Shown here: piece after piece, positions 1-64,000 of the stretch
How positions within the stretch are numbered: position 1 is the first letter of the stretch
How the letters are laid out: every line of letters begins with the position of its first letter
Assembly: GCF_900168015.1 (NCBI RefSeq)
Contig: NZ_FUYR01000001.1
Span: 1,796,943-1,860,942 of the forward strand
Source: Daejeonella lutea
GTDB lineage: Bacteria; Bacteroidota; Bacteroidia; Sphingobacteriales; Sphingobacteriaceae
Length of the DNA stretch: 64,000 nt
Direction of reading: 5' to 3'
Position numbers and translations under genes: made by a program
Notes under the pieces: model-generated
Told to the model about the DNA's origin: nothing
What the model saw: the letters and a program-made list of their open reading frames with translations, nothing else
The model's database searches: none

Positions 1-1849
1 GGTCGATCATACCCAGAAAAGGCGCAATACCGGTGCCATTGGAAATCATCAGAACCGGTGCTCCATTGTTAGGGAAATGGAAATGCTTGTTCGCATCTAT
101 CCGTGCCCTGATCTTATCTCCGGGCTTAAGACTGTTCAAATAACCGGATCCGAGCCCACCGGGATAGAGTTTCACGCTTAGCTGGATAGCGTCGCCGATT
201 TTCCCAATCGAGTACAGGCGCTCGCGGTGGTCGTTGGCCGGATAAATAGCTAACAGATCCCCTGACGTATATTTCACCCGTCCCGAAGGCTTGAGCGTGA
301 TCAGGAAAGCCCCTTCCGCATGGCTAAGCTCCGATCTTCCGGTCACGGTTAGGGTCTGAGGACGTTTCGGCTTCACCTGGAATACTGCCGGAGAAATATT
401 TAATTGCACTCCAGCCTGCTGCGACCATTGGGAAGCCCATTGCATAAATTCGTCAGGCGACCGGTCATTGACCGTATGGATCTCCAGCAGTGGCAGGGCC
501 CATTCCTGAGCCGCAAGCTTATTATTGACCTCAAAAGCAAACTTGCAGAAATCCGGGTAGGAATGCGATCCGAACCCCACAACAGAAAACTTAACCGGCT
601 TAGGCTGGTGGATTTTTTCAAGGCGCGACAGGAATTTCGCAGCGTTAACCGGAGCATCACCCAGGCCATAGGTTGCAGTCAGCACGATGAGGTGCTCTGC
701 TTTTGGGAAGGTATCATAACTATTAAGCTCAGCGATGTAGCACTTCTCCCCCGCATCTAAAAGCTGCTTATAAATCGTTCTGGCAAAAAAGAAGGTGTTG
801 CCGTTTTCCGAGCCTACTAAAATAATAAAACGGCAATCACCCGCTTTATATTTATTCTTCACCTTATTAGCGATCCGCTTCAGCGTAATAGCAAAACCAG
901 AATAGATAAAGAACAAAATATTAACGGTTGCCAGGGCAAGGATCAAAGCCCAGATCCAGTTCGTTCGCCCGGTATGAAGGTCAAGGCTGAGCTCAGTCAG
1001 CATGGCCGTTTGGGTATAAGGTATTTCACTCAGGATGTCGCCGTTTAGCTGGTTAACCACCAACTCCCTGTCCTTAAGCTTCAGGGTATAGTAGTCTTCA
1101 GGATCTTCTGAGAAAGGAAATTCGATGCTTTTAACATCGGCAAAAAGAGTCTTAGTAAAGACCGGAAATTCTGCTGGTACACGCTTATTATCAGTGCTGA
1201 TAGAGTCGAAGTCGATATTATGTGAGATCTGCTGGGTTTTTATTACCTCGAACCTGGCAAGCGACAGATATGTTCCCGAAAAAGCGATAATTATGATAAA
1301 TATCAAAGAAACACGCCCCAGTACCACATGGTAGTATTGTGCAAAGTTCTCCCTGACGATCTTTGAAAAAAAACGCTTTACCCCGCGCTGCCGCTGTATG
1401 ACCAGAATGGTGCCGGAAACGGCAATCAGAAGCAGGAGAAATGAAGTAAGCCCGATTATAAACCTTCCGGTTTCTTTTAAAAACAAAGACCTGTGAAATG
1501 CAGTAACCCATTGAAAAAAGCTGCTCTGCTCGGCCGGGATACCCAGGGACTTTCCTGTCCGGGGATCGATATATACGGTTACATTCTCCAGTTGCTCATT
1601 TGTACCGTTCAGGATCACAAACTGATTGGCATCAACCGTAATGTCGGTTACCTCAGGATAAGCTTTTTTTATCGCTGGTATCGCTTCTGCCAGTGTGATC
1701 TGGTTGAAATTATTAACCCGGTAGGGAAGAGTTTTTTGAGCTACCGGATCAAAGGCCAGGATGATGCCGGTGAAGGAAGCAAGAAGTATAAAAATAAAAG
1801 AAGATACAGCCAGGGCTAAATGACTGTATCTCCAGATTGAAATCGTCAT
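1..1849 (-). CDS. PepSY-TM / flavodoxin / ferredoxin-NADP reductase-type flavoprotein (C-terminus outside window)
   Basis: The start is the ATG whose complement lies at 1847-1849; the frame stays open to the window edge, so the C-terminus is missing. The N-terminal ~300 residues form a PepSY-type membrane part: a first membrane helix (SFIFILLASFTGIILAF), a PepSY-like loop, then further helices. At about residues 330-480 follows a flavodoxin domain (GSENGNTFFFARTIY as phosphate loop, LTATYGLGDAP), then an FAD-binding reductase domain with RLYSIGK and a pyridine-nucleotide segment ISNGTGIAPF. Such proteins pass electrons from cytoplasmic NAD(P)H across the inner membrane, often for iron or other metal reduction. 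The stop of the DUF2271 gene lies 9 bases upstream, so the two are probably co-transcribed. Family assignment is firm; substrate is inferred. Confidence 0.9.
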   Translation of the reverse strand, partial: MTISIWRYSHLALAVSSFIFILLASFTGIILAFDPVAQKTLPYRVNNFNQITLAEAIPAIKKAYPEVTDITVDANQFVILNGTNEQLENVTVYIDPRTGKSLGIPAEQSSFFQWVTAFHRSLFLKETGRFIIGLTSFLLLLIAVSGTILVIQRQRGVKRFFSKIVRENFAQYYHVVLGRVSLIFIIIIAFSGTYLSLARFEVIKTQQISHNIDFDSISTDNKRVPAEFPVFTKTLFADVKSIEFPFSEDPEDYYTLKLKDRELVVNQLNGDILSEIPYTQTAMLTELSLDLHTGRTNWIWALILALATVNILFFIYSGFAITLKRIANKVKNKYKAGDCRFIILVGSENGNTFFFARTIYKQLLDAGEKCYIAELNSYDTFPKAEHLIVLTATYGLGDAPVNAAKFLSRLEKIHQPKPVKFSVVGFGSHSYPDFCKFAFEVNNKLAAQEWALPLLEIHTVNDRSPDEFMQWASQWSQQAGVQLNISPAVFQVKPKRPQTLTVTGRSELSHAEGAFLITLKPSGRVKYTSGDLLAIYPANDHRERLYSIGKIGDAIQLSVKLYPGGLGSGYLNSLKPGDKIRARIDANKHFHFPNNGAPVLMISNGTGIAPFLGMID

Positions 1850-1858
1850 AAAGCCTGC

Positions 1859-2350
1859 TTAGTTAGGGCTCATGCGAACGTATCGAATATAGCCTTTGCC
1901 ATCAATTTTGCCGGAAACATTTGCTTTGGTAAGGGGTACTTCCAGGTCTTTAACGTGATATTCTTTGTCTTCCACAGCTACCTCAAACCGCAGCGTATAA
2001 CCTTTGTCGATCTTCGAATCTTCTATTTCGAATACCTTGATTGCACGGTCGCCTCCAGCTACTGAAGCACCAGTGATCGCGCTGATGTTAACAGGCTTTT
2101 TCTTCTGAAACTTATGCCATTCTTCCAGATCCTTGTACCATTCTTTATCCGTAGCCATCATATAGATAGTCTTTTCATACGCACCCTTCGGATTTATAAG
2201 AGAAACGACGATATAAGCTTCCTCACCCACGTAGTTGGTCATCTGGACCATACATTTATATTTCTTAGTCCCGGGCTTTTGCGCGAAAGCAAAAACTGAA
2301 CTGCAGATCAACAGGGCAAACGCCAGTGTTATTTTAAAAAGGCTATTCAT
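1859..2350 (-). CDS. exported DUF2271 family protein
   Basis: This is a 163-residue protein with a signal peptide (hydrophobic residues 6-22, cleavage probably after AFA) and a compact DUF2271-like domain. DUF2271 proteins are periplasmic and are often encoded beside PepSY flavoproteins and ApbE, as here with the PepSY reductase just downstream. Residues 90-96 read SAITGAS, which resembles the ApbE flavinylation motif ([ST]GA[ST]), with S96 as possible FMN acceptor; the usual leading Asp is not present. A role as periplasmic electron acceptor of the PepSY reductase is inferred. The stop of the ankyrin gene is one base upstream, so translation may be coupled. Confidence 0.82.
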   Translation of the reverse strand: MNSLFKITLAFALLICSSVFAFAQKPGTKKYKCMVQMTNYVGEEAYIVVSLINPKGAYEKTIYMMATDKEWYKDLEEWHKFQKKKPVNISAITGASVAGGDRAIKVFEIEDSKIDKGYTLRFEVAVEDKEYHVKDLEVPLTKANVSGKIDGKGYIRYVRMSPN

Positions 2351-2351
2351 A

Positions 2352-3821
2352 TTATTTCAGGAAGTCTATTGATACCTTATTTTTCGACAAGTACTCATTT
2401 TCCTTGGCCAGGTCGTACGCTGTCTCATCAAACTCAGTCTTGGTTGCTTTCTTTGCACCAATCTCAAGCATGTATTTAATCAGGCTATCGTCTTTAGCAC
2501 TCATTGCTGCTTTATGCAACGCAGTATATCCCTCTTTATTTTTCGCGTCTTTATCAATATTAAGACCTTCAACCTTTTTGATAAGTGTAAGGTCATTCTT
2601 CGCAACAGCAAGGTGGTAAAGGGTATTGCCGTTTTGCTGAGGTGCTGCAAAATTTAATCCCTTGTCCTGAAGCAGCTTTAACTTAGCATCAAAAGCAACT
2701 GAATTCTGCGGAGTATAAGATTGTACCAGGTAATAAGCCAGGTTATCTCCATTCTTATCCACAACCTTAACATCAGCTCCTTTGGCAATCAGAGCAGCCA
2801 CAACTTCAGGACTGTTACCGCGCACAGCCAGAGCGAGTGCCGAAAGGCCATTTTTATTTTTCTGATTGATGTCTTTTACGCTGGCACCTAACAATTCAAT
2901 TGCCGCCAGGTCTCTGTTCGCCGCTGCCGCATTCATAAACGCAGTGTTACCGTCAATGTCGGCTTTATTAACGTCTACTCCCTTCGAGATAAAATATTTT
3001 ATTATTTCAGATTGTTTGTCTTTACGTGCTATAGCGTGTAACACAGTCTCGCCATTTTTACCAATCACCGTCGGCTTTAATTTTAAGTTCTCCAGGTATT
3101 GATATAATTCCAGCGTATTGGCGCCTGAGCGACCGCCCTGGGCTGCAAAAAGGAATGCATTATCATTGTACTTCACACCTTTTTCAATCAGTTTAGCTAA
3201 AACATCTATTTTACCTGTTCGGGCCACATAATTGAAAATAGTATTTCCATTGGCATCTGTATTATTGATATCGAGTCCTTTCGACGTGAAATAATTTAGC
3301 AGAGCAAAGTCTTTGTCGGCGCCGGCACTGATCAGCAAGGCATTTGCTCCATCCTGGTTCACATCCTTTTTCAGGTCTGCACCTTTGCTCAGCAAAAGGT
3401 CATAAACCTTAGTATTCGCCTGACCAGAACCAGCCGCGAAATTTACCGGGTTTGCACCATGGTCATCAACCATATTTACTTTTGCCCCCTTATTCAAAAG
3501 GAATTCCATAATCTCGGTGTTACCGGCAGTGGCCGACCAGAAAATATAAGTCCGACCGTCATGGGTAAGTTTGTTCACGTCGTTTCCTTTTTGCGACAGC
3601 AGAAATTTTATCGACTCATTGGGGGCTTTCTCTGAAATCGCTAACACCACCGGATCATAGTTGGCGCTGTTTAACGCTGCCGGGTCGTTTCCCTTTTGGA
3701 TTTCAGCCTGAATAGAAGCAACATTTGGAGCCGTTTTCCAGTAAGCCCGGTCAAGAAATACATTTTGTGCGCTTACAGCGAATGAACCGAAAGCCAGCAT
3801 TGCAGTTAATAAATACTTCAT
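2352..3821 (-). CDS. exported ankyrin-repeat protein
   Basis: The 489-residue protein has a signal peptide (LLTAMLAFGSFAVSA) followed almost entirely by ankyrin repeats. At least nine are visible through recurring DGxTxxxxAA and GADVN/GADVK signatures, for example GRTYIFWSATAGNTEIMEF, GNTAFMNAAAANRDLAAI and GYTALHKAAMSAKDDSLI. Ankyrin arrays bind proteins; the partner is unknown. It is the first gene of a tight minus-strand unit with the DUF2271 and PepSY reductase genes, so a scaffold role in periplasmic redox or iron handling is possible but inferred. The 154 bases upstream separate it from chrA and hold its likely promoter. Confidence 0.9.
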   Translation of the reverse strand: MKYLLTAMLAFGSFAVSAQNVFLDRAYWKTAPNVASIQAEIQKGNDPAALNSANYDPVVLAISEKAPNESIKFLLSQKGNDVNKLTHDGRTYIFWSATAGNTEIMEFLLNKGAKVNMVDDHGANPVNFAAGSGQANTKVYDLLLSKGADLKKDVNQDGANALLISAGADKDFALLNYFTSKGLDINNTDANGNTIFNYVARTGKIDVLAKLIEKGVKYNDNAFLFAAQGGRSGANTLELYQYLENLKLKPTVIGKNGETVLHAIARKDKQSEIIKYFISKGVDVNKADIDGNTAFMNAAAANRDLAAIELLGASVKDINQKNKNGLSALALAVRGNSPEVVAALIAKGADVKVVDKNGDNLAYYLVQSYTPQNSVAFDAKLKLLQDKGLNFAAPQQNGNTLYHLAVAKNDLTLIKKVEGLNIDKDAKNKEGYTALHKAAMSAKDDSLIKYMLEIGAKKATKTEFDETAYDLAKENEYLSKNKVSIDFLK

Positions 3822-3975
3822 TTCAATTATTTAAGATGATGATATTAAAATTCCAGACTGGTTACCCAGCTGCCGGCAAATTTAATAAGATTGATTCTAA
3901 ATAAGAAGGATCGAGTGAAATATATTATTAATGGTCTGAATTAAGCGCTGAATGGCCTGGAGCGGGAATGTTTAA

Positions 3976-5136
3976 TTAAAAGCTTTTTATCAGTATTCCG
4001 ACGATAGCCGCCGCTAAAATAACATAGGGCTCCTGCAGCTTTTTAATATAAATCAATGCCAACACAGATACTGCCGCGATTAAAGCAGTAGGGGTATCAA
4101 TAATTGATCGCATAGCAATAATGATCACCGAACCTAAAAGTGCACCAATTACGGCCGCCGTAATACCGTCGACGAATGCCTTTATACTCCGATTCTTTGC
4201 TATTCTCTTAAAGGAAGGCGCCAAAACAACCGTAAATAGAAAACAAGGCAGGAAGGTCGCCAAAGCAGCAACTGATGCACCGGGAAATCCCGCGACCAGA
4301 TAACCTATAAATCCCACGGTAATTACCACAGGTCCGGGTGTAATCATAGCAACGGCTACCGAATCAACAAACTCAGCTTCAGTCAGCCACCGATATTCCT
4401 GCACGACACCAGCATGCAGGAACGGCACTATCGCGAGCCCGCTGCCAAAAACAAATGCCCCGGCTTTGGTGAAGAAAAAGGCTATCTGGACCAAGGTTGT
4501 TGTTGAATAATCCCAAAAACCTATTCCTGTCAATAACACTGATGGTAGTACCGGCTTTTTAAACCATTTCGGGGGAGCCTTGATAAACATGTAGATCAGA
4601 CCAGCTAACACAAACAACAGTACCTCTTCCCGCTGAGTGATCACAGTAATGATCGCACCGATCAAATAAAAAATCCACAGCAGCCAGTTTGACCTGAAGG
4701 AATCCAAATTTACTTTACCAATTGATTTAATGGTAAGCTTATAAGCGCTCATTGCAATGATGCCGATAACAGAAGCGCCCACTCCATAAAAAACGGCCTG
4801 CATCCAGGGTAGCCCGCTATATAATTTATAAGCCATTCCCAGCAGCAGCACCATGACAAAGGACGGAAGCACAAAAGCGAGGCCGATCAGTGTTGCACCT
4901 AACAGCCTATAATGTACGAAGCCGATATAGATTCCTAATTGAGCTGCCAGGGGTCCGGGAGCCAGCTGAGCCAAAGCGAGCCCCTCTTTGTATTCTTCCT
5001 CGGTGAGCCATTTTTTTTCCTCCACCAGATCGCGGTGCATATAGCCGACCAGGGCAACAGGCCCGCCAAAGCCCCATGTACCGAGTTTTAAGAAATATAA
5101 AGTGAGTTCCTTTAGTGAATAGGACGGCTTGCTCAT
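3976..5136 (-). CDS. chrA: chromate transporter, two-domain ChrA type
   Basis: This 386-residue integral membrane protein carries two homologous CHR domains. The first has GFGGPVALVGYMHRDLVEEK and LAQLAPGPLAAQLGIYIG; the second has FGSGLAIVPFLHAGVV and AMITPGPVVITVGFIGY. This is the long-chain CHR family, which exports chromate. Hydrophobic helices fill the rest. It lies 60 bases after the ChrB-AraC fusion gene on the same strand, and co-expression is likely. Chromate is the family substrate; sulfate or another oxyanion cannot be excluded. Confidence 0.93.
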   Translation of the reverse strand: MSKPSYSLKELTLYFLKLGTWGFGGPVALVGYMHRDLVEEKKWLTEEEYKEGLALAQLAPGPLAAQLGIYIGFVHYRLLGATLIGLAFVLPSFVMVLLLGMAYKLYSGLPWMQAVFYGVGASVIGIIAMSAYKLTIKSIGKVNLDSFRSNWLLWIFYLIGAIITVITQREEVLLFVLAGLIYMFIKAPPKWFKKPVLPSVLLTGIGFWDYSTTTLVQIAFFFTKAGAFVFGSGLAIVPFLHAGVVQEYRWLTEAEFVDSVAVAMITPGPVVITVGFIGYLVAGFPGASVAALATFLPCFLFTVVLAPSFKRIAKNRSIKAFVDGITAAVIGALLGSVIIIAMRSIIDTPTALIAAVSVLALIYIKKLQEPYVILAAAIVGILIKSF

Positions 5137-5196
5137 TTGCGATCAATAATCTTTTTGCAAGATTACATTCCTGGCAAACCTTAAAATAGAACGTTA

Positions 5197-6060
5197 TTAA
5201 CTTTTAGCATCCTTTTTACTTTTCAGGTTTTCTTTTTTATAGTTCGCCGGACTGGCCCCTGTTTGTTTCTTGAAGATCCGCGTAAAATGACTTTGGTCAG
5301 AAAAGCCCGTCAGGTAAGCAATTTCGGTAAGGCTATGCTCGGCGGTTTCGATTAACTGACAGGCTTTGTCGATCCGCAGCTTGCGCATATAATCGCCAAA
5401 ACTTAGATTGTCGAAATGCTTGGAGAATTCCCTGGAAAGATATGCCGGATTAATCTCCAGTTCACTGGAAGCCTGCTGCAGGCTTAAGGTCATGTTGGTG
5501 TCCAGCTGATCCTGGATCATCTCTTTCAGCGACTTTGCCCATGCGGGTGTTCGGCTGCCCTTTTCTTTTTTCAGATACTGATGGTAAACCTGTAATAAAA
5601 GCTGCTCCGCGGTATCCCCCTGACTGTGCTTCTTTTTATATAAATGCCGAGCCCAGCTGTATAGGCCATCATATATAAGCAGACCTATAGCAAGCAATTC
5701 GTGGTCATTTGAGCTGTTATAAGCCAGACCCGAAAAAATAGCTTCGAGGCCTGCAGACTGCGGTGCAAAATCATGGCGATCGGTGTCGGCTCCCCGAACG
5801 ATCGCTGCAATACGATACAGCGCCGGATCTTTCAGCTGATGCTTTTTCAGAATATAATCAAAGGTACACTGATCATCATAATGACTGTATTCCACGCCGG
5901 GCAGATCAAAGGGAATTGCGCCAAGTTCCTTAGCCTGAGAAAGCACCCGGTCGTAAGGCACATAAATAATTTCCGCTTCTGCATCTATAAACCGCCTGAT
6001 CAACCACGGACATGCAATACGGTCAATTTTCGGCTTCTCACGAGTAATCCACTTTGTCAT
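5197..6060 (-). CDS. ChrB-domain / AraC-type regulator fusion
   Basis: Residues 1-~145 match the ChrB C-terminal chromate-resistance domain: WITREKPKIDRIACPWLIRR, then VPYDRV, FDYILKKH and AIVRGADTD. Residues ~175-280 form an AraC/XylS double helix-turn-helix (SLQQASSELEINPAYLSREF and SLTEIAYLTGFSDQSHFTRI). The first part is thought to sense or handle chromate; the second binds DNA. It is encoded directly upstream of chrA, so it probably senses oxyanion and controls the pair. The start follows a Shine-Dalgarno-like AAGGAAC. ChrB regulators of Proteobacteria do not carry an AraC domain, so the architecture is notable. Confidence 0.88.
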   Translation of the reverse strand: MTKWITREKPKIDRIACPWLIRRFIDAEAEIIYVPYDRVLSQAKELGAIPFDLPGVEYSHYDDQCTFDYILKKHQLKDPALYRIAAIVRGADTDRHDFAPQSAGLEAIFSGLAYNSSNDHELLAIGLLIYDGLYSWARHLYKKKHSQGDTAEQLLLQVYHQYLKKEKGSRTPAWAKSLKEMIQDQLDTNMTLSLQQASSELEINPAYLSREFSKHFDNLSFGDYMRKLRIDKACQLIETAEHSLTEIAYLTGFSDQSHFTRIFKKQTGASPANYKKENLKSKKDAKS

Positions 6061-6134
6061 ATTGTTCCTTGAGGAAGTAAATATCCAGAATATGAACCGT
6101 AATTCCCTATCTTAAACCTTCCCGTTAAATGTGA

Positions 6135-6329
<195 letters not shown>

Positions 6330-6336
6330 ATTTATT

Positions 6337-6344
6337 TATCTTTG
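6337..6344 (+). promoter_or_regulatory. Bacteroidota -7 box (TATCTTTG)
   Basis: TATCTTTG matches TAnnTTTG and ends five bases before the GTG start of the receiver gene. With usual spacing the transcript would begin at or very near the start codon, so the message may be leaderless. No clear -33 TTTG is visible because the upstream DNA is the repeat array. Confidence 0.5.
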
Positions 6345-6349
6345 CATCC

Positions 6350-6709
6350 GTGAGGAAAAACTTATTTATTGTTGAACGGGATCCTGATATCCTGAACATC
6401 CTAACACATATCTTTCAGGACCATGGATATGTGGTTACACCGTTTTCGGCTGAGTTTGGAGTATTGGAAAGAATTCAGAATGAAAAGCCCGATGCGGTGT
6501 TACTTGACATTATCAGACCTACGGCAGAAAGCACCATTCTTTGCCGGGAAATCAAGGCTGATCCCGAGCTGAAGTATACACCAATTATTGCCCTATCGAC
6601 ACATATGGAACCGCATAAGATCCATTCGATCTGTGCTGATAAAGTTATAGGCAAACCCTTTGATATTTCAGACCTGATCGACGCTGTTGAAAGCGAGCTG
6701 GCAGAGTAG
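6350..6709 (+). CDS. single-domain response regulator (receiver only)
   Basis: This 119-residue protein is one CheY-like receiver domain without an output domain. The acidic pocket is E9/D11, the phosphoacceptor is D53 (VLLDIIRP), the switch Ser/Thr lies at S83/T84 and the conserved lysine is K102 (GKPFD). The start is GTG, because no ATG occurs before the first beta-strand. A -7 box ends five bases upstream. No kinase gene is adjacent, so it may act in a phosphorelay or by protein contact. It is convergent with the glyoxalase gene across a strong hairpin. Confidence 0.88.
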   Translation: MRKNLFIVERDPDILNILTHIFQDHGYVVTPFSAEFGVLERIQNEKPDAVLLDIIRPTAESTILCREIKADPELKYTPIIALSTHMEPHKIHSICADKVIGKPFDISDLIDAVESELAE

Positions 6710-6726
6710 TCTTATTTCTTTAAATA

Positions 6727-6762
6727 TTCCGTTCCTGTAAATATCCTTTACAGGAACAGGAA
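6727..6762. terminator. bidirectional hairpin terminator
   Basis: GTTCCTGTAAA (6731-6741) pairs perfectly with TTTACAGGAAC (6747-6757), an 11-bp stem with a 5-base loop, extended by TTCC/GGAA. A/T-rich sequence follows on both sides. It sits between two convergent genes and can serve both. Confidence 0.8.
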
Positions 6763-6766
6763 TAAA

Positions 6767-7159
6767 TTATTCCATTGAGAAGAGCCCGAAAGGATTTCCT
6801 TCAGTATCTACACAGATCGAACAGAATCCGAATTCGCCGATAGAAAATTTCGGACGGCTTACTATTCCCCCTGCTTCTTTGACGCGGCTTTCTTCTACGC
6901 TGGCATCTTTACATGGGAAATACACCATTGTATTGACACAATTGCCGTCTCCTTCTTTGGTGCCCGCCATTTCAATCAGTGCCCCGGATACACCCTGGTT
7001 TTCCATTGGTGAGAAAAAAGACATCTTCATTTCTTCAGGAGAATCACCGGGAGCTCCACTGTCAATAAAATTCGTCCCTAAAACCGCATGGTAGAATTTC
7101 TTTGCCCGCTCCATGTCTTTTACATAGATCTCGAACCAGCAAATAATGTTTTCGTTCAT
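6767..7159 (-). CDS. VOC-superfamily (glyoxalase/bleomycin-resistance fold) protein
   Basis: The 130-residue protein has the vicinal-oxygen-chelate fold in two beta-alpha-beta-beta-beta repeats: CWFEIYVKDMERAKKFYHAV at the N-terminus and FGFCSICVDTEGNPFGLFSM at the C-terminus. Close relatives in Bacteroidota are annotated as VOC family proteins without a known substrate. Upstream on the minus strand, TAACTTTA resembles a -7 box. It appears monocistronic. Confidence 0.88.
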   Translation of the reverse strand: MNENIICWFEIYVKDMERAKKFYHAVLGTNFIDSGAPGDSPEEMKMSFFSPMENQGVSGALIEMAGTKEGDGNCVNTMVYFPCKDASVEESRVKEAGGIVSRPKFSIGEFGFCSICVDTEGNPFGLFSME

Positions 7160-7271
7160 ATTGATAAGTATTAGTTCATCTCATAAAGTTAGGGCATACG
7201 AGAATTTTTTAAAATGCCAAACAGGTCATGTTAGGGGGCAGTTCCGGACAAACTGATCAGGATTGACACTC

Positions 7272-10200
7272 TTATTTTTTCACCTCAATAAAATTATCCT
7301 TTGTATCCCAGTCAATAAGCAGGTTTGCCGGGTCTATAGCAGCGACAGCAGGTTCAGTTGGAACTGTCACCGTGATCGTCTGCTGTTTCGAATGTATAAG
7401 ATACTTATCAAGATAAAGCGCCCTTCTTTCCTGAGCATTTTTTGCATGTGCATAAATCCCGATTTCAATCCAATCCCGCAGGGGAACTTCGGTTTCCCGG
7501 CCGCGGGCACTTACTAAACTTTTACGGGCATTCACTACAAAGGTCACCTCCCATTGTCCGGTTTTGGTCTTCCTGAGCTTGGCTTGCTTAGCCTCGAGGT
7601 CCCAAAAGGTGTTTCTCTTAAAGAGGTCGGCAAGCAGGTACTGCACAGAATCCGGTGTAACTGCTTCCAGTTCATGATATAGATCCAGGGAATTGGACAG
7701 GCTTTGCCCGGGCTTACTGTGCTTGTTGAGCAGATTCCTTATGGCCGTATTCACTTTGTTTCGGCCAATGTATTTACTCATCGCATACAGCGCCAGTGGG
7801 CCCTTGCGATAATTCTGGTAAAAATCAGCAGCCATCAATAGGGGAACCGCCGCACGGGTACGTGGGTTTTCGTATTCCTCGCGGAGAAAATTCAAGAGTT
7901 TTTCCAGGTGGCCGGCACCATATTTCTCCTCCATGACCCCCATTGCGGTATACCACGCCAGGCTTTCCGACAGCAAACCGGCACCTTCAAGATAGGCATA
8001 TCGCAGCTGGTTGCCCCACCACTGGTGTGCAAGTTCATGAGCCACTACCGCTGTCACCAGGTCAAAACCACGCTCATCCTCCTTTGGATTTAACAGGAAG
8101 AATCCTTCCTCGGCGGTAATATTAATTGTTGATGCATGATTGCCCATTCCATACCCGGGATAGGACACAAACCGGATCTGTTTGTGGGGATAAGGACCGA
8201 ATTCCCGGCTGAAGTAATCCAACGAGGCTTTAACACTGTTCACCATCAGACTGATGTTCTCGCTGTGACCCGGGTTATTTAAAATCTCAATAGCAACCGG
8301 CGGGAAGGCTGCGTTGGACGACTTCCATATCTGCCGATAACTGGCATAGTTCGCTGAAAAGAAAAAGTACTCATTCCGGATCAGCGCATCTGAAGCGTAG
8401 TGAAAGTACTTCCGTTTGCCTTTCGTCCAGGTTTTGCGCAATGTTCCGGGTGCGACCGCCAACTGATCAGCATCAGTAACGACGACTGCATTAAACTTGA
8501 TGTGCTCTGCGAACGGCGCATATTTCCTCGCCTGCAGGTCATATAGCGAAGCATTAGTCTGGCGGGCAGCAAGCTGAAACTCTTTACGTTTACCAGCTTC
8601 ATCAAGTTCGCGGTAGGGCTGATAACCAATGACAGGCAGATGCTCCCGATTGCTGAAATTTGTACCCTTATTTTTCACTATCTGGATCTCCCCATTATTC
8701 GTGAACCCGCGCGCCTGGTGCTCAACAAGAAAATTCATCCGGAGCGAGTCGCCCGGAGAAAGTGATTCCTGAAGTGTATAGATCAATACACCTGCTTCCC
8801 GGTCAGTTGCAAGCAGCTTTGCCGCAGGGCTAAAGTTTATTCCGTTAGTTTCCGACAGATCGGATACTGCAACTAATATCGTGTCAATTGATACCGGGCT
8901 CCTGTTCACTAATTGATAGTTCCCCCTCGCGGTGAACTGCCTTTTGCCAGGGAATATTTCAACGTGCAGGTCGACGTCGGCTACAAGGGGTTGAGCCAGG
9001 TTTCTGTACCGGCCATAACGGTGTTCATATTCCGCCCGCCCGGCAGTAATGTCCGTGGATGGGACGTACTCATTGAGGATGTTAGTATTGTAATAGATAA
9101 AGCCACCTGTCAATACCACAAGAGCAACTGCAGCAGAAAGTCCAAAGGCAGTTTGGCGCGAAAAGCGCCGCCGCATCTGCTGCAGACGTGCTCCCAGGCT
9201 CGTCTCCCTGCTGCGAACCCAAAGCAGTTTAGCAATCACGGCGAGCAAAAGCGACCAGCCTATCCAATAAGCCTTAAACCAAAGCCATGCTGATACAGAC
9301 TGAAACCCGCCCATGCTGGTGTAGGACCATTCCGGACTGGCACTAAATATCAGCAGTTTATGTTCCAAACCGAGATTTGCGGCATAAACGATACATGCAA
9401 AAACAATGAGGGAAACCAGGTGGGCAACATATTTCTGATTTATCAGCACATGCAAAAACAGGATCAAGGCCGCAAAAATCAGACATTCGATCAGCTGAAA
9501 GCCAAAAAGAGTTTTCAGGTATAGCGACGGCTCCAAGCTGGCTCCCCCTATGGCGAGCTGGGCTAAAATCCCTGCTGTCGTCAAAAATACCAACCAGCAA
9601 ATAAGCATAAGTGCTAGCGCCAGGAACTTACTCACGAATAATACCCAGTTAGGTACAGGTGCCGGGTTTAACAGCTCGGCAACACCGCTTTCCCTTTCCC
9701 GCCATAGGAGCTCACCCGCATAGAAAATAGTTAGCAGATAGATCAGGATCCAGAACTTCCCCGGATTAGTAAGCGGGCCATTTAAGAGGAGCAATACCTG
9801 GTCAGTTGATGCCAGCAGGGGCACACCCTTGGCTTTTAAGTTTCCTGGCATCGCCGCCCCGACGATAAGCGCAATAAAAGCCAGGAGATAAAGTCCCGAA
9901 CCCTTTTTAGCAATCGCCATAAACGACTGAGATACCATGACCCTTAGCTGCTGAAACCCTGCAGCCAGATTAAAATCGCCGCTTTCTAATGGTAACGATG
10001 CTGTACCACGCCAGTCGAGCAGCGCTGAATCAGTCCTGCTATCAGCATTTACACTTTTTTTAGCACTGCCAACAGAAGCAGGGCTTGTGAACTGAAAACG
10101 GAAATATGCGAAGGCAAGCACTGAAAGAGATATACCCAGCCAGACTAAGCGATTTGCCAGAAAGATCCCCTCGAGTTCAATCAGGCGGGTATTCAATTCA

Positions 10201-10880
10201 ATGGTGCTCCAGGAACTTTGTTTAGCGAGGACGGGGGTCAATCCCATCGGATCTATCAGGGTGCCCAAATCCCGCATGGCCAATGGACCATCTAACACCT
10301 GCCCCAGGATATAAGCGGCGACAAAAAGAATTGCTCCCCCAAGGAAACTTGCCATTGATTTCCGTGTGACCGCAGCCAGGGCAAATTGTATACTGGTCGC
10401 AAAGAACGCGTTCGGCAGAACCAGGAAGAAGTATGTGCTCAGGTAAGTAGCCGGCCTGAATGTACCGAGAAGCTCAGCCTCTATGCCAGTAAAGTACATG
10501 GTCAGCAAAATACCCAGTGGGATACCGGTCAGAATAAAGCCGTTCAGCAGAAAAGCGGCAAGCAATCGCCCGCCGAGGTACACCGATTTGCGGGCAGGGC
10601 TGGTATAAGTCAGTGAAAACATCCGCGTTTGCACATCTCTCGCGGCCGCATCCCCCGCTACTGCCCCACCGATCAAAAGCCAGAAAGTACAGCATAAAAC
10701 CGTGACACAGCCAACGATCACCGGGGCATTCACAAGGTGATATCCATCACGTGCGTCATGAACAAAATTTCCCTGGACCAGTAAGAAAGCCAGAACCATC
10801 ATCACCAAAAAATACAGCCAGGTAGAAACTTGCCTTAACTGGTAGCTGAGCTCCATCAGCAAAATCTTTCGAAACTTCAT
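7272..10880 (-). CDS. ABC-2 type permease fused to M1-family metallopeptidase
   Basis: This is a 1202-residue fusion. The first ~590 residues contain two sets of membrane helices of an ABC-2 permease. The C-terminal ~550 residues are an M1 peptidase-like domain with HELAHQWWGNQ near residue 948 and the third zinc-ligand Glu in GLLSESLAW, so the zinc site looks intact. The exopeptidase motif GxMEN is replaced by GYGMGNH near residue 910. The peptidase part follows the last helix and is probably periplasmic. The start overlaps the stop of the ATPase gene by 4 bases (ATGA), so the two make one transporter. Family fusions of this kind are known in Bacteroidota; the substrate is unknown. Confidence 0.9.
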   Translation of the reverse strand: MKFRKILLMELSYQLRQVSTWLYFLVMMVLAFLLVQGNFVHDARDGYHLVNAPVIVGCVTVLCCTFWLLIGGAVAGDAAARDVQTRMFSLTYTSPARKSVYLGGRLLAAFLLNGFILTGIPLGILLTMYFTGIEAELLGTFRPATYLSTYFFLVLPNAFFATSIQFALAAVTRKSMASFLGGAILFVAAYILGQVLDGPLAMRDLGTLIDPMGLTPVLAKQSSWSTIELNTRLIELEGIFLANRLVWLGISLSVLAFAYFRFQFTSPASVGSAKKSVNADSRTDSALLDWRGTASLPLESGDFNLAAGFQQLRVMVSQSFMAIAKKGSGLYLLAFIALIVGAAMPGNLKAKGVPLLASTDQVLLLLNGPLTNPGKFWILIYLLTIFYAGELLWRERESGVAELLNPAPVPNWVLFVSKFLALALMLICWLVFLTTAGILAQLAIGGASLEPSLYLKTLFGFQLIECLIFAALILFLHVLINQKYVAHLVSLIVFACIVYAANLGLEHKLLIFSASPEWSYTSMGGFQSVSAWLWFKAYWIGWSLLLAVIAKLLWVRSRETSLGARLQQMRRRFSRQTAFGLSAAVALVVLTGGFIYYNTNILNEYVPSTDITAGRAEYEHRYGRYRNLAQPLVADVDLHVEIFPGKRQFTARGNYQLVNRSPVSIDTILVAVSDLSETNGINFSPAAKLLATDREAGVLIYTLQESLSPGDSLRMNFLVEHQARGFTNNGEIQIVKNKGTNFSNREHLPVIGYQPYRELDEAGKRKEFQLAARQTNASLYDLQARKYAPFAEHIKFNAVVVTDADQLAVAPGTLRKTWTKGKRKYFHYASDALIRNEYFFFSANYASYRQIWKSSNAAFPPVAIEILNNPGHSENISLMVNSVKASLDYFSREFGPYPHKQIRFVSYPGYGMGNHASTINITAEEGFFLLNPKEDERGFDLVTAVVAHELAHQWWGNQLRYAYLEGAGLLSESLAWYTAMGVMEEKYGAGHLEKLLNFLREEYENPRTRAAVPLLMAADFYQNYRKGPLALYAMSKYIGRNKVNTAIRNLLNKHSKPGQSLSNSLDLYHELEAVTPDSVQYLLADLFKRNTFWDLEAKQAKLRKTKTGQWEVTFVVNARKSLVSARGRETEVPLRDWIEIGIYAHAKNAQERRALYLDKYLIHSKQQTITVTVPTEPAVAAIDPANLLIDWDTKDNFIEVKK

Positions 10881-11815
10881 GACTGCACCTCCCCTGCTTG
10901 CTGAAGTTCGGTCCTGCGCCCATGAAAACCGGTCATGGCACTGAAATAAATATCTTCCAGGTCCGGATGCTGCTGTTCAAAGCCAGCACCGGGGTCTGTT
11001 TGGCTATACACATGCACTATGGTGCGCCCGCCCAATAGTTTAGCAGAAATCACCTGATGTTCATTTGAAAGATCATTCAGCTGATCTTTATCAATAAGCT
11101 TACGCCAGATCTTACCCTGCAGATCTGCGATAGCCTGATCGGGTTTTGCCTCCAACAGTATTTTGCCTTTGTCGATTATGGCCATGTTTGTACACAGCTC
11201 CGAAACGTCTTCGATAATATGAGTCGAGAGGATTACAACACTCTGTTCACCCAGCTCACTCAGCAGGTTCAGGAAGCGCACCCGCTCTGCCGGATCTAAT
11301 CCCGCGGTAGGCTCATCAACGATCAGCAGGCGGGGATTACCAAGGAGTGCTACAGCCACCCCAAAGCGCTGCCGCATGCCGCCCGAATATCCGCCCAGCT
11401 TTTGCCGGCGCTTGTCCCACAAATTGGTTTGTTTAAGCAGCCGTTCGGTTACTTCTTTTCGGGAAGCCCGGTTCGCAAAACCCTTAAGCACGGCAAAGTA
11501 ATCCAATAATTCTTCGGCCGTACTTTTCGGATATACGCCGAACTCCTGGGGCAGGTAGCCCAAAGTTTGACGTATTTGATCTTTTTGCCTGATCACATCC
11601 AGTCCTCCCAAAAAAATTTCCCCCTGGTCTGGCTCCTGTAAGGTAGCCAGCGTCCGCATCAATGTTGATTTACCCGCCCCGTTCGGGCCCAGCAGTCCAA
11701 ACATCCCCGGAGGAATAGTTAGTGACACATTATTTAAAGCATGAACGCCATTTGCATAAGTTTTTGAGACGTTCCGTATCGTCAGATCTTGTGCGTGTTC
11801 GCTGATATTTTTCAT
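10877..11815 (-). CDS. ABC transporter ATP-binding protein
   Basis: From the ATG at 11815 this is a 312-residue ABC ATPase: Walker A GPNGAGKS, Q-loop LGYLPQEFG, signature YSGGMRQR, Walker B LLIVDEPTAGLD and switch His in STHI. The frame stays open upstream, but those residues have no homologous look, so the ATG before KNISEHAQDL was chosen. It supplies ATP hydrolysis for the permease/M1 fusion that overlaps its stop by 4 bases. It is divergent from the LytS/LytTR pair across ~250 bases, which suggests regulation by that system. Confidence 0.93.
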   Translation of the reverse strand: MKNISEHAQDLTIRNVSKTYANGVHALNNVSLTIPPGMFGLLGPNGAGKSTLMRTLATLQEPDQGEIFLGGLDVIRQKDQIRQTLGYLPQEFGVYPKSTAEELLDYFAVLKGFANRASRKEVTERLLKQTNLWDKRRQKLGGYSGGMRQRFGVAVALLGNPRLLIVDEPTAGLDPAERVRFLNLLSELGEQSVVILSTHIIEDVSELCTNMAIIDKGKILLEAKPDQAIADLQGKIWRKLIDKDQLNDLSNEHQVISAKLLGGRTIVHVYSQTDPGAGFEQQHPDLEDIYFSAMTGFHGRRTELQQAGEVQS

Positions 11816-12055
11816 TCTATGCTGTCTATTTAAATGCAAGCTGACCAAGTCTTTGTTCCTTGTTCTTTGCTCTTTTTTCTTTCTCCAAAACAACCATTCC
11901 TCACCCCCATCCCCAAACCCCATATACCGATCCCGTAAACTAATCGACCAAGCCCTGCTTTGCATCCGCGAAAAAGCTGGCAGGCTCATTCAGCACTTTC
12001 GCAGATCGGAAGAAGGCAACTGTCGAGAAGGTTATTAAAGAATAGCCGGAAAAAA

Positions 12056-12063
12056 TACCTTTG
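12056..12063 (+). promoter_or_regulatory. -7 box (TACCTTTG) of the LytS-type kinase gene
   Basis: TACCTTTG fits TAnnTTTG and ends four bases before the chosen ATG at 12068. This supports that start over the in-frame upstream codon at 11960 and again suggests a very short or absent leader. Confidence 0.5.
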
Positions 12064-12067
12064 TCCT

Positions 12068-13117
12068 ATGCATCGAATTAAAAGGGTATTCCGCAATGTC
12101 CATATCGTTCTTTGGGTTTTGTTTGGCCTGCTCGTAGCTCTCCAACTCAGCCAGGATCGGCCGAGTAGCGAGCACTGGCTTACCATGACCACAGGGATCA
12201 TGCTGACCACCCTTTATGTTTTTTACAGCCATTTTATTCTTCTCAAACAATTTTCCGGCAAAAAGAAACGGCGTCCTTACTTTCTCAGGCTGGGTTTGAT
12301 CATCCTTACGGGGAACCTACCCTTCCTGCTATTTCATCATGTAAAATTTGACACATTCTTCCTCTTCTTCAACTACTACATTATCAGCCTCATCTCTATG
12401 GTACCTGTTTTCGTGTTCCTTAGCTGGCTGGCGCGGGTCACCGAAAACCTCGTGATAAATACATTTAAAAAAGAGCAGTTGGAGAAGCAGGCCGTGGAAG
12501 CCGAGCTTTATTATCTCAAATCGCAGATAAACCCACACTTCCTTTTCAATACCTTAAACAATATCCACACACTGGTATATAAGCAGGCTCTGGCAGCTCC
12601 TGAGGCTGTACTTCAACTGGCATCGCTCATGCGCTATATGATCTACGAATCGAATTCCCCACTGGTGCCGCTCAGTCGTGAAATGACTTATCTGCAGGAT
12701 TACATGAGCTTACAGCAGCTGAAATATAAAAATTCACCCGTAGTTGACCTGCAGGTGGAGGGTCTTACTGACAGCTGCCATATCGCACCGCTTTTGTTTA
12801 TACACCTACTGGAAAATGCCTACAAGCACAGCCCTGCACGCCTCGAACCAGGAGAGGTGAAAGTGAACATGAAAATCACCGGAGATACTCTTACCTTCAT
12901 GGTACAAAACCCTGTTAGCACCAATCCGGGTAGAAAGGTTGATGAACCGGGCGGAATCGGCCTGCCGAATGTCAGGAAACGGCTGGCGTTATTATATCCC
13001 GGCAAGCACTCTTTAGAAGCAAACAACTCCGGCGGGACATTTACTGTAAAACTCAAAATCCAAGGCCTCAAATTAATGGCTCATGAAAAAGAAGCTGACC
13101 TGTTATATCATAGATGA
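12068..13117 (+). CDS. LytS/YehU-type sensor histidine kinase
   Basis: The 349-residue kinase has four N-terminal membrane helices (about residues 10-140), a coiled linker and a His_kinase domain with the phosphoacceptor in LKSQINPHFLFNTLNNIH, followed by a GHKL ATPase (LLENAYKHSP N-box, GGIGLPNVRKRL G-box). No extracytoplasmic sensor domain is visible. The start at 12068 was chosen because a -7 box lies just upstream. The response regulator start lies 35 bases before this stop. Neighbours are ABC transporter genes on both sides, so it may sense a membrane or peptide stress. Confidence 0.92.
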   Translation: MHRIKRVFRNVHIVLWVLFGLLVALQLSQDRPSSEHWLTMTTGIMLTTLYVFYSHFILLKQFSGKKKRRPYFLRLGLIILTGNLPFLLFHHVKFDTFFLFFNYYIISLISMVPVFVFLSWLARVTENLVINTFKKEQLEKQAVEAELYYLKSQINPHFLFNTLNNIHTLVYKQALAAPEAVLQLASLMRYMIYESNSPLVPLSREMTYLQDYMSLQQLKYKNSPVVDLQVEGLTDSCHIAPLLFIHLLENAYKHSPARLEPGEVKVNMKITGDTLTFMVQNPVSTNPGRKVDEPGGIGLPNVRKRLALLYPGKHSLEANNSGGTFTVKLKIQGLKLMAHEKEADLLYHR

Positions 13118-13811
13118 TGAGTACCTCGCCCAGGAGATCCTCGAAGAATATGTGAGCAAGGTTCCCTTTCTTGAACTGAAGGGCACTTTCTCAAGCCCCC
13201 TTGAGGCTGCTGAGCAGTTAAAGAACGATAAGCCAGACCTCCTCCTGCTCGACATTAACATGCCTGACCTGGATGGGCTCAGCTTCATTCCTATGCTGAA
13301 CCCGCGACCGATGATCATTCTGACCACTGCCTACGACCAGTATGCGCTGAAAGCCTATGAGCTGGAAGTGATAGATTATCTGGTAAAGCCCTTCTCCTTT
13401 GAACGATTTTACAAGGGAGTTCTGCGGGTGTACCAGGATCACAGCAGTAAACAAGCACCTGAGCAGAAAGCCAACCTGACCGAAAGCAAACCCGATCAGG
13501 ACTACATATTCCTGAAAGTTGGCCACCGCATCCAACGCATCGACATCCGCGATATCCTCCTGATCGAAGGCATGAAAGACTACCTCCGGGTTTCGACGGC
13601 TTCTGAAAAGATCATGACGCTGACCAGCTTTGCCAAACTCGAAGAACTTCTGCCGGCAAATAATTTCGTCCGCGTACACCGTTCCTTCATGGTTGCAATG
13701 GACAAAATCGATCATATTGAAAAAAACAGGATCCGAATCGCTGATCAGATCATTCCGATCAGTGACACGTATTCTGAGGCGTTTTATAATAAGCTGAAGG
13801 GCTTGTCATAA
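13083..13811 (+). CDS. LytTR-family response regulator
   Basis: The 242-residue protein has a receiver domain (IIDDE acidic pocket, phosphoacceptor in LLLLDINMPDLDG, lysine in YLVKPFSFERF) and a C-terminal LytTR DNA-binding domain (residues ~140-240, with DILLIEGMKDYLRV and NFVRVHRSFMVAMDKI). It overlaps the kinase gene by 35 bases in another frame, so the two are translationally coupled. Likely targets are the flanking ABC transporter genes; this is inferred from position only. Confidence 0.95.
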   Translation: MKKKLTCYIIDDEYLAQEILEEYVSKVPFLELKGTFSSPLEAAEQLKNDKPDLLLLDINMPDLDGLSFIPMLNPRPMIILTTAYDQYALKAYELEVIDYLVKPFSFERFYKGVLRVYQDHSSKQAPEQKANLTESKPDQDYIFLKVGHRIQRIDIRDILLIEGMKDYLRVSTASEKIMTLTSFAKLEELLPANNFVRVHRSFMVAMDKIDHIEKNRIRIADQIIPISDTYSEAFYNKLKGLS

Positions 13812-13820
13812 TACTGGCGC

Positions 13821-13859
13821 CCGTCCTTAATCGAACATATACTGTCCGAATGTGAACAG
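13821..13859 (+). promoter_or_regulatory. tandem operator pair CTGTCC-N6-GAACAG (putative sigma-54 enhancer)
   Basis: The proximal site at 13842-13859 is CTGTCC-GAATGT-GAACAG, identical at all 12 outer bases to the site at 49032-49049 before the efflux operon. A weaker copy, CCGTCC-TTAATC-GAACAT, lies at 13821-13838, 21 bp upstream. The proximal site ends 51 bases before the TGGCAC element. Binding by the NtrC-type regulator at 38953-40335 is inferred. Confidence 0.65.
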
Positions 13860-13910
13860 CACTTCCGCGAATCTACACCCAAGGTGCTGAAAATAAAGGC
13901 TTTAAAATAT

Positions 13911-13925
13911 TGGCACTGGTTTAGG
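13911..13925 (+). promoter_or_regulatory. sigma-54-like promoter TGGCAC-N5-TAGG
   Basis: A perfect -24 TGGCAC is followed with correct spacing (GG-N10-GG) by TAGG where TTGC is the consensus. The start codon of the FtsX-type permease lies 46 bases from the first base of the -24 element. The -12 match is weak; the shared operator spacing with the efflux promoter raises confidence. Confidence 0.6.
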
Positions 13926-13956
13926 TATGCTGGCTTGAACGATAGATGATCACCGT

Positions 13957-16401
13957 ATGATAAAGAATTACTTAAAAACCGCCTGGCGTAATTTATTCAG
14001 CAACAAGCTTTATACCCTCCTGAATATCGCAGGGCTGACTTTTGGCATCACCTGTTTCCTGCTTATCGGGCTGTATGTTTTTGATGAACTAACATTTGAT
14101 CAGCAACATAGCAAAGCAAAGCAGATTTACCGGGTTGTACAGCATATAAATACTAAGGGTGAAGCAAGTATCATCGGTTCTGCAAGTCACACTCTCGCTG
14201 AGCAATCACGATCATCCATTGCTGAGATCGAAAACACGACTAAGATCAGATTTATCGGCCGGGATAATCTTGTAAACCCACAAAATCCGGTGAATAACCA
14301 GGAGACAATAGCCATGGCCGATGAACGGTTTCTGCAAGTTTTCGACTTCCCCCTGCTCTACGGCAATAAGGATGCTGCGTTAAAAGAGCCAAATTCTATC
14401 GTTGTGGATGAAGAGCTGGCAAAGAAATTATTTAACAGTACGGATGTGCTGGGGAACACCCTGGTGTTTAATTTTCTTCAAGAGCCTTTAAAAATTACCG
14501 GGGTATTGAAAAAACTACCCGCAAACTCTAGCCTGAGATTTAATTTACTATTATCAGATGCCACAATTAAAAATGAGGGTCCGGTTGACTGGCTCCGAAA
14601 CGATTATAACGTTTTCACGGTGCTGGAAGAAGATACCGATGCAAGCCTTGTCGGGACTAAACTGACAAAACTGGTTCTTGATAAAATTCAACCGGAGTTA
14701 GGAACAAGCTTTTCGTTCAGTCTGCAGCCCCTGAGCGATCTCCATCTCAAATCCTCTGAAATTAGGGATGGGGCCAGGAACTCAAATGTCGATCCAATGC
14801 CCCGCGGAAGCCTTTTATATATCAAAATATTTTCATTTATCGCTTTCTTCGTGCTGCTTATTGGTGGTATAAATTACATGAATCTAACTACTGCACGGGC
14901 ATCTAACCGCTTGAAAGAAATTGGTGTACGCAAGGTTGCCGGCGCTATGCAGGGGCACCTGATCAGGCAATTTCTTATAGAATCATTGATGCTAACCTTT
15001 ATTTCTTTTGCGCTGGCTGTAATCGTATTAAATCTTGCCCTGCCGGCTTTTAATACGTTCACGAGCAAAGAATTGTCCCTGGGCTTTTCAACAGATTTTA
15101 AAATTTGGCTGTATGCGCTGGCGTTTACGGCATTAACAGGGATTTTAGCCGGCACCTATCCTGCATTCTTGCTTGCTCGCTTCAAACCCGTTTCTTTAAT
15201 GAAAGGGTTAAACCTGCACTCAAACAAAGATGTATCCTTAAGGAAAGTACTGGTGGTATTCCAGTTCACGATCTCAACGGTGATGATCTTTGCTACAATT
15301 ATTCTTTACCAGCAGGTTCAGTTCCTGAATCAAACCAATCTCGGTTTCGATAAGGATCTCCTGGTGGTTATTGATGTGAATTCCGGTAAAGCAAGATCAA
15401 ATTTTGAAATGGTGAAAAATGAGATGATGAAGATCCCTTCCGTAAAAAGTGTGTCAGTGTCATCAAGGGTTCCCGGAGAGTGGAAAACGTTTATGAACGT
15501 CAAGATCAAACCACGAGGCAGCTCAGATGATCACCGGATTGCATTTTTCGTGGGGGCAGATAAAGATTTTACAAAAACCTTCGGTGTTCATCTCCTGGAT
15601 GGAAGGACTTTTGATACTGTGAATGATTCAGCCTCTGTCATTCTTAATGAAACGGCAGCAAAGATGCTGGGTATTACACGGGCTGATGAGCAATTAGTTG
15701 AGATCCCTTCAGCTGCCAGCGGCGGATTATCTTACCAGGCCATCTCAGATTCAAATCTTCCGTTTGAAGCCAAAGTAATCGGTATTGTCAAAGATTTTCA
15801 TTTTCAATCGCTAAGAGATAAAATTGAACCGCTGGTACTCGCATACAACCAAAATCCGGTGCAACCGATAGATTACTTTACAGCTAAAATTTCATCTTCA
15901 GATGTTAAAGGCAGCCTGAGCAAGTTAAAGGAAGTAATGCTGAATAATGATCAGCAAGATCCTTTTGAGTATAACTTCCTCGATGACCAGATTGCAAAGT
16001 TCTACATCGAAGATCACAGGCGTCAAACCATGATTATCTGGGCAGCATTATCCAGTGTTTTTATTGCTTGCCTGGGCTTGTTCGGCCTGGCTACATTTTC
16101 TGCAATGCAACGGGTTAAAGAAATCGGAATACGCAAAGTACTGGGAGCGGATGTTCTTGGATTGGCTGCCCTCTTATCAAAAGATTTCCTGAAACTGGTA
16201 TTAATAGCAATCTGTATCGGTTTTCCGCTTGCCTGGTGGGGAGCAAACAAGTGGCTGCAGGAATACGCATATCATATAGATGTAGAATGGTGGATGTTCG
16301 CCGCTGCGGGTTTCCTCGCCATTTTGACAGCCTTGTTAACGACAAGTTTCCAGGCGATTAAAGCGGCCCTCTCAAGCCCGGTCAGGAATTTAAGGAGTTG
16401 A
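13957..16401 (+). CDS. FtsX/MacB-type ABC permease, full-length duplicated form
   Basis: The 814-residue protein has the layout of Bacteroidota ABC transporter permeases: N-terminal helix and MacB_PCD periplasmic domain, three helices (~290-420), a second helix and periplasmic domain, and three C-terminal helices. Each FtsX domain has the RLKEIGVRKVAGA or RVKEIGIRKVLGA signature. No ATPase gene is adjacent, so it must share one in trans, possibly the MacB-like ATPase at 45435-46103. It stands alone 145 bases after the LytTR gene with its own sigma-54-like promoter and operators. Confidence 0.93.
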   Translation: MIKNYLKTAWRNLFSNKLYTLLNIAGLTFGITCFLLIGLYVFDELTFDQQHSKAKQIYRVVQHINTKGEASIIGSASHTLAEQSRSSIAEIENTTKIRFIGRDNLVNPQNPVNNQETIAMADERFLQVFDFPLLYGNKDAALKEPNSIVVDEELAKKLFNSTDVLGNTLVFNFLQEPLKITGVLKKLPANSSLRFNLLLSDATIKNEGPVDWLRNDYNVFTVLEEDTDASLVGTKLTKLVLDKIQPELGTSFSFSLQPLSDLHLKSSEIRDGARNSNVDPMPRGSLLYIKIFSFIAFFVLLIGGINYMNLTTARASNRLKEIGVRKVAGAMQGHLIRQFLIESLMLTFISFALAVIVLNLALPAFNTFTSKELSLGFSTDFKIWLYALAFTALTGILAGTYPAFLLARFKPVSLMKGLNLHSNKDVSLRKVLVVFQFTISTVMIFATIILYQQVQFLNQTNLGFDKDLLVVIDVNSGKARSNFEMVKNEMMKIPSVKSVSVSSRVPGEWKTFMNVKIKPRGSSDDHRIAFFVGADKDFTKTFGVHLLDGRTFDTVNDSASVILNETAAKMLGITRADEQLVEIPSAASGGLSYQAISDSNLPFEAKVIGIVKDFHFQSLRDKIEPLVLAYNQNPVQPIDYFTAKISSSDVKGSLSKLKEVMLNNDQQDPFEYNFLDDQIAKFYIEDHRRQTMIIWAALSSVFIACLGLFGLATFSAMQRVKEIGIRKVLGADVLGLAALLSKDFLKLVLIAICIGFPLAWWGANKWLQEYAYHIDVEWWMFAAAGFLAILTALLTTSFQAIKAALSSPVRNLRS

Positions 16402-16440
16402 GATGGAGGATTGGAATGGAAGTGAGAGGCAGGAAGAATG

Positions 16441-16478
16441 AAGTATCAGGTATCAGGTATCAGGTATCAGGTAGAAAG
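16441..16478. repeat. short heptad array (AGGTATC units)
   Basis: Four to five perfect 7-base units of AGGTATC follow the permease stop. The whole spacer from 16402 to 16774 holds no convincing gene; the rest of it is palindromic DNA described separately. Confidence 0.85.
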
Positions 16479-16575
16479 TGCGGGTAGGCAGCGTGAACTA
16501 GGATGCTCAAGTATATCGGTTCTTCATGTCAAATCTTGATAACTCAGATTTCGTTTTACATTGCCGCCCTTTGTT

Positions 16576-16655
16576 CCCCGCCGGCGGGGGTTGGGGGTGG
16601 ATATGAGTCTTTGCGTCAGTCTTCTCAATCGGGAAAGCTTTCCCCAATTGGGGAA
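16576..16655. other. cluster of perfect palindromes upstream of a secreted-protein gene
   Basis: Three perfect palindromes lie within 80 bases: CCCCGCCGGCGGGG (16576-16589), GGGAAAGCTTTCCC (16631-16644) and TTCCCCAATTGGGGAA (16640-16655); the last two overlap. They could be operators or RNA hairpins in the leader of the gene at 16775. Nothing here encodes a plausible protein. Confidence 0.7.
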
Positions 16656-16774
16656 TTCTATCCCAATAATTTTTCTGGCATCTCAGAAAAAAAACGCATT
16701 TGGAGTCTTAAAAACGCATTTTCCATTTTGGACCCGCCTTTGTCTTAGTAGATGCAAATACCGAAAGACAAAAA

Positions 16775-17305
16775 ATGAAAAAGATATTCGCACTAATCGC
16801 ATTCGTTACTCTAATAAGTTCAGCATCATTTGCACAAACAGCAAATCTGAACATCACCTTATCTGATGTTCTTTCATTCTCAGTAACTCAGCCCGCTGCT
16901 CTTACTGTAAACTTTGATACAGAAGAAAAATACACCAATGGTATCACTGCTTTAGCAACTGATCATATCAGTGTTGTCAGCTCTAAAGGATTTGTTGTTA
17001 AAGCAATCGCCGGAACAGTAACTGGGACTGCAGCATTAACTCCCGGCTCAGTAAAGCTGACTTCAGCAATCGGAACTACTAACGCAGGAAATACTGCCGG
17101 CATCACTTACGGGTCAGGAGTTACCTTACCAGCATCAGGTGGTACAGCAGCAACAATCGTTACAGCAACGTCTTCATCTTGGAACGGCTCTAACTCAACA
17201 AATAAATTCAATGTTTCTTACCTGATCGGTGCTAATGGTGCTTATGCAGGAAAGACGACTGGTGCGAATGTGATACCGGTGGTTTATACGGTGACGCAAC
17301 CTTAA
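16775..17305 (+). CDS. secreted beta-rich protein of unknown function
   Basis: The 176-residue protein has a clear signal peptide (KKIFALIAFVTLISSASFA, cleaved before QTANL). The mature part is rich in Thr, Ser, Gly and Ala, has no cysteine and ends in NVIPVVYTVTQP, which suggests a beta-sandwich surface or pilus-like protein similar in style to DUF4402 proteins. I do not recognise the family with certainty. It is monocistronic, preceded by palindromes, followed by a heptad array and then a terminator. Confidence 0.75.
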   Translation: MKKIFALIAFVTLISSASFAQTANLNITLSDVLSFSVTQPAALTVNFDTEEKYTNGITALATDHISVVSSKGFVVKAIAGTVTGTAALTPGSVKLTSAIGTTNAGNTAGITYGSGVTLPASGGTAATIVTATSSSWNGSNSTNKFNVSYLIGANGAYAGKTTGANVIPVVYTVTQP

Positions 17306-17585
17306 ACAGTTGAGAGTTGACAGTTGACGGTTGACGGTTGAAAGTGGAGAGTTGAGAGTGGAAAGTGGAAAGTGGCTGGGCGGAGAGCACAGGAAAAAGT
17401 GGAAAGTGGAAAGTTGAAAGTGGAAAGTGGAAAGTGGAAAGTGGAAAGTGGAAAGTGGCTGGGCGGAAAGTACAGGAAGAAGGTGTAAGAGGAAAGGTGA
17501 CATTTGATGGTTGACGGCTGAGGTGAAAGGTGGAAGAGGAGAGTTGAAAGTGGAAAGCGGAAAGCCGAAAGAGTTGGGCGGAGAT
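17306..17585. repeat. long heptad array (GTGGAAA / GTTGACG units)
   Basis: About 40 consecutive 7-base units start right after the stop of the secreted-protein gene: first GTTGACN, then GTGGAAA, with interruptions. A longer word containing TGGGCGGA recurs three times (near 17379, 17457 and 17574), giving higher-order periodicity. The open frames here only mirror the repeat (FHFPLST every 21 bases) and are not genes. Confidence 0.92.
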
Positions 17586-17647
17586 ACACAGAAAGACACA
17601 AAAGATATAATTAAAGAATTTTCATAGGTTAATAGGTTTAGTTGAAA

Positions 17648-17672
17648 GGGTTCCTGGGAGGAGCCCTTTTTT
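17648..17672 (+). terminator. rho-independent terminator
   Basis: GGGTTCCT pairs with AGGAGCCC around a GGG loop (one G-T pair), followed by TTTTTT at 17667-17672. It is placed to end transcripts of the secreted-protein gene after reading through the heptad array. Confidence 0.75.
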
Positions 17673-17768
17673 GTGGGAAATGCTAACGTTTTCCGGACAT
17701 TACATCTACCCTTCCTATAGTTTGACAATTAAGCTATGTCTTCGGATATAGCTTTTTATTATTCTTTA

Positions 17769-18248
17769 TTACTCATTAATCATGAGCTTCCCTGCCATCG
17801 CAAATTTGATCAGGGCAGCGCTGTTACGGGCTCCTGTTTTTTGAAGCAAAGTACCGCGATGCCCTTCCACGGTTCGTTTACTAGTAAATAAACGGTCGGC
17901 TATTTCCTGGTTGGTCAGGCCATCCCCTATCAAATTGAGGATCTCCAGTTCCCTGCTTGTCGAATGCACCCTGTCAACGCTTAGCTGTTTCCATCTCTCC
18001 GGGGTCAGGAGCGCAAAGCCGATCGAGCTCGCCAAAAAACGCTTTCCTTCAGCGAGGCGTGTAATAGCCAGTACCAGCTCTTCAACAGGATCTGTTGCCA
18101 GTACATAGCCATCAGCACCCGGGTGGAGGGCACTAACTACGCTGTAGTCCGGGTCAAGACTGGCCATCACAAGAATCTTTGCCCCCGACTTTGACCTCAG
18201 CTCTGAATAGTTAAATCCCTGCAGATCGGCAAAGCTTAACACCAGCAC
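17769..18248 (-). pseudogene. N-terminally truncated NarL/FixJ-type response regulator
   Basis: The frame encodes the end of a receiver domain (KILVMASLDPDYSVVSALHPGADGY) and a complete LuxR-type helix-turn-helix (SRELEILNLIGDGLTNQEIADRLF, TSKRTVEGHRGTLLQKTG). The first ~50 receiver residues, including the acidic pair, are missing, and no Asp stands at the phosphoacceptor position (VIVLVLSFADLQG). An in-frame TAA lies about 14 codons before the only usable start, a GTG at 18248. It is either a remnant or a small DNA-binding protein that works without phosphorylation. Confidence 0.65.
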
Positions 18249-18334
18249 TATAACATCAACCTCCCATACCGTTCTACCCTTATCTTATGGAGTCGCAACT
18301 CGTGGATCATGCGAACACTCTACATGCGCGTTTA

Positions 18335-18790
18335 TCAGGAATCGTGCAGTGCCTGATTAACCTCAGAATGCCTGATCATGCCACCGAAATATCCGGTTCT
18401 GGCTACTAGTGCGAAACTAATAATAGAAAAGACCAAAATGAAAATGGATAGGGTTCGTTTGTAAGCAATCAATCTGGCATTAAATACCACGCCAATCAGG
18501 GCCAAAAGGCCTAATATAGCTAATGAGATGAGTGCAAGTTCTGCGGCTTCCTCGTGAGTTTTAATAACTTGCTCTGAAACTCCCTGAAGGTGCTCGGCAA
18601 CCTCTTCCGCCGATTCCCCGGTAAGGTAAGCAATTACACCGCCTATAGAAGAAATGACCAGAACCCAGTACGATGCAATCACGGTTGAATGGCTGTCGGT
18701 GTATAAGCCATAAATTAGCACAAATGTTCCTAATAATGTTCCAACTATAGGTAAGTGGGTTATTAGTAAGTGAAGGTGGGTAAGGTCCAT
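18335..18790 (-). CDS. DUF2231-like four-helix membrane protein
   Basis: The 151-residue protein has four predicted membrane helices (about 9-30, 38-56, 84-103, 113-132). Histidines H5, H7 and H12 stand near the first helix (HLHLLITHLP), and H67 and H79 lie in the loop GESAEEVAEHLQGVSE...KTHEEAA, a pattern like DUF2231 proteins. Histidines near helix ends could hold heme, which is inferred. It follows the DUF3570 gene by 96 bases on the same strand and may be the membrane electron carrier of that cluster. Confidence 0.72.
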   Translation of the reverse strand: MDLTHLHLLITHLPIVGTLLGTFVLIYGLYTDSHSTVIASYWVLVISSIGGVIAYLTGESAEEVAEHLQGVSEQVIKTHEEAAELALISLAILGLLALIGVVFNARLIAYKRTLSIFILVFSIISFALVARTGYFGGMIRHSEVNQALHDS

Positions 18791-18886
18791 GGCTGCGCGA
18801 TTAATTTCGTAAATGGATTATTTTGGAAATTCATTGTTACAATAATACCAGGCAAATTTGTAGGAACTCTGGAGTTCCTAATTTCT

Positions 18887-20095
18887 TTATTTCACTTTAA
18901 AATTCAGCGTAATTACATCAGAAGTAAGACCTGAAGACCTGTTATAATGACCATATCTAATTTCAATCATATTTAGGTGCTGCAGTCCCAGTACACCTTT
19001 AGGCGGAGCCATTCGAATTCCTGCCCCGAAAAAATTACTATTTAAGGATGCCAGATCATAATCACTGGTGTAAAATTCTGCTGAAGGACTGTGTTGCCCG
19101 TACGCTGCAAAATATTTAGTTCCTTCCTGCTTGCTATAGCGATAGAAGGGGCTAAGGGAAATAAAGGGCGATAGTTTAACCGGAACTTCCAACTCCGCAG
19201 TATGAGCTTTAATACCCCAGGAATCCATATAGTACCGATAGAAACTTCGGACTATTAAATTCTCGGCAGCAAAATAATTCAACCGCGCCGCTATAGGAAA
19301 CCTTGTCCTGTTGTCAGGGAGGGTTTCTGCCCTCACAGATCCGTCGGTGAAGTAATCGCGCTGGTATTTTGTCGCTAGAAGGCCCTGCTGATACGCTGGT
19401 TCCAAAATTAAAAGCGCCTGCAGCTTTTCATTGATAACCTGCGATACGGAGAACGATGTATTGAAAGAATTTCTAGGGCTTGACTGGCCATCGCGATGAG
19501 TGCCGCCACTGCGGCCACGGAGCTCGACGGGAAGTATCACTTTCCAGGTATCCATGAAGGCCTGCATCTTAAAGTCAAACTGAGTGTTTTTGTCTTTTGA
19601 TAGTCGGGTCAGATTGAAACCCGCTCCGATTGATTGATAATCATATTCATGAGACAATGAACCTGTAAATCCAAAAGAATTGCCGGTTTGTTCGTTGCTG
19701 CGCGTCCAGTTCAAGGTAGGATAAATACGGGTATCGGCGCTGGATGCCGACGATATAGTATTGGGGTCTATTTTATCAGAAGATGCCGACGTATAATGGT
19801 CGATTCCCAGCTCTAAAAAGAAGGTGTTTTTCTTCCCGGCTTTATTATATTTTGACAGTTGAAGATCAATTGTATTGGCAAAATCACTTAATTTCTCCGT
19901 TCCCAGGCCTCCTGTAACTGCTGAGTTATTACCTTCCTGATGATAATAAGCGGATACCAGATTTACCTCATCTAACTTAAGTTTCCTGCTTACATAACCG
20001 GTGGTATCCCGGGGCTCAGCAGTGGATTTAACCTGCCCCCTCACTCCTACGATTCCCAGGAACAGCAGCAGAACGTTTAAAAATACCTTTTTCAT
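18887..20095 (-). CDS. DUF3570 family outer-membrane beta-barrel protein
   Basis: The 402-residue protein has a signal peptide (LLLFLGIVGVRG) and then alternating amphipathic strands ending in an aromatic-poor NFKVK terminus, as in a porin-like barrel. The sequence style (DEVNLVSAYYHQEGNNSAVTGG at the start, repeated FxGAG strands) fits DUF3570. Residues 99-105 read DHYTSAS, close to the ApbE motif Dxx[ST][GS]A[ST], so S105 could carry FMN. DUF3570, DUF4266, ApbE and thioredoxin genes travel together in many bacteria. The DUF4266 stop is 6 bases upstream. Confidence 0.85.
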   Translation of the reverse strand: MKKVFLNVLLLFLGIVGVRGQVKSTAEPRDTTGYVSRKLKLDEVNLVSAYYHQEGNNSAVTGGLGTEKLSDFANTIDLQLSKYNKAGKKNTFFLELGIDHYTSASSDKIDPNTISSASSADTRIYPTLNWTRSNEQTGNSFGFTGSLSHEYDYQSIGAGFNLTRLSKDKNTQFDFKMQAFMDTWKVILPVELRGRSGGTHRDGQSSPRNSFNTSFSVSQVINEKLQALLILEPAYQQGLLATKYQRDYFTDGSVRAETLPDNRTRFPIAARLNYFAAENLIVRSFYRYYMDSWGIKAHTAELEVPVKLSPFISLSPFYRYSKQEGTKYFAAYGQHSPSAEFYTSDYDLASLNSNFFGAGIRMAPPKGVLGLQHLNMIEIRYGHYNRSSGLTSDVITLNFKVK

Positions 20096-20101
20096 AAACT
20101 A

Positions 20102-20332
20102 CTAATTACACCCGCAGCCACCACCGCTCTTGCCCCCATTAGCTCCTGAACTGCCTTCGCGATACAATTGGAAGCTTTGTTCAAATTTCTGAGCCGTCCT
20201 GGCAGATAAATTCATCTCCGCATCATTCAGCTTGTTCTTTTGGTAAGGCTTTACTGCCACGCATGAGCTTAAGCCATTTATAACAAAAACAGCTAAAGCT
20301 ATTTTCAAAGCATTTTTCATCACTGGTTCCAT
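20102..20332 (-). CDS. DUF4266 small lipoprotein
   Basis: This protein of 76 residues or, from the second Met at 20320, 72 residues has a lipobox (NGLSSC) giving a lipidated Cys, then VKPYQKNKLND and a Gly/Ser/Cys-rich tail ending GGGCGCN. The tail is typical of DUF4266, always found beside DUF3570. The C-terminal CxC could bind metal or form a disulfide. It starts one base after the apbE stop, so the genes are coupled. Function is unknown; a link between the inner-membrane donor and the DUF3570 barrel is inferred. Confidence 0.85.
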   Translation of the reverse strand: MEPVMKNALKIALAVFVINGLSSCVAVKPYQKNKLNDAEMNLSARTAQKFEQSFQLYREGSSGANGGKSGGGCGCN

Positions 20333-20333
20333 G

Positions 20334-21269
20334 TTAATTTTTCAAATGAATATTGTTGGTGGTATGCACATGATTGTTTTCATCAACTATTATACATGCC
20401 ACGTTTGTGAGCTGATTAATAAGATCCAAACCGATCTCTCTCCCCATCACCGTCACAGGAGTCGCAAGGGCATCGGCCAGTTCAGCGCTTGGGCAGATCA
20501 CGCTGACACTTTTGATACCATGCACCGGCATACCTGTCCTGGGATTAATTGTATGTGAATACCTTTTCCCATTAATTGTTGCAAACTTCTCATAATTGCC
20601 CGAGGTTGCAATGGCCATATCACTGACATTAAGAGAAGAAAAAGGATGACCTTTTTTATCCGGATCGGCAATTCCTATAGTCCATGGCTTTTCGTTTGGC
20701 TGCTTTCCCCACGTGATCAGGTCGCCCGCAGCATTAACAATTCCGCTTCGTATTCCCGCATTTTTAAGAATGATCTTTGCCCTGTCTGCCGCGTATCCTT
20801 TTCCAATACCACCAAAGCCAATTCTCATTCCTGGGTTTTTCAATTGAACTGTATTATTCTCTGGGTCGACAATTACATTTTTGTAATTGATCAGATGCAC
20901 ACTCTGAAGAGCAAGATCGGGGTCGGGCAAGGCTGTCATTTTCACATCAAAATTCCAGAGACTCTTATCCAGCGAACCGTAGGTGATATCAAAAGCTCCC
21001 TGCGTTATTTCAGATATTTTCTGGCTTCGCAGGATAAGTTCAATCACTTCTGTTGAAACCTTTATCGGCATTGAGCCTGCGTTCTGATTTATAAGATTTG
21101 TTTCGCTGGTTTCCTTAAAGGTTGACAGGAGCTCTTCGATCCGTATCACTTCGTTGATCGCAGAATCAATAGCATCCTGCCCCTGCTGCTCATCTTCTGC
21201 CAGAACAGTGAACTCAAAACGGTTGCCCATCAGTTTCAGAATTCGCTTACAAGAGACAAGGTTTTGCAT
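20334..21269 (-). CDS. apbE: FAD:protein FMN transferase (ApbE)
   Basis: The 311-residue protein shows the ApbE signatures: KLMGNRFEFTV at the start, GGIGKGYAADRA, AAGDLITWGK, IATSGNYE, HTINPRTGMPV and the metal-binding DALATPVTVMG. ApbE transfers FMN from FAD to a Thr/Ser of target proteins. Most ApbE proteins are exported lipoproteins; this one has no visible signal peptide (it begins QNLVSCKRILKLMG), so either the start lies elsewhere or the enzyme acts in the cytoplasm before export. It sits 4 bases after the thioredoxin gene. Candidate targets are the DUF3570 protein next door and the DUF2271 protein. Confidence 0.93.
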   Translation of the reverse strand: MQNLVSCKRILKLMGNRFEFTVLAEDEQQGQDAIDSAINEVIRIEELLSTFKETSETNLINQNAGSMPIKVSTEVIELILRSQKISEITQGAFDITYGSLDKSLWNFDVKMTALPDPDLALQSVHLINYKNVIVDPENNTVQLKNPGMRIGFGGIGKGYAADRAKIILKNAGIRSGIVNAAGDLITWGKQPNEKPWTIGIADPDKKGHPFSSLNVSDMAIATSGNYEKFATINGKRYSHTINPRTGMPVHGIKSVSVICPSAELADALATPVTVMGREIGLDLINQLTNVACIIVDENNHVHTTNNIHLKN

Positions 21270-21273
21270 ATAA

Positions 21274-21705
21274 CTACTTTGAATCGAACTTCGAAATTTC
21301 CTTTACAAATTCCGGGGCAGTCGCTTTCGGCAAACCGTCCCAGGATTTAAGAACCTTACCATTTTCATCTACCAAAAGAGTATAAGGAAATTTGCCGGCA
21401 GGATTATATTTCTCGGCTAGCGCCTCATTTAATTTAATTTGCTCAGCAGCAGGTTTGTTCTTTTTTTGACGTGGAAAATCGGCACGAACAAGCAGCAGAT
21501 TTTTGCTGGCATAATCGGTAAAGGCTTCCGACTCAAATATTTCCTTTTTCAGGCGGATGCATGGCCCACACCAGTCGGAACCTGAGAAATTAATCAGGAC
21601 ATTTTTGTCGGAGCTTTTTGCCTGCTTCAATACTGTAGTAATGTTTCCGTTCCACACAACCGGTGTCGCGAACGCAAAAAGCAATGATATAAGAAGAATT
21701 TTCAT
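21274..21705 (-). CDS. periplasmic thioredoxin-fold protein
   Basis: The 143-residue protein has a signal peptide (LLISLLFAFATPVVW) and a thioredoxin-like domain with the redox pair in SDWCGPCIRLKKEIF. It is the first structural gene after the two-component system and is tightly linked to apbE, DUF4266 and DUF3570. A role in reducing disulfides of the DUF4266 or DUF3570 partner, or as electron donor, is inferred. Confidence 0.9.
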   Translation of the reverse strand: MKILLISLLFAFATPVVWNGNITTVLKQAKSSDKNVLINFSGSDWCGPCIRLKKEIFESEAFTDYASKNLLLVRADFPRQKKNKPAAEQIKLNEALAEKYNPAGKFPYTLLVDENGKVLKSWDGLPKATAPEFVKEISKFDSK

Positions 21706-21790
21706 GATTAAGATTTAATAAGGAGGAATGATCCTAACCTGTTCCTCCAAAGTTCCAATCGAATTCTGGAGGAAACATGAAGTTTTGATT

Positions 21791-23074
21791 TTATTTTAAA
21801 CTTCCCGGCGAAACCTCAGGCTTGAATGTAACGATGAAGCAATGATCGCCACGTTTAAACTCATATGTGAGCCTCATTCCATGCTTTGAAGAAATTTGCC
21901 TTAAGATTGAGAGACCGAGGCCGGTACCTTCAGAATCCCTGCCTTTTGAAAAACGATCGAAGACCGATTCATCCAATTCGGGCTGATTGCTGGTATTACG
22001 AAAGATCAGCGCTTCATGACTCAGTATTATTGAAATACTTCCCCCCTCATAGTTATGCCGGATGGCATTGCTAAAAAGATTGTTTACCATAATTTCCAAA
22101 AGCTGCCTGCTGCCAAATACGCTAACAGCTTGAAAATTTTTAAAGACAGTGAGATCTCTTTCCTGAATGAGTTCCCTGAAATAAACGATACTGTCTTCGA
22201 TCAGCTCCATTAAATCAACAGTTTCTTTTTCCCCCATCAGGTCGTTATCGATTTTTACCAGCAACAAAAGTGACTGGTTCAGTTTCGTTAGACGCGAGGT
22301 GGCCCTGTAGAGATCAATCAATGTGTCGCTCTCCTCTTTACCAAGAGTGTTGGACTGCAGCAATGTATCGAGTTTAGCGTTAATTACCGCCAGCGGAGTC
22401 ATCATCTCATGGGAAGCATTTTCAGTGAACAGCTTTATTTCTTGGAAATCAGAACGGACTTTTAAAGAAATGTCAAGGATCGCATTATTGAGCTCTTGAA
22501 ACTCCAGGATGGGAGTGCTGATAGTTTCGTACGGCCTCTCCTTGTTCAGATTAAATGACTTAATATTTTCCAGCAACTGACGGAACGGATCCCACAAGCG
22601 ACGCATCAAAAGCCGGTTGATCACAAGAAGAATAAGAAGCAATACTAAAACGGGAATTATAATGACAAGCAAAATTGTCATGACCTGGTTCTGGCTTTCA
22701 ACCTTCGATGTAATGATTGTAACGTTGTAAGGTCCATCCTGCAGCTTAACACCTGTTTTCAGATATCTTGCCGATTCGGTGATCTGCTTTTTTGGGTTAA
22801 AAAAAACAGTGTCTGCAAAAATTTTGATGTTACGGAATTTTTCGACCTTTCGATACTCAATAACCAGGTCTTTAAATAGTATGGGTGCAGGATGGATATT
22901 CATCTTATGATCGTAATCCTGCACTTCCAATAATTCCTCCAGCAAATAATTATCGATCTGCTTATTAAGATAATAACTGAGTGTCTGATAGAATAAGGAT
23001 CCGATAACCAGCAGGCCAAAAAATCCGATGAGCAATAAAACTCTGTTATACTGGGTAAACAGCTTCATACTCAT
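21791..23074 (-). CDS. membrane sensor histidine kinase
   Basis: The 427-residue kinase has a helix at 12-31, a periplasmic domain of ~110 residues, a second helix at ~140-160, a short HAMP-like linker, then the H-box (ENASHEMMTPLAVINAKLD), N-box (NNLFSNAIRHN), and G-box (GTGLGLSILRQISSKHG). It overlaps the regulator gene by 4 bases (ATGA). The redox cluster begins 85 bases downstream on the same strand, so the periplasmic domain may read the state of that system; this is inferred from position. Confidence 0.93.
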   Translation of the reverse strand: MSMKLFTQYNRVLLLIGFFGLLVIGSLFYQTLSYYLNKQIDNYLLEELLEVQDYDHKMNIHPAPILFKDLVIEYRKVEKFRNIKIFADTVFFNPKKQITESARYLKTGVKLQDGPYNVTIITSKVESQNQVMTILLVIIIPVLVLLLILLVINRLLMRRLWDPFRQLLENIKSFNLNKERPYETISTPILEFQELNNAILDISLKVRSDFQEIKLFTENASHEMMTPLAVINAKLDTLLQSNTLGKEESDTLIDLYRATSRLTKLNQSLLLLVKIDNDLMGEKETVDLMELIEDSIVYFRELIQERDLTVFKNFQAVSVFGSRQLLEIMVNNLFSNAIRHNYEGGSISIILSHEALIFRNTSNQPELDESVFDRFSKGRDSEGTGLGLSILRQISSKHGMRLTYEFKRGDHCFIVTFKPEVSPGSLK

Positions 23075-23742
23075 TGAAATTTATATCCAACACCGTACAC
23101 CGATTGGAAATAATCCCTGCAGCCAGCATCGGTAAGCTTTTTTCGGATGTTTTTAATGTGCGTATAGATATAATCAAAACTGTCAGCCATATCAGCATTA
23201 TCACCCCAAATGTGAACCGCTGCGGCAGCCTTCGAAATTACTTTTGATTTGTTCGAAACAAAATATAATAAGAGGTCGAACTCTTTTCTGGTAAAATACA
23301 CGGTCACACCGTACACTTTAATTTCCTTTGCCAGCACATCAATTTCAATTTCATTGAAGGAAATAATATTATTTCCTTTTTGTTGCCTCCTCCTAACCAC
23401 GGCGTGTATCCTGGCATAAAGTTCTGATAAATGAAAAGGTTTAACCAGGTAATCATCGGCACCCAGGCTTAAACCCTCAATTTTTTGTTCTATTGAATCC
23501 CTGGCAGAAATAATGAGCACACCATCTTCCTTCTGCTCTTTGCGTAGAAAACGAAGTAGATCCAATCCTTCACCCCCGGGCAATCCGAGGTCCAGCAGGA
23601 TGCAATCGTATTCATATATAGCAATCTTCTGGTAAGCATTATCAAAATTCCCGGCGATATCACACACATTTCCCTCAGCGGTTAAATACTTTTGTATACT
23701 GCTTCTCAGGCTGGCTTCATCTTCAATGATCAGGAGCTTCAT
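23071..23742 (-). CDS. OmpR/PhoB-family response regulator
   Basis: From the ATG at 23742 this is a 223-residue regulator: acidic pocket in LIIEDEASL, phosphoacceptor in CILLDLGLPGGEG, lysine in YLVKPFHLSEL and a winged-helix domain ending in YIYTHIKNIRKKLTDAGCRDYFQSVYGVGYKF. Upstream in-frame codons encode sequence without homology and were left out. It overlaps the kinase by 4 bases and heads the thioredoxin-ApbE-DUF4266-DUF3570 cluster. Confidence 0.94.
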   Translation of the reverse strand: MKLLIIEDEASLRSSIQKYLTAEGNVCDIAGNFDNAYQKIAIYEYDCILLDLGLPGGEGLDLLRFLRKEQKEDGVLIISARDSIEQKIEGLSLGADDYLVKPFHLSELYARIHAVVRRRQQKGNNIISFNEIEIDVLAKEIKVYGVTVYFTRKEFDLLLYFVSNKSKVISKAAAAVHIWGDNADMADSFDYIYTHIKNIRKKLTDAGCRDYFQSVYGVGYKFQ

Positions 23743-24097
23743 CCCGTAAATATGATAATTAATTTTGTGGAGAGTTTGAAGTTCATCTGTTAATCGGCGT
23801 GTTAACCATTTGGTGTTCCGGCAAGGCAATGTCCTCATTTATCATCGTCTTCACCAGATCGATTCCGTACATGCAATTTAACCAGTTCGTACCAAATAAG
23901 CGACAGGAAAACCAAACCCGCCTGATGTACTCTGCAAAGGAAGTGCAGCGCTGTGATCAAGAAAATCTCACCCTGACTAAACAAAATCCCACCCCATCAG
24001 TTGTATAACAGATGGCTACAAGGCGTATAAACGGATATGCTAGAAACCCCAATCTCATCAATTGAAATTCCTTCAAGATTTTTTATAGTTCAACCTT
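23743..24097. other. divergent intergenic region, no gene
   Basis: This spacer separates the minus-strand regulator from the plus-strand L,D-transpeptidase. I see no credible coding sequence, RNA gene or strong hairpin; it must hold both promoters. A TATAGTTC sequence about 15 bases before the transpeptidase start is a weak -7 candidate. Confidence 0.5.
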
Positions 24098-25471
24098 ATG
24101 AATATATCCAATTTTTTTCCAAGCATCATATACCGCCCGGTGATCTTTTTCGGGCTAATTGGTTTACTCGCATCGTGCGATGATCAAAAAACGACCTCAA
24201 CAAATGCTACACAGGCCCCTCCGCCACCAGTCAAAACTGACACGACAAGCAGGGTCCAGGACTTCAGCCTCACGCTGCCTGTGCTTAACGCACTCTTCAT
24301 TGAAGAAGGATTTAAACAACAATTGAAAACAGAGCTGGAGATTACAGACGAACAGATCAAGCAGTTAGAAACCGCAGCTGGTGAAGCCGTAGCAGAATTA
24401 AGTGAAGGTGGAACAAACTACCTGGGCTCGGCACGTGCCGCCCGGAAGCAATCGGAGGACGAGATCCGCCGTATTCTTGGGGAGGAGAAAGCTGAATCTT
24501 TAGCCCGGCTGGTGGCCTATCGCTATGCCGGTGGGGATATTGAAGGCTTATTCCCAACAACACCTAATGCAGTGCCAAATGATACCCGGGTTGTGATCAA
24601 CGCACCGGCTTTCAGGATGGATGTTTTTCAGCAGGGAAAACTGGTAAAAACCTATAAGATTGGTATTGGCTATCCCGAATTCCCCTTACCGACCGGAATG
24701 CGCAAAGCCGAAAGTATCATTTTTAATCCCACCTGGACCCCACCCGATGAGCCATGGGTAAAAGGGAAGTTCCAGCCGGGCAGAAAGGTAGCTGCAGGCA
24801 GTAAATTAAATCCGCTGGGCGTTATTAAGATCCCTATCGGTTTGCCTTCACTGATCCACGGTGGAAAAGACAAAGAAAAACTCGGCAATTTTGCTTCCCA
24901 TGGCTGTGTGGGCTTGACGAATGAGCAGGTTCAAGACTTTACTACGATGCTCGGACAACTCGGGGGCTCTTCTGTAACAGCAGAGCAGATCAGCAATTTT
25001 GAGAAACAACCAAAAAAGACTGAAACGATAAAACTTTCTACACCTGTGCCAATTGAGCTCCGGTACGAAACCATCGTTGCCGAAAATGGCAGTATCCATA
25101 TCTTCCAGGATGTGTATGAACGCGGAACTAATACGGTAGCCGACCTTGTGCGTATCCTGCAGGTCTACGGTGTAGATTATCAAAAGCTAAGCCCTGCAGA
25201 AAAACAGTCGCTAACCACAGCTTTGACGGAAATGAATCTTGATTCAAACGGAAATCCGATAGCCGAACAAAGCAGCTCAACAGATACAACTTTAGCAAGT
25301 ACAGGTTCCACAACTCCAGCTAAAGATGGTGTAGCTGCCAGTAAGCAGCAGGGAGCGAAGACCGGCAAGGTAACCCGTAACGTCACGGGAATAAAAGAGT
25401 TGTCGGTTCCGATTGCAGCACTTAAAGGAAAGGGATATCCGGCTGCGGTTATGTTAAATGCAGGAGAGTAA
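24098..25471 (+). CDS. L,D-transpeptidase (YkuD) lipoprotein
   Basis: The 457-residue protein has a lipoprotein signal (FFGLIGLLASC), a ~120-residue helical linker, and a YkuD domain at ~160-275 (VVINAPAFRMDVFQQGKLVK, PTGMRKAESIIFNPTWTPP). The catalytic motif is ASHGCVGLTN, with C270 as nucleophile and the partner His in LIHGGKDK. The domain is followed by LysM-free extension of ~180 residues including a second lobe. Such enzymes cross-link peptidoglycan or attach lipoproteins to it. It is monocistronic. Confidence 0.9.
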   Translation: MNISNFFPSIIYRPVIFFGLIGLLASCDDQKTTSTNATQAPPPPVKTDTTSRVQDFSLTLPVLNALFIEEGFKQQLKTELEITDEQIKQLETAAGEAVAELSEGGTNYLGSARAARKQSEDEIRRILGEEKAESLARLVAYRYAGGDIEGLFPTTPNAVPNDTRVVINAPAFRMDVFQQGKLVKTYKIGIGYPEFPLPTGMRKAESIIFNPTWTPPDEPWVKGKFQPGRKVAAGSKLNPLGVIKIPIGLPSLIHGGKDKEKLGNFASHGCVGLTNEQVQDFTTMLGQLGGSSVTAEQISNFEKQPKKTETIKLSTPVPIELRYETIVAENGSIHIFQDVYERGTNTVADLVRILQVYGVDYQKLSPAEKQSLTTALTEMNLDSNGNPIAEQSSSTDTTLASTGSTTPAKDGVAASKQQGAKTGKVTRNVTGIKELSVPIAALKGKGYPAAVMLNAGE

Positions 25472-25521
25472 AGGGTTTCAGCGGGGATTTGCAGGGCAAT
25501 CCAGGTCGGGGAGATGTATTC

Positions 25522-26712
25522 TTATTGAATTGGAATGGTGAAGTAAAATGTTGAACCCACATTCTCAGTGCTCTTCACCCAGATCTTGCCGCCATGGTCA
25601 TTGATGATCTTTGAAGAAATATAAAGGCCCATGCCTAATCCAGCATGTGTCTTTATAACATCTTCATCCCTGTAGAACTTCTCAAAAATTGAATCTATAC
25701 TCCTGGCAGACATGCCAATGCCTTCGTCTGCCACCGAGATAGTCAAAAACCCGTCCAGCTCCTTCCGGCAACCTATATAGATCTTCGTATTCTTCTGTGA
25801 ATATTTCGCCGCATTGCCGAGGAGATTGGAAAAAACCTGTTCCATCCGCAGCCTGTCAATAAACACGGTAACGCTCGCCGGAACATCGAAAACAACAGCA
25901 TGATCAGGTAAGATATGCCTTTGAATATCAATCATATTTTCAATGAATTGATTCATCTCCACCTGCTCCATATTATATTGCAGGCTCCCGTTTTCCATTT
26001 TAGAAACGTCGAGCAACTGCATCACCAGGGATTGAAGCTTGGATGCTTGTGCATCTATCTTGTCTAATATCGAGGTAACCTGATCGTTGGTCTGCGGTTT
26101 TATTTTTTTCGCTATTTGAGTATAGGCCTTGATGATTGTTATCGGGGTTTTAAACTCGTGGCTTGCAATGGATATAAATTCTGTCTTTTTTTCATCGATC
26201 AGGCGGGACTGGCGAAGTTCTTCATCTTTTTGACCCGCAATCTTATGCAAGCTTACATTCCGCTTTTTAATTTCTTCGTAGGGATTCAGGGGCTGATCCG
26301 CATCGAAATATTTCTGCAATAAATTAATCTTAATCGGATCAAGCTTTAGCGACCGGGGCAAACCTAATTTCATCGTGATGACATTAAGCTCCGGACCCTC
26401 GTCTAAAAAGAACTCAGGAACCAGCTTCTGTGCATAATGGAAGCCAGCATCATCATTGGTGAAGCGAATGCCGCAATCAAATGCCACCATGCAGACGAGG
26501 TTATAACGTTGCTTGTTTTGCTCCAGACCGATATCCAGGGTGCCATTGTCGGTTTGCTCGATAACGCTCCGTGCAATTTCAGAAACAGCTGTTGCAAATG
26601 TAGTTTGAGTGGCCACGGTAAGTGCCAGCCTTTCTGCCACCTTCATAGAACGCTTGTGTGCTAAAACAAGGTCCATTTCATTTTCTAACGATATACTTAC
26701 AACTTTAATCAT
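25522..26712 (-). CDS. hybrid: degenerate RsbT-like ATPase domain plus sensor histidine kinase
   Basis: The 396-residue protein is soluble. Residues 1-~140 look like an RsbT/RsbW GHKL domain (LVLAHKRSMKVAERLALT...FATAVSEIARSVIE), but the N-box Asn of its relatives is Ser here, so ATP binding is doubtful. After a coiled linker come a HisKA domain (SIASHEFKTPITIIKAYTQ) and a HATPase (NLLGNAAKYS, DEGIGM, GLGMGLYISSKII). It is the last gene of the stressosome operon, overlapping the RsbT-PP2C gene by 4 bases, and could convert the stressosome signal into phosphotransfer. No cognate regulator is adjacent. Confidence 0.88.
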   Translation of the reverse strand: MIKVVSISLENEMDLVLAHKRSMKVAERLALTVATQTTFATAVSEIARSVIEQTDNGTLDIGLEQNKQRYNLVCMVAFDCGIRFTNDDAGFHYAQKLVPEFFLDEGPELNVITMKLGLPRSLKLDPIKINLLQKYFDADQPLNPYEEIKKRNVSLHKIAGQKDEELRQSRLIDEKKTEFISIASHEFKTPITIIKAYTQIAKKIKPQTNDQVTSILDKIDAQASKLQSLVMQLLDVSKMENGSLQYNMEQVEMNQFIENMIDIQRHILPDHAVVFDVPASVTVFIDRLRMEQVFSNLLGNAAKYSQKNTKIYIGCRKELDGFLTISVADEGIGMSARSIDSIFEKFYRDEDVIKTHAGLGMGLYISSKIINDHGGKIWVKSTENVGSTFYFTIPIQ

Positions 26713-27719
26713 TTGACTTTTACTAAGACAACTGACATATCATCACTCTTGCGGGCATGGTCTTTATAAATAGCCGCCGCTAAAACGGACAAATCGTATT
26801 TATAAATTTGCGGGTATTTAATAAGGTCTATCCGGGTCTTAATTCCATCTGAGCATAACATCACGTGATTAAAATCATCCGATGAATAGTGCTGATCTTT
26901 CATTGATCCTGGGATATTATGACCTACAATTCCGTTATAAGACATGTGGTTTCTCAGGTTGGCCGGACTGAACATTCTGACAGCAATATTACCGACGCCT
27001 GCACAGGACCATGTTTTCGTTGAAAAATTATATCCAACAATACTGATCACCCCTCCGCGTGTTTTTTTAATGGAACTATGAATAAAACGCAAGGTTTCAG
27101 TTGGGCTATATTCCGGAAATACCTTAAAAGCCATTGCTGCTTCGTTAGTAGCTTTATTCGCTTCCGGCCCATGACCAAGGCCGTCCACTACCATGATTTT
27201 GATATACTTGTCGGTGCGCTTTACAACAAAGCCATCCCCGCTTTTTGTTTCACCTGGCTTGGAAACAACTATCGGTCTGATCGTTACATCCGGCCGGCCT
27301 TTGGCTGCCTCCGGGTCATTATAGATCCGGCATAAAACTATTGTTCCCCAGCCCAGGATAGAATAAAGTTCGAATACATCCGACAATCGCTTCATACTTC
27401 CCAGACCATGGCCCATCGTATTTGACGTAGACACCCCGTCCTGCATCATCCGTAATGGATTCGCCATACCAGGACCATTGTCGATACTGATCAGCTCAAT
27501 ATATGGAGAACCGCCATTGGAGAAAACGCCCATCAAGATCTCTCCATCATCGCTGTACTTGAAAAGATTGGAAGTTAACTCAGCAACGATCAGATCGAGT
27601 TCATTTATCCTGCCGGAGTTCATTCCGGCCTCTTCTGCAACCCGATGAATTTCCTTCTTGATCAGCGAAAAGTAACTCCGGTCGTTTGCATTAAAGCTAA
27701 CGTGCGTGGCATCAACCAT
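26709..27719 (-). CDS. RsbT-like ATPase fused to SpoIIE/RsbX-type PP2C phosphatase
   Basis: Residues 1-~135 are a GHKL anti-sigma-kinase-like domain with intact N-box (LIVAELTSNLFKYS) and G-boxes (DNGPGM, GHGLGSMKRL). Residues ~165-336 form an RsbX-like PP2C domain with metal-site motifs (MVVDGLGHGPEANKA, LCSDGI, KSDDMSVVLVK). In stressosomes RsbX dephosphorylates RsbS and RsbR; the fusion would join a RsbT paralogue to the resetting phosphatase. It overlaps its neighbours by 8 and 4 bases. Confidence 0.88.
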   Translation of the reverse strand: MVDATHVSFNANDRSYFSLIKKEIHRVAEEAGMNSGRINELDLIVAELTSNLFKYSDDGEILMGVFSNGGSPYIELISIDNGPGMANPLRMMQDGVSTSNTMGHGLGSMKRLSDVFELYSILGWGTIVLCRIYNDPEAAKGRPDVTIRPIVVSKPGETKSGDGFVVKRTDKYIKIMVVDGLGHGPEANKATNEAAMAFKVFPEYSPTETLRFIHSSIKKTRGGVISIVGYNFSTKTWSCAGVGNIAVRMFSPANLRNHMSYNGIVGHNIPGSMKDQHYSSDDFNHVMLCSDGIKTRIDLIKYPQIYKYDLSVLAAAIYKDHARKSDDMSVVLVKVK

Positions 27720-28125
27720 TTGCCCACTTTATAATTGTCACCGTTGTTCCTTCTCCCACTTTGCTTTTTATATCAAACTCGTTTACTAGTCTTTTTGTTC
27801 CCGGCAATCCGAGTCCCAGACTTTTTCCTGTCGAAAACCCATCTCTCATGGCGGCTGCAATGTCGGGTATTCCCGGGCCTTTATCGGTGAAAGTAAGCCG
27901 AACGCCGTTGATCCTGCCGCTTGATACGACTTCAATCAGACATACACCACCGTTGCCATACCTCATCATATTTCGGACTAATTCGCTGGCTGCGGTAATC
28001 AGGCGTGTTTGATTAACAAGGCCCATCTTGATCCTAACGGCCACCTCCTTAACCCGGTTTTTCAGAAAAACCACGTCTTGTTCCTGACGTACCTGGACGG
28101 GGTCTTTACTCAGTGATAGTATCAT
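27712..28125 (-). CDS. rsbT: RsbT-like serine-protein kinase of the stressosome
   Basis: From the ATG at 28125 the protein has 137 residues; in-frame ATGs at 28143 and 28152 are also possible. It matches RsbT: QDVVFLKNRVKEVA, N-box TAASELVRNMMRYGNGG, and G-boxes DKGPGIPD and GLGLPGTKRLV. RsbT phosphorylates RsbS and RsbR and is released on stress. The gene overlaps the RsbS gene by 20 bases, as expected for stoichiometric translation. Confidence 0.9.
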   Translation of the reverse strand: MILSLSKDPVQVRQEQDVVFLKNRVKEVAVRIKMGLVNQTRLITAASELVRNMMRYGNGGVCLIEVVSSGRINGVRLTFTDKGPGIPDIAAAMRDGFSTGKSLGLGLPGTKRLVNEFDIKSKVGEGTTVTIIKWANG

Positions 28126-28510
28126 CGGCAGTTTCTTGCTCATCAGGATCATCGCTGTCCATCATTGACTTTAAAAGAGACATACCTTTTTCCATATCCA
28201 AAGCTGTGTGGACACCCTTCAGGGGTAAACCCAATTCGATCAATGTTATCGCTACAGCAGGCTGCATACCGACTACTACCGTTTCGGCATCTAAAATTTT
28301 TGACATGCTGGCAATGTTTCCTATAATTCGTCCCATAAAGGAATCGACAATAGAAACTGCAGAAATATCAATTAGTACACCTTTCGCACTTGTCTTGTTC
28401 ACCATATTAACCAGATCTGATTCCAGGTTAAGAGCTAACCTATCGTACAGATCCACCTGTATGGTCACGAGCAAAAAGGCCCCCATTCTGAGAATAGGAA
28501 TTTTATCCAT
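28106..28510 (-). CDS. rsbS: RsbS-like STAS-domain stressosome protein
   Basis: The 134-residue protein is a single STAS domain: PILRMGAFLLVTIQVDLYDR, then GVLIDISAVSIVDSFMGRII, where S57 lies at the site phosphorylated by RsbT in Bacillus RsbS. The C-terminus has an acidic tail (DSDDPDEQETADD) longer than in Bacillus. It lies 11 bases after the RsbR gene and overlaps rsbT. It is a core subunit that sequesters RsbT. Confidence 0.92.
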   Translation of the reverse strand: MDKIPILRMGAFLLVTIQVDLYDRLALNLESDLVNMVNKTSAKGVLIDISAVSIVDSFMGRIIGNIASMSKILDAETVVVGMQPAVAITLIELGLPLKGVHTALDMEKGMSLLKSMMDSDDPDEQETADDTITE

Positions 28511-28521
28511 CAGGTTTTGAT

Positions 28522-29382
28522 TTAGGATTTAATGATCGTAGATTTTTTCACTTCTAAGCGCATAATCTTAAAGGCATGTGCCAATGCGCTAGCCAGGGTA
28601 GCCTTAGTTACAATATTCGAAAGGTCTATTCCTAAATGCACAACTGTTTGAGCAATCTCGGGGCGGATACCGCTGATGATACACTCCGCACCCATCAGGC
28701 GCGTGGCACTTACCGTTTTGATCAGATGCTGGGCCACTAGCGAATCTACTGCCGGAACACCTGAAATATCAAGGATGGCAATACTGGAACCAGTTTCCAC
28801 GATCTCCTGCAAAAGGTTTTCCATTACAACCTGTGTCCTGGCGCTGTCCAGCGTACCAATTATAGGCAAGGCAAGAATTCCGTCCCATACGCGTATTACC
28901 GGCGTAGAGATCTCAGCGATCTCATCAGTCTGGCGCAAAATCACTTCTTCACGGCCTTTGATAAATGTCTCAAAGGTTATCACGCTTAAATTGTCCATTA
29001 AGCGGTTGATCTTAGCACTTTCGTTAAAAAATGCCTGCTGATCGCCCTTTAATTCTTCCTGCAAGACCTGCAGCAAAGCTTCCTTCAGAGAGAATACAAA
29101 ATTGCCTGTTTCCCTCGGGCTGAATCCCTGTCGCGCTCTGGTTATTGCGATCCCGCCTAAAATTTCAAGCACCGGGCTCCATTCGTCAGAATTGAGATCG
29201 TTGAAATTTTCGTCGGATAGATTAGAAACAAGGGCTGTGATTAACTCTTCTGACTGGCTCCGCAATTCATCATTGCTGATCAGATCCTCCCGCAGGCCTT
29301 CATCAGCCAACTGGTTCTTCATCCAGAGTTCAAGGATGTTCTTTTTTTTATTTTGTAACAATTTATAGGTTTTAAGTGCCAT
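28522..29382 (-). CDS. rsbR: RsbR-like stressosome sensor
   Basis: The 286-residue protein has an N-terminal all-helical sensory domain (RsbRD-like, residues ~1-150) and a C-terminal STAS domain (IAILDISGVPAVDSLVAQHL, CIISGIRPEIAQTVVHLGIDLS). T246 matches the second RsbT phosphosite of Bacillus RsbR, and S214 stands at the first. The sensor domain has no visible heme or PAS motif. It is the first gene of the five-gene stressosome operon, preceded by an inverted repeat. Confidence 0.92.
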   Translation of the reverse strand: MALKTYKLLQNKKKNILELWMKNQLADEGLREDLISNDELRSQSEELITALVSNLSDENFNDLNSDEWSPVLEILGGIAITRARQGFSPRETGNFVFSLKEALLQVLQEELKGDQQAFFNESAKINRLMDNLSVITFETFIKGREEVILRQTDEIAEISTPVIRVWDGILALPIIGTLDSARTQVVMENLLQEIVETGSSIAILDISGVPAVDSLVAQHLIKTVSATRLMGAECIISGIRPEIAQTVVHLGIDLSNIVTKATLASALAHAFKIMRLEVKKSTIIKS

Positions 29383-29423
29383 TGAATGAAGGATACAGGT
29401 TAGCGATTAATCTATACTATCCA

Positions 29424-29437
29424 AACTTGTGCAAGTT
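29424..29437 (-). promoter_or_regulatory. AACTTG-N2-CAAGTT inverted repeat upstream of rsbR
   Basis: A 6+6 perfect inverted repeat lies 42 bases before the rsbR start. On the minus strand it runs directly into TTTG (a -33 candidate), followed 19 bases later by TAACCTG as weak -7 box. It may be an operator of the stressosome operon. Confidence 0.4.
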
Positions 29438-29566
29438 GAATTAATTCAGGAAAGGTAAACAAACAGATTAATATCTAAAAATATTTACCGCCTTAATTGG
29501 ATATAGGGACAGCATTGGAATATGGAGAAAGAGGTCCCGATTGAATTTCTTATTTTAGCCTGGTAG

Positions 29567-30400
29567 ATGGGAAATTGCAAAAATTGCGGAAACGGTCTGG
29601 CAGGCAAATATTGTCATGTATGCGGCCAGAAGAATATAATTCCAGAAGAGCGAACACTTGGCCATTTGGCACATGAGTTCGTGCATTTCTTTACCCATCT
29701 CGATGGAAAATTTGTAAAGACCTTAAAAACGATCTTTACACATCCGGGATTGGTTACCCTCCATGTCAAAGAAGGGATAACGCAGCGCTACTTCAAACTG
29801 AGCTCCCTTTTTGTTATTATCACACTGGTGTATTTCCTAATTCCCAATACCTTCACCATCAGTAATAATATGGTAACCACGTATCAGACGGAAGTTTCGG
29901 GCGGTGGAGTGAGTAAGTGGAAGAAAGAGATAGCGCTGAATAAAAGCCGGCGGGTACATCTGAGTGAAACAGCATTAGCCAGACGTTATAATGAAAAAAA
30001 GCACAATTACGGAAAGCTGGCCACCCTCCTGTTTTTACCGTTGACCATTCCCGTGCTTTGGGGAGTGCAAAAGCTTCTAAAGTTTCACAAGGATAAAAAA
30101 CTTAGTCCTTATGATATGGGCATCGCATCGTTAGAGCTTAATTCTCTTATCGTGGCCGGGTTCTATATTATAGTCGGCCTGATCACCCAGGCCATCCTTG
30201 CTATTTTTAAAAGTGAAACTGCAATTATTGCGATGGTGGTAATAAGCCTGTTAGCAATCTGTTGCTACATTTTATTCTTCTTTAAGCGGGTTTATAATCT
30301 TAATCTCTGGAAAAGTACGCTCAGCATGGTGTTATTCTGTTCTGGGTATATAGTCGCAATGATCTTGTATGGGATTATTACCTTTGTGATATTTATCTGA
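29567..30400 (+). CDS. DUF3667 membrane protein with zinc ribbon
   Basis: The 277-residue protein begins with a zinc-ribbon (CKNCGNGLAGKYCHVCGQK, four Cys), followed by a basic loop with HEFVHFFTHLDGKF and five membrane helices, the pattern of DUF3667. The function of the family is unknown. It starts about 185 bases from the divergent rsbR gene and is followed at once by the 52-bp tandem array. Confidence 0.88.
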   Translation: MGNCKNCGNGLAGKYCHVCGQKNIIPEERTLGHLAHEFVHFFTHLDGKFVKTLKTIFTHPGLVTLHVKEGITQRYFKLSSLFVIITLVYFLIPNTFTISNNMVTTYQTEVSGGGVSKWKKEIALNKSRRVHLSETALARRYNEKKHNYGKLATLLFLPLTIPVLWGVQKLLKFHKDKKLSPYDMGIASLELNSLIVAGFYIIVGLITQAILAIFKSETAIIAMVVISLLAICCYILFFFKRVYNLNLWKSTLSMVLFCSGYIVAMILYGIITFVIFI

Positions 30401-30408
30401 GCCTTCTC

Positions 30409-30864
30409 GAAATATCCGGAGGTCCCGGCGTCGGGATATTATTGCAGATGAATTAGTAAGGAAATATCTGGAGGTCCCGGCTTTCGGGATTACAAATTCA
30501 GATGAGTGACAAAGGAATATCTGGATGTCCCGGCTTCGGGATTGCAATGCAGATGAATGAGTAAGGGAATGTTTGGAGGTCCCGGCTTTCGGGATGACAA
30601 ATGCAGATGAAGTGAAAAGGGAATATCTGGAGGTCCGGGCTTCGGGATTGCAATGCAGATGAATTAGTAAGAAAATGTCTGGAGGTCCCGGCTTTCGGGA
30701 TGACAAATGCAGCTGAAGTGATAAGGGAATATCTGGAGGTCCGGGCTTCGGGATTGCAATGCAGATGAATTAGTAAGGAAATGTCTGGAGGTCCCGGCTT
30801 CGGGATTGCAATACAGATGAATTAGTAAGGAAATATCTGGAGGTCCCGGCTTTCGCCGGGATGA
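30409..30864. repeat. 52-54 bp tandem repeat array, nine units, each with a hairpin
   Basis: The core word GGAGGTCCCGGC recurs at 30418, 30470, 30523, 30575, 30629, 30681, 30735, 30787 and 30839, spacings of 52-54 bases. Two unit types alternate, giving a 106-bp dimer over part of the array. Each core forms a small hairpin (TCCCG/CGGGA); the last has CCCGGC-TTTC-GCCGGG. The core resembles the dispersed CCCGGCGAAAGCCGGG intergenic repeats of many bacteria. The frames through it are repeat translations, not genes. Confidence 0.93.
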
Positions 30865-30885
30865 CATGCGACAGTTGGGGATTGT

Positions 30886-30926
30886 GGGGAATATGTGCGC
30901 TGCTGCTGGCAGCGCACATATTCCCC
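30886..30926. other. 18-bp perfect hairpin next to the repeat array
   Basis: GGGGAATATGTGCGCTGC pairs perfectly with GCAGCGCACATATTCCCC around a TGCTG loop. It begins 17 bases beyond the stop of the minus-strand lipoprotein gene. No T-run follows on either strand, so it is not a standard terminator; it may be an RNA-stabilising structure or a mobile-element end. Confidence 0.8.
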
Positions 30927-30943
30927 ACGCGGGATGCCCCATT

Positions 30944-31420
30944 TTATTTCGCCTGCATTACATTCACCTTCCCTAAACGGTATTGATAGAGGCTAGTCTT
31001 GCCATCCGGATCGACATAATCGCATGAAGGGCAAGAAGTGCGAGTCCGTGTCAGGATTAAACTGTCACTCTTGATTTCATAACTATAGCGCCCATTCAAA
31101 ATCAGATTCCAGTCGAAGTCAGCCGTCCAGAAATTTTCATCTTTAAAATCAACCTCTTTCCGGTTTATCACGCTGAAAGTTCCGGATCCTCCCGCAGGAT
31201 ACCTGTTTTGAGTTCCATTTACAGCGAATTGGCTGCCATCCAGTTTTATATTCACTTCTGCCGGGGCTTTAACAACTTTGGTCTGTCCCGGAGGGATGTG
31301 GTAAAAATAGCCCGAATAGTTGCCATCTAACGAGATTCCAGTCTCTGCCTTGTCATCACATGAAGCCGTTATCAGTAATAGCGATGTGATCAGTCCGTAT
31401 TGTAAGTTTTTCATTTTCAT
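30944..31420 (-). CDS. lipoprotein of unknown function
   Basis: From the ATG at 31420 the protein has 158 residues with a lipobox (LLLITASC) and a mature beta-rich domain: SLDGNYSGYFYHIPPG, NIKLDGSQFAVNG, then TRTRTSCPSCDY with two cysteines (CPSC). The first part resembles small secreted lipocalin-like proteins of Bacteroidota. I do not know a function. In-frame codons before 31420 lack coding character. It is divergent from the XRE regulator gene. Confidence 0.78.
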   Translation of the reverse strand: MKMKNLQYGLITSLLLITASCDDKAETGISLDGNYSGYFYHIPPGQTKVVKAPAEVNIKLDGSQFAVNGTQNRYPAGGSGTFSVINRKEVDFKDENFWTADFDWNLILNGRYSYEIKSDSLILTRTRTSCPSCDYVDPDGKTSLYQYRLGKVNVMQAK

Positions 31421-31732
31421 TTTTTCTAATGTTTCCGTGGGTCCTTTAAATCCAAGTACGGGTCTGAAATAAGAAACGCAACATCCGTATTTGATAAAGG
31501 TGATCACAGTATATACTCAGCAATCAATGTCACCTAATCTTCCTCTTAAACAAAGACCTATATACCCATACTACAAAATGACTGGATGAACCACTATCCT
31601 CAGGATATCAGAAAGACCCTAAACCAGCAGGATAACAATTGTAAATAAACAAACATCTTTTAATCCGGAATACTAAATTCGCCCCCATCTCTCCCGGATT
31701 GAACGCGGTAGATAAATCATTAATTGAGAAGC
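31421..31732. promoter_or_regulatory. divergent intergenic region, promoters only
   Basis: These ~310 bases separate the lipoprotein gene (minus) from the XRE regulator (plus). No gene or strong repeat is visible. TAAATTCG about 55 bases before the regulator start is a weak -7 candidate. Confidence 0.4.
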
Positions 31733-32305
31733 ATGGAAGCCGGGGAAAAAATAGCCAAAGCGAGAAAACAGAAGGGAATCACCCAACAGGAGCTGGCAGA
31801 TCTGACAAATTTAACCACGCGAACCATCCAGCGAATCGAAAATGGCCAGAGCATACCACGAGCATTTACTATTAACGCTATCGCCGAGGCTTTGGGTACG
31901 ACATTCCAGGAACTGCAAGCTGAAGTGCAGGATAATGAAATAACAAGTGTTAAGAATACAAACGAGAAAGAAAAGCACTTCTTAAAACTCTTAACCTTAA
32001 GCTGCTTTAGTTATTTGCTGATCCCGATCGTACATGCTTTAATCCCAATCTATATTTTAAAAAAATCTGGCAGCCATGACGAAGTGACCCTAAACGTGGC
32101 AAGGCAGACTATCCGAACCCAGATTATCTGGACAGTGGCAATCAACGGAATCATGCTGGCCTGCCTTGCTTCTAACTTTATCAGCGCCATCTACTTTGAT
32201 AAAATTGTCATTATCAATTTTCTGCTCCCCTTCTTTATCATGTACACACTTAATGCTGTAATCCTGACGAAAAACTTCGTCACCATCAATCGTCATTTTC
32301 GCTAA
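31733..32305 (+). CDS. XRE-type helix-turn-helix protein with membrane domain
   Basis: From the ATG at 31733 the protein has 190 residues. Residues 3-62 are an XRE/Cro helix-turn-helix (AKARKQKGITQQELADLTNLTTRTIQRIENG). Residues ~85-190 hold three or four membrane helices similar to DUF4870 regions. Such HTH-membrane proteins are membrane-tethered regulators. A TTG at 31724 is an alternative start. No obvious target lies nearby other than the divergent lipoprotein gene. Confidence 0.87.
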   Translation: MEAGEKIAKARKQKGITQQELADLTNLTTRTIQRIENGQSIPRAFTINAIAEALGTTFQELQAEVQDNEITSVKNTNEKEKHFLKLLTLSCFSYLLIPIVHALIPIYILKKSGSHDEVTLNVARQTIRTQIIWTVAINGIMLACLASNFISAIYFDKIVIINFLLPFFIMYTLNAVILTKNFVTINRHFR

Positions 32306-32396
32306 TTCCCCTAAAAAACAGAACAAAGGACGAAATGTCGCTTGATTGTCGTGCGAAAGACGCGTGTTAAACGGCATTAAGGGAAGGTGTTAAGGA

Positions 32397-32404
32397 TAAC
32401 TTTG
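32397..32404 (+). promoter_or_regulatory. -7 box (TAACTTTG) for the aspartyl protease gene
   Basis: TAACTTTG fits TAnnTTTG and lies 20 bases before the ATG at 32424, leaving a short normal leader. Confidence 0.5.
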
Positions 32405-32423
32405 CAGCGACAAAAAAATCGAT

Positions 32424-33404
32424 ATGCAAAACAAAAACTTCCTAAACACTCCTATCAGATCAGCGAATTTCCTGGCTATACTTTTACTCTTATCAATGGC
32501 ATTCCCTGCAAAATCGCAGATGCCGCAACAGATTTACAACAAACTGAGCCTGCCAGCAAGCGCTTACCAATTGAAATTTGAATGGCAGGGAGACAGTGTC
32601 AATAATACCTTCGAAAAGCACTCGGCCATCCTGGTACCGGTAAAACTGAAAGGCTGCCCCAAGACATTCTACCTGCAGTTTGACCTTGGCGCACCCTATT
32701 CACTTTTCTACAAGAAGAAGCTTGAAGCCATTAAAAATAAATACCCGGGAACAGAAGTAAATGTAACCAGTGCAAACACGGCTTCGTTAAGTTTCAAGCA
32801 AAGGGGCAGTGAAATTAACGCAGCGGAAATAAATATCCGGGACTTTGGCAGCAATGAAATTGATTGGTCCGGTAAAAAACCACAAATAATCGGGACTATT
32901 GGAGTCGATCTTTTTGATGGTCAAACCCTCGTTATCGATTACCCGAAGCAAAAACTTACTATTAGTCCCGAAATACCTGAAAAACTTAAAAAAGGCATCA
33001 CATATATGCCCTTCACCTATAACCAGCGCAGTATACTGCTGCCGGCCGTTATTCAAAATAAAAAAACTATGCTGTTCTTTGATACAGGCTCAAGCAGATA
33101 CTCGCTCCTTACTGATGAAAAAACAGCAAAGGCTATGGCCGTGGCGAATGCAGTACCCGTAACCAGCAAGGTCAGCTCCTGGGGAAGAACAATGATCGCA
33201 AACACCCTTAGCACCGACGCCCTCATCCAAATTGGAGGCCAGACGCTACCCTTGCAGCATATCACCTTTATGCAAGGTGCACGCACCAGCGAGATCGACA
33301 TGATGGTCAAAATGGGTATGGGAGGTATGACGGGAAATAAACTATTCCTCGGACATAAGTTGATCCTTGATACCAGGAATAAGAGGTTTGGACTTGGGAA
33401 ATAA
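32424..33404 (+). CDS. retropepsin-like aspartyl protease
   Basis: The 326-residue protein has an N-terminal hydrophobic signal (FLAILLLLSMAFPAKS) and a C-terminal retropepsin-like domain with the catalytic triad LFFDTGSSRYSLL near residue 220. An N-terminal duplicate, FDLGAPYSLFYK, has Gly-Ala in place of Thr-Gly and is likely inactive, so the protein may fold as one pseudo-dimer or dimerise. The stop region (GLGK-stop) is copied once more 218 bases downstream, beyond the inserted MITE-like element. Confidence 0.82.
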   Translation: MQNKNFLNTPIRSANFLAILLLLSMAFPAKSQMPQQIYNKLSLPASAYQLKFEWQGDSVNNTFEKHSAILVPVKLKGCPKTFYLQFDLGAPYSLFYKKKLEAIKNKYPGTEVNVTSANTASLSFKQRGSEINAAEINIRDFGSNEIDWSGKKPQIIGTIGVDLFDGQTLVIDYPKQKLTISPEIPEKLKKGITYMPFTYNQRSILLPAVIQNKKTMLFFDTGSSRYSLLTDEKTAKAMAVANAVPVTSKVSSWGRTMIANTLSTDALIQIGGQTLPLQHITFMQGARTSEIDMMVKMGMGGMTGNKLFLGHKLILDTRNKRFGLGK

Positions 33405-33653
33405 CACCCAAATACCAAGGACTTTCTAACCATACCTCTTGGTTGAAGTGTCCCAAAGGATCACTTAAACCTAAAGATGAAAACCAGGACTCTGTCCGGC
33501 AATTGTCGAGTACTCCATAAACGAAATGCTGGCTTTGATCCCGGACAGAGTCCTCTCCTTTCTTGCTATGATTTAAGAGCGCCTCGCTGAACTCTTAAAC
33601 CAAGGGGAGACTTGGGAAGTAATACCCAAGTACCTCGGGCTTTCTAACCATAC
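33391..33653. repeat. MITE-like element copy 1 with 45-bp flanking direct repeats
   Basis: The core element is 33436-33608. Its ends are imperfect inverted repeats (CTCTTGGTTGAAGTG left; CCTTGGTTTAAGAG, complement of the right end). Inside are a perfect 13-bp inverted repeat GGACTCTGTCCGG (33487-33499 with 33541-33553) and a stem TTTAAGAG/CTCTTAAA. It is flanked by 45-bp direct repeats (33391-33435 and 33609-33653) that differ at 6 positions; the left one includes the stop of the protease gene. It encodes no protein and matches copy 2 at 35507-35680 with about 9 differences. Confidence 0.8.
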
Positions 33654-33714
33654 ATGTTATTCCCGCGAAAGCTGGAATCGCACATCTTCCTATAAGGCGT
33701 CATTCCCGCACAAG

Positions 33715-33730
33715 CCTGTCTGCCGACAGG
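33715..33730. other. hairpin CCTGTC-TGCC-GACAGG
   Basis: A perfect 6-bp stem with a 4-base loop lies in the spacer before the PAS kinase gene; surrounding bases (CGCACAAG with TTTGCGCG) extend it imperfectly. Neighbouring ATTCCCGCGAAAGC resembles dispersed intergenic repeats. Confidence 0.6.
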
Positions 33731-33828
33731 TTTGCGCGAACCTGCATATCGCTTAAATATGCCTCTGGCAAGCTCATTTCAAAAAACATTTTCATATTTT
33801 TCCTGTGCTTCAAATAATTTTATTTGCT

Positions 33829-35430
33829 ATGGCCAAATCCGTCCCGAAGAAAGAACATACACCACAACAGATTGCTGCAAATGAAGAACGATTTCGAGCC
33901 CTGGTCATAGCCACTTCAGATGTCATCTATAGCTTAAGTCCGGACTGGAGTACGATGTATCCGCTTGATGGACGCGGCTTTTTATTAGATGCAGTGGAAC
34001 CAACCACCACCTGGAAAACTACCAACGTATACGCTGATGACATGGTGATGGTGAATAATGCCATTAACGAAGCGATCCGCACAAAATCTATATTTCAGCT
34101 TGAGCATAGGGTTAACCGTGCAGACGGGACACCCGGATGGACGTTCTCGAGGGCGGTGCCGATTTTAGATGACAAGGGCGAAATAATCGAATGGTTTGGA
34201 GCAGCAAGCGATATAACGTTCCGGAAGCTTGCAGAAGAGGCCTTGCAATCCACCAATGAAGAACTAGCTGCTTCAAATGAAGAATACGAAACATCCAACG
34301 AAGAATTAATCGCTGCAAATGACGAACTGAATTCGCTCAATGAGCGGCTGACGAAGGCTACTCAAAAAGTGGAAGACGGTGAAGCCGCTTTACGCCTGGC
34401 TATAGAAGCCGCCAATTTTGGCACCTGGTTCATTAATTCGAAACCCCGGGAATTTATTACAAACGTACGCCTGAAGGAACTTTACGGATTTTTGCCGGAT
34501 GAGGAAATTTCTATTGAACAGTCGCTCGCTCAGATCACGGATGAATACCGCGACCTAATCGCAATCAAACTTGAAAATGCGATTACAAATAAGGAAGACT
34601 TTGACGTAACCTATCCGGTGATCGGATTGCACGACAAGCGATTTCGCTGGCTCCGGGCAATAGGGAATTTGAAAGCCGATCCTTCCGGCGAATTCTCAGC
34701 ATTGACCGGTGTGCTGATGGATGTAACGGAAAGACGAGCCGAGGAACAACGGAAGAATGATTTTATAGGGATGGTTAGCCATGAACTCAAAACTCCAATT
34801 ACATCACTGTCGGCCATCATCCAGGTTTCACATGCTAAATTGAAAAATAGCGAGGACAAGTTTTTAGCAACTGCCATGGCAAAGGCAGAAGCCCAGGTGA
34901 GAAGGATGACCACCATGATCAATGGTTTTCTGGATATCTCACGACTGGAGTCAGGAAAAATCATTATCAAGAAACAGGTATTTGATATCGGCGAATTAAT
35001 GCACGAGGTAATTGACGAAATCAGACTTACGAACAGAACCCATGAATTAAAGCTGAATGCCTGTGTTAATACAGATATTTATGCAGACCGGGATAAAATA
35101 AGCTCTGTCATATCCAATCTGGTGAGCAATGCCGTTAAATACTCCGCAGAAAGTACATCAGTTACCATAAGCTGCTCTGCCAGCGAAAACGAAGTCACCG
35201 TAAGCGTGACCGATGAAGGAATAGGTATTGACACACCGAATAAGGGTAAAATCTTTGACCGTTACTACCGTGTTGAAAGCAGCTCAACCTTACATATATC
35301 CGGCTTCGGTATAGGATTATATCTCAGTGCAGAAATTGTTGAACGCCATGGGGGTAAAATTTGGGTCGAAAGCGATCCAGGCAAAGGATCCAGTTTTCAT
35401 TTCTCGCTACCCCGAAAGCCAGCTGTTTAG
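33829..35430 (+). CDS. soluble PAS-domain sensor histidine kinase
   Basis: From the ATG at 33829 the protein has 533 residues without membrane helices. It has a PAS domain (~20-140), a long coiled segment with repeated NEELAASNEEYETSNEELIA, a second PAS/PAC domain (~190-305, ending TGVLMDVTERRAEEQ), HisKA (GMVSHELKTPITSLSAI) and HATPase (NLVSNAVKYS, DEGIGID, GFGIGLYLSAEIV). TTTATTTG ends four bases before the start. It has no adjacent regulator and is bracketed by the two MITE-like copies, 2072 bases apart. Confidence 0.93.
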   Translation: MAKSVPKKEHTPQQIAANEERFRALVIATSDVIYSLSPDWSTMYPLDGRGFLLDAVEPTTTWKTTNVYADDMVMVNNAINEAIRTKSIFQLEHRVNRADGTPGWTFSRAVPILDDKGEIIEWFGAASDITFRKLAEEALQSTNEELAASNEEYETSNEELIAANDELNSLNERLTKATQKVEDGEAALRLAIEAANFGTWFINSKPREFITNVRLKELYGFLPDEEISIEQSLAQITDEYRDLIAIKLENAITNKEDFDVTYPVIGLHDKRFRWLRAIGNLKADPSGEFSALTGVLMDVTERRAEEQRKNDFIGMVSHELKTPITSLSAIIQVSHAKLKNSEDKFLATAMAKAEAQVRRMTTMINGFLDISRLESGKIIIKKQVFDIGELMHEVIDEIRLTNRTHELKLNACVNTDIYADRDKISSVISNLVSNAVKYSAESTSVTISCSASENEVTVSVTDEGIGIDTPNKGKIFDRYYRVESSSTLHISGFGIGLYLSAEIVERHGGKIWVESDPGKGSSFHFSLPRKPAV

Positions 35431-35473
35431 GTCGCTTAACGGGCTTACCATCATCCATACTCGTCCCGAAGCT

Positions 35474-35818
35474 CCAGAATTATTTTTCATTTCTATACCT
35501 ATTATCCCTCTTGGTTTAAGTGTTCCAAAGGATCACTTAAACCTAAAAATAAAAATCAGGACTCTGTCCGGCAATTGTCGAGTACTCCATAAACGAAATG
35601 CTGGCTTTGATGCCGGACAGAGTCCTCTTCTTTCTTGCTATGATTTAAGAGCGCTTCGCTGAACTCTTAAACCAGGGGGCTAAGGAAGATCCATAATATT
35701 CTGAAAATGCGGCAGATACCGGAATCAGCCCTCAGATTTATGGGATCACTTAGTATCACTTCATTCAACTCTTAAGTTACGAGAGACCAGAATTATTTTT
35801 CATTCCTATACCTATTAT
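35474..35818. repeat. MITE-like element copy 2 with 32-bp flanking direct repeats
   Basis: The core is 35507-35680, about 95% identical to copy 1, with the same inverted ends, the 13-bp inverted repeat (35559-35571 with 35613-35625) and the 8-bp terminal stem. Direct repeats of 32 bases flank it at 35474-35505 and 35787-35818 with one mismatch; the right one lies 106 bases beyond the core. No protein is encoded. Confidence 0.8.
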
Positions 35819-35844
35819 CAATATCGTGCGTTAGAAATAGTACT

Positions 35845-36081
35845 ATGGAACATCCTTTACGAATCACGCACAACAATTCTGACTACGTATTTAAGCTTAT
35901 CAAAGATAGCCCGGTAACTAAAGAAACAAAGGAATTTAGAATCCGGTTAGGGGAAGAAGAGATCTTAATTTGCAAAACTCCAACAGGCTGGGCTCAAAAA
36001 AACTCAGATGCTCAGCATTTAAAACCCGACTTGCTCAATGCCATTGGGCATTCGCTTTCGCTGCGGTTTAGGCTGAGTTAA
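35845..36081 (+). CDS. small hypothetical protein
   Basis: The 78-residue protein is soluble, with alternating charged and hydrophobic residues (RITHNNSDYVFKLIKDSP, EFRIRLGEEEILICKTP). I do not recognise a domain; coding character looks real and similar short proteins exist in Sphingobacteriaceae. It lies just after the right direct repeat of MITE-like copy 2, so that repeat may contain its promoter. Confidence 0.6.
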   Translation: MEHPLRITHNNSDYVFKLIKDSPVTKETKEFRIRLGEEEILICKTPTGWAQKNSDAQHLKPDLLNAIGHSLSLRFRLS

Positions 36082-36264
36082 CACAGCAGTCGTTTCTTAA
36101 TCCCGGGACAAAATAGTTGTATGCTCCCATCCCGACCCCAAAGGCGGTCGCACATAACTCGTCAACATTTAAATGCGAACCGCTAACAATCTGGACGGTC
36201 GAGTATGTCGACCATAATAGAGACTTTTGGGGGAACCTTTGTTTTCGCTATTATTGTCTCTGGA

Positions 36265-36846
36265 ATGGCCACTCATATATTGTTGCAGGAATTACAGAAG
36301 TATTCGGACTTTAAGGAGGAAGACTTTCCGGAATTCCTGGAACTTTTTAAACCGTTTAAAGTTGCCAAAGGAGATTATTTTTACCGTGCCGGTGACATTC
36401 CTAAATACAGCCCATTTATCCTGAAAGGTTGCATGCGGAAATTCTTCATTAATGAAGAAGGCGATGAACAAATCGTTTATTTTGCTGAGGAAGGCTGGTT
36501 TGCCGGAGAAGTGCAATGTATGCGAATGAACTCCGCAACAGAGATGTACCTGCAGGCGCTTGAAGATTGCGAGATCCTGGGAATCAGTTTGAATAATGCC
36601 GAAATTGGGCTACAATCTTTTCCTGCCTACAGAAAATTCCTTGATGTGCGCTATGCGGTGGACCATAACCGAATTATCAATGAGGCCACCCGACTAAAAA
36701 CTGATACCCCCGAAAGTTTGTATCTGCGTTTAATTCAAACCCGCCCCTCTCTCATACTTCGTGTGCCCCAGCATTATATCGCGGCTTATCTCGGTATACG
36801 GACTGAAACGATTAGCCGCATCCGCAGAAAAATTGCCGGGAAATGA
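36265..36846 (+). CDS. Crp/Fnr-family transcriptional regulator
   Basis: From the ATG at 36265 the protein has 193 residues: a cyclic-nucleotide-binding fold (FKPFKVAKGDYFYRAGDIP, FINEEGDEQIVYFAEEGW) and a C-terminal winged helix with recognition helix HYIAAYLGIRTETISRIRRK. TATTATTG, about 15 bases before this ATG, resembles a -7 box and supports this start over the in-frame one at 36205. No Fe-S cysteines are visible. The inverted repeat GGTCGA-N5-TCGACC (36197-36213) upstream may be an autoregulatory site. The cupin gene follows. Confidence 0.9.
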   Translation: MATHILLQELQKYSDFKEEDFPEFLELFKPFKVAKGDYFYRAGDIPKYSPFILKGCMRKFFINEEGDEQIVYFAEEGWFAGEVQCMRMNSATEMYLQALEDCEILGISLNNAEIGLQSFPAYRKFLDVRYAVDHNRIINEATRLKTDTPESLYLRLIQTRPSLILRVPQHYIAAYLGIRTETISRIRRKIAGK

Positions 36847-36886
36847 TTAGTTGATTGAAATCAACTGATGAAATTTGGGTTGCCTT

Positions 36887-36894
36887 TAGATTTG
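36887..36894 (+). promoter_or_regulatory. -7 box (TAGATTTG) for the cupin gene
   Basis: TAGATTTG fits TAnnTTTG and lies 18 bases before the ATG at 36912, which supports that start over the in-frame codon at 36855. Confidence 0.5.
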
Positions 36895-36911
36895 CCATCA
36901 AACATGAAAAT

Positions 36912-37466
36912 ATGGCAATTGATCTTTTTGAAGGATTTACCAATCCCAATGCAGGCGAAACCTTTCGTTGCATTTCCAGTACCAAAGAAACTTTTGTTTT
37001 CGAATGGACCGTTCAACCCGGAGGGCACGTACCTTCAGAACATATTCACTATAATCAGGACGAAACCTTCAGGGTAAAGCAAGGGCAATTACTGATCAGG
37101 GTGAACGGCAAAGAACACGTGGGAAAACCCGGTGATACCTTTACGGCCTATAAAGGCCAGCCGCATATTGCTATGAATAACAGCAGTGATGTTCTTATAT
37201 GTGAAGTGGAATTTAGCAATGCATCCGAGACTTTTACATTTTTTCAATGTATGGCGGGCCTGGTGCTGGATGGTGATTATGATAAGCGCGGGCAGGTAAA
37301 TATTCCGAAAATGTGCTACTTTATGAGACGGATGAAAATCAGTTCGCTAACGCGACCGGTACAAATTCCCACACCAGTTTTCAAAGCTGTGATCACTATC
37401 TTTTATGCTGCAGGTGTTATTGCCGGATGGGGTAAATCATATACCAAGTACACCGGAATGGAGTAA
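36912..37466 (+). CDS. cupin-domain protein with C-terminal membrane segment
   Basis: From the ATG at 36912 the protein has 184 residues. A single cupin barrel spans ~30-120, with metal-ligand-like HIHYNQDETFRVKQG and GKPGDTFTAYKGQPHIAMNN. The C-terminus (PTPVFKAVITIFYAAGVIAGW) is a likely membrane helix. Such proteins are common small-molecule-binding or isomerase-like enzymes; the substrate is unknown. It follows the Crp/Fnr gene by 65 bases and may be its target. Confidence 0.85.
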   Translation: MAIDLFEGFTNPNAGETFRCISSTKETFVFEWTVQPGGHVPSEHIHYNQDETFRVKQGQLLIRVNGKEHVGKPGDTFTAYKGQPHIAMNNSSDVLICEVEFSNASETFTFFQCMAGLVLDGDYDKRGQVNIPKMCYFMRRMKISSLTRPVQIPTPVFKAVITIFYAAGVIAGWGKSYTKYTGME

Positions 37467-37502
37467 AGCTTGTTGTACGCTCACCTCCTGAGCAAGGCGG
37501 AA

Positions 37503-37652
37503 CTAACGTGGAACTTTTTCAATTTTCGAGTCGTTCGCGTTAGAATTAAATTCCCGATAGGCTCTATACATAAAAAGTAAAATCACTAATGCCACCAGAA
37601 ACAATAAAAATTTCTGGTAAGCATTTCTTGGTTTTTGGGTCTCATTATTCAT
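37503..37652 (-). CDS. 49-residue single-helix membrane protein
   Basis: The frame runs ATG (37652) to TAG (37503). It has a polar start (NNETQKPRNAYQK), one membrane helix (FLLFLVALVILLFMY) and a basic-polar tail. The position of the helix and the charges suit a real small membrane protein. It lies 24 bases after the stop of the NtrB-type kinase and probably belongs to that operon; interaction with the kinase is inferred. Confidence 0.6.
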   Translation of the reverse strand: MNNETQKPRNAYQKFLLFLVALVILLFMYRAYREFNSNANDSKIEKVPR

Positions 37653-37676
37653 ATTGCATTGTATTTGTTGCTGCCA

Positions 37677-38969
37677 TCAGAAAGATATTTTAAATTCCGT
37701 CCAGCCTCCCCTGCTCTCCAGGGAGAACTCCATTCCATGATTGTAAAGAACTTCCCTTGTAAGGGTAAGGCCAACACCTTGCCCATTTTTCTTCGTGCTA
37801 AAAAATGCGGAGAATAGCTGCTTGCTAACTTCCCTGGAAATACCGTGCCCGTTATCCAAAATTGACAGGCTGCGGGGTGAACTGGAGGTACGTAAAATGA
37901 TGGTGCCAGTACTTTGAATTGCTTCAATAGCGTTCTTAATCACGTTGATAAGTACCAGTTCGATTTGCTGCACATCAATTTCAACTATAAGCGACTTCGA
38001 TTCCAGCTGCCACTCCCAGTTAATTACTTTATCCTTAGCCTGAGCGTCCATCAAGACCTGTACGGTTTTGAGTAAAGAGTGGACGTCGATTGATTCCCTG
38101 ATGGGCTCGGGGATTTTTACGACATCGGCAAAATTAGACATGACGGTACTAAGTGCCTTATTACGGTTTATTGCCACGGTTAGGGCATTGTCGTAATCAT
38201 CACGGTACTTTTCCTCCAGCTGACTTTTATACGTTAATATGGTGCTAAGAATGGAGTTGATCGCGCCGATGGAATTATTGGTCTCATGCGACATCATACG
38301 TATTACCTTTTCAAAAGCGCTCTTTTCTTTTTTGTAGATTTCGTCCGAAAGCTCCTCGATCATGATGAAATAATGGGAAAACCCGCGGTCGACAAAATAA
38401 GCTTTTTGGCATTTGTAAATCTGTGTTCCATTAATCGTTAAGATTTCCGATTTCCCATCCTGCAGGTTGTTCAACTCAGATGCAAGGGTTCCACTGAGCT
38501 TATCTAATTTTTGCCCGATAAAATTGGCTTCAAAACCGGGAAGAGTTGCTGCCGCCGGGTTCATCGAAGCTATTTTGTTTTCAGAATCAAGCATTATTAT
38601 CGCTGATGGAGATGCTTCTATAAGCTTGGAAAGGAAATAGTTCTTTTCACTTTGCTTGATTCGTTCTTCACGAAGCTGGTCGATCATTTGATTGTACACA
38701 TCGATAAGCTCATCCATCTCCGGGTGGCCAACATGTATAAGCCGGGTAGTAAAATCCTTGTCCTTTATCGATTCAATGCCAGAGGAAATTAATTTAAACG
38801 GCTCACTAATGGACCGGTAAAGCCAAATGGAAACGCCAATGGAACACAGGACAAGGATTTCTCCCAAAATAAACAGGTATTTATTTACTTCCAGGAGCAG
38901 AAATAGCAGAAAGATCAAAGTAAGATGTGTCAGGCTGCTGTAGAGCAGAAATTTACTTCTGAGCTTCAT
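37677..38969 (-). CDS. NtrB-type sensor histidine kinase, partner of the sigma-54 activator
   Basis: The 430-residue kinase has two membrane helices close together near the N-terminus (about 10-50, almost no periplasmic loop), a HAMP-like linker, a PAS domain (~130-220), HisKA with IRMMSHETNNSIGAINSI and a HATPase (NVIKNAIEAIQ, DNGHGIS, GQGVGLTLTREVLYNHG). It overlaps the response regulator gene by 17 bases. The pair sits directly beside the efflux operon and probably controls it. The lack of a periplasmic domain suggests membrane or cytoplasmic sensing. Confidence 0.92.
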   Translation of the reverse strand: MKLRSKFLLYSSLTHLTLIFLLFLLLEVNKYLFILGEILVLCSIGVSIWLYRSISEPFKLISSGIESIKDKDFTTRLIHVGHPEMDELIDVYNQMIDQLREERIKQSEKNYFLSKLIEASPSAIIMLDSENKIASMNPAAATLPGFEANFIGQKLDKLSGTLASELNNLQDGKSEILTINGTQIYKCQKAYFVDRGFSHYFIMIEELSDEIYKKEKSAFEKVIRMMSHETNNSIGAINSILSTILTYKSQLEEKYRDDYDNALTVAINRNKALSTVMSNFADVVKIPEPIRESIDVHSLLKTVQVLMDAQAKDKVINWEWQLESKSLIVEIDVQQIELVLINVIKNAIEAIQSTGTIILRTSSSPRSLSILDNGHGISREVSKQLFSAFFSTKKNGQGVGLTLTREVLYNHGMEFSLESRGGWTEFKISF

Positions 38970-40335
38970 ACGGGATATTATATTTTTCGAGCTTGCGGTA
39001 AAGTGTCCCGCGACTCAGGCCCAGCGAGCGTGCCACCTTACTGATATTTCCCCTGTGAAACTCCATTGCTTTTTGAATCATGGACAATTCCATCTCGTCG
39101 ATCGTCACGCTTCCTACTTCCGGCAAAGTAAACTTGGAGTTCTGAATTTTGCGATGCTCGGTTTGTTTCTCAAAGTCTTTTATCTCAAGCATATCTGTTT
39201 CACTGACCAGAACGGTGCGCTCTACCAGATTTTTAAGTTCCCTGATATTCCCTGGCAGGGATCTGCTTTTGAGCCAGTTGATTGCTTCTCGGCTGATGTT
39301 CAGTTCATCACGTCCATAAATCGTTTTTAAATTATCTAGAAAATAATTAATCAGTAAAGGGATATCATTTGAACGTTCTCTTAATGGTGGCAGGTTAACC
39401 GTTATCAGGTTAATGCGATAATACAGGTCTTCCCTGAACTTGTTTTCAGCCACCATTTCCTGCAGGTTGCGGTTTGTAGCGCAAACCACGCGTACGTCGA
39501 CTGTCTTGGTGCGGCTATCGCCCAGTACTTCATAGGTTCGGTCCTGAAGTACCCGGAGGAGCTTTACCTGGCTGTTCAGATCCAGGTCTCCAATTTCATC
39601 AAGAAATATGGTGCCTTTGTGCGCCATTTCAAAACGGCCAAGACGGTCATTTTTAGCGTCAGTAAATGAGCCGCGCTTATGCCCGAACATTTCACTTTCA
39701 AACAGCGAAGAGGAAATCCCGCCCAGGTTTACCTTAATGAAGGGTTTATTACGCCGGTTACTGTTTTGATGAATCGCTTCGGCAATCAATTCCTTTCCGG
39801 TGCCGCTTTCCCCGGTAATGAGAACCGAGGCGTCGGTCGAGCTGATACGGCCAACAGTTTTTAAAATCGACAGCATACGGGCATCCTCGCTTATAATATT
39901 CTCTAATCCGTATTTGTCATTTAATTGCTTTCTGTTGTATGAGTTTTCTGTTTGTAAACGATTTTTGTCCGAAAGCTCCAATGCGGTCCGGATTACCTGC
40001 ATGATGTTTGCATTATCCCAGGGCTTATGAACAAAGTCGGCAGCTCCATTCTTCATCCCCTCAACAGCCAGGGTTATTGAGCCCCAGCCTGTCATCAGGA
40101 TAACTGGAATTTCCGGCTTCAATTTCTTTATTGTTTTCAGCGCCTGAAGCCCTTCCAAACCGGAGGTTTCCAGCGAGAAATTCATATCAAGCAGCACCAA
40201 TTCAATTGCCCTTTCTTTAAGACGGGCATACCCCTCTTCGGGTCCTTCAGCGGAAGTGATTTCGAAGCCTTCCTGTTTTAAAAGCAGGCTTAGGGAGGTG
40301 CGGATGGCGATATCGTCGTCGATGATGAGGATCAT
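38953..40335 (-). CDS. NtrC-family sigma-54-dependent response regulator
   Basis: The 460-residue protein has a receiver (D6-D8 pocket, D50 acceptor), an AAA+ domain with Walker A GESGTGKE (175-182), Walker B GTIFLDEIGD (241-250) and Arg finger in LYYRINL, and a Fis-type helix-turn-helix (NISKVARSLGLSRGTLYRKL). The sigma-54 contact loop is GSFTDA (222-227), differing from the classic GAFTGA at two positions but keeping Phe and Thr. Its likely DNA sites are the CTGTCC-N6-GAACAG operators found before the efflux operon and before the permease at 13957. Confidence 0.94.
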   Translation of the reverse strand: MILIIDDDIAIRTSLSLLLKQEGFEITSAEGPEEGYARLKERAIELVLLDMNFSLETSGLEGLQALKTIKKLKPEIPVILMTGWGSITLAVEGMKNGAADFVHKPWDNANIMQVIRTALELSDKNRLQTENSYNRKQLNDKYGLENIISEDARMLSILKTVGRISSTDASVLITGESGTGKELIAEAIHQNSNRRNKPFIKVNLGGISSSLFESEMFGHKRGSFTDAKNDRLGRFEMAHKGTIFLDEIGDLDLNSQVKLLRVLQDRTYEVLGDSRTKTVDVRVVCATNRNLQEMVAENKFREDLYYRINLITVNLPPLRERSNDIPLLINYFLDNLKTIYGRDELNISREAINWLKSRSLPGNIRELKNLVERTVLVSETDMLEIKDFEKQTEHRKIQNSKFTLPEVGSVTIDEMELSMIQKAMEFHRGNISKVARSLGLSRGTLYRKLEKYNIPYEAQK

Positions 40336-40490
40336 GGTCAGTTGTCAGTTGCGAGTTATCAGTTGCCAGTCTGGGCGGATATGTATGGTTAGTTATTTAG
40401 GTATTAGGTTTTAGGCATTAGGTGCTAGACGTCTAGCTTCAGACTTCAGACCTCCTTCCGACTTCAGCCTACGACTTCCAGTCAAGGTAA
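40336..40490. repeat. heptad array with opposing arms
   Basis: Units of CAGTTGN, TTAGGNN and then, after the palindrome CTAGACGTCTAG, CAGACTT-like units follow each other with a 7-base period. The two arms are partly complementary around the palindrome. The word TCTGGGCGGATA is shared in part with the array at 17306-17585. No gene is present. Confidence 0.8.
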
Positions 40491-40534
40491 AAAAAATTGT
40501 CATCAATAAATACCCAGTAAATTGAGCAGTGGAC

Positions 40535-41716
40535 CTATTCCTCATACAAAGCTTCTGCAGGTTGAATTTTGGATGCTCTTAAACTTGGATATAAACTACA
40601 GGCGATCATCAACAGGTATATAAAAAGTGCAGCGCCGGCAACGCCCAACATTCCTTCACGAAGACTAAGATTTCCGAAAAAGCCGGCGATGATGAACTGT
40701 AGGGCAACAAATGCTCCTGGTATAGTGGCGAAACTGCTTAGTACAATTGTTTCAGTCAGGAATTGCTTCAGGATATTACCTGAGACCGCGCCGGTTGCTA
40801 CCCTTAAACCAATTTCCGATCTTCTTTTCGCGATTGCGTAGGAGAATACTCCTGAAATTCCAAGGAAGATATTGAGAACCAGAAAACCGAAGACCACTAA
40901 AGCCAGTGTGAGCTGAATGAGATCATTTTTATTGCTCATTTTCTTTACCATGTTCATTGGCGAGCTATTCCGTACAGTAAAATTGTCGTCTTTGATTGTT
41001 TCAAGTACTTTCCTGATCTTTCCTTCCATCAAGAAAAAATTATTGGCATATTTTGATTTTACCAGGATCGCTGAGCCGGTGGTATCCGGACCAATCGGTT
41101 TAAATATATAGCCCTTCCCATTACCTCCTATCTCGCGGGAGAAATTATCTCTATACTCAGCAGTCACACCTACTATCCTCGTCTTTTTGCCGCTCAGAAG
41201 GATTGTCTGACCGATCGGATCCTGACCATTGAAATATTCCTCTGAAAGATCCTCCGTAATTATGATTGGAACGATAGCTGAAAGCCTGTCGTCCTTTGTA
41301 AACCATCGCCCCTTTTTTATCGGGAGCTCTAATACCTGATTGAAGTGCTCGTCCGCAATAAAGGTTCTGAAAGATAATTTATTGTTCTGAATGACAGCTT
41401 TTTCATCAGTTGGCCATGAATAGAACGGGATCAGGGAGGCATTGCTCACCAGTTCCGCTTCAGGCATTGCGCGTAATTTTTGTTCAATAGCACTTACGTA
41501 GCCTTGCGCCTTATCTGTTGGAACCTTATCCAGGCCCAATGATATCGCCCAAACATGATCATAGTTATAATAGTAGGGTTTGAAATAGGCTAAAAACTTG
41601 TCGACGTTAAGTGCTATAAAAAACGTCAGAGCAACGAATGAAATAAACAACTGGAAGACCAGCAAAAAATTACTTTTCCTCTTGCGCCATAGCATTTTGA
41701 AGGTGTGTCTGATCAT
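40535..41716 (-). CDS. FtsX/MacB-type permease, B-type paralogue 2
   Basis: The 393-residue half-size permease has a first helix (FLLVFQLFISFVALTFF), a periplasmic MacB_PCD-like domain and three C-terminal helices with KRRSEIGLRVATGA and the end motif SKIQPAEALYEE. It is most like the protein at 42978-44087 (same start MIRH, same end motif). It overlaps the preceding gene by 4 bases and is the last gene of the efflux operon. Confidence 0.92.
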   Translation of the reverse strand: MIRHTFKMLWRKRKSNFLLVFQLFISFVALTFFIALNVDKFLAYFKPYYYNYDHVWAISLGLDKVPTDKAQGYVSAIEQKLRAMPEAELVSNASLIPFYSWPTDEKAVIQNNKLSFRTFIADEHFNQVLELPIKKGRWFTKDDRLSAIVPIIITEDLSEEYFNGQDPIGQTILLSGKKTRIVGVTAEYRDNFSREIGGNGKGYIFKPIGPDTTGSAILVKSKYANNFFLMEGKIRKVLETIKDDNFTVRNSSPMNMVKKMSNKNDLIQLTLALVVFGFLVLNIFLGISGVFSYAIAKRRSEIGLRVATGAVSGNILKQFLTETIVLSSFATIPGAFVALQFIIAGFFGNLSLREGMLGVAGAALFIYLLMIACSLYPSLRASKIQPAEALYEE

Positions 41717-42972
41717 AAGTTATTGCCTTTAAGTGCGTTAACGGGATGCATTTTAGACATCCTGTATGCTGGGTATACGCCGGAAAGAAAGCCGAAAAAA
41801 CAGCAGCAGCCAATGCAAAATGCGACCACCCTCCAGCTCAGTATGAACTGCCCGAACGAAATCTGGAAGAGGGGATCGAAAGCGTTCAGCATCAGGATCA
41901 GCGCATCTGAAAATAAATAGGCTAAGATTACTCCGATAAGCCCGCCGGTTAGCGTTAGGATGATATTCTCAACAATAAACTGTCCTGCAAGAGTGGATGA
42001 TGAAGCTCCGAACGATTTACGGACACCTATCTCTGCAGCCCGTTCTGAAATTCTGCTTATATTAAGGTTGATGAGGCTTATCACTGGTATCAGCAGGAAC
42101 AAGAACAGGCAAGCAAAAAGTGCCGTAAATAACTGGGCGAAATCTGGATCAGGATCAGAGTTGCGTACTTTTGCGAAGTGCTGTAAGGCTGTGAGCGCAT
42201 TGGCTTTTACAGAAGTAAACTGCGGATTGGGAGGTACAATCTTCCTCATCCTGGCATCGATTTCAGCCTTCACTTTCTCCGCATCTTCGCCCGAGCGGGC
42301 AAGCAGCATTGCTTTATATTGACCATGGATGGTCGGCCATTCGGCAGGGGGCGGTACAGGAGCGGGATCAGCAGTATAAGGTATCCAGGCGTCAGATCCT
42401 GCATCACTTAAAAGCGGTGCACTCTTGACAACCCCTATTACGCGGAAGGGGATACCAAATAGCTCAATTATCTTTCCAGCAGCATTCCCCTCACCGAAAT
42501 AATAATCCTTGAGTTCTTCAGAGATAACTACAACCCTGCTGGCATTTTTTACCTGCCGGGCATCGAATGGCCTGCCCTCAAGGAACTTGAAGTTGGTTAT
42601 CGACCAAAAATTTTCATCGGAATATTTTAACCGGTGCGCTCTGGGAACCCCATTACGGGCCGAGACATATCCCCCATCCCGATAAATCGAAATTCTCTCC
42701 GGTGTTCTCAAGGTGGTAATATAACGCTGCAGGAAGGGCAGGCTGACTTCGTCAGGACGGCCCCGGTCATCTTTCATGAGGAAAACTTCTTTGAGGACGA
42801 GTGTTCGCCCGCGGTTGGGCTCCGTATCACTCGCACCCACGATCTGGTCGATAAATGCCGCTGTTATAGTAATGATCATAATCGTGAAGCTGATACCCAC
42901 GAGCGTCAGGAACGTGAAATACTTCTTGCGAAGCATTACCTTGAAGGCGAGTTTAATGTAGTTTTTTAGCAT
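41713..42972 (-). CDS. FtsX/MacB-type permease, A-type paralogue 2
   Basis: From the ATG at 42972 the protein has 419 residues. It starts LKNYIKLAFKVMLRKKYF with the first helix, has a large periplasmic domain and three C-terminal helices with ERAAEIGVRKSFGASS. It is a paralogue of the protein at 44084-45283 and presumably pairs with a B-type permease. Overlap of 4 bases with the next gene and a gap of 5 bases before it mark a tight operon. Confidence 0.92.
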   Translation of the reverse strand: MLKNYIKLAFKVMLRKKYFTFLTLVGISFTIMIITITAAFIDQIVGASDTEPNRGRTLVLKEVFLMKDDRGRPDEVSLPFLQRYITTLRTPERISIYRDGGYVSARNGVPRAHRLKYSDENFWSITNFKFLEGRPFDARQVKNASRVVVISEELKDYYFGEGNAAGKIIELFGIPFRVIGVVKSAPLLSDAGSDAWIPYTADPAPVPPPAEWPTIHGQYKAMLLARSGEDAEKVKAEIDARMRKIVPPNPQFTSVKANALTALQHFAKVRNSDPDPDFAQLFTALFACLFLFLLIPVISLINLNISRISERAAEIGVRKSFGASSSTLAGQFIVENIILTLTGGLIGVILAYLFSDALILMLNAFDPLFQISFGQFILSWRVVAFCIGCCCFFGFLSGVYPAYRMSKMHPVNALKGNNL

Positions 42973-42977
42973 ATCGA

Positions 42978-44087
42978 TTATTCTTCGTGGAGCGCCACCG
43001 CCGGTTGGATCCTTGAAGCGAGTCCAGCCGGATACAAGGCACATAGCATAACTACCAGGTAGATTACACCAGCTGCATATATGATTGACGGGTAATAACC
43101 CGGCTGTTTACCAAAGAACTCGAAAAAGACGAATTGTAAAGCCACGATAACTCCCGGGATAATAGCGATTGTTGCCAGCAAGCCTACTTCAAGCACTATT
43201 TGCCAGTATATCTGTGCGGACGTTGCACCGGCAGCCCTTCTCAGACCGATCTCCGGCCTTCGGCGGTTGATGTTCTGGTAAAGAATACTAAAAAGCCCCA
43301 GCACGACATTTATCAGCAGAAAACTACTCATGATCATCATACCGGCCATCATACGACTGTGTTCGGAATCATATTCCGCTTTATAAAGGCTGATTGGAAT
43401 GATATTATCCGAAAATTCGCTTTCATCACCGCCCGCGGCAGATTTTAGTTTATTATAAATTTTGTCATCAATGGGTTTCGTCAGCCTCACAAGGAACATA
43501 TTTGCCGGTTCCATAACAAAAACATGGGGCCTGTCCTGGTAACCTGTGGGATCGTTCAGATCATTTGCCACACCGATAATTTTATATACTGTCGTCCCTA
43601 TTTTAAGTACCTGACCTTCTGCTTTTGTTTTTGGAAAAAGCTGGTCACGCAATACGGTCGTTATCACAACAGGCAGTTTTGCAGCTCCCCGATCCGTTTG
43701 GTCGAACCATCTGCCGGAAGACATGGAAATCTTGAGTACTGATGTCAGTCCTTCATCTGCGTGATTCTTGTAGACCCGCATAAATTTGTCACCATAAAAG
43801 AGGGTGTCATTTGTGGCAATATTTGAATAAGGCCTGTGCGATGTGTTACTGATATGTTGTACTTCTTTTATCGAACGCAAGATGGTTCTGGCTGTGTCGC
43901 CGGAAGAGCCTGGATACACGCTTACCACCTGATCAACATTAAAGTTTGGCTGTTTTGAGGTTGTTACTGCCAGGGAAAGGAGTAAGAACAAAAAGCACAT
44001 GACCAGGTACGCAAAAAAAAGCTCGACTGTAAGAACAAGATGCTTCATCTTCTTATTCCACACTAGTTTCAAAAGGTGCCTGATCAT
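42978..44087 (-). CDS. FtsX/MacB-type permease, B-type paralogue 1
   Basis: From the ATG at 44087 the protein has 369 residues. It begins IRHLLKLVWNKKMKHLVLTV, followed by an N-terminal helix, a short periplasmic domain and three C-terminal helices with RRRPEIGLRRAAGATSAQIY and end motif SRIQPAVALHEE. In-frame codons upstream overlap the preceding gene and look non-coding. It overlaps that gene by 4 bases. Confidence 0.92.
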   Translation of the reverse strand: MIRHLLKLVWNKKMKHLVLTVELFFAYLVMCFLFLLLSLAVTTSKQPNFNVDQVVSVYPGSSGDTARTILRSIKEVQHISNTSHRPYSNIATNDTLFYGDKFMRVYKNHADEGLTSVLKISMSSGRWFDQTDRGAAKLPVVITTVLRDQLFPKTKAEGQVLKIGTTVYKIIGVANDLNDPTGYQDRPHVFVMEPANMFLVRLTKPIDDKIYNKLKSAAGGDESEFSDNIIPISLYKAEYDSEHSRMMAGMMIMSSFLLINVVLGLFSILYQNINRRRPEIGLRRAAGATSAQIYWQIVLEVGLLATIAIIPGVIVALQFVFFEFFGKQPGYYPSIIYAAGVIYLVVMLCALYPAGLASRIQPAVALHEE

Positions 44088-45283
44088 AAGTTTCCGTTCT
44101 TTAAGGCCTTTACGGCATGTAGCCTGGACATCCTCCAGGCAGGCACTGCACCCGACAGCAAACCAAAAAACAAGGATGCGAGCACAGCGTACATAATTAC
44201 ATCCCAATGAATAAGCACACTGTTAGATGCTATGACATCGTCATTGGAGGCCACGATATGGGTGATAACCAGGCCTGAGCAAGCGTAGGTTAACAGGACG
44301 CCCAATAGGCCACCTATCAGTGTTATGATAATACTCTCTGCTATGAATTGCCCAGCCAGCACGGAAGACGAAGCGCCAAAAGCTTTTCGGATGCCAATCT
44401 CAGATCTCCGCTCAGCGATTCGGCCGATATTTATACCAACCAGGTTCAGGGCCGGAATTACCATGGTGAAAAATATGAATACAGCCATTATAGCCAAATA
44501 ATCGCCAAAGTCATTGCGCTCATATACATCATTCGCCCACAATTCGACGTTCCGCTTTTTAGGATTATAGCGTTCGTTTATCAGTTTACTAAGACTTTGT
44601 TTAATTTCAGGAAGATCCGACTGTTGCTTCGCGACTATTATAGCAGAATAGATCGGGTTTTTATTTGCACCGAAGTGGTAGCGATTTAACGGTATGAATG
44701 CCTGAGCAGCCTCTGGTCCGACACCTCCAATATGCAGGAAATCTTTTATCACCCCGATTACTCTGAGCCTGGGAGTGGTTTCGAGGAATTGACCAACCGC
44801 TTTTTCATCGCCGAAATAATGTTTTTTAACTGATTCAGTTATCACCACTATTGACTGAGCTCCACGGGCTTCATCGGCGGTAAACGTACGCCCTTCGAGA
44901 AGATCATGTTTATAGATTTTCCAGACTTTCTCATCAGTGAAAACCACGTCGATTGAGGTTTTTTTACCATTTTTAAAAGAAGTCAGCTGGCCAGCGATAT
45001 ACCGGCCCATAGTCTCGACATTCGCCAGCTTTTCGACCTGATCATAGAAAACAGGTTCCGGGGCCGAAAATCTGAATTGATCTCCTTCGACAGTGAAACC
45101 CCTGTAGTAAAGCGTTCTCTCACGGTTTATGTTAGGTGCATCATTTCCGAACGTAATGGCAGTTATGCTCGCTATGATGGAAAAAACCATGATCGTAAAG
45201 CTTATTCCGAAAATACTGATTGCCGTAAAGAACTTCTGCCGGAGCATGACTCTGAAAGCAATTTTTATGTAGTTTTTTAGCAT
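44084..45283 (-). CDS. FtsX/MacB-type permease, A-type paralogue 1
   Basis: The 399-residue protein begins LKNYIKIAFRVMLRQKFF, with the first helix at ~20-40, a periplasmic domain of ~230 residues and three C-terminal helices with ERRSEIGIRKAFGASSSVL; it ends SRLHAVKALKNGNL. It is the first of four permeases, arranged A-B-A-B. It is separated from the ATPase gene by a heptad array. Confidence 0.92.
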   Translation of the reverse strand: MLKNYIKIAFRVMLRQKFFTAISIFGISFTIMVFSIIASITAITFGNDAPNINRERTLYYRGFTVEGDQFRFSAPEPVFYDQVEKLANVETMGRYIAGQLTSFKNGKKTSIDVVFTDEKVWKIYKHDLLEGRTFTADEARGAQSIVVITESVKKHYFGDEKAVGQFLETTPRLRVIGVIKDFLHIGGVGPEAAQAFIPLNRYHFGANKNPIYSAIIVAKQQSDLPEIKQSLSKLINERYNPKKRNVELWANDVYERNDFGDYLAIMAVFIFFTMVIPALNLVGINIGRIAERRSEIGIRKAFGASSSVLAGQFIAESIIITLIGGLLGVLLTYACSGLVITHIVASNDDVIASNSVLIHWDVIMYAVLASLFFGLLSGAVPAWRMSRLHAVKALKNGNL

Positions 45284-45293
45284 TGGTATAGTT

Positions 45294-45427
45294 GGTTAGT
45301 TGGTGTTAGGTATTAGGCTTTAGGGCCTTTCCGCTCGGTTAGACTCACGGTTGTACGAATAGGTACGCTTGTCAAAACCTAAAGCCTAAAGCCTAAAGCC
45401 TAAATCCTAATACTTAACACCTAATCT
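45294..45427. repeat. heptad array with inverted arms inside the efflux operon
   Basis: The left arm has TTAGGTA/TTAGGCT units, the right arm AAAGCCT, AAATCCT and AATACTT units; the two arms are complementary over ~30 bases and could fold into one long hairpin with a ~55-base loop. It lies between the ATPase and permease genes of one operon. Confidence 0.85.
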
Positions 45428-45434
45428 CTTCTCC

Positions 45435-46103
45435 CTAATTCACCTGCCTTCCATCGAAAAACCGGATCACCCTCTCGGTCTTATTTGCCATGTTCTCGTC
45501 ATGTGTGACCATGACAATGGTGGTGCCTTCAGTTTTGTTCAATTGCAGCATGATGTTCATGATCTCTTCTCCCATGACGCTGTCGAGGTTACCTGTTGGT
45601 TCATCGGCCAGGATGATCTCGGGGTTGCCCACAATGGCACGGGCAATTGCCACTCGTTGCCTTTGTCCGCCGGAAAGCTGGTTCGGATAGTGCTTGGTGC
45701 GGCTGTTCAAGCCGACTTTTTCAAGGGCCTCAAGGGCTTTTTTGCGTCGTTCAGATCCCGATACACCTTTGCGATAGAGTAAGGGGATTTCTACATTGTC
45801 GACCACAGAAAGGTCATTGATCAGGTGATAGCTTTGAAAAATAAAACCCAATTTCTGATTTCTCATATGTGCCAGGCGTTTGTCGGCATACCCTGAAATA
45901 AGTGTGTTGTCGATCTCTATCTTGCCGGAGCTGGGTTCATCAAGAAGTCCCATAATATTCAGAAGTGTACTTTTTCCGCATCCGGACGGACCCATAATGG
46001 AAACGAATTCGCCTTTATTGATAACAATATTTACTTTGCTCAAGGCCATAGTCTCAATGGTGCTCGTGCGGTAAACTTTTTCTACGTCTGTTAACTTTAT
46101 CAT
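45435..46103 (-). CDS. MacB/LolD-type ABC ATPase
   Basis: The 222-residue ATPase has Walker [10 protein letters not shown]-loop [10 protein letters not shown], signature [14 protein letters not shown], Walker [14 protein letters not shown] and switch His in [10 protein letters not shown]. Its size and the RQRVAIARA context are typical of MacB/LolD ATPases that work with FtsX permeases. It serves the four permeases downstream and perhaps the lone permease at 13957, which has no ATPase of its own nearby. Confidence 0.95.
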
Positions 46104-46105
46104 TT

Positions 46106-46175
46106 GTTTAGTATTAATTATCAGGTATTAAGTATTAAGTATCGCGTATTAGTATTAAGTATTAAGTATTAAGTA
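46106..46175. repeat. heptad array (TAAGTAT units) inside the efflux operon
   Basis: Eight or nine units of TAAGTAT with one variation fill the 78-base gap between the TolC-like gene and the ATPase gene. Period is 7 bases. Confidence 0.85.
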
Positions 46176-46181
46176 TGCTTT

Positions 46182-47681
46182 CTAGTTCAGTATTTTCTGG
46201 TTCTTTTCGAAGTCGTATAATGTCAGTGTGCGGATGTTGAAGTAAGCATCCCAGAAATTTCTGAGCGAGAAAATATAGTCCCTTTTTGCCTGGTCTTTCT
46301 CCTGAAGTGCAATGTTCAGATCTGTTATACTCAGATCGCCCAGCATATACCTGGCTCGCGCTATTCCATACCGTTCTTCCGCAGTCTGATCTGCTTCACG
46401 GTTGCTTTGCATCTGTGCACGGATCATGTTGAACTGTTTCACCTGGGTTAAAATGGCCTGATCAAAATTAATCTCCTCCTGGGCAATGGTATACTGTACC
46501 AGTTTCTGATTAGCCTCGGCGGTTTTAATCCGGGAAGCAGATCTTCCCCAATCCATGATGGGGATCTGAAAACCCAGTCGGACGCGCTGCTGATCCCTGG
46601 GGTCGCGGTATATGCCTCCAATATCCGGCGCGCGGTTGGTAAGACCAAAAGTCCCAAAAAGACTTGCATTAAGTCCATTATCACCATGTGCACGGGCAAC
46701 TTCACGCTGTGCCTCAAGCAATGCACGTTTGTATTCCACGGTCTGCCTTTTATTAGCCCGGGCTTCACGAATGGCGGCCTCCGGGTCAACTTCGAAATTG
46801 GGGAGGTTTTCTGGCAGAACGAGCTCGATCACACTGTTTTCTTTGTAGCCGATATACGACTTCAATTGCAGCATTGCACTTTCTGAATTTAGATTTGCCT
46901 GTGCAAGTGCCTTCCCGGCATTTAAGGAAGCCAACCTGAGCTGAAGCAGCTCGTCTTTGGAAAGCTTGCCCAGTTCGGACCTTACCAAAGCTATTTTGTA
47001 GATGGTATCATTATTAATCTTGTTTTTTTCGGCTATACCCTGATTGATCTGGCTGATCATCAGGTTAAAGAATAAGGAAGATGCCCTGTAGCCTACTTCT
47101 TCAATATCTTCGGAAAATTTCTTTTGCGATTCTTCATATTTCAATGGCTCTGTTTTTTTATCCCAGGCAAGCGGGTTGAAAGCGAAGAGGGGTTGGTTAA
47201 AGCCAATGATCAGGGGATTTCCATTGTAACGGGTCTGCCTCCGGTCGAAATCCTGGAAACGAAGTAAGCTGGAGTTAAGAAATACCTGGGCACCTGTCAG
47301 GCCTATGTTCTGCGTGATCCCCAGGTTTAGCGACGAATTATCATTTGCCACGGGTTGAAATTCAACGGTCCCGTCCGGTTGCGTTACTGGAATATTGTCG
47401 CGGTTGAATTCAGGCAGGGTACCATTAAGCATCAGTTGGGGTCTGTAATTAGACCTGAATGTTTTCCATTGCCAATACCGGTTTTCTTTTATAGTTGCAG
47501 CCTGCAGTGACGCGGTGGAGTTTTGTTTAGCAATGCTTATCACTTCCTTTAAACCCAGACGTACTACAGGTATTTCCTGGGCATAGCTTTGAAAAGAAAG
47601 TAGAAATACCATGGCCGCATAAGCACAACCGAAACATGTTAGATTGAAACGAATGCTAAAGTTGAATCTATTCCTTTTCAT
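46182..47681 (-). CDS. TolC-family outer-membrane efflux protein
   Basis: The 499-residue protein has a signal peptide (AAMVFLLSFQSYAQE) and the TolC repeat structure with two helical-hairpin halves (VGYRASSLFFNLMISQINQGIAEKN and the C-terminal NFDQAILTQVKQFNMIRAQMQ). It forms the outer-membrane channel of the efflux complex. It starts 2 bases after the HlyD-like gene stop. Confidence 0.92.
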   Translation of the reverse strand: MKRNRFNFSIRFNLTCFGCAYAAMVFLLSFQSYAQEIPVVRLGLKEVISIAKQNSTASLQAATIKENRYWQWKTFRSNYRPQLMLNGTLPEFNRDNIPVTQPDGTVEFQPVANDNSSLNLGITQNIGLTGAQVFLNSSLLRFQDFDRRQTRYNGNPLIIGFNQPLFAFNPLAWDKKTEPLKYEESQKKFSEDIEEVGYRASSLFFNLMISQINQGIAEKNKINNDTIYKIALVRSELGKLSKDELLQLRLASLNAGKALAQANLNSESAMLQLKSYIGYKENSVIELVLPENLPNFEVDPEAAIREARANKRQTVEYKRALLEAQREVARAHGDNGLNASLFGTFGLTNRAPDIGGIYRDPRDQQRVRLGFQIPIMDWGRSASRIKTAEANQKLVQYTIAQEEINFDQAILTQVKQFNMIRAQMQSNREADQTAEERYGIARARYMLGDLSITDLNIALQEKDQAKRDYIFSLRNFWDAYFNIRTLTLYDFEKNQKILN

Positions 47682-47683
47682 CG

Positions 47684-48931
47684 CTAGTCCTTAATTTCAA
47701 CTTTATCCTGGTTCTCAAAATCTTTCATATCGGTGACGATGACTTTGTCCCCAGCCTTTAACCCTGACCGGATTTCTATGTAGTCAAAATTGCTTTCCCC
47801 AACAGTCACTACCCTGCTGGATGCTTGATTTCCATTCACCACAAATAATTTTTGGTGTGCAGACCCATCGAAGGCGGAACCGTTCTTTAAACGCAGCACC
47901 TGATTTTTTACCGAAGTCACTATGAAAATCTCAGTCTTGAGATTGGATCTCAAAAGCGGGTGATCTTTCTTATCAAGGTTCACAAAGAATTTTACTGTGC
48001 CGTTTTCTACGGCTGGCTGGATACTGCTAATCCGGCCGCGCAGATCAGTATCATTAATACGGATGATTACCCATCCGCCATTCCGCAGTTGAGACGCATA
48101 GGCGTCTGATATGCTGCCTTCAACCTTAAAGCTGCGAAGGTCCGCTATTTTGGCGATTTCTGACCCTTCGCTAACCTCTGAGCCTATCTGGCTGCTTACC
48201 CAGGTAATTATTCCGTTTGCTGGTGAGCGTACTTCAGCCTGGTTAAGTTTCCTGTCAGATTCCGAGATGCTTTTATTCTGGATACTCATCTGCAGACCCA
48301 GGCTTCGCAGGTCGGCCTGCATGGTTTTTTGCTGATTGGAAATTTGATTCTTCAGTTGTTTTAATTCAATTTTCGCGATGTCGAGATTAAGAACAGCCTG
48401 TTTCACTCTTTCTGCTGTGCCGCCACCGATCTTAAGTAAGGAACGCTCGTGCTCCAGAGCTGATTCCAGGCTCTGGATTCGCATTTCCTTTATTGAATAC
48501 TGGGTTTGCAGGTCATTTAAGGTGCGCTCCAAACTGAGCCTGAGCTGATTTATTTTGTTGCGATTAACTTCCTGCTCGTCCAGCAGCTTGTCGTAATTTA
48601 TTTGAGTAGTTTCCTTATTGAGTTTCAAAATGGATTCGCCCATCTGTACAGCCTCCCCGGCACTGTGCAGAACTTGCTCAATCTTCGCGTTGATAGGGCT
48701 TGTGATCAAAAACTCGTATTCAGGAACGATCACCCCGGAAGCAGGGATGGTTGCTTCTATGGTTCCAACCTCTGTTGTTTCAATTGTAATTTTTGAGCGT
48801 TCTATTGACGGTTCTATCAGGCTTCTGAAACCAAAAAATGCAATCGTCATTGCGATAATGATTGAGCCTGCGATAAGCCATTTTCTGAATAAAGCCTTCC
48901 GTTTAAAATCTGCGGATAATTCGGTGTCCAT
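47684..48931 (-). CDS. HlyD/MacA-type periplasmic adaptor
   Basis: The 415-residue protein has one N-terminal membrane helix (WLIAGSIIIAMTIAFFGF), a lipoyl domain split by a long coiled hairpin (~110-210), and a beta-barrel (DKVEIKD terminus, VEGSISDAYASQLRNGG). It joins the inner-membrane permeases to TolC. It is the first gene of the operon. An AGAGGA Shine-Dalgarno-like word lies before the start, and a sigma-54-like promoter and two operators lie further upstream. Confidence 0.93.
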   Translation of the reverse strand: MDTELSADFKRKALFRKWLIAGSIIIAMTIAFFGFRSLIEPSIERSKITIETTEVGTIEATIPASGVIVPEYEFLITSPINAKIEQVLHSAGEAVQMGESILKLNKETTQINYDKLLDEQEVNRNKINQLRLSLERTLNDLQTQYSIKEMRIQSLESALEHERSLLKIGGGTAERVKQAVLNLDIAKIELKQLKNQISNQQKTMQADLRSLGLQMSIQNKSISESDRKLNQAEVRSPANGIITWVSSQIGSEVSEGSEIAKIADLRSFKVEGSISDAYASQLRNGGWVIIRINDTDLRGRISSIQPAVENGTVKFFVNLDKKDHPLLRSNLKTEIFIVTSVKNQVLRLKNGSAFDGSAHQKLFVVNGNQASSRVVTVGESNFDYIEIRSGLKAGDKVIVTDMKDFENQDKVEIKD

Positions 48932-48966
48932 GTTGGTATTATTCCTCTGTTAATACCGGGGAGTTT

Positions 48967-48981
48967 CCAACGATTGTGCCA
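48967..48981 (-). promoter_or_regulatory. sigma-54-like promoter of the efflux operon
   Basis: On the minus strand, TGGCAC (48981-48976), N5, TTGG (48970-48967) form GG-N10-GG, a perfect -24 with one mismatch in the -12 element (TTGG for TTGC). The start codon is 50 bases from the first base of the -24 element. Two operators lie upstream. Confidence 0.75.
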
Positions 48982-49031
48982 CATTTAACTACCTGATAAT
49001 TTGATAGTTAAAAATTTATAAGCCTTGAAAA

Positions 49032-49068
49032 CTGTTCCATAATGGACAGGTTGTTTCATAGTGGACAG
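49032..49068 (-). promoter_or_regulatory. tandem CTGTCC-N6-GAACAG operators (putative enhancer of the efflux operon)
   Basis: Read on the minus strand, 49049-49032 is CTGTCC-ATTATG-GAACAG and 49068-49051 is CTGTCC-ACTATG-AAACAA, 19 bp apart. The first ends 50 bases before the -24 TGGCAC. The outer bases match the site at 13842-13859 exactly. The rest of the spacer, 49069-49302, shows no gene. Confidence 0.7.
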
Positions 49069-49302
49069 TAAATTCCTGAAAAGTTAACACGGGGACTTTA
49101 ACAGCTAAAGTTTGCTGCACAAATATATACCCAATGTGACTCGAGACTATCTAAACACCCCACCTATGCGTTGACGAAATGCATGGTTATTTAATTACTA
49201 CGTGTGAAATCAACTCTTACTATTTTTTGTATAAATCAAGACCCGGAAGTGTTCGAAAACATAGCACAGAGAGGAGACGTCATTGATAATCTGCAATAAT
49301 GA

Positions 49303-50106
49303 TCAGGGAATAATCAGCGACTTTTTTTGCATGGTATGGGCGCTGAAGTAACCCAATGCGCCGCCGATAATATTGGTGACGGGATTAGCTGGTGCTGCAT
49401 TCTCAGAATTGCCGTTGGCGCCGCCATCGACAACACTAAACCAGTATTTATATACCGCGGCATCTATACACTGCATTTCGACTTCCAGCAAGTCGCCCTT
49501 TTTGAGCGCTGGGTTTGAATCATCGATCCGGTCGGAATTGTCTAACTGGGTTTCCACCTGGTCGCCATTGCTGAATTCATCGCTTTCAGTAAAAATGCTT
49601 TTCTCCTTTTTGCCGTTCTTAAATTGTATGAACCGGTAATAATTTTTACGGCCCCTCGGATCGCGATAGCTTACCGTTGCATATCGGGTTGTTTTGTCGA
49701 GATTGTCGACGGTGAGAAATAAGCTGTCGAGAGTCACCCTCGCCGGCATAGTTGATTTCGAGGTAAAGGTTTGGCCATTGATTACCACTCGAAGGTTGTA
49801 AACATTTCCGGAATTCCCTTTGAACGCTGTATTACGGTACACACCAGGATTAGCTTCAGTAAAGGTGGTGACCGTACCATTGCTTTCTACTTCCACAAGC
49901 GCACCCCTGATATTTTCATAAGATCCATCAGCAAAGTTATTGGAACGGGTTACCAATATCCTGCTGCTGCCTGCTTCATTTGTTACGATGCCCTCGATCA
50001 CGTATTTCGATTCGCTATCACTGAGATTTACATCGATAACTTTTTCACAGGAGCATAGTATTGCCGTGGCAATTAAAAAGTATGTATAGTTGATCAGTTG
50101 TTTCAT
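49303..50106 (-). CDS. DUF4249 lipoprotein
   Basis: The 267-residue lipoprotein has a lipobox (ATAILCSC) and a beta-rich mature part (SKYVIEGIVTNEAGSSRILVTRS), fitting DUF4249. These proteins are encoded beside STN-type TonB receptors, as here, 3 bases after the receptor stop, and probably act as surface partners. The substrate is unknown. Confidence 0.9.
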   Translation of the reverse strand: MKQLINYTYFLIATAILCSCEKVIDVNLSDSESKYVIEGIVTNEAGSSRILVTRSNNFADGSYENIRGALVEVESNGTVTTFTEANPGVYRNTAFKGNSGNVYNLRVVINGQTFTSKSTMPARVTLDSLFLTVDNLDKTTRYATVSYRDPRGRKNYYRFIQFKNGKKEKSIFTESDEFSNGDQVETQLDNSDRIDDSNPALKKGDLLEVEMQCIDAAVYKYWFSVVDGGANGNSENAAPANPVTNIIGGALGYFSAHTMQKKSLIIP

Positions 50107-50109
50107 TGT

Positions 50110-52773
50110 TTAGAATTTAAAGTTGTAAGTGATCGATGGGACATATTTGAATAGTGTAGTTCGCAATGCCTCTGCTTTGTCGGGGACCGTCTTACTCTCC
50201 CTGAAGGTGATCCGGTAGGCATTGTTGTAGCCGTACGCGTTATACAAACCTAAAATCAATTCGGATGAAAAGGTTTTCGTTTGTTTAAGCTGGCGTGTTG
50301 CGCCAAGATCCAGGCGTTGGTAGTTAGGCATGCGATACCCGTTTCGCTCGGTGAAATAGAAAATGGTCTGATCATCAACGCGATATTTCCCGCTCGGGAA
50401 GGTGACCGCATCTCCGGTATAAAACACCCAGTTCGCGGATAATGCCCATTTGGGGTTCACCTGGTACATGGCCGTAATGACTACATCATGGGTCCTGTCC
50501 TGCCGTGCATTATACCAGTTGTTGTTATTAATGCCGTTGATCTGTCTTTCCGTTTTCGAAAGGGTATAACTCAGCCATCCGCTTAGTGCTCCAGCCTTTT
50601 TCTTTGCCAGAAACTCTATACCATAAGCCCTGCCCTTTCCATAAAGCAATTGGGTTTCTATAGGAGCATTAGTGAATACATCAGCTCCCGGACGATAGTC
50701 GATCTGATTGCTCATTGTTTTATAATAGGCTTCGGTGCTGAATTCATAAACGTTGCCGGCCGCTTTTTTATAAAAACCCAGGGAAAACTGATCGGCTGTT
50801 TCGGGCTTTATAAGGTTAGTACTTCCTACCCACTTATCAGTTGGAGATTCTGCAGTTGAATTACTGATCAGGTGTAAATTTTGAGTATTGCGGACGTACG
50901 ATGCTTTAACCGAATTGCCCGGGCTGAACTCCCACCCCAGAGCCAGCCTGGGCTCAAAGTTGATATAGGTTTTAACTACTTCGCGCGATTTATAGCTCTT
51001 GGTGGTAAGAACCTCTCCGTTCAGATCAAGCGTGTAAAAGTTCCCTTTCCCCAGAATAGTAAAGGCCGGCACGCGCAGGCCATAGGTAGCGCTAAGCTTA
51101 TTACTGATACTCCAGGCATTGCTGATATATACAGCATTTTCAACAGAGTACTGATTTTGCAGCCGCTCCCGCACCGTAGTTGCAACCCCTTGGGCCGAGA
51201 TCTCTCCCGGCTTGATGGTATGGTAGATGGAATTGAGACCAAAACTTAATGTGTTCCTGTTGTTAAGGTTCCATTGCACATCTTCCTTAAAGTTCCAGTC
51301 CCGGATCTGTGAAAAAATATTGAACTTATTAATGCCGAGATTGACATTGATCTTATAGTCGTAATTACTAAGGATCAACGATGTATTTGAAAACACCCGG
51401 TTGTTGAAAATGTGGTTCCATCGCAGGGTACCTGTCGCATTTCCCCAATTGATTCCACCCAAATCATCGGAGCTTAACACATCCTGGCCAAAGTATCCTG
51501 AGATATAAAGCCTGTTACTGTTATTTATCTGGTAATTGGCCTTTACATTCAGATCGTAGAAGTAGAGCTTTATACCGTCAACAGCCGTGTCAGAAGACAA
51601 TTTGAGGAACTGATCTACATAAGTTCGCCGGCCCGATATCAGAAAGGAAGATCTCCCTTTTTGTATAGGTGCTTCCACATTAAGCCTGCTCGCGATCAGC
51701 CCGATTCCCCCGCTCACACCAAGCTGCTGGTTATTGCCATCATTCATTTTGATGTCCAGTACAGAAGATAATCTGCCTCCATATTGTGCCGGCATACCCC
51801 CTTTATAGATACTGGCATTCTTTATCGCATCAGAATTAAAGGTGGAGAAAAACCCCATCAGGTGTGAGGCATTGTAAACAGGAGCCTCGTCGAGCAAGAT
51901 CAGGTTCTGGTCCGCTGCCCCACCCCGCACATAGAAACCACTGCTTCCTTCACCTGCGGCTTTTACCCCAGGCAGGAGCTGAATAGTCTTTAAGATATCC
52001 CTTTCGCCAAACAGAACAGGAATGTTGGAAGTCTCGCGGACACTCACCTTATCAAGCCCCATCTGAGCATTCAAAGGCTGATTGCCTTCATCACCTGTTA
52101 CTTTTACTTCTGCTAGCTGGTATGAACTTTCATCAAGTGCGAAATTCATCGTGGAGTCGGCGCTAAGCGAAACTTGCAGCTGTCTTTCTTTAAACCCGAT
52201 TGCACTAACGATCAAACTGTAATTACCCTGAGGTAAGCGCAACGAGTAGAAGCCGTAATCATTTGTGCTTGTACCCTGCTGGAGGCCTGCGATCATGATC
52301 GTACCTCCGGGAATGGTTTCACCGGTTCTGGCCGACTTGATACTGCCGCTGATGGCATAGCTCTGAGTTGACATGTCGGTCCTTGCCGCTCCTGGGTAAA
52401 CCTTTTGGTTTTTCTGATCGATTCGTATCAAGACTTCGCTGCCTAGTTTTGTAAAACTATAGCGGGTGGATTTTAACAGTTCAGACAGCAAAATCCTGAG
52501 GGGCTTATTAACTCCCCTGGCACTCAGTTTTTGTTTATCGTTTGCTACCTCTTCGTTAAAGGTGAATTTTATACCACTCACCCTGGTGATCTGGCCCAGA
52601 GATTCTTTAAGAGTGGCATCATTAATGACAATATTGATCTTTTTGTCCAATACGCTCTGTGCGAAGGAAAGCTGATTGATCAATACCAATGCGAAGCACA
52701 GGAATGCGGTATACGTGTATCGCCTGAGCGGGTCAGACATCGATAGAACGCCAATAAATGTGTAGATTTTCAT
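50110..52773 (-). CDS. TonB-dependent receptor with STN and carboxypeptidase-regulatory-like domains
   Basis: The 887-residue receptor has a signal peptide (FLCFALVLINQLSFAQ), an STN domain (~40-115, for anti-sigma signalling), a CarboxypepD_reg-like domain (~130-215), a plug (VPVLFGERDILKTIQLLPGV, GGAADQNLILLDEAPVYN) and a barrel ending in PSITYNFKF. An ATG 11 codons downstream is an alternative start. With the sigma factor and FecR upstream it makes a cell-surface signalling system that induces its own locus. The ligand is unknown. Confidence 0.93.
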   Translation of the reverse strand: MKIYTFIGVLSMSDPLRRYTYTAFLCFALVLINQLSFAQSVLDKKINIVINDATLKESLGQITRVSGIKFTFNEEVANDKQKLSARGVNKPLRILLSELLKSTRYSFTKLGSEVLIRIDQKNQKVYPGAARTDMSTQSYAISGSIKSARTGETIPGGTIMIAGLQQGTSTNDYGFYSLRLPQGNYSLIVSAIGFKERQLQVSLSADSTMNFALDESSYQLAEVKVTGDEGNQPLNAQMGLDKVSVRETSNIPVLFGERDILKTIQLLPGVKAAGEGSSGFYVRGGAADQNLILLDEAPVYNASHLMGFFSTFNSDAIKNASIYKGGMPAQYGGRLSSVLDIKMNDGNNQQLGVSGGIGLIASRLNVEAPIQKGRSSFLISGRRTYVDQFLKLSSDTAVDGIKLYFYDLNVKANYQINNSNRLYISGYFGQDVLSSDDLGGINWGNATGTLRWNHIFNNRVFSNTSLILSNYDYKINVNLGINKFNIFSQIRDWNFKEDVQWNLNNRNTLSFGLNSIYHTIKPGEISAQGVATTVRERLQNQYSVENAVYISNAWSISNKLSATYGLRVPAFTILGKGNFYTLDLNGEVLTTKSYKSREVVKTYINFEPRLALGWEFSPGNSVKASYVRNTQNLHLISNSTAESPTDKWVGSTNLIKPETADQFSLGFYKKAAGNVYEFSTEAYYKTMSNQIDYRPGADVFTNAPIETQLLYGKGRAYGIEFLAKKKAGALSGWLSYTLSKTERQINGINNNNWYNARQDRTHDVVITAMYQVNPKWALSANWVFYTGDAVTFPSGKYRVDDQTIFYFTERNGYRMPNYQRLDLGATRQLKQTKTFSSELILGLYNAYGYNNAYRITFRESKTVPDKAEALRTTLFKYVPSITYNFKF

Positions 52774-52846
52774 ATCTTTAATTGAAGGTTAATGATGTGC
52801 ATTGCCCTATGTTTTCGAAGGCTGGGGCAAGCTGTTGTTTCCACAA

Positions 52847-52882
52847 GGGCCCGATTCTGCTTGCAGAGCGGGTCTTTTTTTT
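52847..52882. other. hairpin between FecR and receptor genes, T-run on plus strand
   Basis: GGGCCCG (52847-52853) pairs with CGGGTCT around an inner TCTGC-TT-GCAGA stem, followed by eight T on the plus strand. On the minus strand, in which the flanking genes run, the A-run precedes the stem and no T-run follows. It may attenuate or separate expression of anti-sigma and receptor genes. Confidence 0.65.
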
Positions 52883-52903
52883 ATCTAATTACATAAAGGG
52901 AGA

Positions 52904-53902
52904 TTAAGGGTTAATAAAATAGACACCAGCTTTTTCCTCCCAGGTGGTTTCCATGACCAAAGAAAGTTTCTTCAGTATTTCAGCAGGCTTATTATTCATA
53001 TCCAAACTGCCGTAAAAGGCCTTACCCTTAAGGGATTCGTCGACGACAAAACGAACATTGAACTGTCGTTCCATTTCAGCAGCCAAATCCTGAATAGGCG
53101 CTCCCTGGTATTCGAACCTGCCCTCCCGCTGCAAGAGATATTTTGAAGATTGCGGGTAGCTTTGCATACTGAGCGACTTGCTGGATTTTTCAAGAATTGC
53201 CTGCTGGTTAGGAAGCAGTATTTGCCGCTGGGTTTTTCCCTGCTCACTGGCTTCCACCCGCACCTTTCCGCTTAACACGGCAACTTTAATAGTTTGCTCC
53301 TTCTGGTAGGCGCTAACGTTGAAGCTGGTGCCTAACACCGTCGTCTTGACTTCTCCACTGGATATGATAAAAGGGTGTTCTTTATCGTGCGAAACCTCGA
53401 AAAAGGCTTCGCCTTCGAGTTCAACCGGGCGGATGTTGCCCTGAAAACGATCTGGATAATTTAGCTTCGTGCCTGGTGCCAGCCAGACTTTTGTTCCATC
53501 CGGGAGGATGATTGTTTTACGTTCACCCCACGAAGTTGCTGCACTGAGCTGTTCTTGCCCGGTAATTATGGATAGATTATTCCTGTAGAATATCCCAATA
53601 GTTAACAACAGGAGTAGCGATGCTGCAATTGCCAGCAGGGCAGCAGGCCATTTTCGGACCGGGGGATTGCCAGACTCTGACGAAATTCGCTTGTGAATAG
53701 AACTTAACAATTTTGCGGATACAGCTTTATCTAAGAGGTCAGCTTCCGGTGATTTCTCACCTTCCGGATGAGGTTCAAGAAACTCTCTAAACTCATCGGG
53801 GTCAGCTGATTCCAAATAGTTAGACAACCATATGCTATCCTGTTGAGACAAGTTACGGTACCGGCTGATCAGCTGCTTTGCCCTTTCCTGATTTGTATTC
53901 AT
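52904..53902 (-). CDS. FecR-type anti-sigma factor
   Basis: From the ATG at 53902 the protein has 332 residues: a cytoplasmic N-terminal part (~1-85), one membrane helix (ALLAIAASLLLLLTIGIFY), a FecR domain (GERKTIILPDGTKVWLAPGTKL, VELEGEAFFEV) and a C-terminal DUF4974/STN-like domain (IQDLAAEMERQFNVRFVVDESL). It receives the signal from the receptor and controls the sigma factor. The frame extends upstream through the poly-C tract, but that part is not homologous. Confidence 0.93.
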   Translation of the reverse strand: MNTNQERAKQLISRYRNLSQQDSIWLSNYLESADPDEFREFLEPHPEGEKSPEADLLDKAVSAKLLSSIHKRISSESGNPPVRKWPAALLAIAASLLLLLTIGIFYRNNLSIITGQEQLSAATSWGERKTIILPDGTKVWLAPGTKLNYPDRFQGNIRPVELEGEAFFEVSHDKEHPFIISSGEVKTTVLGTSFNVSAYQKEQTIKVAVLSGKVRVEASEQGKTQRQILLPNQQAILEKSSKSLSMQSYPQSSKYLLQREGRFEYQGAPIQDLAAEMERQFNVRFVVDESLKGKAFYGSLDMNNKPAEILKKLSLVMETTWEEKAGVYFINP

Positions 53903-53940
53903 GGTGTTGATTTTACTAAATACGCCGATCGGAGTAAAAA

Positions 53941-53953
53941 GGGGGGGGGGGGG
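53941..53953. repeat. 13-base G homopolymer between sigma factor and anti-sigma genes
   Basis: Thirteen consecutive G (C on the coding strand) lie in the 67-base gap between the stop of the sigma-factor gene (53970) and the start of the FecR gene (53902). Tracts of this length often slip during replication. Confidence 0.9.
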
Positions 53954-53969
53954 TACCCGATTTTTATTT

Positions 53970-54557
53970 TTACAGGCAGTTGAGCACCAGGGCTGCCAGC
54001 ACCAAATGATAGTCGCCCGGATACTGCTTAACATATTCTTTTACAGCAGCCATGGCGAGGGAAAGATATTCCTTTACGGTATGTTTTGAGATATTGAGTT
54101 CTGCTGCGGCCTCTGCATAGCTTTTGCCCTCAATTTTACAAAGGATAAATACCTTTTGCTGTTGTAGGGAGAGTTTCTTGATCGCCTCTTCCAGGATCTC
54201 ATCCCGCAGATCATCGCTTTCCGACTGGAGCGATTCCGGTTTCTCCATTTCGGCAGCGAGCTGTCCCTCCAGGGTTCTTGCCCGGAGTACTTTTCTTATA
54301 TGATCCATGGAACGGTTGAAACTCACCACATGCAGCCAGCCGCTGATCGATTTTCCGGGATCAAGCTCATGGCGGTGTTCCCATAGCACCACGAAAACAT
54401 CCTGTAAAATATCCTTCGAGTCTTGTGGATCTTTAACGTATTTGAGAATGTTCCGGTAAATGGCCTGATGATACTGCCAGTATAATGCGTCGTACGCCCG
54501 AATGTTGCCTTCGACCAGCTGATGTACCAGCAATTTTGTATTAAGCTCGGATTGCAT
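53970..54557 (-). CDS. ECF-type sigma factor of the FecI/RpoE class
   Basis: The 195-residue sigma factor has region 2 (DALYWQYHQAIYRNILKYV, DILQDVFVVLWEHRH) and region 4 (KKLSLQQQKVFILCKIEGKS, LNISKHTVKEYLSLAMAAV). It directs transcription of the receptor/DUF4249 genes when released from FecR. It is the first gene of the locus. Confidence 0.93.
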   Translation of the reverse strand: MQSELNTKLLVHQLVEGNIRAYDALYWQYHQAIYRNILKYVKDPQDSKDILQDVFVVLWEHRHELDPGKSISGWLHVVSFNRSMDHIRKVLRARTLEGQLAAEMEKPESLQSESDDLRDEILEEAIKKLSLQQQKVFILCKIEGKSYAEAAAELNISKHTVKEYLSLAMAAVKEYVKQYPGDYHLVLAALVLNCL

Positions 54558-54801
54558 TGTTCAATTTAGAGGGCGCGTTAATATAAAGAAATTGAAAGCG
54601 CAAACGATTGACCGAAATCCGCAACTTCAAACTATTAGCTAAGGAATAGCTCGGAGCTTCATGATCATTGAGGAATATCATCACCCGGACGTTTAAATTG
54701 TTAGCTGGGAACAATTGTAAGCGAGTGGAGTGATTTCTTATATAGGACTAAAAATTATAGCCGGAATTTACTATCAAATACTGATGGTTCGGGAAAGACT
54801 T

Positions 54802-55251
54802 TTATTCCTGCGTCAGTACTTTCGGAGACTTATCGGCATTGAAGAACTTATCGATCCGTGTTATCTTCCATGCCCCCTTATGCCATTCAAGCGTAAGGTA
54901 GTTTTCTATCACAAACCCGTCATAAATAAAGTTTACTTTGGCAATGGCAAGTGCGTCGCTGTCTGCAATGACACCGATTTGTGTTGTGCAATTCTGTTTG
55001 ACGCCCAGGTTTAACTTCATTAAGTGTATGATGGACTGCTGACTATAGGTCTGAACTTCGTTTTCTCTTGTAAATTTAAGTACCGCCGTCTCACTTAAAA
55101 TACCCTCCATTTTTCTCACGTCGCTATTCACATGGCTGTCGGCAAATTCACTGAGGATGCTTTTAATGTCGCGTGGGGGAAACCCGGCGAATGATAAGTT
55201 GGCAATAGCAGCTATCAAGACGGCACTGAAGGCAAAAGATCTTATTTTCAT
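54802..55251 (-). CDS. exported NTF2-like (lumazine-binding-type) protein
   Basis: The 149-residue protein has a signal peptide (FAFSAVLIAAIANLSFAG) and a cone-like NTF2 domain (DIKSILSEFADSHVNSDVRKM...LTLEWHKGAWKITRIDKF), as in Lumazine_bd_2/DUF4878 proteins. Function unknown. A conserved WKITRI end strand is typical. It is preceded by the DUF5694 gene on the same strand with an 84-base gap. Confidence 0.82.
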   Translation of the reverse strand: MKIRSFAFSAVLIAAIANLSFAGFPPRDIKSILSEFADSHVNSDVRKMEGILSETAVLKFTRENEVQTYSQQSIIHLMKLNLGVKQNCTTQIGVIADSDALAIAKVNFIYDGFVIENYLTLEWHKGAWKITRIDKFFNADKSPKVLTQE

Positions 55252-55335
55252 TTTCTTAATTTTTCCTAAATATGAATTATGCCGCTTTATTTTAATTGAC
55301 CCAAAACACCATTTAGTTTACTTCGAAGGTTTACC

Positions 55336-56190
55336 TTATTTTAAGCTATCGAATTCCACAAGATCGAATTCCGGTGAGCTTTCCAGTAGTTGATTTAAGA
55401 TAGAGACATGGCCATTTCCAAATATTACCAGGATACGGTCTTGTTCACTCGTAGTGATTTCCTGGATCTTGCGGAAAATCCTCATGTTTCTGTTATACCA
55501 CCACAGCGAAAGGATGTCTGCTCCTCTTTGTTTGTCGAGTTTGAAATCGCCGACCAAATAAGCCCCATAATTGAGCTGTAGAGATTCCCGGGTATTTGTC
55601 CGTTTTAAATAATCAAGGAGGTTCATTTTGGCTGGCAGTTTCTGCTCATAGTCGAACCATTCTGTGAACATCTTATCGTATTTATCGCTGCTCTTGAAGT
55701 CATAATCAGCGAACAGCTTTTTTGCATAAGCAGAATCCAGTTTCTCAAGGTCGTCACTAAACGATCCTGCATCAATGCTGTAAATGGTGTCGAGCTGCAG
55801 GTCGCGCGCCAGACGAAATCCCAGTTGATAGCGCTCGTCGCGTTGTGTCTGGAATTCGCCTTTTTTATATCTCCGGAAACGTTCACCTGCTTTCCAGGAA
55901 GGCAAGGCTTCAATAGCAATTTTTGTGGGCTTAAATTTCTTGATGTGTTCTACAATCTCCGTTACCTCAGATTTCTTAGGTTCTTTCAGCACGTCGATTT
56001 TGTTCTCCTCATCAATTTTATTGACATCTAGGTTAGGATAATCAAAATGAAAGGTTCCCACCGTCAGCACCCTGGCTCTTTCTTTCGGAAAGAAATCGGA
56101 GGGAGAGTTCGGTTTACCGTTAGTTTGGGAGTTCGCGAAATGGGTGATAGATAAAAGGAAGGCGCACGTAGCGCAGAAAATCAGCTTCAT
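55336..56190 (-). CDS. exported DUF5694 (TraB-like) protein
   Basis: The 284-residue protein has a signal peptide (LIFCATCAFLLSITHFANS), then RARVLTVGTFHFDYPN and the closing ILVIFGNGHVSILNQLLESS, which match DUF5694, a branch of the TraB/GumN superfamily; the first and last segments hold the expected catalytic-like GTFHF and GNGHV motifs. The family's activity is not established. It stands alone. Confidence 0.85.
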   Translation of the reverse strand: MKLIFCATCAFLLSITHFANSQTNGKPNSPSDFFPKERARVLTVGTFHFDYPNLDVNKIDEENKIDVLKEPKKSEVTEIVEHIKKFKPTKIAIEALPSWKAGERFRRYKKGEFQTQRDERYQLGFRLARDLQLDTIYSIDAGSFSDDLEKLDSAYAKKLFADYDFKSSDKYDKMFTEWFDYEQKLPAKMNLLDYLKRTNTRESLQLNYGAYLVGDFKLDKQRGADILSLWWYNRNMRIFRKIQEITTSEQDRILVIFGNGHVSILNQLLESSPEFDLVEFDSLK

Positions 56191-56296
56191 ACTATTTCTT
56201 AGGGATTTGCAGGTTAGCCCTTAGAAATTAAAAGTATGCTGGATGAATTTAGAAAGATGTGCCAATTTCACCTAATTCGGTAAAATACGTTTGCCA

Positions 56297-56677
56297 TTAT
56301 TTGGGGAGAATTTCGCGATTGAACTTTTCAAAATGCAATCCCCAATTATTCAGTTCCTCCATAAGAGGTTTCATACTCAATCCTAAGGGTGTCAGATAGA
56401 ATTCAACTTTGGGCGGGAGAACGTCAAAAACTGTTTTAGCGATCAGGCCATGCGCCTCAAGTTCATTTAACTGGCGGGTTAATACGCGTTTTGAGGCGTC
56501 AGGAAGACCGGCAGCAAAATCACGTGGCCGTTGAGGCCCTCTGAAAAGAGCACTAAGAATAGCAGGTTTCCATTTTCCTGTCAATACATGCAGCGAAACC
56601 TCCATGGGGCAATCCGCCTTGATGTCCATTTTACGACTGTATGTTACCGATTTTTTAGGGGGATTAATTTGTCCCAT
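56297..56677 (-). CDS. HxlR-family transcriptional regulator
   Basis: From the ATG at 56677 the protein has 126 residues and a winged helix of HxlR type: DCPMEVSLHVLTGKWKPAIL, then GLPDASKRVLTRQLNELEAHGLIAK and VEFYLTPLGLSM. The usual single Cys of redox-responsive members is present (C in DCPM). It is divergent from the NmrA-like gene across 70 bases, so it probably represses that gene and itself. Confidence 0.92.
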   Translation of the reverse strand: MGQINPPKKSVTYSRKMDIKADCPMEVSLHVLTGKWKPAILSALFRGPQRPRDFAAGLPDASKRVLTRQLNELEAHGLIAKTVFDVLPPKVEFYLTPLGLSMKPLMEELNNWGLHFEKFNREILPK

Positions 56678-56747
56678 ATAGGATATATTTTGGCGATCAG
56701 CTAGACTTGCTTCCGGAAACAAGAACAGCAAAGTTAATTTAAAAATT

Positions 56748-57497
56748 ATGATCGTAATAATTGGTGCCACAGGAAATGTAGGCTCAAAAGTAACAGCAAA
56801 TCTTCAACATTTAGATATACCCTTCCTGGGTATCAGGTCGGCAAACGGTGCTCCAGATGGGATTCGCAGCGGCGACCTGATGGACCCGGACTTCCTGAAA
56901 GACATCGCCTCAAATGCTCAATCCATTTTCTCCATTCTTCCTGGCTCTCTTTACCCAAATTGGGAAGATTATGCCGAATTGCTTACAAATGCAATTAAAG
57001 AAAGCCCCGTAAGCCATATTGTGAATATCAGCAATGCTGTTATTGAAAAGAATGGGGAGCCCAGTATTTTAAATTCCTTTGAAACGAAGCTAAACACTCT
57101 GGCGGATGTTCATATAAAACACCTGCGTTGTGCCAACTTTTTTGATAATCTCAAATGGGGCCTGAATAATGGGTACGAGGGAGATTTGAAACTGCCCTAT
57201 ATTTCTACACATGAGATCGCAGGCGTAGCTTCAGATTATTTGAGCAAAAGGAATTTTGTCGGCCATTCTGTCGACGTATTACTCGGTCCAGCGGATTACT
57301 CAATGAATGAATTCTGCCAACTGACCGGTGCAGACTCCCGGGAAATGTTGATGACTGAAGAGTCAAGATCTTTCTTTGAGCCGTTTAACCAGGGGGCATT
57401 TAAGATTGCTGCGCGAACTACAGCTAACACCACTTCAAATGCTGATCCCCGGTATTACCTTGATTATTTTTTGACAAATGAGCTGAGGAAAGGCTGA
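56748..57497 (+). CDS. NmrA-like NAD(P)-binding oxidoreductase
   Basis: The 249-residue protein has a Rossmann fold with IVIIGATGNVGSKV at the N-terminus and the NmrA-like core (FSILPGSLYPNWEDYAELL, HLRCANFFDNLKWGLNNG). Relatives are quinone- or electrophile-related reductases. It is divergent from HxlR; such pairs respond to reactive quinones or aldehydes. Confidence 0.9.
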   Translation: MIVIIGATGNVGSKVTANLQHLDIPFLGIRSANGAPDGIRSGDLMDPDFLKDIASNAQSIFSILPGSLYPNWEDYAELLTNAIKESPVSHIVNISNAVIEKNGEPSILNSFETKLNTLADVHIKHLRCANFFDNLKWGLNNGYEGDLKLPYISTHEIAGVASDYLSKRNFVGHSVDVLLGPADYSMNEFCQLTGADSREMLMTEESRSFFEPFNQGAFKIAARTTANTTSNADPRYYLDYFLTNELRKG

Positions 57498-57503
57498 GCC
57501 GAC

Positions 57504-58106
57504 TCAGTCGGCCCTTTTTACCGAACACCCGATTGCCTTTGTAGCTTTAATGGCTGGCAGCTTATTAGCGTTTAGGGCAGCTACCGCCCGCTCAACGTAT
57601 TTAGTGCGCCCGGGATTTTCCAGCTCCTGATCATCATCTATCGCACCGGTGTATTGAATGATCAGACCCTTTTTAGTCTTTTGGGCTATAAATAACTGCG
57701 GTGTTTTGGTTGCTCCATACATATTTGTTACCCTCTGACCCGCATCGTAGAGATAAGGGAATGGGTAGTTTTTATCTTTAGCCCTAGCCTGCATTTTGGC
57801 GAAACTATCACCGGATGAAATGTCGGCATCATTCGGATTAACCGCTAGTACAGGATAACCCAGGGGAGCCATCTTTTTTCCGAGCTCAATAATACGCTGC
57901 TCATAGGCTTTTGCTACCGGACAAGTGTTACAGGTGAATACAATTATGAAACCTTTAGCCTTTGGATAACTGTTAAAGGAAATCAATTTGTTATCCACGT
58001 TTCTCAGCGTAAAAAACGGGGCACTCTGGCCCACAACAAGGGTCTTAATCTGAGCACTGCTGCTAATGGCAGCCGACATCAGTAATAATAATAGGTACTT
58101 TCTCAT
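57504..58106 (-). CDS. exported redoxin (AhpC/TSA-like thiol protein)
   Basis: The 200-residue protein has a signal peptide (LLLLLMSAAISSSAQ) and a thioredoxin-like peroxiredoxin domain with active-site CNTCPVAKAYEQR. It lies 3 bases after the TlpA-like gene stop, so they form an operon. Likely role: periplasmic thiol-disulfide exchange. Confidence 0.9.
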   Translation of the reverse strand: MRKYLLLLLMSAAISSSAQIKTLVVGQSAPFFTLRNVDNKLISFNSYPKAKGFIIVFTCNTCPVAKAYEQRIIELGKKMAPLGYPVLAVNPNDADISSGDSFAKMQARAKDKNYPFPYLYDAGQRVTNMYGATKTPQLFIAQKTKKGLIIQYTGAIDDDQELENPGRTKYVERAVAALNANKLPAIKATKAIGCSVKRAD

Positions 58107-58109
58107 ATT

Positions 58110-58598
58110 TTAAATTGAATTATAGGTTTTCAATAGTTCTGCATAGGTGAACTCCTTTTCGTAGAACTCACGCTTACGTTTAGCTTTATTAATAAAGAGG
58201 GTTGCTGGCAGGGCACCCGACCAGCTTTTATCAACCCGGTCGATATAAACCTGCTGGCTTTTTTCATTCAGCAGAAAAACTTCGTTTTTAAGTTTTAATC
58301 GTTTGGCGAGAGGTATGACCGCTTTTTCGAGTTTAGACTTTGTATCGGCACTGACCAAAAAGATTTTCACTTTTTTATTTTTCAGGTTTGCTCCGAGCTT
58401 CTCGAAATAGGGCAGCTCCTTCAAACAGGGTGCGCACCAGGTAGCCCAGAAGTTTACAATATAGGTGGTATCCCTGCCCTGCTTTATTCGTTGATCAAGC
58501 TGATTTAACGTGAGGAGCTTTACTGTTTGAGCGTTTACACGCGGCATCACAGTAAATATTAAACAGAAAATAATCCAGCACCTGAAAAGCGTACGCAT
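58110..58598 (-). CDS. TlpA-like thiol-disulfide oxidoreductase
   Basis: The 162-residue protein has a signal peptide (WIIFCLIFTVMPRVNA) and a TlpA/ResA-type thioredoxin domain with FWATWCAPCLKELPYF and the cis-Pro loop ALPATLFI. It is the first gene of a two-gene thiol-redox operon. Confidence 0.92.
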   Translation of the reverse strand: MRTLFRCWIIFCLIFTVMPRVNAQTVKLLTLNQLDQRIKQGRDTTYIVNFWATWCAPCLKELPYFEKLGANLKNKKVKIFLVSADTKSKLEKAVIPLAKRLKLKNEVFLLNEKSQQVYIDRVDKSWSGALPATLFINKAKRKREFYEKEFTYAELLKTYNSI

Positions 58599-58737
58599 TT
58601 TATAATTTAAAAAATTTATTTAATGGCTGTTATTGATGATTTATTTGATTTTTGATGAGTTCAGCCGCTACTTGTTACAATATTTCTCATTCGCATTGTG
58701 AAACGACGGGTAGAGTTGTTGATCATTTAGTTTTATA

Positions 58738-60171
58738 TCATTCAGTAAGGGTGAGTTCCCCACGATAATAGTCCAGAATTTTAGCCCGCATAACATAATC
58801 ATAACGCGCATTGATAAGATTGATCTGCGCCTGATCTAAACTATTTTTAGCTGTGGTGTAATCGACCGAATTGCCAACAGCAACAGTGAAACGTGCCTGT
58901 GCTGCCCTAAAAGCTTTTTGATACGCTTCTACTTGCTTATTAATTGATTGCAAACGTTCCCAGGCAGCTTCCGTATTCAGATATGCCAGGTCAACAGCCT
59001 GCTTAACCTGAGTTATCTCTGTTTGCTCACTAAGCTCTGCGCGCTTCAACTGCACCCGGGATTCGGCAATCTTCATCTTCGAATACCCCGAGTTTAAAAT
59101 AGGAATTCGGAGATTAAAGCTAAGTGATGAACCTAAATGATTTCCTAACTGCTCGCTATATGGAACTTTTGTGGATGAAAACGTGGGTTGCGGCCTGATC
59201 ACGGAAATTTGATTCCCGTTTAAGATGACATAGTCAGGAGTTCTTACGGGCCGCAAACCTATCAGCTCAAAATTATTGACCAGCGAGGAAGCATTGCTGT
59301 AAACATTTGAACCCAAGCTTAGGCTCGGAAAGCGCTGTGCTTTGGAGATCTGCAGACCGCGTTCCGCACTTTCCCTCCGCAACTTAACTCCGGTGATCGC
59401 TGCCAGATGGTTTAACGCAGAATTTTGAATTTCTGCCACAGAGTAGCCATACTTCTGTGGAACAGCACTGCTGCTTATCAGATCCGAAATTTCAGGAATA
59501 AAATCTACATTCATTAACTGCGCCAGAGCGAGCTTAGACGCATTTATTGAATTGGTAGTATTTGTAATGCTCAGCTCGTTTGTTGCGAGTTGACCCTCCA
59601 GGTCATACAAATGAAAGGGAGGTATGGCACCACCGTTATCAAGCGTTTGCAGGCGTTTCACATGCACACGGGTTAATTCCGCCTGAAGCTTTGCCTGCGC
59701 TAGCAGATCAGTATTTGAAAGTAACTGCAAATAAGTGAGCATTACATTCAGGGTGATAGATTCTTTTATCTTCAACTCCTCCATTTTGGATGCCTGCAAA
59801 GCCAAATTGTTTTGCCTGATAGCATTCTGATTTAGCAAGCTATTAAAGAGCATTACATTCCCCCCAAAAGAATAGCTTGCAAATCTATGGTCCTGACCGA
59901 TGTATGAATTTGTATAAGGGTCGATACTTCTTCCCTGGTTCATCCCGTGATTAACGTTGAACTGAATGGACGGCAGCAAATCCCGCTTGGACTGATTCAG
60001 GGTTATAGCGGATGATTCTGACCTGAGCGCGGCTTCCGCGATTTGCGGATTATTTTTTAAAGCAATATCGACAGCCTCTTTTAGGGTCAATTTCTTAACT
60101 TCCTGCTGAGCGTAAGCTCCATGAGCTATCGTCAAGCAAGCTGCTAAACATAAAAAATATCTCGTCTTCAT
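58738..60171 (-). CDS. TolC-family outer-membrane protein
   Basis: The 477-residue protein has a signal peptide (FLCLAACLTIAHGAYAQ) and TolC-like helical repeats (LKEAVDIALKNNPQIAEAAL, the second half starting IQNSALNHLAAITG). The start overlaps the HlyD stop by 4 bases. An inner-membrane transporter is not present, so the pair must use one encoded elsewhere. Confidence 0.91.
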   Translation of the reverse strand: MKTRYFLCLAACLTIAHGAYAQQEVKKLTLKEAVDIALKNNPQIAEAALRSESSAITLNQSKRDLLPSIQFNVNHGMNQGRSIDPYTNSYIGQDHRFASYSFGGNVMLFNSLLNQNAIRQNNLALQASKMEELKIKESITLNVMLTYLQLLSNTDLLAQAKLQAELTRVHVKRLQTLDNGGAIPPFHLYDLEGQLATNELSITNTTNSINASKLALAQLMNVDFIPEISDLISSSAVPQKYGYSVAEIQNSALNHLAAITGVKLRRESAERGLQISKAQRFPSLSLGSNVYSNASSLVNNFELIGLRPVRTPDYVILNGNQISVIRPQPTFSSTKVPYSEQLGNHLGSSLSFNLRIPILNSGYSKMKIAESRVQLKRAELSEQTEITQVKQAVDLAYLNTEAAWERLQSINKQVEAYQKAFRAAQARFTVAVGNSVDYTTAKNSLDQAQINLINARYDYVMRAKILDYYRGELTLTE

Positions 60172-61304
60172 AATCGGTGCATTTTAATTGCTTCATTTAT
60201 CAGTTCCTGAGTATCCCAATATTTATCACAGCACGACATTTGTCGTCCGGTTGATGAAAAAGGGGCAGGCCGTGAGAACAGAAAGGCCTGTAGCCTTTCG
60301 ATAAGAGATAGCTGTACAGATAATTTCCCGCCACTGCGAAGCCCGACAGGCACTTTCTCCTCGAAGACCATATCCATATGGAACCGGTCATTTACGACCT
60401 CAGGATAAACTTTATGCACAAGCAGCCTGTAATTGATCCCATCGACGGTGCATGAGCCTTTCATACCTTCAAATACTTTTTGTTTATACGACGGGCTTAG
60501 TCCGACCCTGATCTTGTATCCGCTTACGATGTCAACCTGTCCGAGGCTTTCGCCTTTACCTTTTACCTGGCCGACCCTGGCGTTTACCGACCTGAGCTGA
60601 CCGTCGACCGGGGATCGCACAATCATATTCCCCGATTTCTGGCGTAATTCCGCCAGTTCGCTCTGCATTCGGTTATAAATATTTTCCATTTGCCGCAATT
60701 GCCGCCTTACAGATGCAGAATCTTTGCTTAATGCCTCACGCGTCAGGCTTAGACGCTTTAATTGGTATTTATAGCTATTCTCGTACGACTTTAATTCCTG
60801 GGAGCCAATGGCCTTCTCGGCGAATAAATATTTATTAAGATTATAAACGCGTTCAGCTTCAGCAAGCGCGTTCTCAACTTCTGCAAGCTGGTTCAATTGC
60901 CGCATTGAATTCTGATCAGAACTATTGCGGATGCTCTGCATTTTAGAAAGAACGTTAAGTACAGCCGTTTCCTGATTTGCGAGGCTTGTCTGCAGATCGG
61001 TATTCGATAACCTAAGTATCGCCTGCCCCCTGTTCACATAATCGCCTTCTGAAACCAAAATCTCAACCACTCTGCCTCCTTCTGACGCATCGAGTTGAAC
61101 GGCCGCCAGGGGCATAACGATTCCATCAATTGCAACAGTTTCCTGATATGCGCCCTTTTTTACGAATGATTTTTCTATTGCAAGCTTCTCGATTCCGGAG
61201 GCAAAGTATAAGGCAGCGGCAACACAGGCGAGGACTATTAAAGCGCCGACAATTACCGGTATCTTTGTCTCAACCCACTTCTTTTTATTAATATCCCTTT
61301 CCAA
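60168..61304 (-). CDS. HlyD-like periplasmic adaptor
   Basis: The 378-residue protein has a single N-terminal membrane helix (VIVGALIVLACVAAALYFA), a lipoyl half (VKKGAYQETVAIDGIVMPL), a coiled hairpin and a barrel domain (GMKGSCTVDGINYRLLVHKV). It starts with TTG; no ATG or GTG is available close by. It is followed by TolC and lies next to the SusCD genes, separated by a terminator-like hairpin. Confidence 0.88.
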   Translation of the reverse strand: MERDINKKKWVETKIPVIVGALIVLACVAAALYFASGIEKLAIEKSFVKKGAYQETVAIDGIVMPLAAVQLDASEGGRVVEILVSEGDYVNRGQAILRLSNTDLQTSLANQETAVLNVLSKMQSIRNSSDQNSMRQLNQLAEVENALAEAERVYNLNKYLFAEKAIGSQELKSYENSYKYQLKRLSLTREALSKDSASVRRQLRQMENIYNRMQSELAELRQKSGNMIVRSPVDGQLRSVNARVGQVKGKGESLGQVDIVSGYKIRVGLSPSYKQKVFEGMKGSCTVDGINYRLLVHKVYPEVVNDRFHMDMVFEEKVPVGLRSGGKLSVQLSLIERLQAFLFSRPAPFSSTGRQMSCCDKYWDTQELINEAIKMHRL

Positions 61305-61417
61305 AGTTTGAATGTTTATGCTTGTTGTAGTGCCACAGGTTAAAAAATCGATTCATCATCCACAGCGTTGACATTACGCGATTCAGGTTAAGCATTACCG
61401 CCATTGTATAAATCTCT

Positions 61418-61450
61418 AAAGGCCCACCGCCTTTTACGCGATGGGCCTTT
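61418..61450. terminator. hairpin terminator after the susD gene
   Basis: AAAGGCCCA (61418-61426) pairs perfectly with TGGGCCTTT (61442-61450) around a 15-base loop; a TTTTTATTT run follows on the plus strand, a weaker CCTTTAG on the minus. It lies between the SusD stop and the HlyD start and probably ends the SusCD message. Confidence 0.65.
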
Positions 61451-61517
61451 TTATTTAAAAGGATTCACTGAGCCGGATCATACCCGGCAGTAAATTCAGG
61501 TTTTAACCTTTTTAAGA

Positions 61518-63023
61518 TTAAGGCCTGGTATCCCAGAAAACTTTGGCTAACCTATTTGGCTTTTGCACGAAATTTGCCGGATTTGCAGAAGTTTCACTCT
61601 CCGGATAAAATAACGAGCGTGGTATTTCAGGTTCAGCGCGAATCGAAGCGTCAACAGGGGTAAGTACCGGATATCCTGTACGTCTCCAGTCATTCCATGG
61701 CTCCAGAGCAACTCCATAGTTAGCAATGTATTTTTCCGTAATGATCTTAGCTACATTGGCTTCCAGGTTTGCACCATTCAGTTGCCCCTGGGTCAATATA
61801 TACGCATCCTGAGCTGAAGCTGCCACGCCAGCCATTGTCATTGATGCCCTGATCCCAGCATCGAAGAACGGCTGAGCCGCCGATGCGCCAGCGCCATATC
61901 TAAGTGCATGTTCTGCCCTGATGAAATTATACTCGGCAAAAGTCAGCATTCTTATCGGCCCTGCTCCTGTATAGGCATTGTTGTTCGTTGTATTAGCCGG
62001 GATTCTCCCCTGTGCATCAGGAACCAAAGCTGATTTCAAGTTGCCTCTTAAGAAAGTGTGCATCCTTGAATATGCATAAGATTGAGCGTCCAAAGGCGTA
62101 GAACCTTTATATTGACCTGAGCCAAATGGATATTCTGTAAAATAACTTGGTCTCCGCGGATCTGATTTAGAATTCAACAGATCGACAAAGTACTTACTTG
62201 GGAAATATTGGTCAGACCTCGAAATCTCATATTGGTGAATTGGATTATATGAAGATGCTGCGTCGACAAAATCCATTTGGAAATTATCAGCGTTTGAGGT
62301 CATGAACGGCGCATTACTCGCAATTAACGCATCTAGTTGTGCCTTTGCGAAAGCCGCGTCCTTTGCTGAATAACGCAGAAATAACCTTAATTTCAATGTA
62401 TTTGCAAATTTCTCCCATTTAACCCTGTCTCCTTTGAAAATCGTTTCGTTTGTACCAGGCGATAAGGCAGATGTGGTAGCCTTAACGTCAGCTGCCCCCT
62501 CTGTGAGCAAAACGATGATCGCTTTGTAGATATCCTCGTCATTGTCAAGTTTCGGCTGATTGATTTCAGGTGCCTTGTGAGCCTCAGAGTACGGTAGATC
62601 TCCGAAAAGATCAACTCCCTGAGAGTATACATAGGCTTTCAATATTTTCGCAACCCCGGTGTAATGAGGACTTCCGGCACTGTTTTTTAGGACATACTCA
62701 ATATCCTGTAATATGGTTGCGAACATCCGGCTGTACATTGTATTTAGATCCGTAGGCTGAATCTGATACCTGGTGTATTCTCTCGACTGTGTGCCAGGCG
62801 CATTCTGACCATCCAACTGCTGTATAGTTGTAGCTGTAAACCTGTGGAGGTCACTCCCGTTGTTGAAACCAACATTGACAGTTACATTTGTTAACACCTG
62901 TTGGATTGGAGCAAAGGTCGGTGAGTTTGGATTCGTATTTATATCCAGATATTTCTCACAGGAGGTCACTGACAGCAAAACCATTGCCATCGACCCTATT
63001 ATTATATTTTTAATCTTCTTCAT
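61518..63023 (-). CDS. SusD/RagB-family nutrient-binding lipoprotein
   Basis: The 501-residue lipoprotein has a lipobox (MVLLSVTSC), then EKYLDINTNPNSPTFA and tetratricopeptide-like helices typical of SusD-like SusD_3 proteins (ILKAYVYSQGVDLFGDLPYSEA, AEYNFIRAEHALRYGAGA). It pairs with the SusC-like receptor 13 bases upstream to import an oligomeric nutrient; the substrate cannot be read. Confidence 0.93.
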   Translation of the reverse strand: MKKIKNIIIGSMAMVLLSVTSCEKYLDINTNPNSPTFAPIQQVLTNVTVNVGFNNGSDLHRFTATTIQQLDGQNAPGTQSREYTRYQIQPTDLNTMYSRMFATILQDIEYVLKNSAGSPHYTGVAKILKAYVYSQGVDLFGDLPYSEAHKAPEINQPKLDNDEDIYKAIIVLLTEGAADVKATTSALSPGTNETIFKGDRVKWEKFANTLKLRLFLRYSAKDAAFAKAQLDALIASNAPFMTSNADNFQMDFVDAASSYNPIHQYEISRSDQYFPSKYFVDLLNSKSDPRRPSYFTEYPFGSGQYKGSTPLDAQSYAYSRMHTFLRGNLKSALVPDAQGRIPANTTNNNAYTGAGPIRMLTFAEYNFIRAEHALRYGAGASAAQPFFDAGIRASMTMAGVAASAQDAYILTQGQLNGANLEANVAKIITEKYIANYGVALEPWNDWRRTGYPVLTPVDASIRAEPEIPRSLFYPESETSANPANFVQKPNRLAKVFWDTRP

Positions 63024-63036
63024 ATTTTTCAGTTAA

Positions 63037-64000
63037 TTATAGTGTAGCTCTAAGGAAGAAACCATAATTTCTTGCCTGAGGCAAATCATTTGATGTAAAC
63101 CCTTGAGAATTACTAACACCTTGCGCGGCAGTTTCGGGATCGAAATGAGGGAAGTTAGGCGCATACAGATATAGGTTTCTTCCATTCACACCAATTTCCA
63201 GTTTACCTACTGGCGTTTTTTGGAGCAATTTAGCAGGTAGTGTATACGAAACAGATACTTCTCTTACTCTGAACCATGAGCCATCAAAAACGTATGATTC
63301 TCCGAGACCGAATGCATATAAGTTATCCCAATATGCCTGTGCCGTAACTGGTGTAGTATTCGGCTGTCCGTTGGCAAGAGTTCCTTCAATTACATAAGGT
63401 TTAGTTTGTACACCGGCAGCATCAAGACGGGCGAATTCTGCAGTTTCTTTTGCTACACCCGTTCTATAAATGTCACCTATATTCCTTGAATAGATATCTC
63501 CCCCTTTACGTATATCCAGCAGGAAACTGGTATTGAAGTTTTTGATCCTGATATTGTTCGTGATACCGGCAGTCCAGTCAGGGTTTGTATTACCGATAGC
63601 ACCCAATGTCGGACTTAAGGATGTTAATCCGTTTGCTCCAATGAGTAATTTACCATCCGGCGCACGGTTAAACTTGGAGCCAAATAATAAGCCATAAGGC
63701 TGACCCGCGTATAAACGTGTTCCGGGAGATACGAAACCACCCAATTGGATAAAGGCTACTCCAGGTGCTAATGACTCGACAGTCGGCGTAATTTTAGACC
63801 AGTTTGCAGAAACTGTCCATGCACCATTCTGCGTTTTCAATGGAGTTCCTGACAGCATCAGCTCGAAGCCTTTTTGCTTTAATGTGCCGGCATTTCTGTT
63901 CTGTGACTGGAATCCTGTTGAAGGACCGACAGGAACCTCAAAAATAAGGTCAGTAGATGATGTTCTGTAAGCGTTTGCCTCAATAGCCAACCTGTCTTTT
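63037..64000 (-). CDS. SusC/RagA-family TonB-linked receptor, C-terminal part (N-terminus outside window)
   Basis: The frame is open to the window end and gives the last ~320 residues of a SusC-like barrel: KQKGFELMLSGTPLKTQNGAWTV, SPTLGAIGNTNPDWTAGITNN, FDGSWFRVREVSVSYTLPAKLL and the end LPQARNYGFFLRATL. SusC imports the substrate captured by SusD. No glycosidase or regulator is visible in the window to name a nutrient. Confidence 0.93.
   Translation of the reverse strand, partial: KDRLAIEANAYRTSSTDLIFEVPVGPSTGFQSQNRNAGTLKQKGFELMLSGTPLKTQNGAWTVSANWSKITPTVESLAPGVAFIQLGGFVSPGTRLYAGQPYGLLFGSKFNRAPDGKLLIGANGLTSLSPTLGAIGNTNPDWTAGITNNIRIKNFNTSFLLDIRKGGDIYSRNIGDIYRTGVAKETAEFARLDAAGVQTKPYVIEGTLANGQPNTTPVTAQAYWDNLYAFGLGESYVFDGSWFRVREVSVSYTLPAKLLQKTPVGKLEIGVNGRNLYLYAPNFPHFDPETAAQGVSNSQGFTSNDLPQARNYGFFLRATL

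Follow-up and report, generated by a model that had tools for sequence, protein, structure and literature searches.

A lone FtsX-type permease of Daejeonella lutea as a probable outlying member of a dispersed sigma-54 regulon

The closest described systems to the locus analysed here concern promoters, activators and permeases. First, a 2025 cross-phylum survey predicts sigma-54 promoters before FtsX-like (COG0577) permease genes, enriched in Bacteroidia, and presents this link as the first evidence of its kind (PMC12316311). The part of the survey considered here says nothing of enhancer sites, an activator or the structure of a regulon for these permeases. Second, NtrC-class activators (the ZraR, AtoC and NtrC type) combine a receiver, a sigma-54 activation domain and a Fis-type helix-turn-helix (HTH) domain, and their systems place inverted-repeat sites in tandem some 50 bases or more ahead of the -24 box. 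Third, fused double FtsX permeases of about 800 aa are represented by the ADOP family (TIGR03434) and by the darobactin exporter permease DarB (NF038008). In these bacteria it is common to find FtsX/MacB permeases that lack an ATPase, and what they work with and how they are controlled is generally unclear. The locus described below shares with the survey the presence of -24/-12 promoters before FtsX-type permease genes; beyond the part of the survey considered here, the present analysis adds tandem sites, their two spacings and a link to a HlyD-ATPase core. A search of the literature, which covered few subscription papers, did not turn up the enhancer motif, an activator assignment or the two spacings.

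The window, by which we mean the whole 64,000-nucleotide stretch of Daejeonella lutea DNA that was analysed, contains a lone double permease of the FtsX/MacB type on the plus strand (13957..16401, 814 aa), with no ATPase or adaptor gene adjoining. It matches MacB_PCD (PF12704, 94.2 bits) and FtsX (PF02687, 87.1 bits) over the cut-offs, each in two stretches, which assigns it by sequence to the MacB/FtsX permease superfamily. In length and in the fusion of two permeases it is like ADOP and DarB, but it scores far below the cut-off of either family (267 of 622 bits and 124 of 700 bits, respectively). Its control region (13821-13925) can be read as a predicted promoter dependent on sigma-54, with a tandem pair of enhancer sites. 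The predicted main enhancer site is the inverted repeat CTGTCCGAATGTGAACAG (13842..13859, plus strand); a degenerate predicted site, CCGTCCTTAATCGAACAT (13821..13838, plus strand), lies 21 bp before it, and a predicted -24/-12 promoter, TGGCACTGGTTTAGG (13911..13925, plus strand), follows. The -24 box is exact and the -12 box is imperfect, with TAG in place of TTG; the same A at the middle -12 position occurs in 3 of 40 related promoters. The genome has a gene for the matching sigma factor, rpoN, identified by one Sigma54_DBD match of 187 bits.

The other control region of this kind in the window belongs to an efflux operon on the minus strand, here called system A. Its predicted main enhancer site, CTGTCCATTATGGAACAG (49032..49049), is preceded at 19 bp by a predicted upstream site, CTGTCCACTATGAAACAA (49051..49068), and followed by a predicted -24/-12 promoter, TGGCACAATCGTTGG (48967..48981). 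The operon, whose order HlyD-TolC-ATPase-permeases-EBP_A-HK_A is conserved, comprises, all on the minus strand, a HlyD adaptor (47684..48931), a TolC-like outer membrane protein (OEP, 46182..47681), the ABC ATPase ATP_A (45435..46103), four half-size FtsX permeases (40535..45283; individually 44084-45283, 42978-44207, 41713-43044 and 40535-41716), the activator EBP_A (38953..40335), which is a response regulator with a sigma-54 activation domain and a Fis-type HTH, and the histidine kinase HK_A (37677..38969). The domains and the tandem sites are those of the NtrC class, but scores stay below every curated equivalog cut-off (best 415 of 714, for AtoC), and the targets here are ABC exporters. 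Judged by its predicted genes, system A is a self-contained exporter paralogous to a second one, system B, and both use the shared promoter architecture.

The initial annotation had placed the two control regions of the window side by side, on the grounds that the 12 outer bases CTGTCC and GAACAG are common to both sites and that TGGCAC follows at nearly the same distance. Both observations hold. The exact pattern CTGTCC-N6-GAACAG has two matches only in the whole 4,028,641-bp genome (none in the control), at 13842 and, on the minus strand, at 49049, against 0.01 expected in the window from dinucleotide shuffles; TGGCAC starts 51 bases past the main site of the lone permease and 50 bases past that of system A. 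A second copy also lies upstream of both, but the claim of equal spacing stands only for the permease, where it lies at 21 bp, and not for the efflux operon, where it lies at 19 bp. A looser pattern, GTCC-N6-GAACA-N40-65-TGGCA, has five matches in the genome (one in the control): the window permease, the window efflux operon, a lone FtsX permease on contig C8, one within recN and one antisense to a putative L,D-transpeptidase gene, the last two lying in or antisense to unrelated genes and being treated as chance matches. Requiring the main site, a second copy 19-22 bp upstream and TGG[CT]A at 66-71 bases from the start of the site left three matches in 280 kb of the Daejeonella lutea genome, each before exporter genes, against an average of 0.03 under a first-order Markov model. 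The third of these precedes the lone FtsX permease on contig C8 (210 kb). Yet another lone permease (contig C10, 1.39 Mb) is preceded by a main site, GCGTCCGAATCCGAACAA, which lies 70 bases ahead of TGGTAC and is accompanied by a weak second copy.

The same arrangement turns up throughout the bacterial family, where it marks predicted sigma-54 promoters carrying paired sites for activators of the response-regulator type. The motif followed by TGGCA gave 42 matches in 121 family genomes, against 6 in a backwards control. Where the downstream gene was clear, the matches being taken as intergenic, it encoded an FtsX permease in 10 of 24 cases, a HlyD adaptor in 10 and a TolC in one (21 of 24 in total). 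The stricter version TGTCCG-N4-CGAACA matched 103 times, in 57 of the 400 family genomes searched, and twice in the control. Only one match was found among about 285 genomes from other families of the class, so the site is specific to this lineage. The expectation that matches would precede FtsX permeases and adaptors was thus strongly borne out, both in the genome itself and in its relatives. The stray loose matches in recN and antisense to the putative L,D-transpeptidase gene are what could be said for an accidental resemblance of the two control regions, but the joint architecture, seen three times and always before exporter genes, and the enrichment in the family leave that explanation a negligible probability.

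System B occupies C10:478-491 kb in the Daejeonella lutea genome and includes a paralogous activator, EBP_B (C10:479304-480632), which is usually divergent from an operon of the order HlyD_B-ATP_B-Perm_B. The HlyD of this system resembles DarC (168 bits). The recognition helices of EBP_A and EBP_B are near-identical and fit the pattern [LI][ST]R..LYR[KR], which is absent from the other three activators of the genome. EBP_B was present in 29 of 30 motif genomes checked, and an EBP_A-like second match in only 7 of the 30. The exception, G015, has three permease promoters and no detected EBP_B. As separate observations on this cluster, its second permease is apparently interrupted by one TAG stop in Daejeonella lutea (L064:16210-18627, C10 486-489 kb), and in a relative (G327, contig C15, L211) more motif promoters follow the cluster at steps of about 25 kb.

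The two systems differ in the geometry of their promoters. In system A promoters, the tandem sites are 19 bp apart in 14 of 20 and the main site starts 67 bases before TGGCA in 16 of 20, whereas system B promoters with clear sites have a tandem spacing of 21 bp and a main-site start 68-70 bases before TGGCA. In the pooled set, the second copy lies at 21-22 bp in permease promoters (n = 40) and in HlyD_B promoters (n = 22) and at 19 bp in HlyD_A promoters; matches inside genes had no peak of second-copy spacing. The family promoter set includes orthologous promoters, and the copy at 21-22 bp persists after a redundancy cut (27 permease and 11 HlyD_B promoters). A local -12 consensus, taken from aligned promoters of relatives, shows the successive positions of TTG in the 40 permease promoters to be T in 40, T in 34 and G in 31, and matches in coding sequence had no -24/-12 box; an earlier test of the -12 position against TTGC gave 55 matches against 57 expected. 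The window permease, with tandem sites 21 bp apart and a main-site start 68 bases before TGGCA, has the geometry of EBP_B promoters and departs from that of EBP_A in both values. Its spacing of 21 rather than 19 bp points to a regulator other than EBP_A.

The permease itself leads to the same system. Its closest relative in the genome is Perm_B (32% over the full length, 422 bits), a fused double permease as well, while its similarity to the half-size permeases of system A is weak (at most 90 bits, 24% over half). The motif EIG.RK..GA, which we take to be the ATPase-contacting region, is kept in both FtsX halves of the lone permease. The B cluster of the relative G327 has a single ATPase, with at least seven double permeases around it. 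The lone permease probably shares ATP_B of system B.

The initial annotation had instead assigned the lone permease to EBP_A alone, with ATP_A as its ATPase. It can appeal to the location of both loci on one contig, to the 12 outer bases shared exactly and found nowhere else in the genome, and to the nearly equal distance to TGGCAC. The 21-bp spacing, the Perm_B type of the permease and the occurrence of permease promoters in relatives that mostly lack EBP_A all count against it. Each of its two parts, the regulator and the ATPase, is probably wrong, and we consider the assignment as a whole improbable.

Because the recognition helices are near-identical, EBP_A could still cross-bind at the permease. 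This makes room for a promoter on which both EBP_A and EBP_B act, integrating two signals through alike half-sites; the identity of the 12 outer bases with the system A site and the degenerate EBP_B sites of the genome itself are in keeping with it. The tandem spacing, however, is conserved and yet different between the two systems, which suggests insulation, and EBP_A is absent from most relatives that have such permeases. We regard control by both activators as unlikely, though less so than control by EBP_A alone.

We therefore favour, at a probability of roughly 0.6, the reading that exporter system B forms the centre of a dispersed regulon to which the lone permease belongs as an outlying member. 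The most likely switch is the EBP_B system, far off in the genome, and not the one beside the efflux operon. Some findings weigh against the system B assignment: the outer bases of the permease site closely resemble those of the system A site, the -12 box of the permease promoter is imperfect, and G015 has permease promoters with EBP_B undetected. The EBP_B operon of the genome itself was proposed to carry the same strong motif, and this failed; it has a degenerate pair of sites only, in the right geometry (ATGCACGGTAGCGAACGA, 70 bases before TGGCAC). Finally, the promoter is absent at orthologues of the lone permease with 47% (G153, G058) and 58% (Fibrisoma limi) identity, so it is not conserved at this particular permease.

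One further candidate regulator lies next to the permease. A LytTR response regulator (13083..13811) and its histidine kinase (PF06580, 11960..13117), both on the plus strand and outside the conserved architecture, are adjacent to the permease, upstream of it and on the same strand, and LytTR regulators bind direct repeats of a period similar to the 21 bp seen here. Control of the permease by this pair (11960-13811) through such direct repeats was rejected and is very improbable, since the motif loci scanned contained no LytTR gene besides that of the window itself. Moreover, the same sites are found ahead of HlyD_B operons and go together with a -24/-12 box, and a divergent ABC exporter (7272-11989, minus strand) is a likelier target of the pair. 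That exporter consists of an ABC ATPase and a 1201-aa protein in which ABC-2 membrane segments are joined to an M1-type peptidase domain.

System B operons had no TolC where they were read. The shared promoter does stand before TolC genes in four relatives. These are similar to the TolC at C10:494 kb in the Daejeonella lutea genome, the TolC identities having been settled by BLASTP against a Pfam-identified OEP; the C10 gene is possibly the missing TolC of system B. In the same region (L065:3100-5579, C10 at about 493.0-495.5 kb), a pair of sites in B geometry, ATGTTCAGAATCGGACCT and then GTGTCCGTTTTCGAACGT 21 bp on, lies 69 bases before TGGCT and precedes a possible decayed permease start, an ABC ATPase and then a TolC gene.

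The favoured assignment to system B suggests the following mechanism. The kinase HK_B would phosphorylate the response regulator EBP_B, dimers of which would bind two inverted repeats 21 bp apart, the main site starting about 68 bases before the -24 box. As 21 bp is two helical turns, both repeats would face the same side of the DNA. EBP_B would then remodel sigma-54 RNA polymerase through ATP hydrolysis and switch on the HlyD_B-ATP_B-Perm_B operon together with several lone double permeases and, probably, a TolC. The lone permeases, having no ATPase, would probably rely on ATP_B and HlyD_B, so that a single exporter core would be fitted with interchangeable permeases. The activator of system A would use nearly the same half-sites at 19-bp spacing, and spacing would decide which activator acts.

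A broader proposal, which we put forward tentatively, is that the helical spacing of the tandem sites, 19 versus 21 bp, separates two paralogous activators whose recognition helices and half-sites are almost identical, and that the activator with 21-bp spacing drives a plug-in exporter: a single ATPase-adaptor core would work with many permeases that are unlinked to it, have no ATPase and are gained and lost lineage by lineage. A promoter signature found across the family would connect the lone permeases with a single activator and a single exporter core, and so name both a partner and a regulator for them. The paired geometries also offer a natural case for whether spacing alone can insulate near-identical activators.

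The motif also stands at several further loci in relatives. At two of them (L107 in G007, L227 in G282) the promoter is followed by no more than the remnant of a permease, in the one a C-terminal piece and in the other an N-terminal piece that soon runs into a stop, which suggests turnover of lone permeases. In relatives of genus g17 (L203, L214, L218, L220, L202 and L234), the same tandem-site promoter precedes a small gene whose product, of ~141 aa, is putatively secreted and would by this promoter be a non-transporter member of the regulon. In genus g21 (L083 and L108), the motif and a -24/-12 box precede a gene for an ECF sigma factor, judged at L108 from the gene start alone as the gene is cut by the locus end, hinting at a cascade from sigma-54 to ECF in that genus.

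Follow-up and report, generated by a model that had tools for sequence, protein, structure and literature searches.

A conserved, probably sigma-54-dependent promoter with tandem operators ahead of a putatively self-regulating exporter operon

Results and discussion

An exporter gene block with its own regulator and kinase

The 64-kb stretch of DNA analysed here, hereafter the window, carries on its minus strand a gene block that encodes, in this order, an HlyD-type adaptor, a TolC/OEP channel, an ABC ATPase, four permeases, a REC-AAA-Fis regulator and a histidine kinase (Table 1). Most of the genes are tightly packed or overlap, the widest gaps being 151 bp after the ATPase gene and 199 bp before the regulator gene, and given the size of the latter gap the regulator gene could also have a separate promoter of its own. 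This gap (40336-40534) holds degenerate short repeats (gaagtctgaagtc and cctaatgcctaaaacctaatacctaa), and repeats resembling them are found in the intergenic DNA of two other loci, L056 and L061. Farther upstream of the operon, genes for a TonB-dependent receptor, a FecR-like anti-sigma factor and an ECF sigma factor were recognized by eye (50110-54557, minus strand).

Table 1. Features of the promoter region, the exporter block, the second site and the type-B system of the same genome
Feature	Position	Strand	Basis or remark
Sigma-54-type promoter TGGCAC-N5-TTGG, TGGCACAATCGTTGG	48981-48967	minus	pattern match and ortholog logo
A/T-rich spacer between operator and promoter	48982-49029	minus	imperfect IHF-like matches only
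Proximal operator CTGTCC-N6-GAACAG, CTGTCCATTATGGAACAG	49049-49032	minus	0 mismatches; centre about -85
Distal, weaker operator, CTGTCCACTATGAAACAA	49068-49051	minus	2 mismatches; centre about -104
HlyD-type periplasmic adaptor	47684-48931	minus	ORF, domain match
TolC/OEP outer-membrane channel	46182-47681	minus	ORF, domain match
ABC ATPase, MacB/LolD/DarD group	45435-46103	minus	domain match, NCBIfam
MacB_PCD-FtsX permease 1	44084-45283	minus	domain match
MacB_PCD-FtsX permease 2	42978-44207	minus	listed ORF start; true start probably further downstream
MacB_PCD-FtsX permease 3	41713-43044	minus	ORF start as listed
MacB_PCD-FtsX permease 4	40535-41716	minus	domain match
Sigma-54 enhancer-binding response regulator, REC-AAA-Fis HTH	38953-40335	minus	GSFTDA loop, helix SRGTLYR
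Histidine kinase	37677-38969	minus	two adjacent TM helices, no periplasmic domain; overlaps regulator gene
Second site, tandem copy CCGTCC..CGAACAT, CCGTCCTTAATCGAACAT	13821-13838	plus
Second site, exact operator CTGTCC..GAACAG, CTGTCCGAATGTGAACAG	13842-13859	plus
Second site, promoter-like element, TGGCACTGGTTTAGG	13911-13925	plus
Orphan duplicated MacB/FtsX permease, 814 aa	13957-16401	plus	behind second site 13821-13925
Type-B system L056	G000:C10:479304-482245 (same genome)		kinase-regulator pair faces HlyD, ATPase, several large permeases

The same kind of block was sought elsewhere by scanning one genome per species with an alignment of the regulator, and the best 80 loci were kept. An HlyD ORF lies upstream within the retrieved DNA in 71 of these, the kinase ORF is present in all 80, and in each of the 78 with sufficient upstream DNA the regulator is part of the block. 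Pairwise identity within the window is 38.6% for permeases 1 and 3 and 31.4% for permeases 2 and 4. Two permease ORFs lie within 6 kb ahead of the regulator in 78 of the 80 loci, the exceptions (L103 and L111) being loci cut off by a contig end immediately ahead of the regulator. The window has four permeases of such size (40535-45283) where the orthologous loci have two, and its pairs 1/3 and 2/4 look like a duplicated permease pair.

The regulator and its kinase, which the initial annotation had placed at the far end of the block, were confirmed there by domain matches. Receiver, sigma-54-interaction AAA and Fis-type HTH domains are all present, with the receiver residues D7, D8, D50, T82 and K104, and PDB matches to NtrC-family regulators extend over nearly the full length. 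On its three domains we assign the regulator to the NtrC family, the variant form of its loop aside: in place of the strict GAFTGA the window has GSFTDA, and the 81 regulators compared divide into 77 with GAFTDA and 4 with GSFTDA. We read this as a family-wide variant that keeps the G, F, T and last A and would work in the same manner. In the kinases, hydropathy places the hydrophobic stretches at the N terminus, with a largest gap of 0-4 aa between them in 81 of 81 proteins; the layout is that of the intramembrane-sensing kinase type, as predicted from this hydropathy. The genome as a whole has one Sigma54_DBD match (E 3.6e-55), an rpoN product carrying ARRTVAKYR, which we take to be the rpoN box, and five strong matches to sigma-54 enhancer-binding proteins.

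The closest regulator found is from Pedobacter metabolipauper (74%). In the window's own genus, represented by 20 genomes, the only other regulator of the window's type, here type A, is 63% identical, and Pedobacter genomes often have a second type-A-like copy plus a copy of a second type, B. Such a distribution would follow from transfer, or from one of two old copies having been lost.

A promoter and tandem operators ahead of the HlyD gene

The sigma-54-type promoter lies 50 bp ahead of the HlyD ATG at 48931, as the initial annotation had it, and is the single exact match to TGGCAC-N5-TTGG in the window. The sigma-54 consensus is TGGCAC-N5-TTGC, with GG at -24, GC at -12 and 10 bp between them; the window copy keeps the GG, the spacing and the G of the -12 element and has the canonical C replaced by G. 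The transcription start previously proposed, at about 48955, is what a count from the -24 G at 48979 predicts. Both of the 18-bp operators described before were also recovered, one exact and one weaker, at the 19-bp spacing claimed for them. Tandem palindromic sites of the NtrC family stand about 80-150 bp upstream, and the conserved centres of the two operators fall within this range.

Taken by themselves, loose patterns carry little information in the window: the promoter pattern with up to one mismatch was found 7 times against 4.3 expected, and the operator with up to three mismatches 47 times against 37, neither being significant. The 4.03-Mb genome has only two exact operators, both of which lie in the window, and an operator followed at 30-60 bp by TGGCA likewise occurs twice, against none for the reversed pattern. 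Since loose matches in the window are near chance, the significance of the promoter and operators comes from their conservation across species.

Conservation across orthologous loci

A strict promoter pattern (TGG[CT][AT]-N6-TTG[CG]) was searched around the HlyD start and found in 49 of the 71 loci, against 1 on the opposite strand and a mean of 1.1 (maximum 4) in dinucleotide shuffles. The strict operator (TGT[CT]C-N6-G[AG]ACA) is present in 44 of the 71, where shuffles gave a mean of 0.05 and a maximum of 1. With a matrix built by leaving similar sequences out, 57 of the 71 loci scored above nearly all shuffles (at most 1 in 50 reaching the score) and 68 scored above the opposite strand.

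For a logo, 67 of the 71 ortholog rows and the window were anchored on TGG and reduced to 49 non-redundant rows; the script found no TGG anchor in the other four, three of which carry near-matches by eye. In these 49 rows, window included, GG and the fifth-position A are both invariant, and the -12 element has its first T in 49, its second T in 44 and its G in 45, counts that lean towards the pattern because the anchor was picked with the promoter pattern itself. The fourth -12 base, a C in the textbook TTGC, is G in 33 of the 49 rows, as in the window, A in 10 and C in 6.

Promoter, both operators and the 19-bp spacing are kept before HlyD genes in Pedobacter, Pontibacter, Rufibacter, Hymenobacter and Mucilaginibacter, and the same layout is found in Chitinophagaceae, Dyadobacter and others. 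This conservation, together with a regulator in the same block, supports the sigma-54 and enhancer-binding-protein arrangement proposed by the initial annotation. Its word 'classic' suits the arrangement and fails for the -12 element and the activator loop, neither of which has the textbook form; 'efflux', its name for the operon, is a putative function taken from homology to MacB/FtsX, HlyD and TolC. We consider it very probable, from these sequence comparisons, that TGGCAC-N5-TTGG and the tandem operators together form a promoter from which sigma-54 drives an exporter operon that regulates itself.

The A/T-rich spacer between operator and promoter may add a further element. IHF-like sites follow the consensus WATCAA-N4-TTR, which is present exactly in the spacers of 20 of the 49 rows (0.57 in dinucleotide shuffles) and with at most one mismatch in 41 (10.2 in shuffles), both counts being inflated by sequence relatedness. 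Thirteen exact forward matches begin at -17 to -19. It is plausible that the spacer holds a DNA-bending site for IHF or HU.

Operator position and recognition-helix classes

The operators keep to narrow positions. In the 31 of 49 non-redundant rows that have the strict form, its start falls either at -67 to -69 or at -81/-82, counted from TGG, and nowhere else. When the loci are divided into five subgroups by regulator helix, every one gives the second, weaker copy its highest score exactly 19 bp upstream (mean scores of 8.0, 5.8, 7.7, 6.0 and 7.5 out of 10, against 2.9-3.3 averaged over spacings).

Operator sequence and recognition helix vary together. Regulators with helix SRAALYR (17 loci) pair with TGTTCA-N4-TGAACA, those with SRGTLYR (12 loci, the window among them) with TGTCCA-N4-TGAACA or close forms, and those with SRGALYR or SRGSLYR (11 loci) with TGTCCA-N4-TGGACA; TRSALYR and TRSSLYR (19 loci) go mostly with TGTCCG-N4-CGGACA, and TRFALYR (8 loci) with GTGCG-N4-CGCAC. 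On a regulator tree built without the HTH, the switch between Ser and Thr in the helix amounts to one change and the A/G state of the operator to three, and a sign test of the Ser/Thr helix against the operator has a single independent pair. Because the Ser/Thr switch occurred once on the tree, the correlation alone has no statistical weight, and we rejected the switch as statistical proof. That operator class follows the recognition-helix class of the regulator is a consistent pattern, drawn from few independent events.

A second site, type-B systems and competing explanations

A further exact operator, absent from the initial annotation, lies elsewhere in the window with a tandem copy and a promoter-like element, ahead of an orphan permease gene (13821-13925). 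Its arms are identical to those of the efflux operator, and its tandem spacing is 21 bp, not 19. We first favoured control by the window's own regulator, given the identical arms, and came to regard it as less likely in view of the spacing. In type-B systems, one of which is in the same genome, a divergent kinase-regulator pair faces HlyD, ATPase and often large permease genes. The tandem spacing there is 21 bp in 17 of 22 scored regions, and before orphan permeases it is 21 or 23 bp in six of six. As the 21-bp spacing matches these type-B and orphan-permease sites, we regard the type-B regulator as a more likely activator of the second site than the window's own. By eye, type-B and orphan promoters often have a TTGGC one base nearer to -24, which restores GC at its usual distance.

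The nearness of the two systems raises the question of which activator serves the HlyD promoter. Another enhancer-binding protein, chiefly the type-B regulator, might be what mainly binds its sites, the regulator in the block having other or overlapping targets: the genome does encode a type-B regulator beside an HlyD-ATPase-large-permease set (L056), and type-B relatives sit near TGTTCG or TGTCCG palindromes that resemble the window sites. We think this improbable, however. The type-B spacing differs from the 19 bp of the HlyD promoter and of each of the five type-A subgroups, the type-B promoter of the same genome differs in sequence (GTATCATAACCGCACA / TGCACGGTAGCGAACG), and type-A operators track the recognition-helix class of type-A regulators.

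It is less probable still that the operon is driven mainly by an ordinary vegetative promoter further upstream, with a minor role for the sigma-54 element. Vegetative promoters of Bacteroidota have the -7 consensus TAnnTTTG. A TATATTTG at position 176 of the 371 intergenic bases fits it, and an imperfect TTTA/TTAG lies upstream, but this is one imperfect match in A/T-rich DNA, whereas the block with strong conservation is the sigma-54 element. A sigma-70 scan returned plus-strand matches only, at chance level. Least credible of all, and rejected, is the reading of the palindrome and its T residues as an intrinsic terminator of the upstream gene: Dyadobacter-type loci (L106, L116, L128, L135 and L143) do have a GC-rich hairpin of up to -15.2 kcal/mol followed by a T run, and many other loci have a T tract just downstream of the palindrome, but the gene next upstream is oriented away in 34 of 67 ortholog loci (in 31 it has the same orientation, and 2 have no such gene), hairpins in the window's subgroup are weak, between 0 and -6.2 kcal/mol, with -5.5 in the window, and the palindrome keeps a fixed distance to the promoter, comes in two copies 19 bp apart and recurs before other genes. 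The operators of those five Dyadobacter-type loci could double as terminators.

A possible mechanism and its relation to known systems

The sites, their conservation and spacing, the link to helix class, the gene order, the domain content and the kinase topology were obtained directly by computation, and a sigma-54-dependent, self-regulating operon would combine them as follows. The kinase, which has no periplasmic domain, would detect an envelope signal within the membrane or through the exporter and would phosphorylate the regulator, presumably at Asp50. The regulator would then bind the two tandem palindromes and assemble there, its GSFTDA loop would contact RNA polymerase-sigma-54 at TGGCAC-N5-TTGG, and ATP hydrolysis by the regulator would open the promoter. 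The exporter would thereby be switched on, along with the regulator and kinase genes themselves if the block is one transcript.

Each part of this scheme has known relatives. NtrC-family regulators (NtrC, ZraR and AtoC, and the NtrC1 and NtrC4 structures) share the REC-AAA-Fis order and tandem palindromes upstream of a -24/-12 promoter; the window's regulator differs in its GSFTDA loop and in being encoded inside the exporter block that it would control, and it is no equivalog of the NCBIfam members (AtoC score 415, cut-off 714). The exporter parts resemble the MacB, ADOP and Dar families, all scoring under the NCBIfam curated cut-offs. As in MacAB-TolC there are an HlyD-type adaptor, a TolC-like channel and MacB_PCD-FtsX permeases, but MacB is a fused ATPase-permease, whereas here the ATPase and four different permeases are separate ORFs. 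The exporter proteins scored fall below the MacA and MacB cut-offs, the two of the four permeases that were scored reaching 71.2 and 85.4 against 966 for MacB. The darobactin exporter DarBCD gives the best or nearly best NCBIfam match for the adaptor and ATPase, and the second for the orphan permease, but all fall short of the NCBIfam cut-offs for the Dar proteins (93.5 against 450, 250.4 against 375 and 123.7 against 700).

Bce systems have an OmpR-type regulator as their output. The likeness to BceS-BceAB lies in a kinase that lacks a periplasmic domain and adjoins FtsX-type permeases. According to a review of MacB, BceS senses through BceAB and the kinase needs the transporter; the same review places MacAB of E. 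coli and Salmonella under PhoPQ (PMC5985334). The present system differs from BceS-BceAB in its predicted sigma-54 output and its tripartite Gram-negative exporter, and in the present system sensing through the transporter is hypothetical.

To our knowledge, sigma-54 control in Bacteroidota has been little explored. The arrangement itself is classical; what is new is the conserved system, the topology of its kinase, the difference between 19- and 21-bp spacing and the TTGG form of the -12 element. In the portions consulted, one paper argues that sigma-54 controls the bacterial exterior (PMC3162934, 2011), and another reports, as what it calls first evidence, that sigma-54 regulons of Bacteroidia, gamma-Proteobacteria and Opitutia are enriched for FtsX-like permeases (COG0577; PMC12316311, 2025). 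The latter shares with our work sigma-54 promoters before FtsX-family permeases, and differs in that its consulted portion gives a statistical, class-level enrichment without operators, a cognate regulator or an operon-level mechanism. A literature search that covered few subscription journals, and so is weak evidence of absence, found no description of the operon, its operators or the spacing difference. Dozens of genomes here allow promoter, tandem operators and activator to be compared jointly, and their classes of helix and operator match; tandem spacing separates two sister systems, and the -12 element departs from the textbook. How specific the activators are, how much variation is tolerated at -12 and how a kinase with no outside domain senses the envelope can thus be tested directly in ordinary laboratory strains.

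More tentatively, and with appreciable doubt, we suggest that such cells hold two sister exporter systems with separate kinases and separate sigma-54 activators, whose near-identical half-sites would be partly insulated by the difference between 19- and 21-bp spacing. The kinases might read a signal from the transporter, which would make these systems the equivalent of the Bce flux-sensing modules in Gram-negative bacteria, with sigma-54 as output, and orphan MacB-like permeases such as that at 13957-16401 might have been recruited through 21-bp-spaced sites.

Other genes with the same layout

Such sites also precede orphan large permeases in Pedobacter and Chitinophaga and type-B HlyD genes. 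A first regulon scan, of 29 genomes, gave 63 matches against 35 for a reversed control, which is weak by number alone; a second, of 20 genomes, gave 25 against 2, which is strong. Inspection of 55 loci from the scans placed 26 before type-A HlyD genes, 6 before orphan permeases, 3 before detached ATPase genes, 2 before type-B HlyD genes and 3 before lipoprotein-like ORFs, the remainder being without an assigned gene or probably due to chance. Within the window's genus, outside the window's own genome, there are 9 operator matches in 5 genomes. In three Hymenobacter genomes (L157, L158 and L177) the ATPase gene is detached from HlyD-TolC and has its own operator and promoter. In three Pontibacter genomes (L198, L204 and L205) a TGTTC-type operator and TGGCACACCAATTG lie ahead of a gene for a lipoprotein-like product of about 410 aa, possibly a further member of the regulon.
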